Shown here: positions 1 to 56,076 of the stretch, one piece after another
How positions within the stretch are numbered: the first letter of the stretch is position 1
Layout: each line of letters opens with the position of its first letter
Source of the DNA: a virus
Length of the DNA stretch: 56,076 nucleotides
Strand: one strand, 5' to 3'
IMG/VR virus record: IMGVR_UViG_3300027996_002398
Span: 1 to 56,076 of that record
The notes under the pieces: generated by a model
What the model was told of the DNA's origin: nothing
Databases searched by the model: none
What the model saw: the letters and a program-made list of their open reading frames with translations, nothing else
Made by a program: the position numbers and the translations under genes

Positions 1-2
1 CT

Positions 3-275
3 GAAGAAGCTTTATCAGAATTACAAAGAGAAGCTTCAGATGATGCTTTTGGTGGTTATGATGATAGTCCTGAACAAGAAGATGAAGGTGAAACTTTAAC
101 ACCACCCGAAGAAGAAAGTCAAGAAGTTACTCCGTCACCAGAAACAGAAGAACCATCTGAACCTGAATACGAAAGAATGTCAAAAAGAGATTTAGAAATA
201 GAGATTGATTCGGCTTTAGATGCTGGAGACATGGACTTAGTTAGATATTTAGGTTCTATATTGAATTCAAAGTAA
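3..275 (+). CDS. Hypothetical acidic protein, C-terminal part (5' end outside window)
   Basis: An open frame enters from the left edge and ends at TAA 273-275, giving 90 visible residues. The first two thirds are rich in Glu, Pro and Ser (runs such as PPEEESQEV and SPETEEPSEPE) and look disordered. The last 30 residues (KRDLEIEIDSALDAGDMDLV) look helical. It lies just upstream of the Zn-ribbon and large terminase genes. In T4 this position holds the small terminase, but I see no helix-turn-helix or other diagnostic feature, so the function is unknown. The frame is supported by the absence of stops and by the compositional bias. Confidence 0.7.
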   Translation, partial: EEALSELQREASDDAFGGYDDSPEQEDEGETLTPPEEESQEVTPSPETEEPSEPEYERMSKRDLEIEIDSALDAGDMDLVRYLGSILNSK

Positions 276-342
276 AACGGATTAGGACCGTTGTAGTCTA
301 CGGACTATTAAAACCCACCCAGTGTCGCTACAGGGTGGGTTT
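276..342 (+). other. Three consecutive RNA hairpins between genes
   Basis: Three stem-loops follow each other directly after a stop codon. The first is AACGG (276-280) with CCGTT (288-292). The second is TAGTC (294-298) with GACTA (303-307), closed by a C(UACG)G tetraloop, which belongs to the very stable UNCG class. The third is a perfect 10-bp stem AAACCCACCC (311-320) with GGGTGGGTTT (333-342). No long T-run follows, so this is not a textbook intrinsic terminator. It may be an RNA processing, mRNA-stability or termination element. Confidence 0.5.
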
Positions 343-354
343 ACTGTGCCTAGT

Positions 355-364
355 GATATTTATA
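355..364 (+). promoter_or_regulatory. Late-promoter-like motif GATATTTATA
   Basis: One copy of the recurring (G)ATATTTAT(A/T) motif, lying only 3 nt before the ATG at 368. With so short a gap the message would be nearly leaderless if this is a -10 element. Confidence 0.45.
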
Positions 365-367
365 GGT

Positions 368-862
368 ATGAAATTAATTAGATGTGAAAAATGTGAGGAT
401 GTGGTTAGACTTGTTCACACAAAATGGAGGAAATGTGATTGTGGTAAATCAGGTGGACAATATAATGATGATATGATATCAGCAACAATCGGTGGTAGTT
501 GTGAAGTCATAGGGATAAGGAATGACTTCTTCCAAGAAAAACAATTTTCTAAAGAGAGGGGTGAAGATAGTAAAAACATTATTATACAAGGTGAATACGT
601 AGGTGATAATCAATTACATAGAATTAAATCTGGTAACGGCCCTAAATTAAAAATGGAAATACAAGAAAATGGTGATAATACCCACGATATAACGTTTACT
701 GATAAAAGGAAATACACAATCAATCTGAAGAGTAATAAATCACCTAAGACTTTAAAGAACATCCCATCAAATGATAAACCAAGCTTTAATGGTAAAAAGA
801 CCAAAAAAGAGGGTGTTGACATTAAAGCCATCATTAAAGAACAATTATATACATATTTATAG
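368..862 (+). CDS. Hypothetical protein with N-terminal Cys motifs (Zn-ribbon-like)
   Basis: The protein is 164 aa. The frame extends upstream to a GTG at 335, but that extension runs through the hairpin and the late motif, so the ATG at 368 (MKLIRCEKCEDV) is preferred. Two Cys pairs near the N-terminus (CEKC and CDCG, about residues 6-26) could bind one zinc ion. The rest is polar and lysine-rich. The C-terminus (DIKAIIKEQL) resembles the I-I-K-E element found at the N-termini of several small proteins downstream. The stop overlaps the motif that precedes the terminase gene, so the two genes are adjacent and probably coexpressed. I do not recognise the family and the function is unknown. Confidence 0.7.
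   Translation: MKLIRCEKCEDVVRLVHTKWRKCDCGKSGGQYNDDMISATIGGSCEVIGIRNDFFQEKQFSKERGEDSKNIIIQGEYVGDNQLHRIKSGNGPKLKMEIQENGDNTHDITFTDKRKYTINLKSNKSPKTLKNIPSNDKPSFNGKKTKKEGVDIKAIIKEQLYTYL
853..861 (+). promoter_or_regulatory. Late-promoter-like motif ATATTTATA before terL
   Basis: Copy of the recurring motif, 3 nt before the terL ATG at 865. It overlaps the last codons of the previous gene. Confidence 0.4.
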
Positions 863-864
863 GC

Positions 865-2724
865 ATGAATATTAGTAAAGGGCAGATGATGTATGAAATA
901 GGTAAATGTTTAAAGGACCCTATTTACGCTATTGAATCTTATCTTGAGACAGAAGATAGGACACAAAATGGTTTTGTTCCTTTTAAATTATTTCCTAGAC
1001 AAAAAGAGTTAGTAGAGGCTTATACTGTGTATGACCACAACATAGTAATGAAACCTAGACAGGCAGGCATATCAACTACTACCGCAGCTTTTTTAGCTAT
1101 ATTAACAACTTTAGCTTCAAATAAAAGTACACAAAAAATTCTTATTGCGGCAAATAAACAAGAAACAGCAAAAGAATTCTTAAAAAAGATTAGAGATTTT
1201 ACAACTCAGTTACCGTCTTGGATGGATGTGTATAGACCTTCTGGTTCTGAAACTTGGTTTGACCCTGAAAAAAATTCAAGTTCACACTATAAATTATGGA
1301 ATGGTTCTGAAGTAAAAGCGGTAGCTTCATCAAAAGACGCGTTAAGAGGTTATACACCATCATGTATTGTTGTTGATGAGGCTGCGTTTATTGAGGGTAA
1401 TAAGGGTGAGGAATTTTATACGGCAGCACAACCATCACTTTCAACAGGTGGTAAATCAATACTTATTTCAACACCAAACGGCCATGACCCACTATACCAC
1501 AAAGCTTATGTAACCGCTGAAAAAGGTAGGAATAATTTTAATATTGTTTCGATGAAATGGTATGAAGACCCACGTTATAACGGTAGAAACAAAAGTGAAC
1601 AATTTCCACACGGAATGACTTGGAATTTATTTAACGAAAAAACTGGTGATGTTGATGAATCTATTTTTGACCCGGCTAGTGGTGATGTGAATCATTATAC
1701 AGGTGAAAAGTCTACAGTACCAGAAGAAACATGGCCTGATATGGTTGAAAAGGGTTATGTACCAACATCAGGCTGGTTTGATGGGATGTGTGCACAACTA
1801 AACCATAACGCTAGGTCTATTGCTCAAGAGTTATTATGTTCTTTTGTTGGGTCTGGTGATAATGTGATTGATGACAAATACAAAAACAGACAGGATAGAG
1901 ACAATGTTAAAGACCCAATTAGAAAAGAATGGACTGATGGTAATATGTGGATATGGGAAGACCCTATTAAGGACCACCAATACATTTTGTCTGCTGACCC
2001 ATCTTCAGGTTCTTCTGATGATTTTGCCGGTCTTGTAATTTGGGATTTTACCACAGGTAACCAAGTTGCTGAATACCACGGTAAAGTTGCTCCCGATGTT
2101 TTAGGTGAAATCTGTAAATATTATGGTGACTCATATAACGCGTTTATTGTTGTTGATATTACAGGTGGTTGGGGTGCTTCCGTTGTCCTTAAATTAATTG
2201 AGTTAGGTTATCCTAAAAAAAATCTTTATTACGATGTGACAGTGGGTATTGATTCTGTAGAAAATAATAAAGCTTTACAGAAATATATGGATAGAGGTAA
2301 ATTACCTGGTTTAAATTTCCAAAAAAATAGAAATACAATTGTTTCCAAATTAGAAGAATCAATTAGGATGGATTCTTTTAAAATTCGTTCTAAAAGAGCT
2401 TTAATGGAAATAGAAACTTTTGTTTTTATTGGTGGTAGGGCTGACCATATGAAAGGTTATCATGATGACCTTTTAATGTCAATAGCTATGTGTTGTTTTG
2501 TGGGCTCAACATCATTCAAAGATTTAGAAAAATCTAAAGGACAAGCTAAAGCTATGGTGAGTAGTTGGTCTATTGAGACAACCGACACTAACGATAGTGA
2601 AATATTAAAAGAAGTCGTAGGTACTAATTTTTATACAGACAACAAACAAAATGATAACGTAACTACTGAACAATTCAAAGAAAATATGTGGGTTTTTGGT
2701 GGTATGAGAGGATTTAAAAAATAA
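865..2724 (+). CDS. terL: Terminase large subunit (gp17-like)
   Basis: A 619-aa packaging motor that hydrolyses ATP to pump DNA into the prohead and cuts the concatemer. The N-terminal ATPase domain shows the variant Walker A KPRQAGIST (residues 63-71) and Walker B with catalytic Glu in CIVVDEAAF (167-175), followed by a coupling-motif-like STPNG. The C-terminal RNase H-fold nuclease shows acidic residues in SADPSSG (Asp378), in VVDITGG (Asp431) and in the HDDLLMS motif near residue 547. Length matches T4 gp17 (610 aa). It is followed by a 78-aa gene and the portal gene. The T4 tail sheath (18) and tube (19) genes that normally sit between 17 and 20 are absent here. Confidence 0.96.
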   Translation: MNISKGQMMYEIGKCLKDPIYAIESYLETEDRTQNGFVPFKLFPRQKELVEAYTVYDHNIVMKPRQAGISTTTAAFLAILTTLASNKSTQKILIAANKQETAKEFLKKIRDFTTQLPSWMDVYRPSGSETWFDPEKNSSSHYKLWNGSEVKAVASSKDALRGYTPSCIVVDEAAFIEGNKGEEFYTAAQPSLSTGGKSILISTPNGHDPLYHKAYVTAEKGRNNFNIVSMKWYEDPRYNGRNKSEQFPHGMTWNLFNEKTGDVDESIFDPASGDVNHYTGEKSTVPEETWPDMVEKGYVPTSGWFDGMCAQLNHNARSIAQELLCSFVGSGDNVIDDKYKNRQDRDNVKDPIRKEWTDGNMWIWEDPIKDHQYILSADPSSGSSDDFAGLVIWDFTTGNQVAEYHGKVAPDVLGEICKYYGDSYNAFIVVDITGGWGASVVLKLIELGYPKKNLYYDVTVGIDSVENNKALQKYMDRGKLPGLNFQKNRNTIVSKLEESIRMDSFKIRSKRALMEIETFVFIGGRADHMKGYHDDLLMSIAMCCFVGSTSFKDLEKSKGQAKAMVSSWSIETTDTNDSEILKEVVGTNFYTDNKQNDNVTTEQFKENMWVFGGMRGFKK

Positions 2725-2728
2725 AATT

Positions 2729-2965
2729 ATGGCAAATAGAATATCATCAAATAGTCCCTTTAAAGGTAAACCTAATCTTAGAGCTGGAACGGGACCAGTT
2801 TATATCAGTACCATACCACAACCTTATGTCCCTAGTGGTAAATTAAGGAATAATAAAGACAAACCTGATTGTTCTGGCCCTTATGATAATCTTGTTAACT
2901 ATGTATGGGAAGTGGACACTTCTAATGGGTACCATATTGCTTATGTAGACTGTGATTATGTATAA
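2729..2965 (+). CDS. Hypothetical protein, 78 aa
   Basis: A short gene starting 4 nt after the terL stop and ending at TAA 2963-2965. The N-terminus (MANRISSNSPFKGKP) is basic and rich in Ser, Pro and Gly. The C-terminal half has aromatic residues (NYVWEVDTSNGYHIAYVD) and could form a small beta fold. Its place between terminase and portal suggests a small virion or assembly protein. That is inference from position only, as I do not recognise the family. A late-type motif follows before the portal gene. Confidence 0.7.
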   Translation: MANRISSNSPFKGKPNLRAGTGPVYISTIPQPYVPSGKLRNNKDKPDCSGPYDNLVNYVWEVDTSNGYHIAYVDCDYV

Positions 2966-3009
2966 CATAACCTTCACATTAATTAATGTATTAATTACAT
3001 TTAATGGTG

Positions 3010-3018
3010 ATATTTATA
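3010..3018 (+). promoter_or_regulatory. Late-promoter-like motif ATATTTATA before portal gene
   Basis: Full form GATATTTATA (3009-3018), 18 nt before the portal ATG at 3037, within a 71-nt intergenic gap. Confidence 0.55.
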
Positions 3019-3036
3019 AAAGAATACTAAATAAAA

Positions 3037-4905
3037 ATGGCGGAAGAAAATAAAAATTTAACGGTATACCAAAAGTTATTTTACCTTTTTGGTCAAGGAG
3101 GTGGGCCTAAAGCTAATACCACATATAATAAGTATAGTTTAACGGATAAAGATTTAATTGTAACAAAATCTAAACAAGACTTCCAAAAAGAAAAATTACA
3201 ACTACAACAACAAAAATATTTAGAAGGTCAATGGACTAAAGTAGATAATGAACTTTACCAAAAGTCAGTATTCTATGAAACTTCTAGGATAGCTTCTTAT
3301 ATGGATTTTGAAGCCATGGAGTTTACACCAGAAATAGCTGTAGCTCTAGATATTATGTCAGAAGAATCTTGTACTTTAAATGAACAAGGTACAGTAATGT
3401 CTATTTATTCAGATTCTAATAGAATTAAAAAAGTTTTAGATGATTTATTTTTTAATGTACTAGACATCCATTCTAATTTACCAATGTGGACTAGGAACAC
3501 TTGTAAATATGGCGATAACTTTGTCTACCTAAAAATAGATTATAAAGATGGTATAATTGGGGCAAACCAACTAACTAATGTTGATATAGAAAGAAAAGAA
3601 GCTGACTCATTTCCTTTCCAAAAAAACGCTCAAGAAGTAGAGGGTGAAATGAAGAAAAAAAATGTCACTTTTGTATGGAAAAATAAAAGTTTAGACTTTA
3701 ACGCTTGGGAAGTAGCTCATTTTCGATTACTTGGTGACGATAGAAAGTTACCTTATGGTACTTCAGTTTTAGAAAAAGTTAGACGTATTTGGAAACAACT
3801 ACTTTTAGCTGAAGACGCAATGTTGGTGTATCGTGTAACTAGAGCTCCTGAAAGAAGAGTTTTTAAAATATATGTTGGTAACATTGATGACGCTGATGTT
3901 GAGTCTTATGTACAAAAAGTTGCTAATAAATTTAAAAGAACACAAGTAACTGATAGTCAAACAGGTCAGGCTGACGTTAGATACAATACTTTAGCTGTCG
4001 ACCAAGATTATTTTGTCCCTGTTAGAGACCCTAATGCCTCAATGCCAATAGAGACCCTACCTGGGGCTACAAATCTAGACCAAATAGCTGATATCCAATT
4101 TATCCAAAGAAAAATGGTTACGGCTCTTAGAGTACCGAAAACATTCTTAGGGTTTGAAGAACCAACAGGAGAAGGTAAAAATTTAGCTTTAATGGACATT
4201 AGATTTGCTAGAACTATTAATAGAATCCAACAGGCTATGATTCAAGAATTAAATAAAATAGCTATAATTCATTTATATATTTTAGGTTTTCATGATGAAA
4301 TAAATAACTTTAAGTTGTCACTTAATAACCCATCTACTCAAGGTGAAATGTTAAAAGTAGAACAATGGAAAGAAAAAGTATTACTTTATAAAGATTTGGT
4401 TGCTGGTGTTGACGGCGGTATAGCCCCAACTTCACATACTTGGGCTAAAAAGAACATTTTTAATTGGTCTTCGGATGAAATATTAGAAGATTTAGAACAA
4501 CAAAGACTAGAAAAGGCAGCATCTGCTGAATTAGAACAAACACCTAATATCATTAAAAACACAGGATTTTTTAAGAAAGTAGACAAACTTTACGGCGAAT
4601 TACCTATGGACCAAGGTGAAGGTGATGCTGGTGCTGAAGGTGACACTGGTGGGGGTGGTTTCGGTGATACTGGAGGTGATACTGGAGGTGGATTTGGTGA
4701 TGATACTGGAGGTGGATTTGGTGATGATACTGGTGGTGATACTGGAGGTGGCTTTGGTGAAAGTTTTAGAGGTGATGAAGATGTGATAGATAGACTTTTA
4801 TTAGAAGGCAAAAAGAAAAATGAAAACATTTTTATGATGACTAAGGGTATCGATGAACTTTTAAATAAAGAAAATGGGGAAGATAGTGACCTACTTACAA
4901 ATTAA
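3037..4905 (+). CDS. gp20: Portal protein (gp20-like)
   Basis: A 622-aa protein matching the T4-type portal, the dodecameric ring at the unique capsid vertex that docks the terminase and later the neck. Diagnostic stretches include the N-terminal FYETSRIASYMDFEAMEFTPE, the central VAHFRLLGDDRKLPYGTSVLE and LLAEDAMLVYRVTRAPERR, and the segment VPKTFLGFEEPTGEGKN with IRFARTINRIQQ after it. The last 110 residues are a low-complexity tail of repeated DTGGGFGD units (about 535-580), followed by a charged end. This Gly/Asp tail is not part of the T4 core fold. It sits between terL and the prohead protease, as expected for a head module. Confidence 0.95.
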   Translation: MAEENKNLTVYQKLFYLFGQGGGPKANTTYNKYSLTDKDLIVTKSKQDFQKEKLQLQQQKYLEGQWTKVDNELYQKSVFYETSRIASYMDFEAMEFTPEIAVALDIMSEESCTLNEQGTVMSIYSDSNRIKKVLDDLFFNVLDIHSNLPMWTRNTCKYGDNFVYLKIDYKDGIIGANQLTNVDIERKEADSFPFQKNAQEVEGEMKKKNVTFVWKNKSLDFNAWEVAHFRLLGDDRKLPYGTSVLEKVRRIWKQLLLAEDAMLVYRVTRAPERRVFKIYVGNIDDADVESYVQKVANKFKRTQVTDSQTGQADVRYNTLAVDQDYFVPVRDPNASMPIETLPGATNLDQIADIQFIQRKMVTALRVPKTFLGFEEPTGEGKNLALMDIRFARTINRIQQAMIQELNKIAIIHLYILGFHDEINNFKLSLNNPSTQGEMLKVEQWKEKVLLYKDLVAGVDGGIAPTSHTWAKKNIFNWSSDEILEDLEQQRLEKAASAELEQTPNIIKNTGFFKKVDKLYGELPMDQGEGDAGAEGDTGGGGFGDTGGDTGGGFGDDTGGGFGDDTGGDTGGGFGESFRGDEDVIDRLLLEGKKKNENIFMMTKGIDELLNKENGEDSDLLTN

Positions 4906-4908
4906 GGC

Positions 4909-4917
4909 ATATTTATT
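4909..4917 (+). promoter_or_regulatory. Late-promoter-like motif ATATTTATT
   Basis: Copy of the recurring motif, 14 nt before the ATG at 4932. Confidence 0.5.
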
Positions 4918-4931
4918 TTAAAAATAATATT

Positions 4932-5729
4932 ATGAACTTTGGTACATTAAAAAATATTTTTACTGAAAAATTAATAGAATCTTATACTTCTGAAGAAACG
5001 GTAGGTAAAGATTTATATAAAAATTTTTTAAAGATATTAAAAGAAAGTGAGACATTAAAAACAACTTTTATTGTTTTTAAAAATCTTGAGTCCCAGACTT
5101 TAAATAGTGAAACGGCAGCAAATGATTATTTAAAAGAAAACATATCTTTTTTAAATAATTTTAGAGGAAAACAATCTTTGAAAGAGCAGTCAAAAAAATT
5201 ATTAACTTTATTGGAGAGTAATGGTATAGACTATAAAAATATAAAGGCAACAAAATTACATCAAGATATACAAAACTTAATAACCTCACCTAGGAACGTT
5301 GGGACTTTACAAAAATTACAAGAATCAAGAGAAGGTGTAGTTTCTTGGTTAATTTCTGAAAAGGATGTAATTAAAGAAACTGAGGGGGATAAATATATTA
5401 AAAAAAATATTAACCCAAAAAAGTTTTTAAATATCGCTACAGATAAATTTAATGAAAAATATAAAGATTCATTAACAGAAGAAGAAAAAAATATATTAAA
5501 GGTTTTACGTGAAGAGAATTTAGAAAAGATTAATACTTTAGTATCTAGTTTAGTTAAAGAAAATATTTCTTTAATAAATAAACATTTAAAAGATAATTCT
5601 GAAAATTTAACTATAAAATCTAAATTACTTGAAACGAAAGACACCATTTATAATATGATGGGAGATAACGATAGTTTCAGTGAAAAAGTTTTGAAATTGT
5701 ATGAACTTAAGAAAAATTTAAATTCTTAA
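4932..5729 (+). CDS. Hypothetical helical protein following portal; possible prohead core component
   Basis: A 265-aa protein that is almost entirely charged and helical (many K, E, N and L residues, no Cys) and has no catalytic motif I can name. The N-terminus MNFGTLKNIFTEKLIES resembles T4 capsid-targeting peptides and contains I-x-x-E/L-I-E type sites. In T4 the genes between portal and protease (67, 68) encode prohead core proteins, and this one occupies the same place. A core or internal head role is therefore reasonable inference, not shown by sequence similarity. It has its own late-type motif upstream. Confidence 0.75.
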   Translation: MNFGTLKNIFTEKLIESYTSEETVGKDLYKNFLKILKESETLKTTFIVFKNLESQTLNSETAANDYLKENISFLNNFRGKQSLKEQSKKLLTLLESNGIDYKNIKATKLHQDIQNLITSPRNVGTLQKLQESREGVVSWLISEKDVIKETEGDKYIKKNINPKKFLNIATDKFNEKYKDSLTEEEKNILKVLREENLEKINTLVSSLVKENISLINKHLKDNSENLTIKSKLLETKDTIYNMMGDNDSFSEKVLKLYELKKNLNS

Positions 5730-5742
5730 TAAAACAATATAA

Positions 5743-6351
5743 ATGTTAGAATTAATTACAACAGTTTTTACCGCATTAATAGGTGTTTTAGGGACATTGG
5801 GTGCAATTTGGTTAAAGGATAAGTTAAACAATAAAAAAAAGCCTGATATGGTAATAGAAACACTAGCCTTATCAGAAATAATAACTAACAAGATTGAAGA
5901 TATAAGAGAAGAAGTAGAAGCTGATAGGGTGTGGATTACCCAATTCCATAACGGTGGACATTTTTACCCAACAGGTAAGTCAATGGCTAAGTTTTCAGTT
6001 ATTTATGAATCTGTAGGTACTGGTGTAAGTTCAGTTCAAGCTAACTTCCAAAATATACCAGTAAATTTATTTTCAAAATCTTTAAATAAATTAGCTACAG
6101 AAGAATTAATAGAAATATCAAATTACCAAGATAAAAAAATAGCTACATATGGCCTTAAGTACGCGGCTGAAGTGTATGGAGGTAAATCAGGTTATCTATT
6201 CGCTATTAAAAATATTGAGGGTAGGTTTATCGGTGTTTTAGGTTTGGATTATACTAAAAAACCAGTTTCTTTAAGTGAAGAAACCGTTAATACTGTAATG
6301 TTACACGCTTCCTCTTTAGGTGGTGTTTTAATGAACCATCTAGGTGAATAA
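5743..6351 (+). CDS. Membrane-anchored GAF-like domain protein
   Basis: A 202-aa protein. Residues 2-24 (LITTVFTALIGVLGTLGAIW) form one hydrophobic segment, followed by a basic stretch, so it is probably anchored with the bulk in the cytoplasm. Residues 60-200 include VWITQFHNGGHFYPTGKSM and a C-terminal GRFIGVLGLDYTKK, a pattern typical of GAF-like sensor domains. No ligand-binding residues can be assigned. It starts 13 nt after the previous stop and is followed by a two-TM protein, and these may work as a membrane pair. The function is unknown; lysis timing or host sensing is speculation. Confidence 0.75.
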   Translation: MLELITTVFTALIGVLGTLGAIWLKDKLNNKKKPDMVIETLALSEIITNKIEDIREEVEADRVWITQFHNGGHFYPTGKSMAKFSVIYESVGTGVSSVQANFQNIPVNLFSKSLNKLATEELIEISNYQDKKIATYGLKYAAEVYGGKSGYLFAIKNIEGRFIGVLGLDYTKKPVSLSEETVNTVMLHASSLGGVLMNHLGE

Positions 6352-6375
6352 TATAAATTAAAAAAGTTTTTAAAT

Positions 6376-6663
6376 ATGTTAAAAGATATGTTAAAAGAAA
6401 AAGGAAAATGGTCCCAAGGTAGAGTATACCTTTTAGTGTCAGTAATAGCTTATTACATTACATTAGGGTTTTTAATGTTTGCTGGTTTACATAAATCTAA
6501 CAATGATTTAGACTTAGATAAGTTTGAAATTATTATTAACGCGTTAGAGTACGCAATGGTATTATTTGGTGGTTATGTATTTGGTGGTAAATTCTTAGAT
6601 GTAGTTAAGTTTATAGGTGGTAGTAAAAAGGGGGACCCACCAAAAGAACAGGACTTAGGATAA
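6376..6663 (+). CDS. Small two-TM membrane protein, holin-like candidate
   Basis: A 95-aa protein with a charged N-terminus, a hydrophobic segment at about residues 17-40 (VYLLVSVIAYYITLGFLMFA), a polar loop with acidic residues, a second hydrophobic segment at about 58-76, and a polar C-terminal tail. Size and topology resemble a class II holin. However, no endolysin is adjacent, and the second segment contains a Gly-rich GGYVFGGKF motif that is not diagnostic. It ends just before an intrinsic terminator, closing the portal-proximal transcription unit. Confidence 0.7.
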   Translation: MLKDMLKEKGKWSQGRVYLLVSVIAYYITLGFLMFAGLHKSNNDLDLDKFEIIINALEYAMVLFGGYVFGGKFLDVVKFIGGSKKGDPPKEQDLG

Positions 6664-6672
6664 TAAATGGAT

Positions 6673-6704
6673 AAAAGCCTCCTTATTTAAGGGGGCTTTT
6701 TTTT
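6673..6704 (+). terminator. Intrinsic terminator upstream of the glutamine synthetase cassette
   Basis: Stem AAAAGCCTCCTT (6673-6684) with AAGGGGGCTTTT (6689-6700), loop ATTT, followed by four more T residues. The stem is nearly perfect with one mismatch or wobble. Confidence 0.85.
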
Positions 6705-6758
6705 GTTATTAACATTTAGTATATTTAATAACAAATAACAATATATAAAAAATAATAT

Positions 6759-7868
6759 ATGAAAAAAGTTTTTTTAGAATACGTTTGGTTGGACGGGAAT
6801 CAACCACAACAATTAAGAAGTAAAACTAAAGTTGTAAAACCTGAAGATATTAGAAAGTATAGTAATGAGGGTTTTAATTGGGACTTACCTAAATGGTCTT
6901 TTGACGGTAGTTCTACAAAACAAGCTAAAGCTGGAAAAGGAGAAAATACAGATTGTATTTTAACACCAGTGTTTTCTTGTAATGACCCATTTAGGGGAGA
7001 TTATCACTATATAGTTTTTTGTGAAGTTTTAAATCCAGACGGAAGTCTACACCCAACAAATAAAAGAGGTGAATTAAGGAATTTTATGAAAGAGAATAAG
7101 ATGGTTGATTCTAAAATTGATTTAGAAAACGCTAATTGGTTTGGTTGGGAGCAGGAGTATACCCTAACCACGAAACCAAATTTCAAGGAAGGTGAAGGGT
7201 TACCACTTGGTTTTAGGCCAAAAGAAGACCCTAGACCACAAGGAGATTATTATTGTGGTGTTGGAGCCGATAATATTACAGGTAGAAGAATCGTAGAAGA
7301 GCATTTAGAAAAATGTGTTGAAGCAGGTTTAGATATTTCAGGTATTAATGCAGAAGTTATGTTAGGTCAGTGGGAATATCAAATTGGTCCTGTAACATCT
7401 TTAGATGGTTCAGACCAATTATGGGTTTCTAGGTATATTCTACAACGAGTAGCAGAAGAAAATGGTGTAAAGATATCATTTCACCCAAAGCCAAAAACTG
7501 GTGATTGGAATGGTTCTGGATGTCATGTCAATTTTTCAACCCCCGAAATGAGGAAAGAGGGTGGACTTAGTTTAATTAAAGAGTCTGTAGAAAAATTATC
7601 TTTAACTCATGACAAACATATGGGGGTTTATGGTTTATTTAATGATAAACGAATGACAGGTGAACACGAAACTTCTAACATTAAAGATTTTAGTTATGGG
7701 TATAGTACAAGGGATACTAGTATTAGAATTCCGGCTCAATCTTCTATAGATGGTAAAGGTTATTTTGAAGACCGTAGACCAGCCTCTAATTGTGACCCAT
7801 ACAGTGTCGCGTTACGTATGTTACAAACTGTATATAACGAAGTTGAAGAACTTATGGATATTAATTAA
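6759..7868 (+). CDS. glnA: Glutamine synthetase, type II (eukaryotic-type GSII)
   Basis: A 369-aa enzyme that makes glutamine from glutamate, ammonia and ATP. The motifs are those of GSII rather than the longer bacterial GSI: WFGWEQEY (127-134, metal-binding Glu131 and Glu133), GVGADNITGR (167-176), NAEVMLGQWEYQIGP (197-211), DWNGSGCHVNFST (249-261, with His256), NDKRMTGEHET (295-305), SIRIP (321-325) and YFEDRRPASNCDPY (335-348). Every catalytic block is intact and the length matches GSII (about 340-370 aa), so the enzyme should be active. The 54-nt AT-rich leader contains TATATTTA (6720-6727), a near match to both promoter motifs in this window. Terminators flank the gene and its two followers, so it looks like an independently acquired metabolic cassette. 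Confidence 0.96.
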   Translation: MKKVFLEYVWLDGNQPQQLRSKTKVVKPEDIRKYSNEGFNWDLPKWSFDGSSTKQAKAGKGENTDCILTPVFSCNDPFRGDYHYIVFCEVLNPDGSLHPTNKRGELRNFMKENKMVDSKIDLENANWFGWEQEYTLTTKPNFKEGEGLPLGFRPKEDPRPQGDYYCGVGADNITGRRIVEEHLEKCVEAGLDISGINAEVMLGQWEYQIGPVTSLDGSDQLWVSRYILQRVAEENGVKISFHPKPKTGDWNGSGCHVNFSTPEMRKEGGLSLIKESVEKLSLTHDKHMGVYGLFNDKRMTGEHETSNIKDFSYGYSTRDTSIRIPAQSSIDGKGYFEDRRPASNCDPYSVALRMLQTVYNEVEELMDIN

Positions 7869-7876
7869 ATTAATAC

Positions 7877-8314
7877 ATGAAAAGAGGAAAAGAAATGAAT
7901 ATAGAAACGTCATACCAATATAATATAAAATCAGGGACAGTAGATAACAAAAATCCAAGGTCAGTTTATATTCAAATATCGGCTTGGGGTAAGCCTAAAG
8001 ATTCTGAAATTGAAGACTATGATTCTATTCTTAGGAGAAAATCTAAAAGAGTTAAAAAGAAATTATTTGAAGTTTTAGATAATAATAATTTTTACAAAGA
8101 TAAGTCTATTGTTGATTTTAATATGGCTTCTTCAGGAGTTAATTACGGAAAAAGAAGTTTTATGTCAGTTGAGGTTACTTTATTTAAGAAGGAACCATTA
8201 TTACCAATAAATTCAGATAAAATGATGCCAATGGTAAAAAATATATCAGAAAAACTAATAACCGATGTGTTTGAAAAAGATGAAAATTTTAAATTTTTTA
8301 AAAGAAAAAGTTAA
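7877..8314 (+). CDS. Hypothetical protein in the glutamine synthetase cassette
   Basis: A 145-aa basic protein starting 8 nt after the glutamine synthetase stop. A second ATG at 7895 is preceded by an AGAGGAAA sequence and may be the real start, which would give 139 aa (MNIETSYQYNIK...). The sequence mixes beta-like stretches (SVYIQISAWGKP, SFMSVEVTLFKKE) with a basic helix (SILRRKSKRVKKKLFEVLD). I recognise no family. Close coupling to the synthetase makes cotranscription near certain, but a functional link is only inference. Confidence 0.7.
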   Translation: MKRGKEMNIETSYQYNIKSGTVDNKNPRSVYIQISAWGKPKDSEIEDYDSILRRKSKRVKKKLFEVLDNNNFYKDKSIVDFNMASSGVNYGKRSFMSVEVTLFKKEPLLPINSDKMMPMVKNISEKLITDVFEKDENFKFFKRKS

Positions 8315-8402
8315 AATAGAAAAAACAAAACCAAAAACCAAAACTCCCGAATTAATCGCTAAGGAAAATTGGTTGAATGGTGAAGGTCCACAGACTGATT
8401 AA
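8280..8402 (+). CDS. Small Lys-rich protein, 40 aa
   Basis: An ATG at 8280 opens a 40-codon frame that overlaps the end of the previous gene by 35 nt and stops at TAA 8400-8402, just before a terminator. The product starts MKILNFLKEKVK, is rich in Lys and Thr, and ends NWLNGEGPQTD. The overlap and the position directly before the terminator favour a real last gene of the cassette. The short length and skewed composition leave doubt, and the function is unknown. Confidence 0.4.
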   Translation: MKILNFLKEKVKIEKTKPKTKTPELIAKENWLNGEGPQTD

Positions 8403-8407
8403 TAATT

Positions 8408-8432
8408 AAAGGGGCTTTTGCCCCTTTTTTTT
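8408..8432 (+). terminator. Intrinsic terminator closing the glutamine synthetase cassette
   Basis: Stem AAAGGGGC (8408-8415) with GCCCCTTT (8420-8427), loop TTTT, followed by a run of T. The A-run on the 5' side could make it work in both directions. Confidence 0.85.
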
Positions 8433-8464
8433 ATTAGTAAACTTAAAACATAAGGTTTTTTAGC

Positions 8465-8473
8465 ATATTTATA
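8465..8473 (+). promoter_or_regulatory. Late-promoter-like motif ATATTTATA before prohead protease
   Basis: Copy of the recurring motif 14 nt before the ATG at 8488. It lies just after a terminator, so it probably restarts head-gene transcription. Confidence 0.55.
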
Positions 8474-8487
8474 GAAAAAGTATAGAT

Positions 8488-9219
8488 ATGAAAATATTAA
8501 AACCAGGTGAAGAGGGTCACGGATTCTTAGTAGAGTACGATTCTGGATTTGTATCATCTGAACTAACCTGTCAAGATGGGGTATGTTCAAACCATAATTT
8601 AATTAACGAATTTAAATCAGGATTAGTTTTAGGTCAAGACGGTTCTTTACCAGACAAAATAGAAATATACGCTGTACTCCAAAAATGGGGTGTAGAAAAT
8701 AAAAACGGGAGAGTCTATCCCGAAGAAATCCTTAAAAGAGAGGCAAAAAGATACCAAGAATTTATTGACATGGGAACTTCACTAGGTGAGTTAAATCACC
8801 CTGAGTCTTCTATTATTGATGCTGACCGTGTATCACATATGATTTCAGAAATTTGGTGGAATGGTAGAACACTTATGGGTAAAATGGAATTGGATACAAC
8901 TCCGGGTTATCTTAAGACAGGGATTATTTCATCTGTGGGTGACAAAGTTCTAAATATGATTAGAAAGGGTTGGACTGTAGGTATATCGTCAAGGGGTGTT
9001 GGCTCACTTAAAAATGAGGGTGGTAAGAATATAGTACAAGACGACTTTGAGTTAATTTGTTGGGATATTGTTACATCACCATCAACACCAGGTTCTTGGA
9101 TTTCTACAAGTGAAAAAGATTTAACCCCATACATGGAATCAACAAAAGATAATAAAACAAAATTAGTTATTGAGAATGGTTCTAATTTACTAGATAATTT
9201 AAATAAATTCTTATTGTAA
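8488..9219 (+). CDS. gp21: Prohead maturation protease (gp21-like serine protease)
   Basis: A 243-aa protease that trims scaffold, capsid and internal head proteins during prohead maturation. The T4 gp21 (family S77) pattern is clear: catalytic His104 in GELNHPESS, the segment DADRVSHMISEIWW, substrate-channel residues in MELDTTPGYL, catalytic Ser in GISSRGVGS (Ser168/169) and Asp193 in ICWDIVTSPSTPGSW. T4 gp21 cleaves after (L/I)-x-E, and many small proteins encoded next to this gene carry I-K-E or L-x-E near their N-terminus. The stop overlaps the start of the next gene (TAATG). Confidence 0.93.
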   Translation: MKILKPGEEGHGFLVEYDSGFVSSELTCQDGVCSNHNLINEFKSGLVLGQDGSLPDKIEIYAVLQKWGVENKNGRVYPEEILKREAKRYQEFIDMGTSLGELNHPESSIIDADRVSHMISEIWWNGRTLMGKMELDTTPGYLKTGIISSVGDKVLNMIRKGWTVGISSRGVGSLKNEGGKNIVQDDFELICWDIVTSPSTPGSWISTSEKDLTPYMESTKDNKTKLVIENGSNLLDNLNKFLL

Positions 9220-9530
9220 TGAAAAAGAAAGTGATTAAATTAACAGAACAAGACTTAGAAAAGTTAGTTAAGAAAATTATCAAAGAAGATAGTGAAGAGT
9301 GGATGAAAAATACTTATAACCAAAATTTTCATACAGAAGAAGAAATGAATCGTGTATGGGAAGATTTAAATGAGTTGGATAATGATAAAATTTTTGATTT
9401 AATGGAATTAACTTTTAATGAATCTAAGATGAGTGTTGAGGATTTTGTTAATAACCTACCAACACGATTTGTTTACGATTACAACTACATTGTTTCTGTT
9501 TTAAAACAAATACAAGAAGAAGGTATATGA
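9219..9530 (+). CDS. Small tagged protein (shared N-terminal I-I-K-E tag)
   Basis: A 103-aa acidic protein translationally coupled to the protease gene (TAATG overlap). Residues 1-24 are a basic amphipathic helix containing LTEQDLEKLVKKIIKED, nearly identical in pattern to the start of the gene at 10220. The remainder is acidic and helical (WMKNTYNQNFHTEEEMN...) with no catalytic motif. Tag conservation next to the protease suggests an internal head protein cleaved after I-K-E. The tag and position are seen; the role is inferred. Confidence 0.75.
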   Translation: MKKKVIKLTEQDLEKLVKKIIKEDSEEWMKNTYNQNFHTEEEMNRVWEDLNELDNDKIFDLMELTFNESKMSVEDFVNNLPTRFVYDYNYIVSVLKQIQEEGI

Positions 9531-9573
9531 AATAATCGGTGGTCAAAAATTTAATGATTAAAACAAAAATATT

Positions 9574-10137
9574 ATGAAAAACATTATATCAGAAAGTGAA
9601 TTAAAAAGAATGGTTAAAAAAGTTGTTAGAGAAGAAAAACTAAATAACATTAACGAAGATAGAACTGACTTTGAAATGAGTGGTGCTAGAAGTCGTAAAG
9701 ATTATACATCAAACCCAAGAGAAAGAGATATCTCTTCTATGTTTGGTAAATACGCTGATGATGTTCCACCAATAGTAATTAGATACTTAAGAAAAAATCC
9801 TGAAGCTATCGTAAAAAGATTGTTTAAAATCTATGGTGAAAAAATATTTGATTATCTGCCACAACAAGAAATGGAAGAAGAGTATGATTCTTATATGGCT
9901 GATGTTCACGAAAAAAAAGATTGGATTAAAAACGCAATTGAGGAACCTGGTTCACTTAGAAAAAAAATGGGACTTAAAAAAGACGAAGAATTAACATCTT
10001 CTGATATTAGAAAAAAGATATCTCAATTAAAAAAGAAAGACAAAGACCCTAGTAAGAAAGGTGTTCAAGGTTTAGGTAAAAGAGACTTAAAAACTTATAG
10101 ACAATTAAATTTAGCTAAAACTTTACGTGGATTGTAA
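9574..10137 (+). CDS. Small tagged protein, 187 aa
   Basis: The N-terminus (ISESELKRMVKKVVREEK) is a diverged copy of the shared tag, here ending V-V-R-E-E. The body is basic and helical, with LRKNPEAIVKRLFKIYGEKI and a Lys-rich segment SQLKKKDKDPSKKGVQG before the C-terminus, which could bind DNA non-specifically. No enzymatic motif is seen. Its position between the prohead protease and the scaffold gene suggests an internal or core head protein. It is preceded by an A-rich leader without a Shine-Dalgarno sequence. Confidence 0.72.
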   Translation: MKNIISESELKRMVKKVVREEKLNNINEDRTDFEMSGARSRKDYTSNPRERDISSMFGKYADDVPPIVIRYLRKNPEAIVKRLFKIYGEKIFDYLPQQEMEEEYDSYMADVHEKKDWIKNAIEEPGSLRKKMGLKKDEELTSSDIRKKISQLKKKDKDPSKKGVQGLGKRDLKTYRQLNLAKTLRGL

Positions 10138-10146
10138 GTATTTATA
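10138..10146 (+). promoter_or_regulatory. Late-promoter-like motif GTATTTATA
   Basis: A variant copy with G in the first position, located at the stop codon of the previous gene and 73 nt before the ATG at 10220. Placement is looser than at other sites, so this may be chance. Confidence 0.3.
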
Positions 10147-10219
10147 TATAGGTTGTGCGGCTTGTAACAACTTAATTAAAAAGTAACAAGTAAATAAATA
10201 AAATATAAAAATTAAGAAA

Positions 10220-10540
10220 ATGAAAAAAAGAATTGTTAGATTAACTGAATCAGATTTAGAGAATTTGGTTAAACGTATTATTAAAGAAGAAGACGAAGGC
10301 CAAGGTGATGACCAAAGTGGTGGTGAAGAAACAATAGATATTAAGGATGTCCAAAATTTTATGGCTATGTTAGACCAATACTTTTTAAATAAAGCGGCGG
10401 GAAGAACAGCTTCAAAAAAAATCAATACAAGCCTTGAAAGAGCAGGTTTAATTGCTGCTATGATTGAGAAATTTGGTGTTGACTTGGCTTTGGTGAATAA
10501 AGCCAGAACAATGTTAAAACAAGGTGGGTACGGCAAATGA
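10220..10540 (+). CDS. Small tagged protein, 106 aa
   Basis: The N-terminus contains LTESDLENLVKRIIKEED, the clearest match to the tag of the gene at 9219 (LTEQDLEKLVKKIIKED). An acidic Gly/Gln-rich linker (about residues 26-38) follows. The C-terminal 65 residues form a compact helical domain (FMAMLDQYFLNKAAGRTASKK...ALVNKARTMLKQGG) that I do not recognise. The stop overlaps the next ATG (ATGA), so the two are translationally coupled. An internal head protein role is inferred from the tag and location. Confidence 0.75.
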   Translation: MKKRIVRLTESDLENLVKRIIKEEDEGQGDDQSGGEETIDIKDVQNFMAMLDQYFLNKAAGRTASKKINTSLERAGLIAAMIEKFGVDLALVNKARTMLKQGGYGK

Positions 10541-11046
10541 ACATCCGTAAAATCATAAAGGAAGAACTTATTAAAGAGGTGGGTGGTTACGATGACCAAA
10601 GAGTTATGGCTAAACATGCTGGAACAACAATGGGTGCACTATCTACTAGTCATAATGATTTAACTAATTTATTATCAGGGTTAGCTAATTCTATTATGGA
10701 TGGAGCTAATAAAAACGATATTAGTGATTCTTTAATGGAAACCTCAAAAGAGATTAATTTTTTTATCGATATTATTAATGGTGTTATAAGTGAAGTTATG
10801 GAAGACGATGTTATTGTTAAAGCTAAAGAAACTATTTCTTCACTTAAAGTTTTTAAAAGAAAAATAGATATTCTTTCTAACTTTTCAGACGCTATGGGTA
10901 ATGATGAAGAATTTATTGAAAGAGTTAAACTTTTATTAATGGACTTAATACCTGCTTTAGAAGAGTATGGTAAACAACTTAGAATTACCAATAAAATGTT
11001 TGGTGACAGGTTTCAGTCGTTTGGTGCTGGATTTAGTCCTAATTAA
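10537..11046 (+). CDS. Small tagged protein, 169 aa, helical
   Basis: It begins MNIRKIIKEELIKEVGG, the short version of the shared tag with I-K-E at residues 7-9. The rest is strongly helical with heptad-like spacing (ISDSLMETSKEINFFIDIINGVISE and a later LLMDLIPALEEYGKQL), and it may oligomerise. There are no Cys residues and no catalytic signature. It is translationally coupled to the gene before it. A structural head-interior or core function is plausible but inferred only from context. Confidence 0.72.
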   Translation: MNIRKIIKEELIKEVGGYDDQRVMAKHAGTTMGALSTSHNDLTNLLSGLANSIMDGANKNDISDSLMETSKEINFFIDIINGVISEVMEDDVIVKAKETISSLKVFKRKIDILSNFSDAMGNDEEFIERVKLLLMDLIPALEEYGKQLRITNKMFGDRFQSFGAGFSPN

Positions 11047-11121
11047 TACTTCACATATTAATTAATTATATCTACTATTATATCTCACAAATAATTATTA
11101 ATTAAAAAAAGTTTTAAAACC

Positions 11122-11355
11122 ATGGGAGACCAAATCACAAAATTTTTTCTTGTTAAAGTAGAGTTCGAAACAATTAACGAAGATACAGGAAAAGTAAAAA
11201 AAATCAAAACACAATACCTTGTCGATTCAATGACTTGTACTGAAGCTGAGGCTAGAACTCATAAATACCTTGATGGTACAGTACTAGATTATGAAATTGT
11301 ATCAGCAGTTAAATCACCAATCGAAGACGTTATTAAAGTTGCTGTTCCAGCATAA
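11122..11355 (+). CDS. DUF4494-like small protein
   Basis: A 77-aa protein with the pattern of the DUF4494 family, which is common in Bacteroidota and their phages: an N-terminal strand (FFLVKVEFETINEDTG), a second strand (KIKTQYLVDSMTCTEAEAR) with the characteristic TEAEAR, and a C-terminal YEIVSAVKSPIEDVI. Function is unknown in all members I recall. It ends 19 nt before an intrinsic terminator that closes this small-protein operon. The family assignment is from memory of the pattern, not from a search. Confidence 0.72.
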   Translation: MGDQITKFFLVKVEFETINEDTGKVKKIKTQYLVDSMTCTEAEARTHKYLDGTVLDYEIVSAVKSPIEDVIKVAVPA

Positions 11356-11374
11356 TAATAATAAAATTCGTAAG

Positions 11375-11408
11375 AAAGACTCACAGAAATGTGGGTCTTT
11401 TTTTTTTA
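11375..11408 (+). terminator. Intrinsic terminator after the DUF4494-like gene
   Basis: Stem AAAGACTCACA (11375-11385) with TGTGGGTCTTT (11390-11400), one G-U pair, loop GAAA, followed by eight T. The T-run reaches the end of the convergent metallopeptidase gene. Confidence 0.85.
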
Positions 11409-11834
11409 ATCCCTATATTCTTCAGGTAATTCCATACCATCAGCTATTTCTTTAAATAACCCACCATGTTCTTTATGGGTTGGTAAATCTTCCCCGACAC
11501 AAGCGTGTATTAATTCATGTGTAATAACCCATTTAAGATATTCTTTATCTTCTAAAGCTTTTGGTTTTATACCCATTAAACCATTTTTATCATCTTTGGG
11601 GTGATTAAATCCAGCAATTTTACCATCTTTTATCTCACTATCTAACTTAATATCTATTTTAGGTAGGTCTAATTCTTTGTTTGTAATTTTTTTATACACT
11701 TTTTTTAATTTGTTTTCTATAGAGTTTTTTAATGACTTAACTATCACTAAATCCTCGTTTTCTTTCATTAAACTAGGTTTTTTAGTCTCATTAATGATAA
11801 TCTTTTCTATTATAGTTTTAACAATATCTTTCAT
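11406..11834 (-). CDS. SprT-like zinc metallopeptidase, minus strand within head module
   Basis: A 142-aa protein. The frame is open further upstream, but the ATG at 11834 (MKDIVKTIIEKIIINE) is preferred: it lies 5 nt after a late-type motif and the upstream extension is hydrophobic and Cys-rich without sense. The metal site is clear: HELIH at residues 106-110 with further His at 120 and 123 (THKEHGGLF), the arrangement of SprT/Wss1-like peptidases. The N-terminus resembles the tag of neighbouring internal head proteins. Related peptidases act on DNA-protein crosslinks or as small-protein proteases. Its role here is unknown. It is transcribed against the surrounding head genes. Confidence 0.82.
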   Translation of the reverse strand: MKDIVKTIIEKIIINETKKPSLMKENEDLVIVKSLKNSIENKLKKVYKKITNKELDLPKIDIKLDSEIKDGKIAGFNHPKDDKNGLMGIKPKALEDKEYLKWVITHELIHACVGEDLPTHKEHGGLFKEIADGMELPEEYRD

Positions 11835-11839
11835 ATAAA

Positions 11840-11848
11840 AATAAATAT
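11840..11848 (-). promoter_or_regulatory. Late-promoter-like motif ATATTTATT (minus strand)
   Basis: Reads GATATTTATT on the minus strand, 5 nt before the metallopeptidase ATG at 11834. Confidence 0.45.
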
Positions 11849-11901
11849 CCCGTTTTTTTAAACAGTAACACCAAAAAATAAATCTTTTCCACATTTATTG
11901 A

Positions 11902-11910
11902 ATATTTATT
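11902..11910 (+). promoter_or_regulatory. Late-promoter-like motif ATATTTATT upstream of scaffold and capsid genes
   Basis: Copy of the motif 68 nt before the scaffold ATG at 11979. A 69-nt leader would follow. The motif lies back to back with the minus-strand copy at 11840-11848, so the two could form a divergent late promoter pair. Confidence 0.45.
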
Positions 11911-11978
11911 TTAAAAACAACGCAATTTTATGCGCTGTTCTTTAATAATAATAATTTTTTAAAATAAAAAAAGAAAAA

Positions 11979-13193
11979 ATGGCTGAAACAAGAAAGTCTA
12001 TCATCGATGAAGCTTTTATGGAAGCGGAAAGTATAGAACAAGCTTTCAAAGCTAACTCAAAAGAAATACTGGCTCACACAATGGGTTCAGAAATTGAAGA
12101 AATGGTAAAGGAATCTTTAGAAGGTTCGGTAGCTTTAAACGAAGACGAAGATGATGAGAATGTTGATTTAGAGTTAGACTTAGGTTTAGACTCTGACGAG
12201 CCCGGCGAGGATGCTGGTGATGACCTTGACCTAGAATTAGGTGATGAGGATGATGAAGATATGGAAGACATGGAAGACATGGAAGATATGGATTCTGATG
12301 AACTTGAAATTGTAGACCTTACAGATGAAGACGATGACACTGTAGTTAACGTATTCAAAAAAATGGCTGACGAAGATGAAATCGAAGTTGTCCAAACTGG
12401 TGATGGGGTTGAAATCAAGGATAACGAAACTGGTGCCGAGTACAAAATAGAATTTGGTGGTGATTCTGAAATAGAAATGGACGATGAGGATATGGAAGAT
12501 ATGGAAGATATGGAAGACATGGAAGACATGGAAGACATGGAAGATATGGAAGATATGGATTCTAATGAAATAGAAATGGACGATGAAGACGGTGAGGAAA
12601 TAGAATATCAAATTGAATTGGGTGATGATGAAGAACCTGAAGAAATGGAAGACGATATGTCTGAAGATTCTAGACACACACCATCTAATAGAAGAAAACG
12701 CAATTTAAAACCTGCTAATCTTAAAAATGAGTCTAAAAAACCAAAATTCTTAAAGTTAGTAAACGAAAATAAAGTTCTAAAAAGTAAAGTAAGTTCAATT
12801 GCGTCTGAAAATGAAACTTTAAAAGAAGACTACAACAAAATGGTAGGTGCTCTTAAAGAGTTTAGACAAAAACTGAATGAGGTAGCTATTTTTAATAGTA
12901 ACCTAACATATACAGTTAGATTGTTTACTGAACACACAACAACTAAAGGTGAAAAAGTTGACATCATTAAAAGATTTGACGATTCAAAGTCACTTAAAGA
13001 ATCTAAAGCTACATATAAAATTTTAGTTAAAGAAATCTCTAAGACAAAGACACCGATTAAAGAATCAATTGATGAAAGACTTAATATAACTAAAAGTAGT
13101 GGTTCAGCATCTGAAATAACTGAATCAAAAGTTTACGTAGACCCACAAATTGAAAAAATGAAACAATTATGGGAATATGAGTATAAAAATTAA
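11979..13193 (+). CDS. Prohead scaffold / core protein (gp22-like), acidic with M-E-D repeats
   Basis: A 404-aa protein located, like T4 gene 22, directly before the major capsid gene. Residues 1-45 are helical. Residues 46-230 are extremely acidic and include two arrays of the tripeptide E-D-M. From about 255 there is a basic and coiled-coil region (KLVNENKVLKSKVSSI, then LNEVAIFNSNLTYTVRLFTE), the part that resembles scaffolds of other T4-like Bacteroidota phages. The C-terminus ends in an aromatic/charged helix (KMKQLWEYEYKN). Scaffold proteins are degraded by the prohead protease during maturation. The assignment rests on position, acidity and the C-terminal coiled coil. Confidence 0.82.
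   Translation: MAETRKSIIDEAFMEAESIEQAFKANSKEILAHTMGSEIEEMVKESLEGSVALNEDEDDENVDLELDLGLDSDEPGEDAGDDLDLELGDEDDEDMEDMEDMEDMDSDELEIVDLTDEDDDTVVNVFKKMADEDEIEVVQTGDGVEIKDNETGAEYKIEFGGDSEIEMDDEDMEDMEDMEDMEDMEDMEDMEDMDSNEIEMDDEDGEEIEYQIELGDDEEPEEMEDDMSEDSRHTPSNRRKRNLKPANLKNESKKPKFLKLVNENKVLKSKVSSIASENETLKEDYNKMVGALKEFRQKLNEVAIFNSNLTYTVRLFTEHTTTKGEKVDIIKRFDDSKSLKESKATYKILVKEISKTKTPIKESIDERLNITKSSGSASEITESKVYVDPQIEKMKQLWEYEYKN
12255..12290 (+). repeat. Four 9-bp tandem repeats (GAAGAYATG) in the scaffold gene
   Basis: Units at 12255, 12264, 12273 and 12282 encode E-D-M repeats. The unit keeps the reading frame, so changes in copy number would only lengthen or shorten the acidic region. Confidence 0.85.
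12495..12557 (+). repeat. Seven 9-bp tandem repeats (GAAGAYATG) in the scaffold gene
   Basis: Seven consecutive units differing only at a T/C third position. Both this array and the one at 12255 end in the same GATTCT, which suggests duplication of the whole block within the gene. Confidence 0.9.
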
Positions 13194-13231
13194 AAATAAT
13201 AATAAAAATTAAAATTAAAAACCAAAAAAAA

Positions 13232-15007
13232 ATGGGATATTTATTAAAATCTGGAGAAGTTGGTAACATCGGACTTAAGCACCAAAAAGCTGTTCGTGAA
13301 GCAACTGTCTCTAAATGGAACGACCTAGGATTCTTAGAAGGATTAGAAGGTCACGTAAGAGAGAACATCGCTTTGTTGTATGAAAACCAAGCATCAGTTC
13401 TTATCAATGAAACTACAGACGCTGGTTCGTCTGGTTCTTTTGAAACTGTAGTTTTTCCTATCGTTAGAAGAGTTTTCTCTAAATTATTAGCTAACGATAT
13501 AGTATCAGTACAAGCTATGAACTTACCGATAGGTAAATTGTTCTACTTTGTACCTAAAGCGTCTGAAAGAATAGGTGACGGTAGTTCAGCTTTATCAACA
13601 CATGGTGAGCCTGTTGTAACAAATTGTGTTGACGCAGGTTGTGTAACAACAACTTACTCTGATTGTGCTAAGAATCTTTATGACAGATTCTACAATGATG
13701 AGTTTTTTGACCAATCAAAAGGTGCTTTTACAGCACAAACATCTTCACCAACTCCTGTAATCTGGACATCTTGTACTACAGGTGATGAATTTACTGATGG
13801 TGTTTCTCCATTCGCGGGTGACGGTTCTGTTAGAACTCAAATCGTTAAATTATGTGGATTCAATTCATCTGGAGCTGGTAGATTAACAGGTCCTAACGGA
13901 AACGAAATGGATACTGAAGAATTTTTAGCTTCTTTAGACCTTACAGTTGATGGGGCAATAGTAGATAAAGACAATAAAACAATTTTAGCGTCAGGTGATA
14001 AAGTTCCTTTCAGAGTTGTTACTCAGAGATATGGAAAAGGTATTGTAAACTACGGTGACATTTGTTCACCTGAAGGTTGTATTTATCTTGAAGCTGATTT
14101 AACTCACCCTGTGTGTGTTGAGTGTGGTGATGGTACTTTCGATGGTTACATTGGAGCATCATCAGGAACAACTGCTATCGTTCCTGGAGTTGGTGTAGCT
14201 GACTTAGGTGGTGTTGATATTGTAGCTGTTTGGAGACAATATAGTTCATTAGAACTTGAATCTCAAATGGGTGAAGTTTCTTTCGAATTAGATTCTGTAA
14301 CGGTATCTGTAACTGAAAGAAAATTAAGAGCTACTTGGACTCCTGAATTAGCACAAGATGTATCGGCTTTCCATAACATCGATGCTGAAGCTGAATTAAC
14401 AGCATTATTATCTGAGCAAGTTGCTGCTGAAATTGATAGAGAAATCTTAAGAGACCTTAGAAAAGGTGCAGCATGGCAATTACGTTGGGATTATAACGGT
14501 TATAAAAGATTACCACAATCTAACGCTTACACTCAAAAAGAGTGGAACCAAACGTTAGTAACGGCAATCAACCAAATCTCAGCTCAAATTCACAAGTCTA
14601 CATTAAGAGGTGGAGCTAACTTTATCGTGGTATCTTCTGAAGTATCAGCTATTTTTGATGATTTAGAGTACTTCCACGTATCAAACGCTTCTCCTGAGCA
14701 AGACAACTATAACATGGGTATTGAGAGAGTAGGTTCTTTATCAGGTAGATATACTGTATACAGAGACCCTTACGCTCCAGCTAACTCAGTATTAGTAGGT
14801 CATAAAGGTAAATCATTGTTAGATACTGGGTACATTTACGCACCTTACGTACCATTACAATTGACACCTACAATGTATAACCCGTTCAACTTCGTACCTG
14901 TTAAAGGTATTATGACACGTTACGCTAAGAAATTTGTTAATAACAGATTCTACGGACAAGTTAATGTTGATGGATTACGTACATTTGACGTGAGAGAATT
15001 AAGATAA
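13232..15007 (+). CDS. gp23: Major capsid protein (gp23-like)
   Basis: A 591-aa protein that forms the hexamers of the head shell. The N-terminal region has the gp23 signature: WNDLGFLEGLEG, ENIALLYENQAS, FPIVRRVFSKLLANDIVSVQAMN and PIGKLFYFV. The C-terminal part has the family's LEYFHVSNASPEQ, GRYTVYRDPYAP and YIYAPYVPLQLTPT. It is longer than T4 gp23 (521 aa). A Cys-rich insertion at about residues 125-310 (CVDAGC, CAKNLYD, ICSPEGC, VCVECGDG) probably corresponds to an expanded surface domain. Codon use is less AT-biased at third positions than in its neighbours, typical of a highly expressed gene. It is followed by a strong terminator. Confidence 0.97.
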   Translation: MGYLLKSGEVGNIGLKHQKAVREATVSKWNDLGFLEGLEGHVRENIALLYENQASVLINETTDAGSSGSFETVVFPIVRRVFSKLLANDIVSVQAMNLPIGKLFYFVPKASERIGDGSSALSTHGEPVVTNCVDAGCVTTTYSDCAKNLYDRFYNDEFFDQSKGAFTAQTSSPTPVIWTSCTTGDEFTDGVSPFAGDGSVRTQIVKLCGFNSSGAGRLTGPNGNEMDTEEFLASLDLTVDGAIVDKDNKTILASGDKVPFRVVTQRYGKGIVNYGDICSPEGCIYLEADLTHPVCVECGDGTFDGYIGASSGTTAIVPGVGVADLGGVDIVAVWRQYSSLELESQMGEVSFELDSVTVSVTERKLRATWTPELAQDVSAFHNIDAEAELTALLSEQVAAEIDREILRDLRKGAAWQLRWDYNGYKRLPQSNAYTQKEWNQTLVTAINQISAQIHKSTLRGGANFIVVSSEVSAIFDDLEYFHVSNASPEQDNYNMGIERVGSLSGRYTVYRDPYAPANSVLVGHKGKSLLDTGYIYAPYVPLQLTPTMYNPFNFVPVKGIMTRYAKKFVNNRFYGQVNVDGLRTFDVRELR

Positions 15008-15030
15008 GATAAATCTTAAACAATAATGGG

Positions 15031-15057
15031 AGGGGAACTAAATGTTCCCCTTTTTTT
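15031..15057 (+). terminator. Intrinsic terminator after the major capsid gene
   Basis: Perfect stem AGGGGAAC (15031-15038) with GTTCCCCT (15044-15051), loop TAAAT, followed by a T-run to 15057. Confidence 0.92.
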
Positions 15058-15069
15058 ATGCTTTGTGTG

Positions 15070-15078
15070 ATATTTATT
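15070..15078 (+). promoter_or_regulatory. Late-promoter-like motif ATATTTATT
   Basis: Full form GATATTTATT (15069-15078), 3 nt before the preferred ATG at 15082 and 11 nt after the capsid terminator. Confidence 0.45.
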
Positions 15079-15081
15079 AAT

Positions 15082-15369
15082 ATGAATCTGAAAAGAATTA
15101 TAAAGGAAGAATTAAATAAATCTGAAGACGAATGGGAATGGGCTAAAACAACCCAACCAATAGAACTTGAAAACCCTAAAGATTGGGTTGGTCGGACTTT
15201 TAAAAAAGCTAATAATTCAACCCAACAATCTTTTACTGTGGTTGGTTTAGATGATAATGGTAATATTTCTTTGGTTCATAACCATATGGGTGGTGAGTAT
15301 TACGGTGTATCTACAAATCCTCAGGCTATAATAAAGTTTATTAGTGATGGTACATGGGAATGGATTTAA
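15082..15369 (+). CDS. Small tagged protein with one W-rich module
   Basis: A 95-aa protein. The start at 15082 (MNLKRIIKEELNKSE) is preferred over an upstream ATG at 15058, whose extra residues come from the terminator and motif region. The N-terminus is the short tag with I-K-E. The body begins DEWEWAKTTQPIELE and ends IIKFISDGTWEWI. This outline recurs twice in the next gene, so a repeated small domain is present. Its last 10 nt overlap the next gene. Function is unknown; a tagged internal head protein is the best guess. Confidence 0.7.
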   Translation: MNLKRIIKEELNKSEDEWEWAKTTQPIELENPKDWVGRTFKKANNSTQQSFTVVGLDDNGNISLVHNHMGGEYYGVSTNPQAIIKFISDGTWEWI

Positions 15370-16043
15370 AAAAAATAATAATAGAAGAGATTGATGACTT
15401 TGTTTGGGCTAAGGGTAAAATAGAATATCCAATAGATTTCCTTATCGGTAAAAAAATATATTGGAGGCGAAACAATTTGGGTGACCTTGAAGATGCTGGG
15501 TATACTATGCAAGAATTAAATAAAGAAGATTTAAAATTGGGTACTATTAGACGAAGAAATGGTTGGGTACTAGTCAAACCGATTGGTGAAAATGTTAGAA
15601 TAAAAATGGAAAACAACCTCCTTGACGACACATACCCAATATCTGACGTTGAGGATTATGTTAGATTAGGTATTTGGGTTGTTGAAGATGATAACGGTAG
15701 ACTTTTAAACGAATCTGATGATTTACAATGGATAAAAGATATTGAACCTGAAATAACACAAAAATCAATCCCAACGTATTATAATAAACCTTTTTATTGG
15801 TATGACAATGGCAAACCCGTGATTGAATGGGGGATGCCTAGAATTTATTGGTTAGAAGGTTGGAAGCCGTATTCTAGGGTGGGTGAAGAACAAATGTCTC
15901 TATTTTGTTACAAGGATTTATCTGTATCTAGTGAGATATACAACAGTGAATGTACCGAATTTTTGAATAAAACAATAGTTAACTATATTAAAAGGGGTAT
16001 AATAGTATTCCAACCACAGTTAAGTGATATTAAAAATGATTAA
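15360..16043 (+). CDS. Tagged protein with two W-rich modules
   Basis: A 227-aa protein. The start at 15360 (MDLKKIIIEEIDDF) matches the tag pattern (I-I-I-E-E); an ATG two codons upstream at 15354 is also possible. Module 1 starts DDFVWAKGKIEYPIDF and closes with VEDYVRLGIWVVE. Module 2 starts DDLQWIKDIEPEITQ and closes with VNYIKRGIIVFQ. Both resemble the single module in the preceding gene, suggesting duplication and fusion. The stop overlaps the stop of a convergent minus-strand gene (16040-16043). The function is unknown. Confidence 0.72.
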   Translation: MDLKKIIIEEIDDFVWAKGKIEYPIDFLIGKKIYWRRNNLGDLEDAGYTMQELNKEDLKLGTIRRRNGWVLVKPIGENVRIKMENNLLDDTYPISDVEDYVRLGIWVVEDDNGRLLNESDDLQWIKDIEPEITQKSIPTYYNKPFYWYDNGKPVIEWGMPRIYWLEGWKPYSRVGEEQMSLFCYKDLSVSSEIYNSECTEFLNKTIVNYIKRGIIVFQPQLSDIKND

Positions 16044-16390
16044 ACTCCGTTTTCAATGTCTTCTCTTAATATGTTATAGTATTCTTCCCTAAAAATTTCT
16101 CTTACCCTTTCTTCCGTTGTTAAAGATTCGTCTCCATGAAAAACACCACCTTCATTAGCTTCAAAAATAATATCACCTTCGGGTGAATTAACAGTTATGC
16201 CAGCATTAAAATCACCTACCGTAGTAATTGTGGATGTCCATTGAGTATTTTCATCGGTATAAACATAATCAAAAGGAATGTTAATCTGACCTGTTTCTTC
16301 ATCAACATAACCATATTCTCTTTGTGATACATACCAAAAAGGAGAACCGTCTAAAAAATGATGTTTTGGAATTGTTTTAAACTTAAACAT
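16040..16390 (-). CDS. Hypothetical protein, 116 aa
   Basis: The frame extends to a GTG at 16408, but the ATG at 16390 (MFKFKTIPKHHFLDG) gives a natural N-terminus. The sequence is beta-rich with aromatic and acidic stretches (SPFWYVSQREYGYVDEETGQ, VGDFNAGITVNSPEG) and ends in a charged helix (REIFREEYYNILRED). I recognise no family. It lies downstream of a minus-strand terminator, so it must have its own promoter. The leader contains TATATTTT, a weak match to the Bacteroidota -7 element. The role is unknown. Confidence 0.6.
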   Translation of the reverse strand: MFKFKTIPKHHFLDGSPFWYVSQREYGYVDEETGQINIPFDYVYTDENTQWTSTITTVGDFNAGITVNSPEGDIIFEANEGGVFHGDESLTTEERVREIFREEYYNILREDIENGV

Positions 16391-16412
16391 ATGAAAATAT
16401 ATAAACACAAAT

Positions 16413-16440
16413 AAAAAAAGGAAGTCTTTTGACTTCCTTT
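16413..16440 (-). terminator. Intrinsic terminator of the minus-strand gene at 16464-17204
   Basis: Perfect 10-bp stem, AAAGGAAGTC (16417-16426) with GACTTCCTTT (16431-16440), loop TTTT on the plus strand. Read on the minus strand it is followed by a T-run (16413-16419). Confidence 0.88.
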
Positions 16441-16463
16441 CTTTTTGATAAAAACAACTAAGG

Positions 16464-17204
16464 TTAATCTCTTACACCTTTTTTAGTTGCTTCCTCTTTG
16501 TTTGTAGGACCATTTTCTAGTCTTTCGTTAATGATTTCCATTATGCCTCCCCCCAACATACTGTAAACTTTCATGGCGTTCCCTACATTCATTTCTTTGT
16601 CTTTAATGTCCCACAAAGTGATACCATCTTTTTTCTTTTTATCGTTATGGAAAGCCACTTTAGCTAATTCATTAGTACGATATTCAGATTCTTTTGCTTT
16701 CTTGTCGATTACAAAAACTAGTGAACCTTTTTCGGTGTACTGTTTATAGTACTTACCGTAATTATTGTCTTCACTAGAGACACACCATTTTGTCCCTTTA
16801 CCGTAAAGGTTAGAACTACGAACACTTAGAGGGTATACAACCAACCAACGGTCATCTTCGTAAAGTACTTCGGTTTCTTTTTTCTTAACCTCAGAGCGTG
16901 TAATTTTTTCTTTTGCTGTTTTAACAGATTCAATGATATCTTGATTAGACTCGTATGAGTAGATATCTTTGTTTTCTAATAGATTTCTTTTAGATAGGTC
17001 TTCAAAGTCGTGAATAACTTCAAACATTTCTTTAAATGTTTCATTTTTTAATTCATTATTAATCCATTGAACCCAATCAGCGGTACACTTAATCATAAAA
17101 GGTAGGTACTTATTTGTTTTAGTTGGGTCCATCTTTGACAATACAGTGATAACATCTATTGAGTAGGTTGGGTTTTGTGCTTTCAGTTCTTTAATTTTTG
17201 CCAT
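16464..17204 (-). CDS. Phage protein with KGTKWC motif; host-promoter-driven gene
   Basis: A 246-aa protein. The N-terminal half is helical and charged (MAKIKELKAQNPTYSIDVIT...). The C-terminal half carries LYGKGTKWCVSSEDNNYGKY, then YTEKGSLVFVIDKKAKE and LAKVAFHNDKK. I recall this KGTxWC...Y...G.L.FVIDK arrangement from other phage and mobile-element proteins of unknown function, with conserved Trp, Cys and Tyr residues. It has its own Bacteroidota-type promoter (17248-17277) and terminator (16413-16440) and runs against the surrounding late genes. It is therefore probably expressed early by host polymerase. The role is unknown. Confidence 0.78.
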   Translation of the reverse strand: MAKIKELKAQNPTYSIDVITVLSKMDPTKTNKYLPFMIKCTADWVQWINNELKNETFKEMFEVIHDFEDLSKRNLLENKDIYSYESNQDIIESVKTAKEKITRSEVKKKETEVLYEDDRWLVVYPLSVRSSNLYGKGTKWCVSSEDNNYGKYYKQYTEKGSLVFVIDKKAKESEYRTNELAKVAFHNDKKKKDGITLWDIKDKEMNVGNAMKVYSMLGGGIMEIINERLENGPTNKEEATKKGVRD

Positions 17205-17247
17205 ATCTATTTAAAAGTTTTTTTTTATTATTTAATCATTAACAATA

Positions 17248-17277
17248 CAAATATAATGATTTTTTTTAAACTAACAA
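17248..17277 (-). promoter_or_regulatory. Bacteroidota-type promoter (minus strand)
   Basis: On the minus strand the order is TTG (complement of 17275-17277), a 19-nt spacer, then TATATTTG (complement of 17248-17255). This is an exact match to the TAnnTTTG -7 element with the usual -33 TTG. The ATG of the gene it serves is at 17204, leaving a leader of about 37 nt. Confidence 0.78.
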
Positions 17278-17342
17278 ACTATTTTTAATATTTTTTATTT
17301 TAACTATTCTTCTAATATAATACGATTTTTTAGTTTAATAAG

Positions 17343-17351
17343 ATATTTATA
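17343..17351 (+). promoter_or_regulatory. Late-promoter-like motif ATATTTATA
   Basis: Full form GATATTTATA (17342-17351), 13 nt before the ATG at 17365. The rest of the 160-nt divergent gap (17205-17364) holds the host-type promoter on the other strand and AT-rich sequence without further features. Confidence 0.55.
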
Positions 17352-17364
17352 TAAAAACTATAAT

Positions 17365-17796
17365 ATGAGAATACGTGATAGAAAAAATAATATGCTTAAA
17401 GCGAATAAACAAGTTTTAGGTATTTTAAAAGAAGAAGATAGTGGTAGTGAGTCTAAAAAAGAAAAAAAGACAACATTAACTAGACATCCAGCATATTCCG
17501 CAATAGATATGTTAGAAACAGAATTAGAAAAATTAAAAATGAATTTTAAAGAAAGTATTGCTAATGCGGTATCTGGTTCTGATGGTTATCATAGTGAAAT
17601 TGATAAGTTTTCTGAAGATTTCGGTAAGTTTATTACTAAGGTGTCTAATCTTAAAAGTAAAATAAACGACTATCAAATAGCTAATAAAGATAAGGAGATT
17701 GCTGAAGCTAAAAAAAGAGAAGAACAAAAACGACAATATCAAAACCATATGAAGGAAGTTGCTAGAAACGAAGGTTCAAATTATTCTTATCAATAA
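17365..17796 (+). CDS. Small tagged coiled-coil protein, 143 aa
   Basis: It starts MRIRDRKNNMLKANKQVLGILKEEDSG, where the segment V-L-G-I-L-K-E-E-D recalls the shared tag. A Lys/Glu-rich stretch follows. Then comes a long helical region with heptad-like hydrophobic spacing (AIDMLETELEKLKMNFKESI and FGKFITKVSNLKSKINDYQI) and a highly charged C-terminal helix (EAKKREEQKRQYQNHMKEV). It is probably an elongated oligomeric protein. It heads a three-gene operon behind a late-type motif. The function is unknown. Confidence 0.72.
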   Translation: MRIRDRKNNMLKANKQVLGILKEEDSGSESKKEKKTTLTRHPAYSAIDMLETELEKLKMNFKESIANAVSGSDGYHSEIDKFSEDFGKFITKVSNLKSKINDYQIANKDKEIAEAKKREEQKRQYQNHMKEVARNEGSNYSYQ

Positions 17797-17805
17797 AGTT
17801 AAATT

Positions 17806-18357
17806 ATGAAAAATTTAAAAGAAATAAAATTAATGATGGAGAGATTAGAATCTCCAAGGTTAACCCAAACTGAGTTAAATCATAAAAAAAACCTTTTAAA
17901 AGAAGATATTTTAGAATTAAAACAAATGTCTAAACAAATCTATTCTTTTCTTAAAAAGAAGGGTTATGAAGTTAAAATGAAAACCGAACAAGGTGATAAA
18001 GGTAGGGAATCTTTTAATACTAACTTGGATTTAAATGATACCGTTCAATTAGTGATACAAGAAGGTTCTGAACTTGTAATGATAGCTTTACCGGTTCGTG
18101 CTGTTGTTAAGAAATTAACTGGTGAAAAAGACCTTAACTCTAGTAAAGTAACGGAAAAATATGGTAATGGGTTAAATGACTGGTATACTAATAAAGAAGT
18201 GACTAATTACGTTGATAAATTAGGTACTGAAATTGTTTCTCAACTAACATCTAAATACCCAAACATGAAACACTCTTTTGATAAAGATAATCAAGCAATG
18301 TTTTACTTTATGAAGTTTGGTTATGGTCGAAACAAAAAAGGTGGGGATATAAAATGA
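17806..18357 (+). CDS. Hypothetical protein, 183 aa
   Basis: It starts 9 nt after the previous stop. The N-terminal 45 residues are helical and charged (MKNLKEIKLMMERLESPRL, then NLLKEDILELKQM), with L-K-E and I-x-E type sites resembling the tag family. The central domain alternates strands and helices (GYEVKMKTEQGDKGRESFN, VQLVIQEGSELVMIALPVRA) and may be a small alpha/beta fold. The end is basic (FGYGRNKKGGDIK). Its stop overlaps the next start (ATGA). The function is unknown. Confidence 0.7.
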   Translation: MKNLKEIKLMMERLESPRLTQTELNHKKNLLKEDILELKQMSKQIYSFLKKKGYEVKMKTEQGDKGRESFNTNLDLNDTVQLVIQEGSELVMIALPVRAVVKKLTGEKDLNSSKVTEKYGNGLNDWYTNKEVTNYVDKLGTEIVSQLTSKYPNMKHSFDKDNQAMFYFMKFGYGRNKKGGDIK

Positions 18358-18632
18358 AAAATATAATACGTAAGGTATTAAAAGAAGAATCAGACAAACA
18401 AACTGATTTAGCTAACTCTAATACTGAAGAACGTAATATATGTGATGATTTTAGTGCTGAAAGTTATGAGGATTTGGTTGATTTGATTAATAAATCACAC
18501 GTATCCAAAGAAGATGACCCTATAATAGAAAAATTATTAGATGAATTAAAATCTGATATGAAAAAGTTGGATACGGAAAAAGACTTAATAAACACATACC
18601 AACATAAAATAGCTACACAACTTTGTAAATGA
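18354..18632 (+). CDS. Small tagged protein, 92 aa
   Basis: Translationally coupled to the previous gene. It begins MKNIIRKVLKEESDKQ, the short tag form with L-K-E. The rest is acidic and helical (NICDDFSAESYEDLVDLIN, IEKLLDELKSDMKKLD) and contains two Cys residues, one near each end of the body. It ends 9 nt before the end of a convergent baseplate-region gene, with no clear terminator between them. An internal head protein or other tagged structural role is inferred. Confidence 0.68.
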   Translation: MKNIIRKVLKEESDKQTDLANSNTEERNICDDFSAESYEDLVDLINKSHVSKEDDPIIEKLLDELKSDMKKLDTEKDLINTYQHKIATQLCK

Positions 18633-18641
18633 AAAAGTTTT

Positions 18642-20171
18642 TTAACACCAGTCCTTTTCAGAAACTATAATAAATTGTATAATATCATGGTAAGTTCTTA
18701 CCTCGTTCCCTGATTCTATCTTAAACTCCGTATAATAATCATTAGGAATAAACCAAGAAGTATCAACTAAGAAATAATTACTATCTTCTGTTCTATTAAC
18801 TTCTTTCCAAGGCACATATTCTATTTGTGTCTCACCTTCTTTAATATATATTCTATAAGATATCTTATCTAACGGTTTGTAATTATCCGTATAAGGTACC
18901 ATAGCCTCAATATCAACCCTTCTAGTGTCTCCCCGTTTAATTTTTTCTTTACGTTTAATACCACTAAAAGAAAAATGGTAATCATAAATTGAAATATTAC
19001 GAGAATTACCAACACCTTTACCACTTTTATCACCTGAACCTATATTATAATAAGATTCTTCGTCTTTGATTACAAAATCTAATTCTACGTCACCTAAATT
19101 TTTACCATTAACAGTTACGTTTTGCCAAACATCTTTAAATTGAATATTTCCACAATAACCACTGACAGGGTTATTGTTAACAGACAAATCAACATAATAA
19201 ACCCCTGTTGTTGTTTGTTTTATATCACTACTTGTTAGAGTTTGGTAAATATTGTCGTTTTGGTCGTATACTATGACCCCTGAAATACTTGCATTAACAC
19301 GTTCTCCACCCGCATTAACATAAAGATATAATCTATTACTCTTATCTAAATGAAATTCACACCTATCGTCTTTAATTAAATCATCGTAAATAGTTTCCAT
19401 AAAAGGTTCATACACTGTTTGGGTATCTTTAGTAAAAAATCCTGTATAACAAAGTGATTCTTGTGGGGCTGACTCTAAACCTGGACTAAAAGCTATACCT
19501 AAATTAGCTTCAGTAATACCACTACTAATTAAACCATTAATATAGTTAGTCACATCTATACATACATTTTCATTACCTTTTTCAAAATATTGTTCACCTT
19601 TAACTAAATCTATTGTTGTTCCAGTATACCCAGAAGTATTACCTGAATACCACATTGTAGGGTTATTATAAACACCAGGTTGTGACCACGATGTCGCGGA
19701 TACTCTATCTTCCCAATTGGCCGGACCTTCACAATAAGCTTGGTCTCTTATGTCAGCAAAAACTCTATTTTGTTTATTAGGTTGTATTATTAAATCACTC
19801 TCTATATAATCATAACCATTTCCTTCAGCCCATTTTTCAGGGATTTCAAAAAGTGTCATATCAAAAGCTGTCGCTCTAGCAGACTCACCACAAGAAGATG
19901 AAAAAGTTTTACAAAACAATTCTGAATCAAAACAAGAAGTGTTAGTGACATTGATTTTGTGTGTCATTCCAGATAAAGAATATTCTTTTGTGTTAACCCT
20001 ATCGACTAACTCAGTCAAATCAAACCCAAACAAGTATCTTGAATATAAAATATCTTCTGAATTTAATGAACCACCGTGAAATAATTCCGCTATTGGGTTT
20101 CTTCCTGTGTTAGCACAAGAATTTCTTACTATCACAGTGTCTTTATCGAAATAAGTTCTATATATACTCAT
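18642..20171 (-). CDS. Putative virion structural protein, baseplate region, 509 aa
   Basis: A large beta-rich protein with many Ser, Thr, Gly, Asn and aromatic residues and paired Cys in the first third (for example NSCANTGRN, SCFDSELFCKTFSSSCG). The N-terminal half includes SRYLFGFDLTELVDRVN and a segment of tail-protein-like composition. The C-terminal part looks like an immunoglobulin-like or other beta domain (YKPLDKISYRIYIKEGETQ). Expression behind a late-type motif and adjacency to the OB-fold baseplate protein suggest a baseplate or tail-surface component. I cannot name a T4 counterpart. Confidence 0.75.
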   Translation of the reverse strand: MSIYRTYFDKDTVIVRNSCANTGRNPIAELFHGGSLNSEDILYSRYLFGFDLTELVDRVNTKEYSLSGMTHKINVTNTSCFDSELFCKTFSSSCGESARATAFDMTLFEIPEKWAEGNGYDYIESDLIIQPNKQNRVFADIRDQAYCEGPANWEDRVSATSWSQPGVYNNPTMWYSGNTSGYTGTTIDLVKGEQYFEKGNENVCIDVTNYINGLISSGITEANLGIAFSPGLESAPQESLCYTGFFTKDTQTVYEPFMETIYDDLIKDDRCEFHLDKSNRLYLYVNAGGERVNASISGVIVYDQNDNIYQTLTSSDIKQTTTGVYYVDLSVNNNPVSGYCGNIQFKDVWQNVTVNGKNLGDVELDFVIKDEESYYNIGSGDKSGKGVGNSRNISIYDYHFSFSGIKRKEKIKRGDTRRVDIEAMVPYTDNYKPLDKISYRIYIKEGETQIEYVPWKEVNRTEDSNYFLVDTSWFIPNDYYTEFKIESGNEVRTYHDIIQFIIVSEKDWC

Positions 20172-20185
20172 TAGTTTCTTTTACT

Positions 20186-20194
20186 AATAAATAT
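20186..20194 (-). promoter_or_regulatory. Late-promoter-like motif ATATTTATT (minus strand)
   Basis: Reads GATATTTATT on the minus strand, 14 nt before the ATG at 20171. Confidence 0.55.
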
Positions 20195-20211
20195 CTAAAA
20201 AAACCATATTG

Positions 20212-21576
20212 TTAAAAATTTTCTAAGTCGTCTATTTCTGGTAGTTTTATATTATCAATACTTATACCTTCTGATATTAAAAACTGAATAACATCTAATA
20301 TTGTACTAGCATAAACGGAATTTAAGTTACTACCTTCATTTTCTATTTTGAGTATTAATTCACCATTAATATTATTAATAATGTCTAACTCTACTTTAGT
20401 TACACCATCTATTTCTAGTTTTGTACCTTTAACATCGATTAAAGGTATCTCATTACTATCTTCTCTTTGGATAAGGTCGTTATTTCTTTCCACAACCCCA
20501 TTTTCATCAAAATCGTTTGTAATAGAGTTAGTGGATGCCCCATCTAGGGGATTAATATTAACAGGTGTGTCACCTCCAGCAAAAATATTTTTACTATTCA
20601 ATTTAGGTAATTCCGAAACCATCCATCTTTGTAACCCTATAAACCCATCTGATGCTGGGTTTTGTGGTACGTTATGGTACGCATGTGTGTGGGTTTGAGC
20701 CCATTTAAATAGTTTTTTAATAAAATCTTTTAGAATATCACCATATACAACCGGGTGTAGCTTGGTTTCAATACTAGACTGTTCTTTTTCTGTCATAAAA
20801 GGTTTTATAATACTAGAAGAACTATCTCTACCTATTAAATAAATTTTATTACTAACCATTTTTATGTCAGTTCTAGTTTCGTTATACTTTTCTTTAGCTA
20901 AAATAGATTTTTGTTGTTGATTTTCTGTCGAATTGACTGTAGTGTTAGATTCATATTTACCTGGTGTTAAAGATTTAATTTGGATATAAGCCGGGTTTTT
21001 TATATTTCTTTCTTGTGGTTTGTTAGGTAAAAATTTAGCCGCTCTAATTAAAACTTCTGAATTTTTAAAAATAACATCAGAGTTTTCCCTACCTTGTATA
21101 GCAATTTCATCCTGTTTTGGGTATAATGCGGGTATACCTTGTCTAGGTAATTCTTTTGTTAATTCTTGGGTAAATATAGATTGATAAAAAGGGACCCCCA
21201 CACCTTCTCTACCTGCCATAGCTTGGTCAAATGTTTCAGTCCCTTCTAAAAATTCACCTAACTGTGGTAATATGGGCCCAATATATTCCCTATAACTATC
21301 GTTATTCCTTTGTTCGTAAAGAATTATTTTTACTATCTCACCTTTTTTAGGTCTTACATTTAAATATAGTGGTAAGAATGGCCAACAATAAGGTAGTTCA
21401 CTATCTAATTTTTTATCGTCTAAACCAACTATCCTAACTTTTATTAAACCAGCACCATTAGGGTCCACATCATCTATAACCTTACACACATAGATAACTC
21501 TACCTCTATTGAATTGACTTAATTCGTCTGTATTATCTCTAGAAGCACTACCTAATGAATAATTTTTACCATACAT
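20212..21576 (-). CDS. Baseplate hub / spike OB-fold protein (gp5-like)
   Basis: A 454-aa protein. Residues 25-110 have the OB-fold pattern of T4 gp5-type and other phage baseplate proteins: RGRVIYVCKVIDDVDPNGAG, then IKVRIVGLDDKK, LPYCWPFLPLYLNVRPKKGE and VKIILYEQRN followed by a Tyr-Ile-Gly-Pro segment. The middle contains the His-rich WAQTHTHAYHNVP, which could bind metal. The C-terminus is beta-rich and acidic (TKLEIDGVTKVELDIINNIN). It has no lysozyme domain, unlike T4 gp5, so it would lack cell-wall cutting activity. It probably sits at the centre of the baseplate. Confidence 0.8.
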   Translation of the reverse strand: MYGKNYSLGSASRDNTDELSQFNRGRVIYVCKVIDDVDPNGAGLIKVRIVGLDDKKLDSELPYCWPFLPLYLNVRPKKGEIVKIILYEQRNNDSYREYIGPILPQLGEFLEGTETFDQAMAGREGVGVPFYQSIFTQELTKELPRQGIPALYPKQDEIAIQGRENSDVIFKNSEVLIRAAKFLPNKPQERNIKNPAYIQIKSLTPGKYESNTTVNSTENQQQKSILAKEKYNETRTDIKMVSNKIYLIGRDSSSSIIKPFMTEKEQSSIETKLHPVVYGDILKDFIKKLFKWAQTHTHAYHNVPQNPASDGFIGLQRWMVSELPKLNSKNIFAGGDTPVNINPLDGASTNSITNDFDENGVVERNNDLIQREDSNEIPLIDVKGTKLEIDGVTKVELDIINNINGELILKIENEGSNLNSVYASTILDVIQFLISEGISIDNIKLPEIDDLENF

Positions 21577-21579
21577 CTT

Positions 21580-21750
21580 TTATAAGTTTCTATTTTTTAA
21601 TTCTTGTAATACTATACCATAAACTTCTTTTATTTTTTGTAAATGGTCGTACTTTAATAAAGTTTCTTTTTTAGCTAGATAAAAATCTTGAGCTAGTTTA
21701 AATTTAAGTTCACTTAACTGGGTATTACTTTTTTTATCTAAATCTTTCAT
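21580..21750 (-). CDS. Small helical protein, 56 aa
   Basis: An ATG at 21750 opens a 56-codon frame that fills the gap between two structural genes exactly, ending at TAA three nucleotides before the next ATG. The product begins MKDLDKKSNTQLSELKFKLA and ends QKIKEVYGIVLQELKNRNL. It is one long amphipathic helix, likely a coiled coil. Small helical proteins of this kind often act as tail assembly chaperones or baseplate parts. Its function here is unknown. Confidence 0.65.
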   Translation of the reverse strand: MKDLDKKSNTQLSELKFKLAQDFYLAKKETLLKYDHLQKIKEVYGIVLQELKNRNL

Positions 21751-21756
21751 TTTTTT

Positions 21757-22203
21757 TTAAGATATTTGACCATGACCACAACCAACCGAAACTATAGTAC
21801 CAAGAACTTGTATAGGCCCCCCAGCATTACCACCAGTCGCCTGTACTTGTGCACCTGGCCTATTACAATTGTCAATTCTAGCTTCTTCAGTAAAAGCTTT
21901 AAATATTTCAGTTACTCTTATAACCTCCATCATTTCGTCTGGAGCGTTAGCTCCACCATCTATTGTACCAGTTGGTAGACCTGCTTCAGATTTTCTACTT
22001 ATTATTTTAGCCGCTGTTTTAATAGGGTTAAGCCCTGGTTTATTACCACCTAAAAAAGCTAAACTTACTGGGTCCACCACATTACCACCAGGGAGGTTAG
22101 GTATTTTAAATAAATTTTTTAAAGCGTCTAATATAGATTGTGGGCTTTTAAAATTTATTTTACCTAATTTTTCAGTTTCTTTACACTTATTTTTATTACT
22201 CAT
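21757..22203 (-). CDS. Putative structural protein, 148 aa, Gly/Pro-rich
   Basis: A 148-aa protein with a basic helical start (MSNKNKCKETEKLGKINFK), a Pro/Gly-rich middle (IPNLPGGNVVDPVSLAFLGG) and a Gly-rich C-terminus (VQATGGNAGGPIQVLGTIV) ending CGHGQIS. It has three Cys residues but no recognisable metal site. It lies between the large 509-aa baseplate-region gene and the 56-aa helical gene with only short spacers. A virion role is inferred from context. Confidence 0.65.
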   Translation of the reverse strand: MSNKNKCKETEKLGKINFKSPQSILDALKNLFKIPNLPGGNVVDPVSLAFLGGNKPGLNPIKTAAKIISRKSEAGLPTGTIDGGANAPDEMMEVIRVTEIFKAFTEEARIDNCNRPGAQVQATGGNAGGPIQVLGTIVSVGCGHGQIS

Positions 22204-22206
22204 AAT

Positions 22207-23736
22207 TTATTTATATTTAGAACCCTCTATTTCTGGGGTTGGTATTTTATTTATAAGACCAGATATAGCTCCGGATACTGGACCGACTAAGAAACTAGCT
22301 ATAATAGCTAATTTTTTATCAACAATTGATTTTATTATTTTTTTAACTACTTTAGCTATTAACCTAAGTAGTTCTTTTTTTAATTTATTAAAGACAATCT
22401 TAACTAAAACAGCTAAAGACTCCCTAAGAACATAATCAGCAAAAACACGATTACTCCTCCACCAATTATAACTATTTCTTTCTGTAATAGTAACATTATT
22501 AACTATAAAATTAGAAAAATTATATATACCCAATATTTTAGGGGTTAGTATAGATATTTTGGCAACAACTTTAGGTATCGATAGACACATATCTGTGGTC
22601 ATCTTATCTTCTATAGTTTTTTTATTTTCAACAGAAACTAAACTAACGGTTTCACCTAAACCTTGTATAGTTCTTGTTATTGAAATACTTTTTTCATTAA
22701 AACTACTATTATTATTATCTAATAAATCTAGTGTTTTAGATATGTTACCTTGGTTTGGGGAATTTCTTAAATCATATTCAAACACACCACAACCCAAATC
22801 TAAAGAAACTATACCAGTTTTTCTTTCTCTAGCTCTACGTTCAAATTCTTCAATTTCATCGTTAGTAAATGAAAAAAAAGAGTCATCATAAACAATTTCA
22901 TCCCTACAAGGGTCTATATTCAATGTTTTTTCAATTAATTTATTAGTTTTTTCTTCATTCACCAATAACTCAGAACTAACATCTAAACTAGCTGTTACAT
23001 TACTAAAAAAATTATCAATAACATTCCCTAATAACATTTTTTGGTTAAAAATTTCAATACTTTCTATATAATCAGCGATAAAATCATTAAAACTTTTATT
23101 TTCATAATTAGGGTTAACAGCCATAGATATTTGTCCAGGAGTAATAAAAGTTACATCTAGTATTGGTCCATTAGGTCCTTCCCATGTTTCAGTTACGAAA
23201 GGTGTTTGTATTAAATTATATAAAAATCTATTAAAGTCTCTTTCAGGGTCACCATAAAAAATTCCACCAAAAAGGTTTTCTTCTGGAGAATATTGTAATA
23301 TATTATTATAATCGATTAATTTTAAATCCATTATTTGTATTGTATTCGGTGGTATTTTAAAATCAGAGCCACATGATAAAGCTTCTCTTATCGCTATAGC
23401 GACAGCTTCTTTAACTATTCTTATTAACTCAGGTATAAATTCTATTAATATTTCTAATAGAATTCTTGTCGCATTACATTTTACAGGCCCTTGTTCCCTC
23501 ATAACCCCAATTGGTGGTGGTCCACTAAAGGTTGGGTCAAATTCGGTTTCTTGCTCTTCACCTGGGTCATCACAGGATACAGCTAACATGTTTATTAAGT
23601 AAGGTACTATATTTTTTTTAGCCGTATTAACGGATTGTATAGCAGAGGTTTGTCTTACAGCGTCAGGGAAATCTCGCATTGTTTTAAAAATACTAATCTC
23701 TTTTTCAATATTAACTTTATCTTCAATAAAACCCAT
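22207..23736 (-). CDS. Putative baseplate/tail structural protein, 509 aa
   Basis: A large protein with an amphipathic helical stretch in the first third (LLEILIEFIPELIRIVKEAV), many Asn- and Phe-rich mid-sections typical of tail proteins, and a C-terminal region with several long hydrophobic/basic helices (LVKIVFNKLKKELLRLIAKV, then KLAIIASFLVGPVSGAISGL). The last segment could insert into or cross a membrane. The protein might be part of the injection machinery or a tape-measure-like accessory, but no family is recognised. It is part of the baseplate gene cluster (18.6-24.1 kb). Confidence 0.7.
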   Translation of the reverse strand: MGFIEDKVNIEKEISIFKTMRDFPDAVRQTSAIQSVNTAKKNIVPYLINMLAVSCDDPGEEQETEFDPTFSGPPPIGVMREQGPVKCNATRILLEILIEFIPELIRIVKEAVAIAIREALSCGSDFKIPPNTIQIMDLKLIDYNNILQYSPEENLFGGIFYGDPERDFNRFLYNLIQTPFVTETWEGPNGPILDVTFITPGQISMAVNPNYENKSFNDFIADYIESIEIFNQKMLLGNVIDNFFSNVTASLDVSSELLVNEEKTNKLIEKTLNIDPCRDEIVYDDSFFSFTNDEIEEFERRARERKTGIVSLDLGCGVFEYDLRNSPNQGNISKTLDLLDNNNSSFNEKSISITRTIQGLGETVSLVSVENKKTIEDKMTTDMCLSIPKVVAKISILTPKILGIYNFSNFIVNNVTITERNSYNWWRSNRVFADYVLRESLAVLVKIVFNKLKKELLRLIAKVVKKIIKSIVDKKLAIIASFLVGPVSGAISGLINKIPTPEIEGSKYK

Positions 23737-23738
23737 TA

Positions 23739-24089
23739 CTAATTTTCTTTTTTATCAAACATTCCTCTTAATAATTCCATATCTTCAGGAGTTAACGAAC
23801 CATCAACCTTTTCACCACCATTATCCCCTTTAAAAACTAAAGTGCTCATTAATTTTACTAAAGATAATTTTTTATCTATCGTGTTATCAATAAGTTTAAG
23901 TAAATCAGTGTTAGCTTTATTTAGATTAACTAAATCATGCATATCATCTATTTCTACTTTTTTTTTATTCTCGTTAATTTGTCTAATAGCTGTTGTTCGT
24001 TGCTCAACAAGTTCATTATAGGCTTCTTGAGCCATACCTAAAAAACTATCTGTGGATATCTTAACTTCTTTTTTCTTTGGCCTGCCCAT
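23739..24089 (-). CDS. Hypothetical protein, 116 aa, with basic AT-hook-like start
   Basis: The N-terminus MGRPKKKEVK contains G-R-P-K-K-K, an AT-hook-like sequence; the sigma factor just upstream also starts with a basic KKRGRKPKKKP. The rest is helical (AQEAYNELVEQRTTAIRQIN, then LLKLIDNTIDKKLSLVKLM) and acidic near the end. It has its own late-type motif 11 nt upstream. Its position between the gp55-like gene and the baseplate genes might suggest a DNA-binding regulator or a structural protein. Neither can be shown. Confidence 0.65.
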   Translation of the reverse strand: MGRPKKKEVKISTDSFLGMAQEAYNELVEQRTTAIRQINENKKKVEIDDMHDLVNLNKANTDLLKLIDNTIDKKLSLVKLMSTLVFKGDNGGEKVDGSLTPEDMELLRGMFDKKEN

Positions 24090-24100
24090 AACTTTTTTAT

Positions 24101-24109
24101 TATAAATAT
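24101..24109 (-). promoter_or_regulatory. Late-promoter-like motif ATATTTATA (minus strand)
   Basis: Reads GATATTTATA on the minus strand, 11 nt before the ATG at 24089. It would start a baseplate operon. Confidence 0.55.
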
Positions 24110-24123
24110 CTTTTTATTTAATT

Positions 24124-24906
24124 TTAAAAAGATTCTTCTTTTAATATGTTATAAATAGTTTTATATCTTTTCATAGCATTTCTAATATCTTTAGTATTTA
24201 AAGAAGTCATTTCTCTCATATAATAAAGAATTAAATTTTTATTAAATTTATTTCCACCGGGTACATTGTCATCATCAAATAAAACTTCCCACCCATCTAA
24301 TATTGAGGTTAAAGCTCTACCAACCTTAACTTCGTTTTCGTTTAAAACTCTATCTTCCATTTCTTTTTTAATAGATTCAGAAATACCATCTATTAATTTA
24401 GATAAATCAATCCCATCATCATCTATTGTGTAAATTAATTCATCCTTCTCTTCAAGAGCAGAAGAAACGTCATCAAAATTTAGATTTTGTTTCATCTTTT
24501 TATCTTCTTTAATTAACTTACCTAAAAGATAATGTTTTACCACTGTTCCATAGTAAGAATATGATTTTTTGTTTTTTGCTGGTTTAAATTTGTGGAATTT
24601 AACATGTAAAAACCCTAAAGTATCAGCATGAAGGTCTTCAAACTCCATTGTTTTAGAATAGAGTTTGTACCTTCTAATAATGCTCTCAACCATTTTATCT
24701 AGTGGAGCTTTTAATTGCTTAAGATATATTTTATTTCTTTGTATATCCTCATGTGTCGTACCTGTCCATCTGTACCCGTCTTGTGTATTAGGGTCTTTAA
24801 TAATTGTTCCAAGTTCAAGATATTTCTTTACTGCTTCTTCTTCTTCTGGACCAAAGTAAGGCTTCTTTTTTGGTTTTCTACCCCTTTTCTTTGGTTCTAC
24901 TGACAT
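24124..24906 (-). CDS. gp55: Late transcription sigma factor (gp55-like)
   Basis: A 260-aa sigma factor of the T4 gp55 type, which redirects host RNA polymerase to phage late promoters. After a basic N-terminal patch (KKRGRKPKKKP) comes FGPEEEEAVKKYLELG, the helical KMVESIIRRYKLYS, and the region-2-like block LHADTLGFLHVKFHKFKP with SYSYYGTVVKHYLLGKL, which is characteristic of this family. The C-terminal half has an acidic linker and a helical segment (YYMREMTSLNTKDIRNAMKR) that may bind DNA or the polymerase flap. It is longer than T4 gp55 (185 aa), but similar long forms occur in other T4-like marine phages. It is expected to read the (G)ATATTTAT(A/T) motifs, which is inference. Confidence 0.85.
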   Translation of the reverse strand: MSVEPKKRGRKPKKKPYFGPEEEEAVKKYLELGTIIKDPNTQDGYRWTGTTHEDIQRNKIYLKQLKAPLDKMVESIIRRYKLYSKTMEFEDLHADTLGFLHVKFHKFKPAKNKKSYSYYGTVVKHYLLGKLIKEDKKMKQNLNFDDVSSALEEKDELIYTIDDDGIDLSKLIDGISESIKKEMEDRVLNENEVKVGRALTSILDGWEVLFDDDNVPGGNKFNKNLILYYMREMTSLNTKDIRNAMKRYKTIYNILKEESF

Positions 24907-25716
24907 TTACTGAGTTATTTCTTCACTATATGTTATACCTCTATCTTGTTTAAAATAACATTCTTTTTTAGCTTGGTTAAACCACCATCTAGCCTCATCA
25001 GGTCTAAGTTTGTTTTCACCCATATAATGTTCATAGAACAAAGCTGAAGGTCTCATGTTTGTTTTTTTATAACCCACTTTAGGTATGGTCATAATTTTTT
25101 TATCGTAGTAAGTCATTCTTAATAAAAATTCATACCCGAACTGTAATTCAATACTTGGTTTAAACCCACCTACAGTAGTAAAAGCTTCTTTCTTATAGAA
25201 CCCACCAGAGATTTGAAATTGTGGGTAATTTAATAACGCGTCATTATCTAGAAAACCTAATTTGTCAGAAAAATCTTTTGCCCAAACTGGTTCATTACTA
25301 AAATGTAAAAATTTACCCTCAACGTTAGCGTCTAATACGATTGGTAAAAATACTTCTACATCATCATAATATTTAGAGTATTTATAAAAATTGTTAAAAA
25401 TAATTTTTGAATACTCGTCATCAAATTCTAAAATTGAAAACCATTCGGTATCAATTTTAGAAACACCGAAATTAATTTGAGAACAAAAGTCTGTCTTGCC
25501 ATCATTCTCAACAATAGAGATTATTTCTTTAATTTTATCATCATAATCGTAAGACTCTAAAGTTTTTTTAATCTCACTATCTTTTGGTACTACTAACATA
25601 ACTTTAGTAGGTAATTCTTTTTGTTCTCTAATACTAGCGATAGCTTTAGCGAAATAATCTTTTTCATTTTCATTAAGTCTATGGACTGGTATGATAGTTG
25701 TTACTGTATTACTCAT
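24907..25716 (-). CDS. Glycosyltransferase family 2 (GT-A fold)
   Basis: A 269-aa enzyme directly adjoining the gp55-like gene. The GT2 pattern is visible: an N-terminal strand TTIIPVHRLNENEKDYFAKA, SIREQKELPTKVMLVVP, an acidic motif ILEFDDEYSK (about 115-125) as the probable DxD-type metal and nucleotide-sugar site, and a later GGFYKKEAFTTVGGFKP with the usual GG-F acceptor-side element. No membrane segments are present, so it acts in the cytoplasm. The sugar specificity cannot be told. It overlaps the next glycosyltransferase by 8 nt. Confidence 0.82.
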   Translation of the reverse strand: MSNTVTTIIPVHRLNENEKDYFAKAIASIREQKELPTKVMLVVPKDSEIKKTLESYDYDDKIKEIISIVENDGKTDFCSQINFGVSKIDTEWFSILEFDDEYSKIIFNNFYKYSKYYDDVEVFLPIVLDANVEGKFLHFSNEPVWAKDFSDKLGFLDNDALLNYPQFQISGGFYKKEAFTTVGGFKPSIELQFGYEFLLRMTYYDKKIMTIPKVGYKKTNMRPSALFYEHYMGENKLRPDEARWWFNQAKKECYFKQDRGITYSEEITQ

Positions 25717-26827
25717 TTTCTAATTTATTTTCAGATTCTATTATTTCTTTAGATGCTCCTAAAAGAACATCTTTTTCTACTTTTTCTAAATCAACATTAA
25801 ATAATTTAATAGTTTTATCCACCAAACCTTCAAAATAAGTTTTAATAGACTCTTTTTGGTTATCTGTATTATATTTTTTATATGTAGTCTCCATTTCTTC
25901 ATAAATTTCTTGTGGTTCTAAATCTTCTAACCAAGCTTGTATATAGTTACCTAAAATATCTACAATATTACTAGTATTATTTGTCCACATTCCGTTTTTA
26001 TCAGTAATCCATTCAGGTACCATATTAGGTACTTTACCTATAACAGGTACACCACACTTCATAGATTCTAGAGGAAAAGTACCAAACCCAGACACATCGT
26101 CAACCCAAACAGAAACACAAGATTCTGATAGTTCTTCAGCGAATTTTTCTCTTGGGACCCCTCTTAAGTCTCTGAAAGAAACCCATTTTAAGTGTGGGTA
26201 TTTAACATAAAAAGTTTTAAATATTTTTAAGGTATCTCTTTGGTCTCTTGTGTGTATTGTGACTATTGGTTTTTTAGGTGCTTCACTTTTTTTAAAATAA
26301 TCAGGAATACTGACCATAGTTGTACCTACCTCTAGGTTTGGGTTGTTGAAAACACTATTTATATATTCTTTTTGGTTTTCTGTAGTGGTAAAAGCGTCAA
26401 ACACTTTATAGTCTAACCAAGTTTTACCAGGTTCTAACATTTCAAAAATGTAATCATAAGCTTGTGACATCACTATTCTTCTACAAGGTAACCCTTTTAT
26501 TTGTTCTAAAACATTGGCAAATATTTCAGGGACAATAACAAAGTCTGTATTTTTAACTTTTAAACTTTCCTTTTCAATAGATAGGTGAGGTAATTCAGCG
26601 TACTCATCACCCAACCAAGATTTTACACTAGTATAATCATTTTTTTCATGTAAAACATAGGCCTTATAACCCAGTTCTATTAGAACTTTCACATGTTCAT
26701 AAGTGTTGGCTACTCCCGCTGAAGGTGAGCCTTTAGTATCCATAGTAAAAAAATAAAAACCAAAATCTTTAGTTTTTAATTTTTCAATACTAGATTTAAT
26801 TTCTTTTAAAATTTCAGTACTTTCCAT
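25709..26827 (-). CDS. Glycosyltransferase, GT-B fold (GT4-like)
   Basis: A 372-aa protein with the two-domain GT-B outline. The N-terminal domain contains GSPSAGVANTYEHVKVLIELG, the glycine-rich acceptor region. The C-terminal nucleotide-sugar domain begins near residue 195 (PIVTIHTRDQRDT) and contains VDDVSGFGTFPLESMKCGVP (about 265-285), where F-P-L-E-S-M-K-C-G-V-P-V is the typical E-x7-E donor-binding motif. It is translationally coupled to the GT2 enzyme downstream, so the two probably act on the same glycan. Confidence 0.82.
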   Translation of the reverse strand: MESTEILKEIKSSIEKLKTKDFGFYFFTMDTKGSPSAGVANTYEHVKVLIELGYKAYVLHEKNDYTSVKSWLGDEYAELPHLSIEKESLKVKNTDFVIVPEIFANVLEQIKGLPCRRIVMSQAYDYIFEMLEPGKTWLDYKVFDAFTTTENQKEYINSVFNNPNLEVGTTMVSIPDYFKKSEAPKKPIVTIHTRDQRDTLKIFKTFYVKYPHLKWVSFRDLRGVPREKFAEELSESCVSVWVDDVSGFGTFPLESMKCGVPVIGKVPNMVPEWITDKNGMWTNNTSNIVDILGNYIQAWLEDLEPQEIYEEMETTYKKYNTDNQKESIKTYFEGLVDKTIKLFNVDLEKVEKDVLLGASKEIIESENKLENE

Positions 26828-26833
26828 TTTTTT

Positions 26834-27169
26834 TTAATTTCTTTTTATTAATTTATGTTTTATTAGTGTGTTAAATGATAAACGACATGGTATCGATAGT
26901 TGACTCCCTAACATTGTGGAACCCATACCCTCATCTACAATACCGTTTTCACTTAATATTGTTTCTATCATAACTTTTACCAAATCCCATCTGGTCATAT
27001 CAATTAATGGACCTTGGAATTCGGTAAGTTCTTCATTTTCTTTATCTTCTTCTGAGGTATTTAATAATTCCTCTAGATTTTTTGGTTCTTTCTCATTAAT
27101 TCTAACAAAATCAGATATATTATCCAAGTCAAAATAAAATTCGTTACCAGCTATATCAAAAAATTCCAT
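26834..27169 (-). CDS. Hypothetical protein, 111 aa
   Basis: A small acidic protein (MEFFDIAGNEFYFDLDNISD...) with a very acidic middle (SEEDKENEELTEFQGP) and a C-terminal half that looks like a small helical domain (MTRWDLVKVMIETILSENG, then CRLSFNTLIKHKLIKRN). There is no recognisable family. It starts a subgroup of genes ending with the two glycosyltransferases. The 42-nt leader is AT-rich without a clear promoter match. Confidence 0.65.
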   Translation of the reverse strand: MEFFDIAGNEFYFDLDNISDFVRINEKEPKNLEELLNTSEEDKENEELTEFQGPLIDMTRWDLVKVMIETILSENGIVDEGMGSTMLGSQLSIPCRLSFNTLIKHKLIKRN

Positions 27170-27211
27170 GATTAATTATTAAGTATTATTTATTATTTGT
27201 AAACACTTTTA

Positions 27212-27901
27212 TCATACAATTAAACTACCTTTATATACTTGTTCAAGATTGTCTAATAATCTTTCATCTATTTCTTTAATTGTTTTCACTCTATGACCTA
27301 ATTGAGTCAATTTTTTATTATAATCTTTGTCTATAACAATACTTAATTTATTTAAAGGTTTTGTGTTTAATATGTTTGGATGGTCTGTAATCATTACATC
27401 AATATAATCCCATACTTTACTATACTCAGTAACAAATTTTATATTAGGGCAAGTAGATTTTGTTTTCGCTAAAAAAAATAATGTAGATGGTATTGCCATA
27501 CCCCCTTCTCTACTGATTAAGATAAATTCGTGCCTTGGGTTGTCTAGTATTAATTGGTTTAAAGTTTCTACCGCAGAACTAATAGACTCTTCTGCGTACC
27601 CAAAAATTTCTACTGTACAATTTTCATATAAAAATTCCTCTAAAGTAACTTTATCTTTAACATCAACCAAATTGGTTTCATTTTCAGATTCCAAAAAAGA
27701 CTCTTCATTAAAATCAGGGTTAAACTCTACTTCCCCTTGTTTAACTTTTTCTTCAGGAAAAGTGACCCATTTTTCAAGGTCATAATCAGTAATTTCAATT
27801 TCGTTTTCACCTTCTTCGGTTGGGAAATATTTTTTATGTGTTTCTTCTATTTGGCCTAGTAAATCCCTTAAAACGCCATCAATTGATACTCCTACTTTCA
27901 T
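27212..27901 (-). CDS. HAD-like protein lacking the nucleophilic Asp
   Basis: A 229-aa protein with a haloacid-dehalogenase-like layout. Motif I appears as VGVSIDGVLRDLL, where the usual DxDG reads S-x-D-G, so the first Asp is Ser. Motif II-like FILISREGG lies near residue 145, and a late VMITDHPNIL gives a motif IV-like Asp. Without the first Asp a classical HAD phosphatase would be inactive, so it may be a binding protein or a misfit member. A disordered acidic insert lies at about residues 55-95. The next gene downstream in the operon is the 26834 hypothetical. Confidence 0.6.
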   Translation of the reverse strand: MKVGVSIDGVLRDLLGQIEETHKKYFPTEEGENEIEITDYDLEKWVTFPEEKVKQGEVEFNPDFNEESFLESENETNLVDVKDKVTLEEFLYENCTVEIFGYAEESISSAVETLNQLILDNPRHEFILISREGGMAIPSTLFFLAKTKSTCPNIKFVTEYSKVWDYIDVMITDHPNILNTKPLNKLSIVIDKDYNKKLTQLGHRVKTIKEIDERLLDNLEQVYKGSLIV

Positions 27902-28047
27902 ACCTTTTCTATTTTATAAATTTTAAATATTTCTTTCTTAGGTAATTGTTTAACTTTAGAAAAATATTCTATAGCCAAGTCCAATGAATTTTGTTTAGTG
28001 GTGTTTATTACTTCACCAGATATATTTTTTAATACATACTTATTCAT
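27898..28047 (-). CDS. Small protein, 49 aa
   Basis: The frame is open upstream to 28131, but that part lies inside the DUF2061 gene. The ATG at 28047 (MNKYVLKNISGEVINTT) fits the small gap. The sequence reads as two strands and one helix (LDLAIEYFSKVKQLPKKEIF) and resembles small phage proteins of unknown function. Its stop overlaps the start of the HAD-like gene. Confidence is limited by length. Confidence 0.6.
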   Translation of the reverse strand: MNKYVLKNISGEVINTTKQNSLDLAIEYFSKVKQLPKKEIFKIYKIEKV

Positions 28048-28051
28048 GAAT

Positions 28052-28264
28052 TTATTTTTTAATACCAAACTTAGATTTATACCACATTCTTTCATGAAAA
28101 TAATAAAGTATAAATTTAACGACAACATCAACTACCCCAACCGTAATACCAATACTTACGTCACCAGTAACGGACCAACCAATTAAAAATGATACTACTG
28201 AAGCTATTATTCTCCAAGTAACAGACTTTAATAAATGTCTTTTTCTATCTATTTTAATTTTCAT
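28052..28264 (-). CDS. DUF2061 membrane protein
   Basis: A 70-aa protein with the DUF2061 signature: a basic start RKRHLLKSVTWRIIASVVSF, a Gly-containing middle GWSVTGDVSIGITVGVVDVV, and the closing KFILYYFHERMWYKSKFG. The HER-W element is typical. It has two hydrophobic helices and is therefore an inner membrane protein. DUF2061 genes occur beside sulfate-assimilation and other genes in bacteria, but their function is not known. In this phage the gene overlaps the PhoH stop by 4 nt. Confidence 0.85.
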   Translation of the reverse strand: MKIKIDRKRHLLKSVTWRIIASVVSFLIGWSVTGDVSIGITVGVVDVVVKFILYYFHERMWYKSKFGIKK

Positions 28265-29049
28265 CCTTTTAATAAAACTTTATTTTTTGTTACAGATTCA
28301 TCAACCCCATCAAAAACTTCTTCTATAATTTTAATTATAGGGTTTCTAACAACATCATTAGGGTCTCTAAGTTCAACACAACCAAAGTTATCTATACCAT
28401 CAAATTTTTCGATAATAACCTCTAAAGAACTATCTTTTTTGTTTCTAATATCTTTTTGTTTTACATCACCTAAAATAATCATTTTAGAGTTATCACCAAT
28501 ACGGGTCATAAGAGTTCTCATGTTATCTAATGATATGTTTTGAGCTTCGTCAACAATAATAATAGTGTTATCAATACTCCTACCTCTAACAAAGGCTAAG
28601 GGCTGGATATTAATTAACCCTAATTCCCTAAGTTTACGTGTTAAAGATTCACCTATAATTTTTTCAAAGTTATCAACAAAAGAACCCATATATGGGTCAA
28701 ATTTTTCTTGTATATCACCAGGTAGATGACCCAATTCTTCACCTTTTAGTTGTACTACCGACTTAACCAAAAGTATTTTTTTATATTTAGGTTTAGATTT
28801 TATCATCTTAAGTGCTTCAGCACAAGCAATAAAAGTTTTGCCTGTACCAGGTAAACCTGAAACAATAGTCATTACTTTATTTCTAATAGCTTCCCTTAAT
28901 TTTCCTTGATTTTCAGTCTTACATTTATAATTAACAGTCATTGATTTTAGAAATTTATCTTCTTCTATGTTTTTACTATAAACAAACTCTTCAATCTCTC
29001 TCAACTCGTCTTCTGACAGTCTTTTATTACTTCTTCTTTTTTGACTCAT
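28261..29049 (-). CDS. phoH: PhoH-like ATPase
   Basis: A 262-aa P-loop ATPase of the PhoH type, a superfamily-1-like fold. Walker A is GLPGTGKT (65-72), Walker B with Glu is IIIVDEAQNIS (164-174), and sensor-like elements follow in RIGDNSKMIILGDVKQKD. PhoH is widespread in marine and other phages. Its physiological role is unresolved, with ATP binding and RNA-related or phosphate-stress functions suggested. The N-terminus has a charged extension. It is not adjacent to other phosphate genes here. Confidence 0.93.
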   Translation of the reverse strand: MSQKRRSNKRLSEDELREIEEFVYSKNIEEDKFLKSMTVNYKCKTENQGKLREAIRNKVMTIVSGLPGTGKTFIACAEALKMIKSKPKYKKILLVKSVVQLKGEELGHLPGDIQEKFDPYMGSFVDNFEKIIGESLTRKLRELGLINIQPLAFVRGRSIDNTIIIVDEAQNISLDNMRTLMTRIGDNSKMIILGDVKQKDIRNKKDSSLEVIIEKFDGIDNFGCVELRDPNDVVRNPIIKIIEEVFDGVDESVTKNKVLLKG

Positions 29050-29085
29050 AAATAAAATATATTATGTTTAATTATAATGTGTATA

Positions 29086-30123
29086 CTAAACTCTAGGTTT
29101 AAGAATAGTGTTCATAACCTCGTTTGGGATTCCCATAGTAATTTCAGATTCTTTGTAGTAATCCAACCAATAAGAAACCATCTCATCTAACATCGTTTCA
29201 AACGTATATTTAGGTTCCCAACCCAACTTACTTCTTAATTTGGTTGAGTCCCCCTTTAAATCCGTTAATTCTTCTGGTCTCATATGTTTACCTGAAATAA
29301 CAACATAGTTCTGATAGTTTAAATCTAACTTATTAAAAACATAATCACAAAGTTCTTTAACTGAGTGGGAAACACCAGTAGAACACACATAATCATCTGG
29401 GGTGTCAGTTTGTAACATTAACCACATAGCTTCAACATAATCTTTAGCGTGTCCCCAATCTCTAGTTGCGTCTAAGTTACCTAAGTGTAATTTTTCTTGT
29501 ATCCCCAATTTAATCCTAACTGCTGCCTTAACCACTTTATTGGTAACAAAATTTGTCCCTCTTCTTGGTGATTCATGGTTAAAAAGAATTCCATTCCATA
29601 TTTTCATCCCATAAGAGTTTCTATAATTTCTTGTTATGTTATACGAAAATACTTTAGCACAACCATAAGGAGATACAGGGTTCATTGGTGTTGTTTCTCT
29701 TTGATATCCATCCTCATCAATATTATTTCCAAACATTTCAGAAGAAGATGCTTGATATATTTTTGAGTTGGGTGACACCATTCTAACAGCCTCTAATAAG
29801 TTAAGTGTCCCTAAACCTGTTGCGTTTGCGGTATAAATTGGTTGGTCAAAACTAACTCTTACATGTGATTGTGCAGCTAAATTATATATTTCATCAGGTT
29901 GTATTTTTTGGAGTACTCTAACTAGAGATGCCATATCCGTAAGGTCAGCGTATTCTAAATTAATTTTATTAGAGGAACGTAAGTGTTCTATTCTGTTTGA
30001 TTGTGTTTCTGAAACTGAATTACGTTTTACTGTACCATAAACTTCATACCCTTTTTTTAGTAATAATTCAGCGAGATATGAACCATCTTGTCCATTTATT
30101 CCTGTTATTAAAGCTTTTTTCAT
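29086..30123 (-). CDS. gmd: GDP-mannose 4,6-dehydratase
   Basis: A 345-aa short-chain dehydrogenase that converts GDP-mannose to GDP-4-keto-6-deoxymannose, the precursor of GDP-fucose, GDP-rhamnose and GDP-perosamine. The Rossmann motif TGINGQDGSYLAELLL (7-22), the catalytic SSSEMFG, the YGCAKVFSYNITRNYR (Y-x3-K) segment and LFNHESPRRG with its downstream FVTNKV all match GMD. GLW-like C-terminal elements (LGWEPKYTFETMLDEMV) are also present. The complete length (bacterial GMD about 325-375 aa) suggests an active enzyme. No GDP-fucose synthase (fcl) is seen in this window. Confidence 0.95.
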   Translation of the reverse strand: MKKALITGINGQDGSYLAELLLKKGYEVYGTVKRNSVSETQSNRIEHLRSSNKINLEYADLTDMASLVRVLQKIQPDEIYNLAAQSHVRVSFDQPIYTANATGLGTLNLLEAVRMVSPNSKIYQASSSEMFGNNIDEDGYQRETTPMNPVSPYGCAKVFSYNITRNYRNSYGMKIWNGILFNHESPRRGTNFVTNKVVKAAVRIKLGIQEKLHLGNLDATRDWGHAKDYVEAMWLMLQTDTPDDYVCSTGVSHSVKELCDYVFNKLDLNYQNYVVISGKHMRPEELTDLKGDSTKLRSKLGWEPKYTFETMLDEMVSYWLDYYKESEITMGIPNEVMNTILKPRV

Positions 30124-30129
30124 ATTATA

Positions 30130-30966
30130 TTATTTACGTTTAGAGATTGCACATTTTTCTGATAAAAAAGAAACAACATCCCCCCCCACATTATTATCAT
30201 AAAGTTTTTTATTTTCATTGTTTATAGCTAAAATTAAACCGTCAACAGAAAATGACTCTCTTGGTGTGTGTTGTGTTATTATATTAAAACCATTACTACT
30301 TAACATATCACAACATTGTTTATGACCTTTTTCACTGTGGGTAGATATCATAAAATAACCAATTGAATTAAATATATGTTTGCTACTAGATAATAAAATA
30401 TTTTCTGCTCCTTGTATATCAGAATGTACTATATCAAAGTAATCTTTACCACTAAGTTCAAATAGTTTTTCTAGGGTATACATGGGCATTTTTATTTTTT
30501 TACCATCCCAATCATTAAAAACAGATTCTTTTTTATAAGTGTTACCAATAAAACCCTGTTTAAACTCAATATTTTCACAACTATTTAATTCACTATTTAA
30601 TTTACCACCATTTAAATTACTCATAACTGGTTCCATACATAAATTATAAGACCTCTCTATTTCAGTATTAAACCATATAGAATAGTAAGACCAATGAGAA
30701 CCCAATTCTATCATATTAGCCTCTTTATTTAAAGTTTTTAATAAATAATGGAAACAAAGTTCTTCCTGTGGTTCGTGATGACCATTAAGCTTAGTTATTA
30801 TATCATTCATCCAAGGAGAATGATATGTCCCCCAAGCAATTTTTACACCATTAAACATGTACTGATATTTGTTATTATTTTCAGTTTCTATAATACCAGC
30901 CTTTGGGTGTTTTTCTATTACATCACAATCTCTACAACTAGTTGTTACACTTACTCTATTATTCAT
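30130..30966 (-). CDS. FkbM-like methyltransferase (divergent)
   Basis: A 278-aa protein. The SAM-binding core starts with MIELGSHWSYYSIWFNTEIE (about 90-110), where E-L-G-S replaces the usual G-x-G-x-G. A later FDIVHSDIQGAENILLSS (about 165-185) is the FkbM-type D-x-Q-G-A/E element. FkbM enzymes put methyl groups on sugar or antibiotic hydroxyls. The N-terminus has CRDCD, a possible metal-binding pair. The C-terminal region encodes two adjacent Gly codons in an eight-G run (30180-30187). It adjoins the gmd gene with a 6-nt gap. Confidence 0.72.
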   Translation of the reverse strand: MNNRVSVTTSCRDCDVIEKHPKAGIIETENNNKYQYMFNGVKIAWGTYHSPWMNDIITKLNGHHEPQEELCFHYLLKTLNKEANMIELGSHWSYYSIWFNTEIERSYNLCMEPVMSNLNGGKLNSELNSCENIEFKQGFIGNTYKKESVFNDWDGKKIKMPMYTLEKLFELSGKDYFDIVHSDIQGAENILLSSSKHIFNSIGYFMISTHSEKGHKQCCDMLSSNGFNIITQHTPRESFSVDGLILAINNENKKLYDNNVGGDVVSFLSEKCAISKRK

Positions 30967-30968
30967 CT

Positions 30969-31598
30969 TTAATTATTTTTTAAATAAACATCATCTATAG
31001 TTAGTTTATGGATTTTTTTATATCCGTTTGATGTCAGTAGCTCACCAACCTTTGGGTCATTGTAGTTATTTTCTACTATAATAATATTAATATTATATTT
31101 TTTAAAGTCTATTGTTTTTAATATATCATATTCACCACCTTCAATATCTATTGTACAAAAATCTATTTCATTTATACCATGTTTATCTAATAGATTAGAT
31201 AATAATTCAGTATTAAGTGTGATAATTTCTCTGCCATTATTTAGTGGGTGTTTAATTTCATTTTCTATACGATTTCTATGTTTGTCATCATAGGCATCAA
31301 TTATACCACTCAAACCCTTACCCCAACCAGAAATATCCATGAATTTAACTTCACCAACAGTATCAGATACAGCATAATTTTCACATATACAAGTTCTATT
31401 GTTTTTAAGTAATTTAAACCTTTTAGGGCTAGCTTCAATACACATACCAGCCCACCCTAATTCTTCAAAAAACTTAGTATTACTTTTATCAACACCATCA
31501 TCTGCCCCTATCTCTAAAAAAAAACCATTATTTTTATTTTTAAAATGATTATTATATAACCATTCATCTTGTTTATATTGTGAGTAAAATTTTTTCAT
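30969..31598 (-). CDS. FkbM family methyltransferase
   Basis: A 209-aa SAM-dependent methyltransferase. The pattern is classic: QYKQDEWLYNNHFKNKNNG, then FLEIGADDGVDKSNT (motif I, about 30-44), WAGMCIEASPKRFKLLKNN, and DFCTIDIEGGEYDILKTI (about 150-167) with the D-x-E-G-x-E signature. Enzymes of this type O-methylate sugars on surface glycans. It lies between two GDP-mannose-dehydratase-like genes, which supports a sugar-related substrate. Confidence 0.88.
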   Translation of the reverse strand: MKKFYSQYKQDEWLYNNHFKNKNNGFFLEIGADDGVDKSNTKFFEELGWAGMCIEASPKRFKLLKNNRTCICENYAVSDTVGEVKFMDISGWGKGLSGIIDAYDDKHRNRIENEIKHPLNNGREIITLNTELLSNLLDKHGINEIDFCTIDIEGGEYDILKTIDFKKYNINIIIVENNYNDPKVGELLTSNGYKKIHKLTIDDVYLKNN

Positions 31599-32546
31599 TT
31601 ATTTTTCATTTTTTAAAATTTTTATATCGTTTAAAACCATTTTTTTTATCATATCACTAAAACTAGTTTTGGGTGACCAGCCTATTTTTTTAAGTTCAGA
31701 GTTGTCCCCAACTAATGGATGTTTTTCTTCTACTCTAATATATTTTTTGTCTACATCAACGTAAGGGGACCAATCACATATATCTATAGTTTTAAATGCA
31801 ATATCTAAAAAATCTTTAATTGTCCTTGGTACGTTACTAGATATTACATAGTCTTTTGGTCTTTCTTGTTGTAATATCATCCACATCGCCTCAACATAAT
31901 CTAAAACATAACCCCAATCCCTAATAAATTCAAGATTACCTAAAACTATTTTATTGGATAAACCCAAATGTATTTTAGCGACCCCATTAGTTATTTTTCT
32001 ACTAACCATTTTCAAATCCCTTAATTCTGATTCATGATTATATAAAATACCCGTACAACCAAAAACACCATATTTTTCTCTATAATGTCTTATCATATCA
32101 TAAGCATAAACTTTTATAGAACCATATGGGTTTCGTGGTGAAAATTTAGTATTTTCGTTTTGTGGTGATTCTTGTGGGTAACCAAACATTTCCGAAGAAC
32201 CGGCGTTAAATAACTTGGTTGTGGGTGATTCATTTTTAATGTATTCTAAAAAATGTAATACTGATACCCCATTAATCATTAGATGTTTTTTAGGGTTTTT
32301 CCAGCTGGGGTCAATTTTTGATTCTCCCCCTAAATTATATATTTCATCAGGTTTAACATTATTTAAACATTTTTGTAAAGAATTTATGTCAGATAAGTCA
32401 CCATTAATATAAGTAACATTTTTTATTTTATTTTTATTTTTTTTGTGTGACATCCCAAAAACATCGTACCCTTTTTTTAATAAAAAATCGGCCATAAAAC
32501 TACCATCCATACCACAAATACCTGTTATTAAAACTTTTTTAGACAT
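31599..32546 (-). CDS. Second GDP-mannose 4,6-dehydratase-like enzyme
   Basis: A 315-aa SDR enzyme. The ATG at 32546 (MSKKVLITGICGMDGSF) is preferred to one 14 codons upstream, as it starts right before the Rossmann motif TGICGMDG and overlaps the sulfotransferase gene by only 8 nt. SSEMFGYPQES, YGSIKVYAYDMIRHY and LYNHESELRD match GMD-type catalytic segments, but overall it is clearly diverged from the first copy at 29086. Several residues of the R-R-G segment after NHES are replaced (E-L-R-D). It may use GDP-mannose or another nucleotide sugar. Confidence 0.85.
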   Translation of the reverse strand: MSKKVLITGICGMDGSFMADFLLKKGYDVFGMSHKKNKNKIKNVTYINGDLSDINSLQKCLNNVKPDEIYNLGGESKIDPSWKNPKKHLMINGVSVLHFLEYIKNESPTTKLFNAGSSEMFGYPQESPQNENTKFSPRNPYGSIKVYAYDMIRHYREKYGVFGCTGILYNHESELRDLKMVSRKITNGVAKIHLGLSNKIVLGNLEFIRDWGYVLDYVEAMWMILQQERPKDYVISSNVPRTIKDFLDIAFKTIDICDWSPYVDVDKKYIRVEEKHPLVGDNSELKKIGWSPKTSFSDMIKKMVLNDIKILKNEK

Positions 32547-33162
32547 ATATTTCTTTACATAATTCATATAATTTATAATCCATTTCATTATTTTTTTTAA
32601 ATAAACTAATAATAGATGGGTTTATTTGGTTATTTTTTCTTTTTGGGTTTTTGTTTGAATGGTAATTATTGAGTTGGGTTTCCATTAATTCACTTAATTT
32701 GTTCATTGAGTTACCCCATTCGTCTAATATTGTTACGTAATCAAACCTATTTTTAATATTTTCTTTAGTTATAGACTCTAAATTTTTAAAACCTAAGTAA
32801 TAACACATTTGATTATCCATTATCTTATTCCAACCCTTATTCTTGAATCCTTTATAATTATTAACATTAAGGCCAAGATAACCACAATGTGAAATATATT
32901 TATCTAACGGTTCCCTAACACTAGAAATTATTAGTGTTTTATTGTTATGAATTAATTTAGGTTTAACTTCTTTTATTAATAAATCATAGGTAATATGACC
33001 TAAACTGGCTCCAACGTTAGAATTAATTTTATTTATCCCAGTAACAGAATTAGTAGAATACTTTATACCCTTAATAACACAATAATCAATTAAAGTATCT
33101 CTTACGGAACTAGACCCTGTTTTTGGTGTTTTTGCATATAATATGTTATATTTATTTTCCAA
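32539..33162 (-). CDS. Sulfotransferase family protein
   Basis: About 207 aa. The start is uncertain: a GTG at 33204 lies inside the previous gene, while a TTG at 33162 gives a natural N-terminus (MENKYNILYAKTPKTGSSS) with an 11-nt overlap. The PAPS-binding loop is KTPKTGSSSVRD (near residues 11-22) and the 3'-phosphate motif is SSVREPLDKYISHCGYLG. These fit carbohydrate sulfotransferases that move sulfate from PAPS to sugars. It sits between the C-methyltransferase and the second GMD-like gene, pointing to sulfated glycan modification. Confidence 0.8.
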   Translation of the reverse strand: MENKYNILYAKTPKTGSSSVRDTLIDYCVIKGIKYSTNSVTGINKINSNVGASLGHITYDLLIKEVKPKLIHNNKTLIISSVREPLDKYISHCGYLGLNVNNYKGFKNKGWNKIMDNQMCYYLGFKNLESITKENIKNRFDYVTILDEWGNSMNKLSELMETQLNNYHSNKNPKRKNNQINPSIISLFKKNNEMDYKLYELCKEIYV

Positions 33163-34378
33163 TAATCTCAAATTTTGGGCACGGTACAATAAATTTACCA
33201 CCACTATTTAAATAATCACTTTCCCTTTTAATAAACTCGTCAATAAAATGCCAAGGTAACACTAACATATAGTCAGGGTTAATCTTTCTCATCTCATCTT
33301 CGGAATAAATAGGGATATTAGTACCAACGGTTTTTAATCCAAACTTATATGGACTACGTTCCGCAATACCATCAATAAGTGTTTCGTCAAGACCAAACCA
33401 TTGAAGAAGAGTATTACCTTTAGTTGAGGCTCCATAACCCCAAACAGTTTTACCTTCTGATTTCGCTTTCTTAATGAATGCTACAGTCTCATCTTTAAGA
33501 TTATTAATATTCTTCCAAAATTCTATATATGGTTCCACTGAATCCATTTTATCATTTTTTTCTTTTTCTAAAAATGACTCAATTCTATAATTAGCCACAT
33601 CCCTATATGGCGAAGTTTTAAAATTAGAAGGATTAGCGTTTTCTTTTCTAATATAAACCCTAAAACTACCACCATTAACATCATTTAATTTACAATCTAC
33701 TATCTTAAAGTTAACTTTTTCTAAAAGGTTTTTAATGTTTGTTAAGTTATAATAATAAACATGTTCATGACATATATTATCGAAAGCCAATTGTTTAATC
33801 ATTAATGGTGTGTAACTCATTTGTAAAACAAATAAACCCTCATCATCCATAACATCATAAATGTCTTTTAAAAATTTTAGAGGATTATCTAAGTCATAAA
33901 ACATGGCTATACAAGTAACTATTTTAGCCTTTTTATCACCAAATTTAGATTTAATATAAGATTCTTTGTTAAAATAGTCTTGTATGATTAAATCAGCTAC
34001 TTGCCTAGACTCATATGTATAAGAATCGTCTGCTGGGTCAACGCCTATTTTTATCATGTTTTTAGGTATTTGTTTTAACAATGTCCCATCATTACAAGCT
34101 ATATCTAACCACACATCATCATCTTTTATTTTAATACTTTCTGAACATGATAGTGCAATATCACCCAACTCTTTAGTCATTGTTACATTTATACCAGACC
34201 TATACCAGTACTGTCCATACATAGTATCACTATCAGGTGTTTCAGTTAATCTAACCGCTCCAGTTTCTTCTTCCATAACCAAAGTTAGTGGTGACTTTGG
34301 TCCCCTAGGTTTATTATCTTCTTTAATAAAATCAGAAACATATAAACTGCCTAGAGAAAATAATTCTTTTCTTTTCAT
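33152..34378 (-). CDS. Sugar C-methyltransferase (TylCIII-type, two-domain)
   Basis: A 408-aa protein. The SAM domain has VWLDIACNDGTLLKQIPKN (motif I, about 90-108) and the diagnostic HEHVYYYNLTNIKNLLEKV segment. The C-terminal domain has the Methyltransf_14-type VWGYGASTKGNTLLQWFGLD and GIAERSPYKFGLKTVGTNIP. This pairing is typical of NDP-hexose C-methyltransferases that make branched deoxysugars from 4-keto intermediates, which the GMD products are. The usual N-terminal zinc-binding Cys cluster is missing, as the protein starts close to the SAM domain. The PHGP-like PEYMLVLPWHF region is intact. Confidence 0.85.
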   Translation of the reverse strand: MKRKELFSLGSLYVSDFIKEDNKPRGPKSPLTLVMEEETGAVRLTETPDSDTMYGQYWYRSGINVTMTKELGDIALSCSESIKIKDDDVWLDIACNDGTLLKQIPKNMIKIGVDPADDSYTYESRQVADLIIQDYFNKESYIKSKFGDKKAKIVTCIAMFYDLDNPLKFLKDIYDVMDDEGLFVLQMSYTPLMIKQLAFDNICHEHVYYYNLTNIKNLLEKVNFKIVDCKLNDVNGGSFRVYIRKENANPSNFKTSPYRDVANYRIESFLEKEKNDKMDSVEPYIEFWKNINNLKDETVAFIKKAKSEGKTVWGYGASTKGNTLLQWFGLDETLIDGIAERSPYKFGLKTVGTNIPIYSEDEMRKINPDYMLVLPWHFIDEFIKRESDYLNSGGKFIVPCPKFEIIGK

Positions 34379-34379
34379 T

Positions 34380-34967
34380 TTAATTTATTTTTTTAACTAC
34401 AGTATCATAATGTTCATAACCTGGAAATGCTTTAACATATTTTAAATAATTGTCTTTTGTTTTCTCATAACCACATTTTTTTAAATGTTGTAAAACTTTA
34501 TTTAGTCTACCCCCCCTTAAATGAACACTTTCAAACCTTATTTCTTTAGGTTTAACGTTTTTAAAATCACAATTTAATAATATTAAATCATCAGCACCTT
34601 CAGCATCTATTTGTAATAAATCAAATTCTTTATTTAACATGTTATATTTAGCGACTAAAGATTCTAATTTCAAACAATTGACTTCATCGTATTTATCGTT
34701 ACCCCAGTGGTTTTTATTTATTGAAGCTTGTTGGCTTTTGTTTTTATAATCTTTTCTGCTATATATTTTAATTTCACCATCATAATCAGCAATAGCAGAA
34801 TTTTCAAAAAAACAACCCTCTATTGATTTATAATTCTCAACGAGGCGTTTGAAACTTTCGGGTACCGGCTCCACTAATACACCAACCCATTTTTTTTCTT
34901 TCATTAAGTTCCATATAACATCATTTTCACTGGCCCCTATATTAGACCCTATTTGTATAAAATTCAT
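34380..34967 (-). CDS. FkbM family methyltransferase
   Basis: A 195-aa enzyme starting MNFIQIGSNIGASENDVIW, where I-G-S-N-I-G is motif I, followed by KKWVGVLVEPVPESFKRLVE and FDLLQIDAEGADDLILLN (D-x-E-G-A-D). This is the shortest FkbM form, with no N-terminal extension. A seven-G run (complement of 34510-34516) encodes two Gly codons near the C-terminus. It starts 12 nt downstream of another FkbM gene, suggesting paralogues that methylate different sugar positions. Confidence 0.88.
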   Translation of the reverse strand: MNFIQIGSNIGASENDVIWNLMKEKKWVGVLVEPVPESFKRLVENYKSIEGCFFENSAIADYDGEIKIYSRKDYKNKSQQASINKNHWGNDKYDEVNCLKLESLVAKYNMLNKEFDLLQIDAEGADDLILLNCDFKNVKPKEIRFESVHLRGGRLNKVLQHLKKCGYEKTKDNYLKYVKAFPGYEHYDTVVKKIN

Positions 34968-34978
34968 AATATTTTTTT

Positions 34979-35659
34979 TTATTTTTTAATATAAAAGTCG
35001 TTTATTTTATATCTTTTATCTCTAATAAACCCCCTTTTTTCCATAAAAGATTTAATTTCAATGTCATCATAATTATTTTCAACAACAAATAATTTTACAT
35101 CATATTTATTAAAATCGAAACCTTTTAACACATCTAATTCAGTTCCTTCTGTATCAATTGATATAAAATCTATTTTAGTTATACCATGGAACGGTGTCCC
35201 ACCAACAGTGTTTTCTAAAATCCAAGGTAATGTCTCTACTTTAACCTCTATAGTAAATTTTTCATTTATAATATTTTTATGAGCTTCAACTAATCTATTA
35301 TCAGGTTTTAGTGAAGTTAATGATGACATTATGTTTTTCTCACCAACTTTATAAACCGTTAATGGTAATATGTCTTTTTTATTAGAACAGGCATAATATC
35401 TAATTAATTTTCTATGTTTTTCTAATGATTCTTTATATCCTATATTTGGTTCTATGCATAATACATTCCACCCCATTTCCTCAAAATATAATGTATTAGA
35501 ACCCTTGACCCCGTTAGCAGCACCAACCTCAATACACAAACCTTTATAACCACTATTAAAATAAGATTCTATTATTTTATCTGTTTCCCATTGGCCATAA
35601 TAGTTACCACCATCCCAACCCTTTAGTTCTTGATTTATTTTATCTACATTATACCCCAT
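34979..35659 (-). CDS. FkbM family methyltransferase
   Basis: A 226-aa enzyme with motif I LCIEVGAANGVKGSNTLYFE (about 37-56), then MGWNVLCIEPNIGYKESLEK, and IDFISIDTEGTELDVLKGFD (D-x-E-G-x-E). It resembles the copy at 30969 more than that at 34380, as both have the N-terminal Gly/Asn-rich leader and the E-x-G-A-x-(D/N)-G core. It overlaps the upstream gene by 11 nt. It probably methylates hydroxyls of a surface sugar. Confidence 0.88.
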   Translation of the reverse strand: MGYNVDKINQELKGWDGGNYYGQWETDKIIESYFNSGYKGLCIEVGAANGVKGSNTLYFEEMGWNVLCIEPNIGYKESLEKHRKLIRYYACSNKKDILPLTVYKVGEKNIMSSLTSLKPDNRLVEAHKNIINEKFTIEVKVETLPWILENTVGGTPFHGITKIDFISIDTEGTELDVLKGFDFNKYDVKLFVVENNYDDIEIKSFMEKRGFIRDKRYKINDFYIKK

Positions 35660-36383
35660 TATTCCATATTTTTTTCACATTATTAAAAACATTTAAATCT
35701 TCTTTTTTTAGATTTAAAGAATAAAAATCGTATTTTAAAATTTTACTTATGTCAGCTTGTTTATTTGGTCTCCCCTGTCTCATAGCATCTAAATCGGGAA
35801 AAATAGGGTAATTACCTTTAGGTAAAAGTATCCTTTCATTAAAAACACCATTAATATTCGCAGTTTCGAATTGGTGTGGGGTTTTTATTGATTGGTTTTT
35901 TAATAATTTATTAAATAAACTTTTTCTCCATATTGAAGGTCTGAGGGACGTTGTTGTGTAACTAGCTTTTTTTTGTATAGATTCATAAAAATTTTCATTA
36001 TAATCGATTATTTTAGAATCAATTTTATTATATTTTGGTAATAGTCTTATTTTTCCTATTGTTTTATCTTTTTTTATTATATCAGCACCCTCATTAAATA
36101 AATTAACATTAACAAAATCAATTAAAAAATGGTCTTCAAAGGCCAAAAAAAAGTGTTCTTCATTAATTTTTTCAAAATATGGGGTTATGGCTTTATACCA
36201 AGGTGTGTTATCACTTAAATTAGAACCTAATAACTCAAAATTAAAATTTTTATTTAGCTTAACTTTGGGTTTTTTAAAACCTAAAATAGTAAACTCATTG
36301 GAAGGCCAATATTTATCCATTTGTTTTTGTAAACCATCTAAACAAAAGGAATACTTATTTGAAGTTATTATGTATTTTTTCAT
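35649..36383 (-). CDS. Putative glycosyltransferase, 244 aa
   Basis: It starts MKKYIITSNKYSFCLDGLQK, then QMDKYWPSNEFTILGFKKPK and a segment with FFLAFEDHFLIDFVN (about 95-110), which resembles the acidic donor-binding motif of a little-studied glycosyltransferase group common in viral and bacterial glycan clusters. SYTTTSLRPSIWRKSLFNKL (about 143-162) and FPDLDAMRQGRPN are further landmarks. The assignment is from overall pattern rather than a firm family motif. Adjacency to fucosyltransferase and methyltransferase genes supports it. Confidence 0.6.
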   Translation of the reverse strand: MKKYIITSNKYSFCLDGLQKQMDKYWPSNEFTILGFKKPKVKLNKNFNFELLGSNLSDNTPWYKAITPYFEKINEEHFFLAFEDHFLIDFVNVNLFNEGADIIKKDKTIGKIRLLPKYNKIDSKIIDYNENFYESIQKKASYTTTSLRPSIWRKSLFNKLLKNQSIKTPHQFETANINGVFNERILLPKGNYPIFPDLDAMRQGRPNKQADISKILKYDFYSLNLKKEDLNVFNNVKKIWNNGV

Positions 36384-36685
36384 TTATCCTCTGTTTTGTA
36401 AAACTTATTTTTACCAGTCCCTAATAATTCATCGGCTGTTAATTGTATTGTTGAATCACGATTAACGGACTTGTCAACTAATACTCTTAAAGAAGCGTTT
36501 ATTTGGTCTATTAAATTATTTCTTTCTTTATTTGTTGCACTAATTTTATTTAAAAAAATTTTTATATCATTTTCAGATTTACTAGTTTCTGTGTTACAAT
36601 AAATTCGTCTATCATCTTCTAACATCCATAATCTTATGTTTGATATTGTTAGTTTGTCTATTAAATCACCTATAGTATCTGCCAT
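36380..36685 (-). CDS. DUF4254-like small protein in glycan cluster
   Basis: A 101-aa protein starting MADTIGDLIDKLTISNIRLW, the N-terminal pattern (T-I-G-D-L-I-D-K-L-x-I) of a family found next to glycosyltransferase and sulfotransferase genes. The rest is helical and charged. Its function is not known; partner or chaperone roles have not been shown. It overlaps the next gene by 4 nt. Confidence 0.65.
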   Translation of the reverse strand: MADTIGDLIDKLTISNIRLWMLEDDRRIYCNTETSKSENDIKIFLNKISATNKERNNLIDQINASLRVLVDKSVNRDSTIQLTADELLGTGKNKFYKTEDK

Positions 36686-36687
36686 AA

Positions 36688-37551
36688 TTATATATTTATT
36701 ATAAGGTTATCTAAAAATAAAGATTTCTCAATAGTAGGCCATAAATTATATTTATTTAAAATTATTTCTCTAGCCTCACTAATTTTATCTAAATTTTGTT
36801 CTCTAATATCACTCTCACTTATTTCTATTATCTTATCAATCACATTTGGGTCATCTATATCTATTTTAACGTATGAACCTTTCGGTAAAAACTTATCTAT
36901 TTTACTACAGCCCCAATATATTGGCATTGACCAACACAATAATGGGTCTATTATTTTTTCTGAAAAATAAAACGGTTTACTCCCATTTTCAATAGATAAA
37001 TGGTATTTATACGGTAATAACCCATTTTTTTTGTCTTTAGGTGGTAATATATCTTTATATGGGCCTTTATTTTTTTTACCTCTAGTCATGCTACCCCAAA
37101 CATCTATATCGTTGTAGTTCTTAACAAGTGATTCAATAATATTATATCTAATTCTTTGGCCCTTTGTTGACTTTTTATTAGAATTTATAGCACTTAATTT
37201 TTTTGTTTTATTTATTTTTTGTTCTTTTTTTAACTCATCATACGGTATATCCACCCACCAAGTTTGTGGAAACCAACTATTACCCTTTTCAAAATGAAAT
37301 TCTTTTAAACAATTATTACAACTATTTTTAGCGATATAATATGGTTCCTTACCAAAAAAAATTGTTTTTGTTTTATCTATATTTTTTAATGTTGTAGTTT
37401 CTTGCATAATAATATAGTCAGAATTTTTTATATCGTAGGTGCTCTCTATATTACCCCAAACACCGCTATTTTTTGGTGTTTGTCTTTTATACCAATTAGT
37501 CATTTCTTCATTTGATAACCCCCAAGCTGGAGCAAAATATATTTTTTTCAT
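36688..37551 (-). CDS. GT10 family fucosyltransferase (alpha-1,3/4-type)
   Basis: A 287-aa enzyme. The GT10 signature lies at about residues 180-220: PYKYHLSIENGSKPFYFSEK, then IIDPLLCWSMPIYWGCSKID, corresponding to the family's Y-K-F-x-x-x-x-E-N-S and T-E-K-x-x-x-x-x-x-x-x-x-x-P-V-x-x-G blocks that bind GDP-fucose. The N-terminal half includes IFFGKEPYYI and PQTWWVDIPYDEL, as in acceptor domains. It has no membrane anchor, so it is a soluble cytoplasmic enzyme. It is the logical user of a GDP-6-deoxyhexose made from the gmd product. Confidence 0.85.
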   Translation of the reverse strand: MKKIYFAPAWGLSNEEMTNWYKRQTPKNSGVWGNIESTYDIKNSDYIIMQETTTLKNIDKTKTIFFGKEPYYIAKNSCNNCLKEFHFEKGNSWFPQTWWVDIPYDELKKEQKINKTKKLSAINSNKKSTKGQRIRYNIIESLVKNYNDIDVWGSMTRGKKNKGPYKDILPPKDKKNGLLPYKYHLSIENGSKPFYFSEKIIDPLLCWSMPIYWGCSKIDKFLPKGSYVKIDIDDPNVIDKIIEISESDIREQNLDKISEAREIILNKYNLWPTIEKSLFLDNLIINI

Positions 37552-37554
37552 TTA

Positions 37555-38145
37555 TTAAAAATTAAAATTAAAAGATTTTACATCCATTAAGTAATAATCT
37601 TTAACTATTTTAATCATATCATCATTTTTATAATAATCTCTATAATTATTGTTATTACTTTTATTAATAAGTGGTATTTCTATTTTTTCGTTTAAAATTT
37701 TTGACAGTTCTTCATTTATATTTTTAATGTCTATTAAATAGTCTACCATTATTTTTGTGCCATTAGAAATATAGTTTAACTGATTAGCCCACCCCTGATG
37801 TCTTAATTTTTTAGGTGAGTTTTCTAACAATTTTAAACATTCTAAAAAAGACATATCTTTTAGTAAATCATAATCTAAGTGTTTACCGGCTCTAGCTTTA
37901 TTTTTAGATGAATGCCAATAACTATCATCCATTTTTGCGTATTCATAACAAGAAACCACCCTATCCCATGGGTTTCTAATTATAGATATTTTTTTATATT
38001 TTTGCCATTTATGTGGGTATTTTCTGGCATAGTAAGACCAACTATGGTGACCAGCATCAACCATATTTAAATGGTTAGTTATAGATGTACCAGCATTTTT
38101 AGGTATATGTACAAAAATTAATTTATGTTTATCTGATATAGGCAT
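37555..38145 (-). CDS. Sulfotransferase (Sulfotransfer_2-like)
   Basis: A 196-aa enzyme. The 5'-phosphosulfate-binding loop HIPKNAGTS (13-21) and the 3'-phosphate motif IIRNPWDRVVSCYEYAK (55-71) are clear. The segment RHQGWANQLNYISNGTKIMV matches carbohydrate sulfotransferases of this family. The substrate is probably a sugar hydroxyl on the glycan built by the neighbouring enzymes. No PAPS synthesis genes are seen in the window, so PAPS must come from the host. Confidence 0.9.
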   Translation of the reverse strand: MPISDKHKLIFVHIPKNAGTSITNHLNMVDAGHHSWSYYARKYPHKWQKYKKISIIRNPWDRVVSCYEYAKMDDSYWHSSKNKARAGKHLDYDLLKDMSFLECLKLLENSPKKLRHQGWANQLNYISNGTKIMVDYLIDIKNINEELSKILNEKIEIPLINKSNNNNYRDYYKNDDMIKIVKDYYLMDVKSFNFNF

Positions 38146-38151
38146 AATAAA

Positions 38152-38913
38152 TTATTTTAACCATTTCCATTTTTTTATCTCATTTAAGAGTTGTTCTTTA
38201 TTTAATCTTTTTATTCTTTGTATTTCTTGTCCATTAAACACATAAAAAGGATTTCTTTCGTTACTATTTGAGGTTCTACTGTGTGTTAGGTGATATAAAG
38301 TGCCATTTGCCCTACATAACTCATACCCTAAAAATTTGACTCTGTGAATTCTTTCCCAATCTTCATGCCCCCATGAAATAAAATTTTCGTTTTCCCAACC
38401 AATTTCACGATATCTTTCTTTATGGAAGAAAAGAGCTCCACCAACCGAGTTGGGATTAAATAAAGTGCATTGGCCCAAGGGTATTTCCAATAATTTATCA
38501 TCATTAACTAAATCAAAGAATTTTCTAGGTATATCATAAAATTTTCCAGCATAAGGAAAACACATTGTACACCCTTCTTCTATTTTTTTCTTAGCGTCTA
38601 TGTATTGGGCTATCGGAAAAATGACATCAACATCATAATTAACAACTATTTCTGTTTCTGCTAATTTAGTCATATCATTTAATAGTCTAGTTCTATGAAA
38701 CAATTTTTCATCATTTTTTTCAAAAACATATTTAATTTTTTCTGAAACTGATTTAACAAATTCTTCATTAGATTCTTTATCACTATCTAAAACTATTATG
38801 TTTGTGTCAAAGTTTCTTAAAAGGTAATTCATTGATATCTTGAAATTGTTTCTTCTATCTTCCGAATCAAACCTTATTGGTACTATAAATGTTACATCTT
38901 TAAAGTCTATCAT
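38152..38913 (-). CDS. Glycosyltransferase with galactosyltransferase-like C-terminal domain
   Basis: A 253-aa GT-A enzyme. VTFIVPIRFDSEDRRNNF starts the fold, VVNYDVDVIFPIAQY (about 92-106) carries the D-x-D motif, and the C-terminal VGGALFFHKERYREIGWENE with ISWGHEDWERIHRVKFLGY is the galactosyltransferase-like domain with the W-G-x-E-D catalytic motif. Similar enzymes transfer Gal or GalNAc. Its start overlaps the stop of the neighbour at 38913. Confidence 0.85.
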   Translation of the reverse strand: MIDFKDVTFIVPIRFDSEDRRNNFKISMNYLLRNFDTNIIVLDSDKESNEEFVKSVSEKIKYVFEKNDEKLFHRTRLLNDMTKLAETEIVVNYDVDVIFPIAQYIDAKKKIEEGCTMCFPYAGKFYDIPRKFFDLVNDDKLLEIPLGQCTLFNPNSVGGALFFHKERYREIGWENENFISWGHEDWERIHRVKFLGYELCRANGTLYHLTHSRTSNSNERNPFYVFNGQEIQRIKRLNKEQLLNEIKKWKWLK

Positions 38914-40457
38914 TATCCTCTATTTTGGTAAATCATTTGTAATTGTTGTTGTACCTGTTCTGGTGTTGCCACTGGTGTCTCAGTAGGTGTCATTCCATGT
39001 TTCTTTTTATACCAAGCCGTACCCTTTCTAAAATTTTCATTCCATGTATCTGTATGCCCTATAGTACTTTCTTCTATTGAGTTAGGTATATCTGTTAGAT
39101 AATCCCAACTCCTATCTATATCAGCGAAATACCAAAAAGCTGGGTGATACATTTTTTTAATTGCTTGGTATGTGTGTTCTACATGTTCCCACGCATTTTT
39201 AAACACTGGGTCAAACCCACCTAAGTCTTCTAATACTGGTCTATAATAATAAGAAAACGCACCAACACAGTTGGGGTATAAAGCTACCCTAACATCTTCA
39301 TTATCTTTATCACCATTACTATATGGGACCACCATCCTAGGATTAGGCTTACCGTCAATATCTTTTCTCTCATCTAATGTTTTAAACCCCTGACTCCCCT
39401 TTTTATTTGCTGGCCCATGTAACGCAAAATTTAAATGTTTAATTCCCGAAATTAGTGAATGTTTAATATATTCTTCAAAAACATTCTCATCTTTAATAAG
39501 AATATCATCCTCCATTATGAATATGTGTTCACAATCAGTGTTTTCCATTAAATAATTAATTGCTGTTGTCTTAGCCGCACCAACAGATTTATTTTTTTCG
39601 TGTTGGATAATATGTGCTTGTTCGGGATAAGATTCTTTAGGGTATGGTGTCCCATCATTAACTATAACAAAGTTTTTAACCCATTTAGGTACTGTAAAAG
39701 CACTTTGTTTAATCCTATGTTCAGCATTATATGTTACCATACCGAAAGCAACTGAATCGGGGTTAAATTTTAATTTTTCATCAAAAGTTTTATTACTGGT
39801 TAACCTAACGGGTAATTTGTCTTTATATTTTTCTTCAAATCTAAGTTTATGTCCCTCCCATTGTTGGTTTGTTTGACCAATAGATAAGTGTGTAATCCTT
39901 ATGAATGTGGTTAAACCAATTTTAACACCATCTAAATAATTAGGAAAACAAAATGAAATATCGTAAAAATGGAACCCGTGAAAATCTTCGTCAAATGTGT
40001 GTTTTATTTTTGTTTTATCTATCGCAAAAAATAACCCATCTAATGCCACCATTTCGGTTATTGTTTTACCTTGGTCTTTTGAATAATAATTAGTCCATTT
40101 TTTACCTTCGTGTTGGTGTGAAACTATACCATTCATAGACTCTTTTAGTGTCCACCACCTACCGTCTATTAAATCGGTAGTCCCAGCGATACCAATAATA
40201 CCATATTCAGGGTTTTTTTCAAATAAAGATTTTAATTTACGGCCCCAATTTTTGGTATTGAAAATAATGTCGTCATGACAAAAAACCACAATATCATTAT
40301 TTGTTTCTTTTAAACCTTTATTGTACGCTTGTGTTAATGACATTTCACCATCATTAACAATTTCTATAATTTCTATTTTATGTATACCACTAGTTTTTTT
40401 TATTTCTTCAATAAATTCTGGTTTAGTGGTTCTAGTTGAGTATATTACGCTAATCAT
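38913..40457 (-). CDS. Two-domain glycosyltransferase (tandem GT2-type)
   Basis: A 514-aa protein with two GT-A-like units. The first starts ISVIYSTRTTKPEFIEEI and has the acidic site IVVFCHDDIIFNTKNWGRKL (about 55-75) and a GHD-type HFYDISFCF later. The second starts at about residue 235 (VAFGMVTYNAEHRIKQ), with FVIVNDGTPYPKESYP and HIFIMEDDILIKDENVFEE (about 310-328). Bifunctional enzymes of this layout can add two different sugars. It is the largest glycosyltransferase in the window. Confidence 0.85.
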   Translation of the reverse strand: MISVIYSTRTTKPEFIEEIKKTSGIHKIEIIEIVNDGEMSLTQAYNKGLKETNNDIVVFCHDDIIFNTKNWGRKLKSLFEKNPEYGIIGIAGTTDLIDGRWWTLKESMNGIVSHQHEGKKWTNYYSKDQGKTITEMVALDGLFFAIDKTKIKHTFDEDFHGFHFYDISFCFPNYLDGVKIGLTTFIRITHLSIGQTNQQWEGHKLRFEEKYKDKLPVRLTSNKTFDEKLKFNPDSVAFGMVTYNAEHRIKQSAFTVPKWVKNFVIVNDGTPYPKESYPEQAHIIQHEKNKSVGAAKTTAINYLMENTDCEHIFIMEDDILIKDENVFEEYIKHSLISGIKHLNFALHGPANKKGSQGFKTLDERKDIDGKPNPRMVVPYSNGDKDNEDVRVALYPNCVGAFSYYYRPVLEDLGGFDPVFKNAWEHVEHTYQAIKKMYHPAFWYFADIDRSWDYLTDIPNSIEESTIGHTDTWNENFRKGTAWYKKKHGMTPTETPVATPEQVQQQLQMIYQNRG

Positions 40458-40657
40458 TTTTTAAATTTTTTAAACTCTTCTTCTGTTAATTCATAATCTA
40501 GTTTAAATTCAGTAACTACGTATTCACTAGCGTTATTAATATATACATTATAGTGTTTATCACCAACCCTAATATTACACCCAGATTTAGAATTAATAGA
40601 CATATCAAAAAATAAATCTTCAACACTTTTAGATGGTAATTTTCTTAACAATTTCAT
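40454..40657 (-). CDS. Small hypothetical protein, 67 aa
   Basis: A basic and acidic mix with strands (CNIRVGDKHYNVYINNASEY) and a helix at the end (ELTEEEFKKFKK). It overlaps the two-domain glycosyltransferase by 4 nt and lies 3 nt before the HslV-like stop. The family is not recognised and the function is unknown. Confidence 0.65.
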   Translation of the reverse strand: MKLLRKLPSKSVEDLFFDMSINSKSGCNIRVGDKHYNVYINNASEYVVTEFKLDYELTEEEFKKFKK

Positions 40658-40660
40658 ATA

Positions 40661-41152
40661 TTATTTTTTAACTTCAATAATGTTAATAGGTTCTTCACAA
40701 TAAATGGATAGATGACACGCCGCCTTTATAGATTCTTTCACACTATTCCCTAAATAAAGAGCTGATAACGCGTAATCCATACCAGCTCCAATCGCGGTAT
40801 AATCAGTTACTTCTTTAATAAAAAAACCTTCCATCATAAAAGCTTTCCCATTTAAAATAATAACGTACTGATTTTCTAATTTAGATATCTCTACTTTTTT
40901 AGACATCCAATCCTGAAACTCTGACATAAACTCAACCAAATCTTCAACTGAAGCCGCTCTAGGTTTACGTGTTTTACAATACATAAGAAATAGGGCACCT
41001 TCTTGAGCATCACCTACATCCCCAATAACCATCCCATTTATTTCGTTTAATTTGGCTAACTTATCTTTTTCTTGCGTCCAGCCTGAAACCAAGATACTAT
41101 CAGCCCCAATGGTTATTTTATCTTTTTCTACTTTTACTGCTACTACACTCAT
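40661..41152 (-). CDS. HslV/proteasome-like Ntn hydrolase
   Basis: A 163-aa protein that follows the HslV fold along its whole length. SVVAVKVEKDKITIGADS aligns with the start of HslV, with Asp18 in the place of catalytic Asp17 and Lys31 (DKLAKL) in that of Lys33. MVIGDVGDAQEG aligns with the Gly-rich loop, and YTAIGAGMDYALSALYLGNS with the later IGSGG region. Removal of Met1 would expose Ser2 as a possible N-terminal nucleophile, where HslV uses Thr. There is no HslU ATPase nearby. It may be a self-compartmentalised peptidase or an amidase of the Ntn superfamily. Confidence 0.78.
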   Translation of the reverse strand: MSVVAVKVEKDKITIGADSILVSGWTQEKDKLAKLNEINGMVIGDVGDAQEGALFLMYCKTRKPRAASVEDLVEFMSEFQDWMSKKVEISKLENQYVIILNGKAFMMEGFFIKEVTDYTAIGAGMDYALSALYLGNSVKESIKAACHLSIYCEEPINIIEVKK

Positions 41153-41745
41153 TACTTCGTACCTGTTGAACCGAACCCTCCGTCACCACGTTCAGATTCA
41201 TTTATTTCTAAAACTTCAATTAAATCCCCAAAATCAGAACTAATTCTATGTGATACCACACCTTGAGCAATTCTCTCACCCTTATCCCAAGTAAACTTTT
41301 CGTTACTTATGTTAACTAAAAGAACTTTAATTTCACCTCTATATCCAGTATCAACAGTTCCTGGTGAATTAAGTACTGTAACACCATTTTTATATGCCAA
41401 ACCACTACGAGGTCTAATTTGTAATTCATAACCATCAGGAAGTTCAAAATATAAACCTGTACCAACAAGTTTTCTTTCTAATGGTTTTAATGAACCCCTT
41501 TCATTAGCTCTTAAATCAAAACCAGAATCACCGATTTTAGCGTATACAGGGTTTTTGTTATTTGACTCGTTTATATATTTAATTTTAACCTTTTTAATTT
41601 TAGATTCGGGTTTTTCTTTATCGTAATCTTGGACAGATTCAGCTAGTTTTATAGCCATCATAATTTCTTCTTTAGTTTCTGATGGTAACATATCCATTTT
41701 AGCCAAAGATTTTAATTCCTTAATTTGGTTTTTAATTTCGCTCAT
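41152..41745 (-). CDS. dut: dUTPase (deoxyuridine triphosphatase)
   Basis: A 197-aa trimeric dUTPase that converts dUTP to dUMP. It prevents uracil misincorporation and feeds dTMP synthesis. All five family motifs are present: GDSGFDLRA (72-80), RPRSGLAYKNG with VLNSPGTVDTGYRGEIKVLL, GERIAQGVV, and the C-terminal ERGDGGFGSTGT. An N-terminal helical extension of about 50 residues (MSEIKNQIKELKSLAKMD...) is unusual, as most dUTPases start near the first strand. It may mediate partner binding. It overlaps both neighbours by a base, so it is in a coupled operon. Confidence 0.95.
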   Translation of the reverse strand: MSEIKNQIKELKSLAKMDMLPSETKEEIMMAIKLAESVQDYDKEKPESKIKKVKIKYINESNNKNPVYAKIGDSGFDLRANERGSLKPLERKLVGTGLYFELPDGYELQIRPRSGLAYKNGVTVLNSPGTVDTGYRGEIKVLLVNISNEKFTWDKGERIAQGVVSHRISSDFGDLIEVLEINESERGDGGFGSTGTK

Positions 41746-42455
41746 TATTTTAAATTATTTAATTTTGTTATTATATCTACAAGAGCTTTTACGTCTTTTT
41801 CACAATACTCTTTAATTTCTTCATGATTACCTTCCCAATAGTTTGTAGTTACGTTACCACCTTTAACATCACCATTTTTAGGTGAGTCAATATTTAAAAC
41901 TGTACACATTAAATCTAAAGAACCAATAGACCAATTATTACCAAATTGCCAGACATTTTTTGTATCTAAAACTCTAAGGTCCCAAGGTTTTGTGTCGTGT
42001 AATGGGAATAGTTTTGGTGGTTTCATTCCATTAATAAAATATCTTTTTCCTAGAAATGGGATATCAAACATTTTAATATTTTGACCACAAAGGTCGAAAC
42101 CAAGCGGTTCAATTTTATCAAATATTTTTCTAGTCTCAGTTAAAACATGTAATTCATCTTCACCATAAAAAGATTCAAACCTAACCTCACCACCTTTTGT
42201 AACAAAAGCCATAGAAACACAAGCAACTTTCCCAAACTCAGGAAAAAATGCCGCAGTTTGCCGATAAACCTCTCTTTTAATATCTTTTTCATCCATAACT
42301 GGGTCTATTTTATTTTCGTCAGTTACTTTTTTTCTAAATGAATCATAATAAGATTCCCACATGTTTAATTGCCTATCAGGCATATCATACAAGTCTTTAT
42401 ACTGACTTACCGACTCAATATCAAAAAATAATAATTTATCTACTTTAAACTGCAT
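41745..42455 (-). CDS. PolB-type 3'-5' exonuclease (DEDD superfamily)
   Basis: A 236-aa stand-alone exonuclease. LLFFDIESVSQY (8-19) carries the D-x-E motif, CGQNIKMFDIPFLGKRY (about 135-151) the Exo II motif, and EIKEYCEKDVKALVDII (about 213-229) the Exo III Y-x3-D motif. The family is the predicted PolB-related 3'-5' exonucleases. It may degrade host DNA or RNA, or aid replication, as a separate proofreading-like unit beside the phage polymerase. It ends in an operon with dut. Confidence 0.9.
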   Translation of the reverse strand: MQFKVDKLLFFDIESVSQYKDLYDMPDRQLNMWESYYDSFRKKVTDENKIDPVMDEKDIKREVYRQTAAFFPEFGKVACVSMAFVTKGGEVRFESFYGEDELHVLTETRKIFDKIEPLGFDLCGQNIKMFDIPFLGKRYFINGMKPPKLFPLHDTKPWDLRVLDTKNVWQFGNNWSIGSLDLMCTVLNIDSPKNGDVKGGNVTTNYWEGNHEEIKEYCEKDVKALVDIITKLNNLK

Positions 42456-42481
42456 TTGTTAATCTTTTTTTATTAAATTAA

Positions 42482-43801
42482 TTAGACATTATTAGTATGT
42501 TCGATAAACTCTTTAATTTGATTTTTATTATCAGAAACTATCTGTTTATACCATGTTGCCCTAGTATTAGTGACAGTATTTATATGGTATTTATCTTTTA
42601 CTGTTTCGTATAAATTGTTTGATAAAAGTTCTACTAAACCAGGATTATCATTTAATTTCTTAAGAGCTTTATACCAATCCTTATGGTTTTTTCTAGTTTC
42701 AACTAAAATAGCGTTACCTTTTTCATTTATTTTACCGCCATACTCTATTAAAGGTACACAATCTATTTGATAAGGTCCATAGTCTTGTGCGATTAAAGCT
42801 TTTTTATGAAAACCAGCTTCAATAACTTTTAATTGTGATTTATTTTTATTAAAACTATGTTCTTTAATTGGGGCCATAGAGATATCGAATAAATTGTAGT
42901 TAGAAGCGTAAGAAGTAATAGGTTTGGTCCAAACCCTTCTATAAACCTCATCTAAATTATTAAATTGCTTATCACTAGGTTCATCAAATTTTTTCAGTTG
43001 CTTTAAATAACCTTCGTTAATTATACCGTATTTTTTAGTAAACATTTCTTCATACCTAGACCAAACACTTTCCTCTGGTTTAATTTTCCTAGTTTTTTGT
43101 TGTTTAGTGTTTTTATCTATTTCAGTAATATTACCTCTAGTATCAAAACCACATAATACCATTTGTGAATTTTCTTTATTTTCATCTAAAAACCTACTAA
43201 CACTACTACCAATTAGAATTAAATCATGATAGTGAGAAGAACCACCTAACCACCCAATTCTAGTTTTTTTATTAGTTTTTTCTGGTTTTGGTGTAAATTG
43301 TTTTTCATTAGGGTCAATTGAGTTAGGTAACACTATTACGTTTTCATTTAATTTACTAATTTCTTTTGCAAAAATTGGGGTAGTTGTTGTAACGTAATTA
43401 ACTTTTTTAATATTTTCTTTAATTTTTTGAGGTAACTTATCGTTAATAATCATTTGGTATGCCGGATGTTCTTTAGAAGGTTCCCAATAATCATCTAAAT
43501 CCATAATTGTTATAATACCTAAAGCATGAATTTTATTCAATACATCATACATTTCATCTAAATAAACATGCCTTAGTTGTCCGTTAATGACTTTAGGTAG
43601 GGTTCTGTGAAAGTGTATTATATCATATTTTTTTAAATAGGAAGAATCGTCCCAACTAAAATCCATAGTTCCGGCTGTAACTATGTCTACATGGAATTCC
43701 TCATTATATAATTCTTGTAATTTCATATGGGGTTCTACTGAACGAAACTTCGATACCCCTGTTCTATCCGATGGAAGAACTAAAACTTTTATCTTACTCA
43801 T
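42482..43801 (-). CDS. GT-B glycosyltransferase (GT4-like)
   Basis: A 439-aa enzyme. It begins KIKVLVLPSDRTGVSKFRSV, the acceptor-domain Gly-rich strand, and has MDLDDYWEPSKEHPAYQM in the linker. The C-terminal domain has TRIGWLGGSSHYHDLILIGS (about 178-197) and KVIEAGFHKKALIAQDYGPY (about 340-360), which holds the donor-binding Glu. It is the first gene of the long minus-strand glycan and nucleotide block. A minus-strand terminator lies just upstream of it, so its promoter must lie in 43802-43850. I see no clear consensus there. Confidence 0.82.
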   Translation of the reverse strand: MSKIKVLVLPSDRTGVSKFRSVEPHMKLQELYNEEFHVDIVTAGTMDFSWDDSSYLKKYDIIHFHRTLPKVINGQLRHVYLDEMYDVLNKIHALGIITIMDLDDYWEPSKEHPAYQMIINDKLPQKIKENIKKVNYVTTTTPIFAKEISKLNENVIVLPNSIDPNEKQFTPKPEKTNKKTRIGWLGGSSHYHDLILIGSSVSRFLDENKENSQMVLCGFDTRGNITEIDKNTKQQKTRKIKPEESVWSRYEEMFTKKYGIINEGYLKQLKKFDEPSDKQFNNLDEVYRRVWTKPITSYASNYNLFDISMAPIKEHSFNKNKSQLKVIEAGFHKKALIAQDYGPYQIDCVPLIEYGGKINEKGNAILVETRKNHKDWYKALKKLNDNPGLVELLSNNLYETVKDKYHINTVTNTRATWYKQIVSDNKNQIKEFIEHTNNV

Positions 43802-43851
43802 ATCTTATATTACTTTTTATGAAATATAATAAAATATGGTTAGTTGTAAAT

Positions 43852-43877
43852 AAAAAACCCCTCGTTTGAGGGGTTTT
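43852..43877 (-). terminator. Intrinsic terminator (minus strand, possibly bidirectional)
   Basis: Perfect 10-bp stem AAAACCCCTC (43854-43863) with GAGGGGTTTT (43868-43877), loop GTTT. Read on the minus strand it is followed by a T-run (43852-43857), so it terminates the operon of 43880-46362. The plus-strand side also has four T. Confidence 0.88.
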
Positions 43878-43879
43878 AT

Positions 43880-43951
43880 TTATTTTGTGGATTTTGGTCT
43901 ATCTCCACATTTTCCTTTGTTGCCTTTACAACCACATCCTTTTTGTGTCAT
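43880..43951 (-). CDS. Tiny Cys-rich protein, 23 aa
   Basis: An ATG at 43951 begins a 23-codon frame ending directly at the terminator. The product MTQKGCGCKGNKGKCGDRPK and three more residues has three Cys in a C-x-C-x6-C pattern with many Lys and Gly, a possible metal-binding miniprotein. The fit between the end of the preceding gene (10 nt) and the terminator supports a real gene, but its length makes proof difficult. Confidence 0.45.
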   Translation of the reverse strand: MTQKGCGCKGNKGKCGDRPKSTK

Positions 43952-43961
43952 ATTAATTTTT

Positions 43962-44519
43962 TTATGTTCTATTGTTATTTGTTTTTCTTTTAATTTTTAA
44001 ACTTTTTAACACATTGATGTTCTCTTGAATCATTTTTTTATCAAAATACTTCTCAACTATTGAAGGTAAAGCTTTAGCTATTTCTTCGGCTATCATTTTT
44101 CTAATAGTATTATTATCAGTGGTGACACTAGATTTATTACTTATTGAAGGTATTGGAGTTTCAGTTATTGTTTGTTTACCATAATTAGGGTTAACCTCTC
44201 TTATAGCCTCTTCATCCATTGAGAATGTTCCAGGTGCGTCAGGTTGTTGGATTGGGTTGTCTAACATGGCTTTCATTATTTCTGGTGGTAACCCAGATTC
44301 CTTAACCCTATCCCTATAAACATCACTATTAATATCTATTTTAGGTTGTGGTCTATTAGTTGGTTGTTCTGTCACCATACCACTACTAGTTTGGGGTGTT
44401 TTTTGTATTCTTGATTGTACATTAGCCTCCAATGTTGAAACATCAGTAGAATCAAATTGTTTTGCTCTTTGCTCAACGTCTTTAGCTTTTTTTAATATAT
44501 CTAGTAATTTTGGGTTCAT
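43962..44519 (-). CDS. Hypothetical protein, 185 aa, Pro/Thr-rich with helical ends
   Basis: Helical start (NPKLLDILKKAKDVEQRAKQ), a disordered Pro/Thr/Gln-rich centre (TEQPTNRPQPKIDINSDVYR), a short motif SGLPPEIMKAMLDNP that I associate with structural or assembly proteins of T4-like phages, and a helical C-terminal segment (RKMIAEEIAKALPSIVEKYF). It overlaps the WYL-like gene by 4 nt. A virion or assembly role is plausible. I do not recognise a T4 counterpart. Confidence 0.65.
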   Translation of the reverse strand: MNPKLLDILKKAKDVEQRAKQFDSTDVSTLEANVQSRIQKTPQTSSGMVTEQPTNRPQPKIDINSDVYRDRVKESGLPPEIMKAMLDNPIQQPDAPGTFSMDEEAIREVNPNYGKQTITETPIPSISNKSSVTTDNNTIRKMIAEEIAKALPSIVEKYFDKKMIQENINVLKSLKIKRKTNNNRT

Positions 44520-44887
44520 AATTCAAATTCTGTTATTTTATATATTCTTTTCATACTTCTATCACCAGTAGGGTTAAATAAAGGTCTAGGTTCGTTAAAT
44601 GTACCACTTAATACCCTAAAATCTTCCATCCTATCAGTTCTAAAAGTTTTCCAACCAGGTTGTATTGTTTTTGTATCACCACCCACTTGGTATACTCTTA
44701 CCATGTCATTATCAGCTAAAGAAGAACCATAACAATAAACTTCTACCCATCTTTGGCCTTTACCTCCTGGGTCTTCATCATCGTCATAACGTAAAGAAAC
44801 TATTCTACGTTTATTCATAGCATCTTCTATTTCAGCCCTATTAGTGGCTTCTAATATAAGGTTTTCAAATAAAGAGTAAAGTTTCAT
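44516..44887 (-). CDS. WYL-like domain protein
   Basis: A 123-aa protein. The ATG at 44887 (MKLYSLFENLILEATNR) is preferred over a start 30 codons upstream inside the neighbouring gene. Residues 17-105 have the WYL-like outline: AMNKRRIVSLRYDDDEDPGG, then QRWVEVYCYGSSLADNDMVR and GWKTFRTDRMEDFRVLSGTF, with R-W-V and F-R-x-D-R in the expected places. WYL domains bind ligands such as nucleotides or nucleic acids and often regulate phage defence or transcription. The N-terminal L-I-L-E resembles the tag described for other small proteins. It is a possible regulator or virion-associated protein. Confidence 0.6.
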   Translation of the reverse strand: MKLYSLFENLILEATNRAEIEDAMNKRRIVSLRYDDDEDPGGKGQRWVEVYCYGSSLADNDMVRVYQVGGDTKTIQPGWKTFRTDRMEDFRVLSGTFNEPRPLFNPTGDRSMKRIYKITEFEL

Positions 44888-44888
44888 T

Positions 44889-45260
44889 TTACCAATATTG
44901 TTCTCCGTAACTAAAGTTATAATAGTTGTTACCTGAACCAGGTTGGTATTTGTTACCAGAAGAGTATAATAACACATCTTTTCTTTGTTCGTCTATAATT
45001 GTACCCACACCAGAATTTGGTCCTGTTTCACCCCTACCATGGTCATCACCATCAGATTGAGCTGCGGGGTTTTGTGCACCATACCCTTGGTTTGGTACAT
45101 CTTTAAATTCATTAAAAGATGTTATGTTAGCTCTTTGTATATCACCTTCAGCCTTAAGTGATGGTAATTGATTTGTTATAGCTCCACCGTTAGGGTTTAA
45201 ATCTTGTACTGAAGCTGCGTCCGTTAGTATCGGAGCTATTGGTCCTAAGAAATGTGACAT
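44889..45260 (-). CDS. Putative virion protein, 123 aa
   Basis: Starts MSHFLGPIAPILTDAASVQD, a Gly/Pro/Ala-rich N-terminus seen in structural proteins. The rest is rich in Asn, Gly, Ser and Gln with low-complexity stretches (NPAAQSDGDDHGRGETGPNS). It ends with aromatic residues (NNYYNFSYGEQYW), and the sequence has little predicted regular structure. It overlaps the 163-aa gene by 16 nt. A virion role is inferred from composition and context. Confidence 0.6.
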   Translation of the reverse strand: MSHFLGPIAPILTDAASVQDLNPNGGAITNQLPSLKAEGDIQRANITSFNEFKDVPNQGYGAQNPAAQSDGDDHGRGETGPNSGVGTIIDEQRKDVLLYSSGNKYQPGSGNNYYNFSYGEQYW

Positions 45261-45736
45261 AATTTTTTGTTTTTATTAATTTCTGTTATTAGGTCATCTA
45301 AGACCTTTATTCTATAAATACCTTCCTGTCTTAAAATTTTATTCATATCAGAGTCGTGAGTATCTATTTTTACACTACTAATGCCTATTTTATCTTTTTG
45401 ATATTGGTTAGACATACCAATATTTTTCATATTTTTCTTTTTACTATTAACGTTATCTCTCATATCGTCTAGTTTGGATTGTACCCACTCTTTCATTTTA
45501 GTACCACCGTTTAGTAGGTACATTGTTTCATTATTTTTACCTTCAAAGGCATCAAAAAAATTTTTAATTCTTTTTAATTGTTCATAAGAGATATCGTTAT
45601 TATCACACAGACCCCTTAACCTTTCGTAACCTTCAACGTCTTTTGGGCCTTTATATGAATTATAAATTTTTTTTAAATGATAATCGATATCATCATCTAT
45701 TAATATTTTATCACCTTTAAGTTTACTATTTGCCAT
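45245..45736 (-). CDS. Hypothetical protein, 163 aa
   Basis: Highly charged and helical (MANSKLKGDKILIDDDIDYH, SYEQLKRIKNFFDAFEGKNN, IGISSVKIDTHDSDMNKILR). No Cys except near the C-terminus, and no motif I recognise. It shares one base with the stop/start of the next gene (45736). The function is unknown; an assembly or core-like protein is possible given the neighbours. Confidence 0.65.
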   Translation of the reverse strand: MANSKLKGDKILIDDDIDYHLKKIYNSYKGPKDVEGYERLRGLCDNNDISYEQLKRIKNFFDAFEGKNNETMYLLNGGTKMKEWVQSKLDDMRDNVNSKKKNMKNIGMSNQYQKDKIGISSVKIDTHDSDMNKILRQEGIYRIKVLDDLITEINKNKKLCHIS

Positions 45737-46362
45737 TAACTTAATTTTTTTTTAAGTTCTTGTTTATATTCTTGTGGTATATCAGTAATGTCCATACTCA
45801 ATAAATAATTTAAAATTACAGCCTTTTCTTCACCACTTGTACTATTTTTTTCAATAATATCTTTTAGAGCTCCCACTTTTCTAATTAAAATTGGGTTGGT
45901 GTCTCTAATTGTCTCTAAATCACCTATACCATTTAGTGTGAAATCCTTAGTTTTCTTATCTACAAATTCTTTATCAAAATCTTTTTTTGTAAATATATCC
46001 TCTATTAAAGAGTTCATTTTATTTTTACCATTTTCCTTAATTTTTATTGGTTTAGGTGTCCCTATATTTGGTTTTTGAATATTTGACTTTCTTTTTGGTC
46101 TAGTCCCTCTTGTTTTTTTTGGTTCTGGTATTTCTTCTTTATCTTCCGGTGGTAATTCAACACCATCATTAGTATCATCACTCTCACCATAATATATACG
46201 ACCAAAATTGTTATACATACTTAATCCTTGTCTTGTCATATGTACAAAATCGTCAGTTGTAATTTTAGAAGTGGTCATGTTGTTGTCTTGGTCTATCTTA
46301 GCTCCACCCTTTATACGACTACCATCTTTGTTAACCAACTCCGATATTAAAATTACGTTCAT
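45736..46362 (-). CDS. Hypothetical protein, 208 aa, head of late-type operon
   Basis: Begins NVILISELVNKDGSRIKGGA. Middle sections are basic and Pro/Lys-rich (RGTRPKRKSNIQKPNIGTPK), likely disordered. The C-terminal half is helical (MNSLIEDIFTKKDFDKEF, LKDIIEKNSTSGEEKAVIL). A late-type motif lies 13 nt upstream, so this gene and the four or five following ones form a late operon that ends at the terminator at 43852. The function is unknown. Confidence 0.68.
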   Translation of the reverse strand: MNVILISELVNKDGSRIKGGAKIDQDNNMTTSKITTDDFVHMTRQGLSMYNNFGRIYYGESDDTNDGVELPPEDKEEIPEPKKTRGTRPKRKSNIQKPNIGTPKPIKIKENGKNKMNSLIEDIFTKKDFDKEFVDKKTKDFTLNGIGDLETIRDTNPILIRKVGALKDIIEKNSTSGEEKAVILNYLLSMDITDIPQEYKQELKKKLS

Positions 46363-46375
46363 AATTACTTTTTTA

Positions 46376-46384
46376 AATAAATAT
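46376..46384 (-). promoter_or_regulatory. Late-promoter-like motif ATATTTATT (minus strand)
   Basis: Reads GATATTTATT on the minus strand, 13 nt before the ATG at 46362. Confidence 0.55.
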
Positions 46385-46431
46385 CTAGTAATTATGTTAG
46401 TTTAATTTTATTTTTTTTAAAATCTGAAGTT

Positions 46432-49308
46432 TTATGCACTAATTGTCTCACCTTTAGAATCTAAAGACTTTTTAGAATCACTAAACCTATCTTTAATCAT
46501 ATAATCAGGTGATACCTTTTGTGATTCCCAAAACACCAACTCTTCATCACTAGGTGTCATTAACTCTTCTAGGTTATCTTGGTCACCTTCTTTAGACGCA
46601 ATACCAGAAACTAACTCTAATTCACTTCTAGTAAAAAATTGTTTTTCTGTTGGGTCAGTGATTAATAAAGACTCTCTAATATGTGTCCTAAAAACAACCA
46701 ATAAAGGTTCTACTTTTTTATTAAAAGCCGATAAATATTTTGGTACATTATACTCACCCTTTAGATTTGGGTTCTTTTCCATCTGTTCGGAACTAATTAA
46801 ATAAGAGTTAAAAACTAAAATTCCTTCAGGTGGGTCCGTTTTTCTTTTTCTAACCTGTATATCACCGTGTGATTTTCTAGAACCATTATTAATATAAAAT
46901 ATATTATCACCTAATTGTGGCTCAACACCTTCTTTTATCAATAACTCCATGTGAGCTTGTCTTGGCAGTGGTAGTTTGTTTTTATTTAACCCTCTATTTT
47001 TATATTGCTTAATAGTTTTTTTAACTTTTGAGTTGTTGGCTATTTCGGATAAAGGTATATCCATATTATAAATTCTTTCAAGGTAAGAATTATAGTAATC
47101 TACAAACCCTTTACCATCACCGTTTAACAACATTTTTATACCATTATTTAAAAAAGTTTTAATATATTTTTGGATTGTTTTACCTTTTATAGTATTACCA
47201 GTTAATTTAATCTTACCATTTGGCTTTAGTGTTGCGTAGTTTTTACGAGATAAATTAATTGTTGCTGGCCAAATCTCATCAATATCTAGACCCATAGCTC
47301 CATACATAAATCTATCGTTATATTCAGAAACATCAGCTTCAATTCCCTTATATTCCTTCCCTTCTTCAACAAATTTATGGAAACCACGACCAATGTAAGT
47401 GTGGTCACTAACGTTTTTACCATAAGAAAAGTTTACACCATCCGTATCTAAAACTAATGGTTTATAGTCTTTATCCATAAAAAACTGAATCATATGTCTT
47501 AGATATTGTCTGCCTGTACAGGTAATCATCTCACCAATATTAATATCACCCCAAGGAAATATATAGGGAGCTGAAATAGAACCAAAAGCTGAGTTGTTGA
47601 AAATTTTAATCGGTAATTGTTTTTTATCAAACTTACTACCCAAAAAGTTGTTACCTTCTTTATAATATTTACCGGCAAGATGTTTGTATTCATTACGTGT
47701 ATCCAAAAGGTACTGTAACATAGCTTCCAAAGCCCCTGAAACATCTACTTCAGGGAATACGTTATGGGTTAGTTGTATTGAAGGGTAAAGTGATGCGTAA
47801 TCAAATTTAGCAATATTAACACTATAACCTAAATTTAACAATCTAGACAAACCACCAACAAAATCTCTTTTTGGTTGTGTATCGGGTAATGCTAAATTAT
47901 TCTCATACGACCAAGCCATCATTAATAACTTCCACATTGTGGCCGTACCCATTGTTATAGACCTACCAAAGTTGGTTGGTACTAGAGCCGCTGTTAAAAA
48001 TCCAGCTTGAGCATAGGTATCATCAACTTGTTCTGTTTCTAAAAGGTCATCATTAAGATATTCCCTTAATAAAAATCTACCATCAACAATTTCCCACTTA
48101 TCTTCATAACCATCAATAATCTTACTATCAACTTCTTTAGGTTCTGGTTTAACACCATCCAAACCATACCATTGACCTGAAGTTGGGTTATAATTAAAAT
48201 CTTTGTTCTCATTCCAAATTTTACCTAATTTAGCACCATCAATATAAACTCTATTGGGCCTTTCTAATCCTGCTTCTTGAGCTATATACTTCAGTCTACC
48301 ATTTTGTAAACTAGAATTTAAAGCCATAGCTTGTCTAACTCTATGGTATGTATCCATGATATTATACCCCCACATTGTTGTTTGATAATAATCTTCTATC
48401 TCAGCACCCATTTTTAATGTTGCTGGTTTTCTAGCTAAACCTACCATTGGGTGTTTAGTTTTTATTACATCGGATAATATGTTTATCGAAGTTATTCTAT
48501 TATCTTTTTTATTCCTTCTAATATTTGTCTCCGACATACCCAATATGTCCATTCTACCAAAAATATAATTCCAATCAAAGTTTTCCGAGTTATACCCAAC
48601 AATAATGGAAGGTTCTAATTCGTGTATAATTTTAAATAAATCTTCATACATCTTCTTTTCACCTTCCTTACTATAATTACCGTCTTTACCATAAGCTGTT
48701 AACAACTTTTTAAAACCACGATTATCTTTAACCCCAACCATAAACGAATGTCCTGTTTCAGGTGTTAAACTAGTTGTCTCAATATCAAATGTTAGTTTAT
48801 GTACGTCAGTATAATCTTCATAACCTTTAAATAACCTTTTACCTGTTTGAACCATGAACTGTTCTACGGGTGGTAAAATCTGTACTAATTTTCTATCCCT
48901 ATCCCAAGGGTTTATACCCCCTCTTTTTAAAAAGTTAACCAAATCACGATAAGTACCTGTTGTTTTAACAATATACTTATAACCATCTTCTAACCTTTCA
49001 TTATCACCTGTTTTTAGTTTCTCCGTATAAATACCAAATTCTTTAGCCTTTCTTTTTATTTTTTCAACATCATCATCATAAAAGCCACTCCCTTTTAATG
49101 ATTTTGTCCAACAAAAAGGTGTAAACTTTTGGACTTTAATTCTTTTACCCTTCTTAGGGTCATCAATAACAATATATACTTTGTTTGTTTCGTCTATTGA
49201 CCAATCTCCTGTTTGGTCTAACTCTATAGATACGATATATTTTTCATCGTCATGCCCTTCTAAAAACTTTTTAATATCCTCTGGGGTAGCTTTTTCTATC
49301 TTACTCAT
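46432..49308 (-). CDS. gp43: Family B DNA polymerase (gp43-like)
   Basis: A 958-aa replicative polymerase with proofreading. A GTG at 49344 would add 12 residues, but the ATG at 49308 (MSKIEKATPEDIKKF) is more natural. The exonuclease domain shows FDIETTSL (174-181, Exo I) and IIVGYNSENFDWNYI (Exo II). The polymerase domain shows DYASLYPSIQ (503-512, motif A), KIFNNSAFGSI (568-578, motif B) and LDTDGVNFS (620-628, motif C). T4 gp43 is 898 aa. All catalytic Asp are present. The gene lies between a late operon and the DHH-sigma gene, with a terminator upstream. Confidence 0.96.
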   Translation of the reverse strand: MSKIEKATPEDIKKFLEGHDDEKYIVSIELDQTGDWSIDETNKVYIVIDDPKKGKRIKVQKFTPFCWTKSLKGSGFYDDDVEKIKRKAKEFGIYTEKLKTGDNERLEDGYKYIVKTTGTYRDLVNFLKRGGINPWDRDRKLVQILPPVEQFMVQTGKRLFKGYEDYTDVHKLTFDIETTSLTPETGHSFMVGVKDNRGFKKLLTAYGKDGNYSKEGEKKMYEDLFKIIHELEPSIIVGYNSENFDWNYIFGRMDILGMSETNIRRNKKDNRITSINILSDVIKTKHPMVGLARKPATLKMGAEIEDYYQTTMWGYNIMDTYHRVRQAMALNSSLQNGRLKYIAQEAGLERPNRVYIDGAKLGKIWNENKDFNYNPTSGQWYGLDGVKPEPKEVDSKIIDGYEDKWEIVDGRFLLREYLNDDLLETEQVDDTYAQAGFLTAALVPTNFGRSITMGTATMWKLLMMAWSYENNLALPDTQPKRDFVGGLSRLLNLGYSVNIAKFDYASLYPSIQLTHNVFPEVDVSGALEAMLQYLLDTRNEYKHLAGKYYKEGNNFLGSKFDKKQLPIKIFNNSAFGSISAPYIFPWGDINIGEMITCTGRQYLRHMIQFFMDKDYKPLVLDTDGVNFSYGKNVSDHTYIGRGFHKFVEEGKEYKGIEADVSEYNDRFMYGAMGLDIDEIWPATINLSRKNYATLKPNGKIKLTGNTIKGKTIQKYIKTFLNNGIKMLLNGDGKGFVDYYNSYLERIYNMDIPLSEIANNSKVKKTIKQYKNRGLNKNKLPLPRQAHMELLIKEGVEPQLGDNIFYINNGSRKSHGDIQVRKRKTDPPEGILVFNSYLISSEQMEKNPNLKGEYNVPKYLSAFNKKVEPLLVVFRTHIRESLLITDPTEKQFFTRSELELVSGIASKEGDQDNLEELMTPSDEELVFWESQKVSPDYMIKDRFSDSKKSLDSKGETISA

Positions 49309-49372
49309 AAATTTAGATTTTTGGTACGGGTTAATCTTACCCACTAGTTAATAATATTTTAATTATAGGCAT

Positions 49373-49408
49373 AAAAAAACACATCGTAAATAATCAGATG
49401 TGTTTTTT
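49373..49408 (-). terminator. Intrinsic terminator of the DHH-sigma gene
   Basis: Perfect 10-bp stem AAAACACATC (49376-49385) with GATGTGTTTT (49397-49406), loop of 11 nt; a T-run (complement of 49373-49379) follows on the minus strand. It separates the DHH-sigma gene from DNA polymerase, which therefore needs its own promoter. Confidence 0.85.
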
Positions 49409-49412
49409 ATTT

Positions 49413-51362
49413 TTATCTACCTAAAAGCCCTTTTATTTTATTTTTCGCTTTCATTAAATTTGTTTTTGATGTACTTGTGGATACACCTAATTCTTTAGCT
49501 ATTTCGTTATGGGTTAAACCATCTAAATAGTAAAGTTCAAATGTTTTTTTGTATGCTGGTGATAGTTGTGGTAAAACTTTTGTGATATCACTTATAGAAA
49601 GATTTTCTTCTTCTTCTTCGTAGTCTTCATCACTATTATCATACCTAGAAAAGTCAAATCCATCTTCATTATCAACAAAAGATAATTTATTTTTTCTTAA
49701 TTCATCCAAGATACTATTATTAATAACCCTTCTTACCCAACCAGCTAATGAACCAGTTTCTTCGTATTTATGTAAATTTTTATGAACTTTTATAAATCCA
49801 TTTTGACAAAAATCTTCTGCTTTACTTACATCGTTTGTGTATTTCATGCAAACTTGTTTCAACATTTTGTCCCACATAGTAGAGTATATTTCTTGAAACT
49901 CCTTAACTTCTTTTAAAATAGTTTTTTTTGTTACTATATTTTCTTGTACTTTATCTTTATCTATTTTTTCTTTTAATTTATTAATAAGACTATCTTTTAA
50001 CTTTTTTAAGAAATCATTACCACCTTTACCAAAATACATCATACCAGATATGTTAGTAATACATTTGTGTCCACCACTATTCGCTTGAACCATATCCCAA
50101 CCTGTTACGGATAATAATTTAAGTGCCTTCCTTTCTCTAACACTTAAGTCACTATAAGGTTTGTCCATAACTTTTTTAATTGCACTTTGCCATCTCTCAA
50201 CCGTATAGTCCTCTGGTGAACCTTTAGGTGTTTTTTCTACACCACTAACACCACCACTAGACTCTTCAAACATGGCCATCATATCTTTAAACGTAAAACC
50301 AACAGATTCGGAGTTAAATGATTTATGTTTTTCAGCAAAATATTTAATAGTATCTACAGTTATTTTTTTAGATTTTAATTCTGACTCATATTCCTTTAAA
50401 ACTTCTTGAGCTATTTCACCTAAATTAACACCTTTTAATTCTCTACTAGCCTTAAAAGGGTTACAAGATGCCTGTAATAAACCTAGAGGCCAAGCTATAA
50501 CTAAAAAATTAGCTTCAGGGTAATTTTTAAAAGGTACGTATCTATCATAAGCACCAGGTTTAAATAAAGCTCCACCGCCATATTGTGATATAATACCGTA
50601 ATCTTCTATATATTCTACATTTTCACTAGATTTTTGTTTTAGAATATAGACATCTAGATTTGTTTTCATAACATCAGGTGAAACATAACCATCTTCTTTA
50701 GCTTGTTTAACTATATTTAAATAAATATTTAAAAGAGATGGTGTTGAGTTCATTACTAGATTTTCTAAAAATTTAGGTTTATTTTTATAGGCCAACAATA
50801 ACTTATTGGTCACTAAAGCCATAATTTTTTTATTTCTAGAAAGTTCTTTTTCTCTATCTAACTGAAAAACGTAAGTCATAACATCTTCAGGTTTAATTCC
50901 CATGTTAACAAAATCAGCCGAATCAACAGTAGAAATCATTTTAATGTCGTTATTTGGGAATATGTCGGAAGGTGAGACTATCTGTGAAATTGTCTCAACG
51001 TTTGAACGAGAAGACCTAAAAGAAGTTGAAGCGTTTTTTTCAGCACCAACCTGTTTATCGTGATGGTCAGTGTGTATAACAAACATTGGTTTACCATGAG
51101 CGAAATCAACTAAAACTGGCATGATATCACCTTTAGCTGATGGTTTTTTAATAGCGAACTCTTTATCACCATACTGTACTATTTCAGAATCAACAACCTT
51201 TATTCCGTTATTCTCCAAATAATTTTTCATTGCCAAAGCCGTGGTAACCCCGTCTAAATCTTGATGGAAATATATTTTTGCTTTAGAATATCTTTTAGAT
51301 AGTTCACGTATATTACGTAAACCACCTTCATTTAATAACCCCTCATTTAAAATAATGTTCAT
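49413..51362 (-). CDS. DHH phosphoesterase fused to an ECF-type sigma factor
   Basis: One 649-aa open frame carries two unrelated activities. Residues 25-150 show the DHH-family motifs: HQDLDGVTT (33-41), VDF (85-87), TDHHD (98-102) and VDSAD (146-150). NSGGH (428-432) looks like the C-terminal DHHA1 GGH element. This family hydrolyses small nucleotides (nanoRNA, cyclic dinucleotides, pAp). Residues 505-560 match sigma region 2 (CMKYTNDVSKAEDFCQNGF, then GSLAGWVRRVINNSILDELR). An acidic linker (575-588) follows, and 595-648 match region 4 (YYLDGLTHNEIAKELGVSTS). The start MNIILNEGLLNEGG resembles the tag of small head proteins. A late-type motif precedes the gene and a terminator follows it. 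Confidence 0.85.
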   Translation of the reverse strand: MNIILNEGLLNEGGLRNIRELSKRYSKAKIYFHQDLDGVTTALAMKNYLENNGIKVVDSEIVQYGDKEFAIKKPSAKGDIMPVLVDFAHGKPMFVIHTDHHDKQVGAEKNASTSFRSSRSNVETISQIVSPSDIFPNNDIKMISTVDSADFVNMGIKPEDVMTYVFQLDREKELSRNKKIMALVTNKLLLAYKNKPKFLENLVMNSTPSLLNIYLNIVKQAKEDGYVSPDVMKTNLDVYILKQKSSENVEYIEDYGIISQYGGGALFKPGAYDRYVPFKNYPEANFLVIAWPLGLLQASCNPFKASRELKGVNLGEIAQEVLKEYESELKSKKITVDTIKYFAEKHKSFNSESVGFTFKDMMAMFEESSGGVSGVEKTPKGSPEDYTVERWQSAIKKVMDKPYSDLSVRERKALKLLSVTGWDMVQANSGGHKCITNISGMMYFGKGGNDFLKKLKDSLINKLKEKIDKDKVQENIVTKKTILKEVKEFQEIYSTMWDKMLKQVCMKYTNDVSKAEDFCQNGFIKVHKNLHKYEETGSLAGWVRRVINNSILDELRKNKLSFVDNEDGFDFSRYDNSDEDYEEEEENLSISDITKVLPQLSPAYKKTFELYYLDGLTHNEIAKELGVSTSTSKTNLMKAKNKIKGLLGR

Positions 51363-51377
51363 TTTTTATCTTTTTTA

Positions 51378-51386
51378 AATAAATAT
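51378..51386 (-). promoter_or_regulatory. Late-promoter-like motif ATATTTATT (minus strand)
   Basis: Reads GATATTTATT on the minus strand, 15 nt before the ATG of the DHH-sigma gene at 51362. Confidence 0.55.
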
Positions 51387-51427
51387 CACTACTTTACATT
51401 CAGTTCAATTAATTTATCTAAATATTG

Positions 51428-51637
51428 TTAAGCTTTATTCTCCTCTAACTCTATAAGTTTGTCTAGATAAGTTTTTGCTTTTTTTAAATCCTCTATACCG
51501 TTCTTATCTTTCCATCTGGTTACATATTTAACAATATTACCTTCAAAGAAATCTAATTTATGCGAATAAGCATAATCCCACATCTCAACCCCTTTATTAT
51601 AATGTTTGGGGTGTACAACCCTTTCTTTACTCTTCAT
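51428..51637 (-). CDS. DUF3310 protein
   Basis: A 69-aa protein; the ATG at 51637 (MKSKERVVHPKHYNKGVEMW) is used rather than a TTG upstream. It has the DUF3310 pattern of phage proteins: HPKHYNKG, then DFFEGNIVKYVTRWKDKNGI with the K-Y-x-x-R-W core, and a C-terminal helix DLKKAKTYLDKLIELEE. Function is not established, though some members are annotated as nucleotide-kinase-like. A TAAATTTG on the minus strand (complement of 51647-51654) could be its -7 element, but no -33 TTG is seen at the usual distance. Confidence 0.9.
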   Translation of the reverse strand: MKSKERVVHPKHYNKGVEMWDYAYSHKLDFFEGNIVKYVTRWKDKNGIEDLKKAKTYLDKLIELEENKA

Positions 51638-51656
51638 ACGTTTTTTCAAATTTATT

Positions 51657-51686
51657 TTGATTGTTTAGTTAAAAGTATTATATTTG
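51657..51686 (+). promoter_or_regulatory. Bacteroidota-type promoter (plus strand)
   Basis: TTG (51657-51659), a 19-nt spacer and TATATTTG (51679-51686), the same arrangement as at 17248-17277. The start codon of the downstream small gene is at 51700, leaving a leader of only about 7 nt. Confidence 0.75.
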
Positions 51687-51699
51687 TATAAAAAAATCA

Positions 51700-51864
51700 A
51701 TGACAATAAAATTAAAATCAACACACACACCAAAAGAAAGAACTAACGAACCTCATTCTAGACCAAATATGGTTTATATTTTTGACTATTGGAAAAAAGC
51801 GGGTAATAATTTTAATTATAGTTTGTACCTTAAAATTTTAGAAGCCAAATCCAAATCATTGTAA
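51700..51864 (+). CDS. Small plus-strand protein, 54 aa, with host-type promoter
   Basis: ATG at 51700 and TAA at 51862-51864. The product starts MTIKLKSTHTPKERTNEPHS and ends LYLKILEAKSKSL; the middle contains NMVYIFDYWKKAGNNFNYSL. It is basic and short, with no recognised domain. The frame fills the gap between two minus-strand genes and ends exactly next to the SNF2 stop. An exact Bacteroidota-type promoter precedes it. This is the only plus-strand gene between 18.6 and 53.8 kb, so an early host-takeover protein is a reasonable guess. Confidence 0.6.
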   Translation: MTIKLKSTHTPKERTNEPHSRPNMVYIFDYWKKAGNNFNYSLYLKILEAKSKSL

Positions 51865-53688
51865 TTAAAAATGGCCTTTTAACATTTGTTTAAATAAATC
51901 GTTCCCAATATCCATAGAAACATGTTCATCACCAATAACAGTATCAATAATCTTCCTTTTCTTTTCCAATATCTTATAAATCATTTCATCAATAGTACCT
52001 ACAGCTATAGGGTAATAAACGTTGGTTGTTGAAGTACTTCCTATCCTATGAGCTCTGTCTTCTGCTTGAGCATGATTTGATGGTACAAAGTCTAAATCAT
52101 TCATAATAACGGTCTCAGCTTTGGTTAGGGTTATTGCGGTACCGGCTGAAATAAGGTTACCCACAAACACTTTTACATTATCATCTTCTTGAAATCTGTC
52201 TATAGAGTTTTGTTTATTGTTAGCGTTCATTTTACCGTTATGACCAACAGCTAATCTACCAAAGTGGTCCATTAAAGCGTCAAAAGAATGGGTAAAGTTT
52301 GTGAAAATAATAACTTTTTGACCGTTTTCAATAGCTTGTTCAGCTAATTCAATTGTTTGTTTAGTTTTCTCCAAAGCTAAATACTTTCTTAAAACAATTA
52401 ACTCTACCATATGTCTACCTGTGCCTAACCTTTTACCTTCAGATTTAGCCCATTCTAAATACTCTTCAAAAACTCTGTGGTATTGACCCATGTCATCTAT
52501 TTCAACGTAATAAGGAGCAACTATCTTTGGTGGTAAATCTAAATGGTCTTCTTTTTTTCTCCTAAGAATTAAATTTTTAGTTCTATTATGTAACTCCTCT
52601 AGGTTAGAAGCTCCATCCGTAATCCATATGTCCCTATAACCACCTGATTTTAACTTCTTTTTAAATTTTTTACCATCACAATACCTAAAAGCAAATTGTT
52701 TCCAACTAGAGGTAACTGGTGAGTCACAAATATTTAATAGATTAAAGAAGTCCATAGGCCTATTAGCTATGGGTGTTCCCGTTAATAACCAACGCCTTTT
52801 TATTTTTTCAGTAATTTTATTCATTATCTTGGTTCTATTGGCTTTTGGATTTTTAACCATGTGTGCCTCATCCATAATAACTAAGTCAAATTCTTCATCC
52901 ATTAAATGTCTATGTATTTCATAGTCTTTATAATTTTTTCTACCATCAGTAATTGTGTGAAAATTTTTTAAAATATCATAATTAATTATTGTATATTTTT
53001 TAGGGTTCCAATGACCAGATTTAACTATAGAAATGTCTTCTTCTGGTATGTAAGCGTTAAGTTCCCTAAACCAATTTATTTTAGCGTTAGCAGGGCAAAC
53101 AACCAATATTTTCTTCGCTCCAGATTCAATGGAAGCTATGGTTGACATTAAGGTTTTGCCTAAACCCATGTCATCACCTAGTATTCTATTATTTTTACTT
53201 AATAAAAACTTAACACCTGTTTCTTGGTGAGGAAATACTCTCCACCCTCTTTTATCCCTTTTTTGATACTCATCAAAATCAACCTCAACCTCAACTTCAA
53301 CATCTAATAAATTTTCAGATATTTGTGACTTAGAAACATAAAAAAGTGGTGAATACTTTTGATTTTTAAATACCTTACCTTTTACGTGGTAACTTTTTTC
53401 TGTTTCACCTAAAACCCATTCTACCATTACTTTTTCTGGTATATGATTGAGTTCAAATTTATTTTGTAATTGTTTACCTAAAAACTCGTTTATTTCTATT
53501 ATTTTATTTATTTCTAAAGGTTCTCTATCAGAATTTAATTCAATGTATTCTGCAACACTAGGTGTGATAGGGAAAGAACCCTCCTTTTCTAATCTATTTT
53601 TTAATGAAATTAAATATTCATTATTACCACCATACTCTTCAAGTTTGACTAGAGCCTTTCTGTTTTTCAACTTATTAATATCTAACAT
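51865..53688 (-). CDS. SNF2-family helicase
   Basis: A 607-aa superfamily-2 ATPase of the SWI2/SNF2 type. N-terminal 140 residues are a separate charged domain. The motor shows FPHQETGVKFLL (motif Q-like, 152-163), DDMGLGKT (172-179, motif I), VCPANAKINW (Ia), MDEAH (272-276, motif II), WLLTGTPIANRP (III) and a C-terminal RecA domain with VIIFTNFTHSFDALM, GTAITLTKAETVIM and QAEDRAHRIG (motif VI). These enzymes remodel DNA-protein complexes or anneal and migrate DNA; this could replace the T4 UvsW or Dda role in recombination and repair. Whether it is expressed early is unknown. Confidence 0.94.
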   Translation of the reverse strand: MLDINKLKNRKALVKLEEYGGNNEYLISLKNRLEKEGSFPITPSVAEYIELNSDREPLEINKIIEINEFLGKQLQNKFELNHIPEKVMVEWVLGETEKSYHVKGKVFKNQKYSPLFYVSKSQISENLLDVEVEVEVDFDEYQKRDKRGWRVFPHQETGVKFLLSKNNRILGDDMGLGKTLMSTIASIESGAKKILVVCPANAKINWFRELNAYIPEEDISIVKSGHWNPKKYTIINYDILKNFHTITDGRKNYKDYEIHRHLMDEEFDLVIMDEAHMVKNPKANRTKIMNKITEKIKRRWLLTGTPIANRPMDFFNLLNICDSPVTSSWKQFAFRYCDGKKFKKKLKSGGYRDIWITDGASNLEELHNRTKNLILRRKKEDHLDLPPKIVAPYYVEIDDMGQYHRVFEEYLEWAKSEGKRLGTGRHMVELIVLRKYLALEKTKQTIELAEQAIENGQKVIIFTNFTHSFDALMDHFGRLAVGHNGKMNANNKQNSIDRFQEDDNVKVFVGNLISAGTAITLTKAETVIMNDLDFVPSNHAQAEDRAHRIGSTSTTNVYYPIAVGTIDEMIYKILEKKRKIIDTVIGDEHVSMDIGNDLFKQMLKGHF

Positions 53689-53744
53689 AACTTATTAAAT
53701 ATAAAAACAATTTTTAAAAAATAAACCAAATAGAGGATTACTAA

Positions 53745-53753
53745 ATATTTATA
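53745..53753 (+). promoter_or_regulatory. Late-promoter-like motif ATATTTATA
   Basis: 12 nt before the ATG at 53766, in the divergent gap (53689-53765) between the SNF2 gene and the neck/tail module. Nothing else distinct is seen in this gap. Confidence 0.5.
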
Positions 53754-53765
53754 ATAAAAGATTTT

Positions 53766-54281
53766 ATGTCAAGTAAGAAAAGATTACCAATAAATCGTAT
53801 GGGCAAATTTTATGATTATATAGATTTTGGTCTAGAAAACGAAATGGCACGTGAATATTTAGAGGGTGATATAAACTTTACTGTGATACTTTTTAGGGTC
53901 GATAGAATTAAAAGTCAAACGGATGATGTTTATGGTGAATCTGATTCTGAAGAAATAAGGTTTCATCCACCAATTGAATTAAAAGTTAGACCTTCTTTAG
54001 AAGAGTCTCAATCAAAAGCTTATTCTGAAGGGTATGGTAGATATGAAGATTACGGTAACTTAGTTTTTACTGTTTTTGAAGACCAATTAAAAGAATTAAA
54101 TGTAGACATTAGTTATGGTGATTACATTGGTTATCCTGATAAAGAGGATAATATAAAATATTTTACAGTATCTAATGACGGTAAAATAAATAGTGATAAC
54201 CAAAAGACAAGGGTGGGGTACAAACCTTATTATAGAAAAATAACTTGTGTTACAGCTGATGAAGATGAATTTAACGGATAA
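53766..54281 (+). CDS. Putative neck/head-completion structural protein, 171 aa
   Basis: It begins SSKKRLPINRMGKFYDYIDF and continues with IRFHPPIELKVRPSLEESQS, then YEDYGNLVFTVFEDQLKELN and DISYGDYIGYPDKEDNIKYF, a beta-rich pattern with a basic N-terminus. I recall similar proteins near neck genes of T4-like phages, but cannot fix a T4 number. It starts the right-hand plus-strand module behind a late-type motif and is followed closely by a second structural gene. Confidence 0.65.
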   Translation: MSSKKRLPINRMGKFYDYIDFGLENEMAREYLEGDINFTVILFRVDRIKSQTDDVYGESDSEEIRFHPPIELKVRPSLEESQSKAYSEGYGRYEDYGNLVFTVFEDQLKELNVDISYGDYIGYPDKEDNIKYFTVSNDGKINSDNQKTRVGYKPYYRKITCVTADEDEFNG

Positions 54282-54289
54282 AATTAGAT

Positions 54290-55330
54290 ATGGCATTACC
54301 TAAGAAAATAAAAAAAGATATAGACATAAAAGTTGTTAACCCAGAATCTGGACCACAGAGATGGGTTGACCAGTTTTTAGAACAAAATAAACAATTTTTA
54401 CCTAGGTCAGTAGATTTTGCTGATTTAGATGCGGGACTGGTTGGTTTTGTTAATGACGATTTAGGTTTTGAGTTAAAGGGTGAAAAGGTTCCTGTCCATT
54501 TTTTAACTTTACAAAGATGGAATGAATTCACTAAACTTTGGCCTAATACAGATAAATATAAAAATATAAAAATTCCTTTTGTTTCTGTTGTAAGAAGACC
54601 TAACCCCGAAACAGGAACTAATCCGGCCGATTTTAAAATACCAGTTAGAAAAAACTTTCCTTATATGCAAATACCTATTTGGAATGGTAGTCGTAATGGG
54701 GCTGATATTTATGGTATACCTAACCCTGTTGGTGTTGATTTAACGTATACTGTTAGGTTTTTCTCTTTTAGAATGAGGGAACTTAATAAGTTACACCAAA
54801 AAGTGTTACAAACTTTTGCTTCAGCTCAAGCTTATGTCAATATAAAAGGCCATTATTTTCCTATATTATTAGAAAGTATTGGTGATGAAAGTCAGGTAGA
54901 TGATTTAGAAGGGAAAAGATTTTATGTACAAACCTATGAAATGAAATTACAAGGATATTTAGTAGATGAAGAAGAGTTTGATGTTAAACCAGCTATAAGT
55001 AGGATGTTTGTAACCACAGAAATAGAAACCAAAAGAACTAAACCTGTCGCTAGGTTTATTAAAGATGATACTGAAAATGATAAGTCTTTGAAGGTTGTGG
55101 TACAATTTTTACCTGGAGCACCAACCACATTAAGATTTTCTACAGATAATAAGACAAACTTTTCTTCTGTTGGTACGGATAATATTACAACCTATACAAT
55201 ACACTTAAATGGTAGTCCTGTATCGGTACCATTTGTGGCTGAACCAACTGACCAGATAATTATTAACATAGTTAAAACAGATTCTAATAAAATATCTGAA
55301 ATAAATTTAAGAGGATTAATTATAATATAA
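54290..55330 (+). CDS. Putative neck/tail structural protein, 346 aa
   Basis: A helical start (ALPKKIKKDIDIKVVNPESG), then RWVDQFLEQNKQFLPRSVDF and a long mixed region (VSVVRRPNPETGTNPADFKI). A segment LTYTVRFFSFRMRELNKLHQ (about 150-170), followed by ILLESIGDESQVDDLEGKRF and YVQTYEMKLQGYLVDEEEFD, resembles tail-terminator or neck proteins that contact the portal or tail tube. The C-terminal 100 residues form a beta domain (LKVVVQFLPGAPTTLRFSTD). It lies between the neck-like gene and the tail fibre. The T4 equivalent is uncertain. Confidence 0.65.
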   Translation: MALPKKIKKDIDIKVVNPESGPQRWVDQFLEQNKQFLPRSVDFADLDAGLVGFVNDDLGFELKGEKVPVHFLTLQRWNEFTKLWPNTDKYKNIKIPFVSVVRRPNPETGTNPADFKIPVRKNFPYMQIPIWNGSRNGADIYGIPNPVGVDLTYTVRFFSFRMRELNKLHQKVLQTFASAQAYVNIKGHYFPILLESIGDESQVDDLEGKRFYVQTYEMKLQGYLVDEEEFDVKPAISRMFVTTEIETKRTKPVARFIKDDTENDKSLKVVVQFLPGAPTTLRFSTDNKTNFSSVGTDNITTYTIHLNGSPVSVPFVAEPTDQIIINIVKTDSNKISEINLRGLIII

Positions 55331-55331
55331 G

Positions 55332-56076
55332 ATGAGTAATAAAAATTGTGGTCCAGATATAGTAAAATATTTTGTTGTTGAGCCATCTGGTGCTGGTGGA
55401 GCTACTACAGGTGCAACGGGTAATTTCTTTGTATGTTCAGGTACAACCTTTTTAAGTACAATATCTGGTTGTACTAATGGTGTAGATTTTAATGGTAATA
55501 CATTTTATAACAATAGTGATGTATTTTTTAATGGTGTTATAACAGCTTGTACAGGGATACATACATCTAACATTTACGGATGTTCACCAATCACAGTACA
55601 CGATGAGTTAATATTATTAAATAAATTAACATTAAGTGCTGTAACACAAGACGACACTTTAACCCAAATACTAGGTAGAGATAGTAGTACAGGTGAAGTT
55701 AAATATAGGTCCGTTGAATCTATTATAACAGGCGCGACATCACAAGATACATTTGTTAGTGGTGGTACATATAACGAAGGTACGACATCAATAGATTTTA
55801 GTGGTAATAGTGTTGAGACTACGTTTAGTGTGTCATTAAGTGGTATCAGTTCTAATATTGATATCTATAATACTTATTTTGTCTCACCAACAGGTGATGA
55901 CTCAACTGCGGTTAGGGGTGATTTACATAACCCATTTAAAACAATAACTGCAGCTAGAAATAAAGTGGTTGCTGAATTATCTGCATCAACAGTAACTGGT
56001 GATACGCTTATTTATGTATATCCTGGTAACTACACCGACCAAGAAGTTCAATATGAGAATGGTAATTTCTATTTTA
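55332..56076 (+). CDS. Tail fibre / adhesin with beta-helix domain (3' end outside window)
   Basis: An ATG at 55332, 2 nt after the previous stop, opens a frame still open at the right edge (248 residues visible). The N-terminal 95 residues are Gly/Thr/Asn/Cys-rich (SNKNCGPDIVKYFVVEPSGA, then CSGTTFLSTISGCTNGVDFN), typical of fibre repeats. From about residue 180 the sequence YNTYFVSPTGDDSTAVRGDL with HNPFKTITAARNKV and TLIYVYPGNYTDQE matches right-handed parallel beta-helix repeats of receptor-binding fibres or depolymerases (DUF1565-like start). This is probably the host-recognition protein or its hub. Confidence 0.75.
   Translation, partial: MSNKNCGPDIVKYFVVEPSGAGGATTGATGNFFVCSGTTFLSTISGCTNGVDFNGNTFYNNSDVFFNGVITACTGIHTSNIYGCSPITVHDELILLNKLTLSAVTQDDTLTQILGRDSSTGEVKYRSVESIITGATSQDTFVSGGTYNEGTTSIDFSGNSVETTFSVSLSGISSNIDIYNTYFVSPTGDDSTAVRGDLHNPFKTITAARNKVVAELSASTVTGDTLIYVYPGNYTDQEVQYENGNFYF

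Follow-up and report, generated by a model that had tools for sequence, protein, structure and literature searches.

A phage reading frame joining a DHH phosphoesterase to an ECF-type sigma factor, a candidate capsid-targeted polyprotein

The 56,076-nt stretch of viral DNA analysed here (IMG/VR record IMGVR_UViG_3300027996_002398, hereafter the window) encodes, on the minus strand at 49413..51362, a 649-aa protein in which a tag, a DHH/DHHA1 phosphoesterase, a linker and an ECF sigma factor follow one another in one frame. The source is a large virus with a bacterial host, probably belonging to the Bacteroidota. On balance, and with modest confidence, we read the fusion as a late-made, capsid-targeted cargo polyprotein that the phage would cleave in the prohead and eject, so that a sigma factor and a nucleotide phosphodiesterase reach the cell at the outset of infection. 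In this scheme, a T4-like phage would synthesize the polyprotein late, and the N-terminal tag would steer it into the prohead core in the manner of the T4 capsid-targeting sequence. The prohead protease would take off the tag and probably cut the linker after E485, leaving DHH phosphoesterase and free ECF-type sigma in the mature head. Both would be ejected together with the DNA. In the next cell, the sigma would capture the host's RNA polymerase for early promoters of the phage, and a nucleotide would be the substrate hydrolysed by the DHH enzyme. Packaging, cleavage, ejection, promoter specificity and the DHH substrate are steps that we infer from the comparisons below.

The reading frame and its two domains

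The frame is uninterrupted over 649 codons, from an ATG at 51362 to a stop at 49413 on the minus strand. In the window as in relatives, it lies between the genes for an SNF2-type helicase and PolB. (In one other contig, L018, the SNF2-type helicase at 102-2123 is apparently split by an intein, with the motif DPYLLGVLLGD.) The protein opens with the predicted capsid-targeting tag (residues 1-12, 51327..51362, minus), delimited by homologue N-termini and reading MNIILNE/GLLNE/G, where a slash marks a predicted cut. The DHH/DHHA1 domain (residues about 13-465; 49968..51326, minus), placed by motifs, fold model and homologue alignment, is followed by the linker (residues 466-490; 49893..49967, minus) and the sigma factor.

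The C-terminal half is beyond doubt an ECF-type sigma factor, spanning residues ~490-645. Pfam Sigma70_r2 (PF04542) matched residues 499-559 (49686..49868, minus) with an E-value of 3e-14 and Sigma70_r4_2 (PF08281) residues 593-643 (49434..49586, minus) with 4e-13; both matches lie over the curated cut-offs, and region 3 is without a match. The NCBIfam sigma70-ECF model TIGR02937, whose cut-off is 42.9, scored 111 bits, and Foldseek matched this half to SigE, SigH and SigW. The original prediction had called for profile searches and structure models of both halves, and the sigma half passes.

Motifs and fold identify the N-terminal half as a divergent DHH/DHHA1 protein. Its profile score falls short, Pfam DHH giving an E-value of 9e-4 and 20 bits, under the gathering score of 28.1, as is likewise the case for every DHH homologue scanned. 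The identity holds despite this score because the catalytic motifs are invariant and the fold matches. Motifs I (H33-G38), II (V85-H89), III (D99HH101) and IV (T145-A149) and the GGH element (430-432) are all present, the residue ranges and motif assignment of the original prediction being correct. Among 65 aligned homologues, D35xD37G, D86, D99-H100-H101, D147 and S429-G430-G431-H432 are invariant, with one gap at D35 as the sole exception. A full-length structure model had a poor DHH core and was replaced by a domain model built on a deeper alignment (pLDDT 88, pTM 0.85), which Foldseek matched in the PDB, at probability 1.00, to DhhP of Borrelia (E 2.4e-6), PggH (6.7e-6), the TM1595 phosphodiesterase (2.7e-5) and RecJ (1e-4). 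The DHH alignment profile found no match among PDB sequences. Sigma profiles, DHH motifs and fold together bear out the predicted pairing of a DHH protein with an ECF-like sigma in one frame.

The Foldseek order puts small-nucleotide phosphodiesterases slightly ahead of RecJ. Judged by these fold neighbours, the substrate is most likely a short or cyclic alarm-signalling nucleotide; action on host nucleotide signals is the weakest link of the proposed mechanism. It has been proposed that jumbo phages use DHH enzymes against the signals of CBASS and type III CRISPR (PMC7824862). PADLOC found nothing relevant. The presence of RecJ among the neighbours, together with the helicase/PolB locus of the window and its relatives, would also suit an incidental fusion, in which a RecJ-like nuclease of the replication module and a late sigma act independently in the cell. 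We consider this unlikely. Besides the fold ranking, the RecJ equivalog TIGR00644 was not among the matches listed for the window protein and reached an E-value of only 0.004 in a homologue (L145; 0.0037, 15.6 bits against a cut-off of 396.9). Furthermore, hydrolase-fused members of the family have other gene neighbourhoods, the motif upstream of the fusion is of the structural-gene type, and an incidental fusion leaves the conserved tag and linker sites described below without account.

The DHH family comprises at least 561 members, all viral. At the search sensitivity applied, no member turned up in 84,980 genomes of cellular species, with tblastn confirmation by the first sequence only; on this ground a cellular origin was rejected.

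Recurrence of the fusion and exchange of its modules

The same fusion occurs in ~20 independent metagenome contigs (L002-L014, L086/L087, L227, L239-L241), the closer relatives having 69-84% identity in the best segments. Against four relatives, dN/dS was about 0.07-0.11 in the DHH domain, 0.2-0.6 in the linker and 0.17-0.23 in the sigma. Since these values are well below 1 in both halves and in the linker, the whole frame must be translated and under constraint. An assembly error joining two genes, which the original prediction had named as a way in which it could fail, is therefore rejected by the recurrence in contigs of different metagenomes and by purifying selection across the junction. 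Another such case, homologues always encoded as two genes, is not what we found: fused and split forms coexist, with separate DHH and sigma genes in L016, L224/G016 and G004. L016 was considered as an intron or a frameshift, and this was rejected; it has two genes, each with its own tag.

Most DHH proteins in viral contigs stand alone (~470 aa). The ECF sigma extension is found in one clade, and other branches extend into peptidoglycan-directed domains (M23, GH19, PG_binding_1, TseH-like). In L135, L137, L154 and L177, the DHH protein is joined to a domain of the type VI effector TseH family (E 3e-5 in L135, 6e-8 in L177). Within the sigma-fusion clade, fused, DHH-alone and split forms interleave in a way that needs 4-6 changes, and the fused genes occupy two loci, either helicase/PolB (window, L011, L012 and others) or beside ClpB (L013, L014, L086, L087); a single fusion event is not supported. 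The 210-kb relative G004 carries the DHH gene alone at the helicase/PolB place and a stand-alone sigma at the ClpB place, 67 kb apart. Its second, untagged sigma rules against the tagged one being the only sigma of that phage; because the contigs are fragments, a missing second sigma in the window carries no meaning.

The same sigma is joined to an unrelated N-terminal domain in L242 and L246-L254. That partner is a different tagged domain (GIFDPTGLVDIGNAISYWSQG...), perhaps pore- or pre-toxin-like, for which Pfam gave no match.

As judged from these arrangements, the DHH and sigma halves are exchangeable modules. This bears on a second alternative, a bifunctional regulator that stays unpackaged in the infected cell, with the sigma under the control of the DHH part through its sensing or hydrolysis of a small nucleotide. 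A single frame under selection across the junction would suit such a protein, as would the AlphaFold full-length model, in which a continuous helix runs from DHH to sigma with low confidence at 472-480, and the existence of a tagless clade. The halves, however, also occur alone or with other partners, even distant in one genome, the linker is variable (dN/dS 0.2-0.6) and has protease-like sites, and the stand-alone sigma always has a tag of its own. Because the halves swap partners or sit in separate genes, obligate allosteric coupling is improbable, and we give the regulator as a whole a low probability. The original suggestion that the DHH part gates sigma activity through a small nucleotide accordingly finds no support, with halves swapped or encoded separately, sometimes 67 kb apart.

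Tags, linker sites and head genes

The capsid-targeting reading draws, among other observations, on a T4-type protease, an LINE/ site in the capsid protein, tagged genes between the protease and capsid genes, and a late-type motif. The T4-type head maturation (prohead) protease, the proposed cutter of tag and linker, is encoded at 8488..9219 on the plus strand (phrog_207, E 2e-41). A gp23-like major capsid protein (13232..15007, plus) has LINE/ at residues 57-60 (13400-13411), giving a propeptide boundary LINE/T; LINE is kept in G004 and G009. Between the two genes lie four genes starting at 9219, 9574, 10220 and 10537 (9219..11046, plus), whose proteins have the same class of N-terminal tag, and two further tagged proteins (MNLKRIIKEE... 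and MGMDLKKIIIEE...) are encoded at 15058..16043, plus.

Elsewhere in the window, a glutamine synthetase-like protein is encoded within the head gene region at 6759-7868 (Pfam Gln-synt_C, E 2e-18). Between tail and replication genes, at 27212-42455, the minus strand carries a long cluster made up of glycosyltransferase, methyltransferase-like and nucleotide-sugar genes.

Upstream of the fusion ATG is the motif GATATTTATTTAAA (51374..51387, minus). Its spacing of exactly 24 nt to the ATG is conserved among members of the sigma-fusion clade at the PolB locus, and L014 and L016 share it. Related motifs precede portal, protease, terminase and tail-like genes, and from the genes behind it we infer that the motif would be a late promoter. 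The predicted late-type motif is thus upheld by its conserved position. The predicted terminator fared less clearly: past the stop codon, an inverted repeat was seen by eye (49374..49408, minus; 49374-49385/49397-49408), with a 12-bp stem with A/T ends and an 11-nt loop, and a terminator scan with a loop limit of 8 made no call there.

Among DHH homologues, the N-terminus follows the pattern M-K-K-[LI]-[IL]-[KNST]-E, then [STG]-G-[LI]-R. The motif [LIV]xE stands immediately before xG[LI]R in 70/76 distinct DHH N-termini, and five exceptions, from huge phages, read NE/E and are off by one residue. The tag of the window protein has two [L/I]xE sites, LNE7/G and LNE12/G, and is itself a weak match (6.2 bits) to a phage tag PSSM trained on seven other window proteins. 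In L013, L086, L087 and L227 the tag is absent and the protein starts MGGIRN, exactly the predicted mature N-terminus. Stand-alone sigma orthologues have a tag of their own ending in [LI]xE at the sigma start in 8/8 distinct cases (L016, L222 with a TTG start, L223, L224, L244, L255, L256, L258); examples are MEKLIKKILKEELLKE/N in G004, MRNIIKKILREE with a second site LLVE/G in L016, and MKIIISESQYKKLYKLLTE/N in L244. These counts should be read with the shortness and commonness of the [L/I]xE motif in mind. They strengthen the original idea of a tag-like N-terminus on a protein that might be packaged and injected.

The same DHH family is present in a group of huge phages (>600 kb) and relatives, comprising L082 and L083 (LR745206, LR756502), L126-L129 and L132; there the DHH tag is of another type (e.g. 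MISKYNQFINE/EVG) and the C-terminal extension differs (GQDTNE...).

By sequence, the tag is a genome-wide class. In G004, the PSSM at 12 bits or more picked out the N-termini of 30/210 proteins and no internal segment; the tagged sigma scored 20.6 bits and the second, untagged one 2.5 bits. A simple tag pattern gave 37 N-terminal sites against 7.1 expected. The late-type motif preceded 13/36 tagged genes of G004 and 32/234 others (Fisher p 0.003). This genome (L095-L105) has at least 30 tagged proteins, many with a DFDW-like motif after the tag, which are candidates for packaging and whose function is mostly unassigned; examples among the ~30 loci are 8187, 41168, 44058, 47802, 61411 and 105015. 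Separately, an exact AACCAAAACAAAG-type sequence lies immediately upstream of the ATG of nine small genes on its minus strand (45982-55656), perhaps as a translation or early promoter signal.

Sites of the same kind are found in the linkers. We found [LI]xE in 8/8 distinct DHH-sigma linkers (14 sites against 4.9 in shuffles) and in 9/10 hydrolase linkers (13 against 5.1); because the linkers are related to each other, these are not independent counts. In the window, the predicted internal site is L483-K484-E485/V486 (49908..49916, minus), placed by sigma alignment and tag homology; the glutamate aligned with E485 is invariant across sigma homologues, including the stand-alone sigma of L016. 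In the parallel fusion L246, the linker NESKLYKILTE/NVDFDKVYRELF and the complete N-terminal tag of the stand-alone L244 sigma, SESQYKKLYKLLTE/NVNFDNVYRELF, are homologous. The DHH-sigma linkers thus look like processing sites and, because of this L246-L244 homology, the fusions seem to arise by the joining of tagged cargo genes with the cut site retained.

The tag could also be real without leading to ejection. Its binding partner would then be the scaffold core or some other structure of the phage, and the tagged proteins would serve as assembly factors or be gone from the head once it is mature. The occurrence of the tag on proteins encoded beside the protease, the position of the scaffold/core genes in T4, is compatible with such a role. 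The diversity of the tagged proteins (at least 30 per genome) and the enzymes attached to them (sigma, DHH, hydrolases) are closer to the injected proteins of T4, and we rate a purely structural role as rather improbable.

Taking the capsid-targeted cargo reading further, we would give about even chances to a more general proposal: that a virion sigma and a nucleotide phosphodiesterase are injected from a cleavable polyprotein, with redirection of host RNA polymerase ahead of all phage gene expression, and that one common tag precedes a set of shuffled modules (sigma, DHH, peptidoglycan hydrolases, a pore- or toxin-like domain).

Significance and relation to known systems

Phages without an RNA polymerase of their own depend on the host polymerase for their first genes. 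Delivery of a sigma factor by the virion, if true, would be a new way for large Bacteroidota phages to start transcription. The tag and linker rule would allow candidate injected proteins to be listed from sequence in uncultured phages, at least 30 per genome here, and the widespread, virus-only DHH family may target nucleotide signals of the host during entry. In the searchable literature, outside which most subscription journals lie, neither a DHH-sigma fusion nor a virion sigma factor is described, in agreement with the original view that the pairing was new.

In comparison with ECF (group 4) sigmas such as SigW, SigE and SigH, the window sigma likewise has regions 2 and 4 only; it differs in being the C-terminal piece of a phage polyprotein, and its stand-alone relatives bear a phage tag. 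The DHH half has all the catalytic motifs and the fold of DhhP, PggH, TM1595, GdpP, NrnA and RecJ, whereas its family is virus-only, has ~11-14% identity to the known DHH/DHHA1 enzymes, is larger (~460 aa) and has conserved blocks of its own, e.g. YDRYxPFK.

Moraphages are described as large, T4-related phages of aquatic habitats, for which Bacteroidota hosts are predicted and which encode PolB, a core sigma factor and glutamine synthetase (PMC12619734). The window also encodes a glutamine synthetase; the moraphage account does not mention DHH, and its accessible part has no sigma fusion or packaging.

The closest parallel is with the packaged cargo of T4. Its internal proteins enter the head by a short N-terminal capsid-targeting sequence, and gp21, the prohead protease, cuts behind L/I-X-E (PMC9026906); those of T-even phages are diverse and have this sequence alone in common (PMC3012670). 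Judged by sequence, the fusion has the testable features of such T4-type capsid-targeted proteins: as for IPI-III and Alt, there is a short N-terminal L/I-X-E tag, a T4-type prohead protease and diverse cargo in which only the tag is conserved. The window phages differ in also fusing modules in tandem with sites in the linkers, and packaging here is predicted from sequence. In the accessible parts of the T4 accounts, no sigma or DHH enzyme is reported among the cargo (PMC9026906, PMC3012670). Alt, itself packaged, modifies host RNA polymerase (PMC9026906, PMC3012670), and in phages of the phiKZ type a virion RNA polymerase brings the transcription machinery for early genes (PMC13282480). The window phage would instead deliver a sigma for the host RNA polymerase, not a polymerase, and a virion-delivered sigma, if true, would be intermediate between T4 Alt and the phiKZ virion polymerases.
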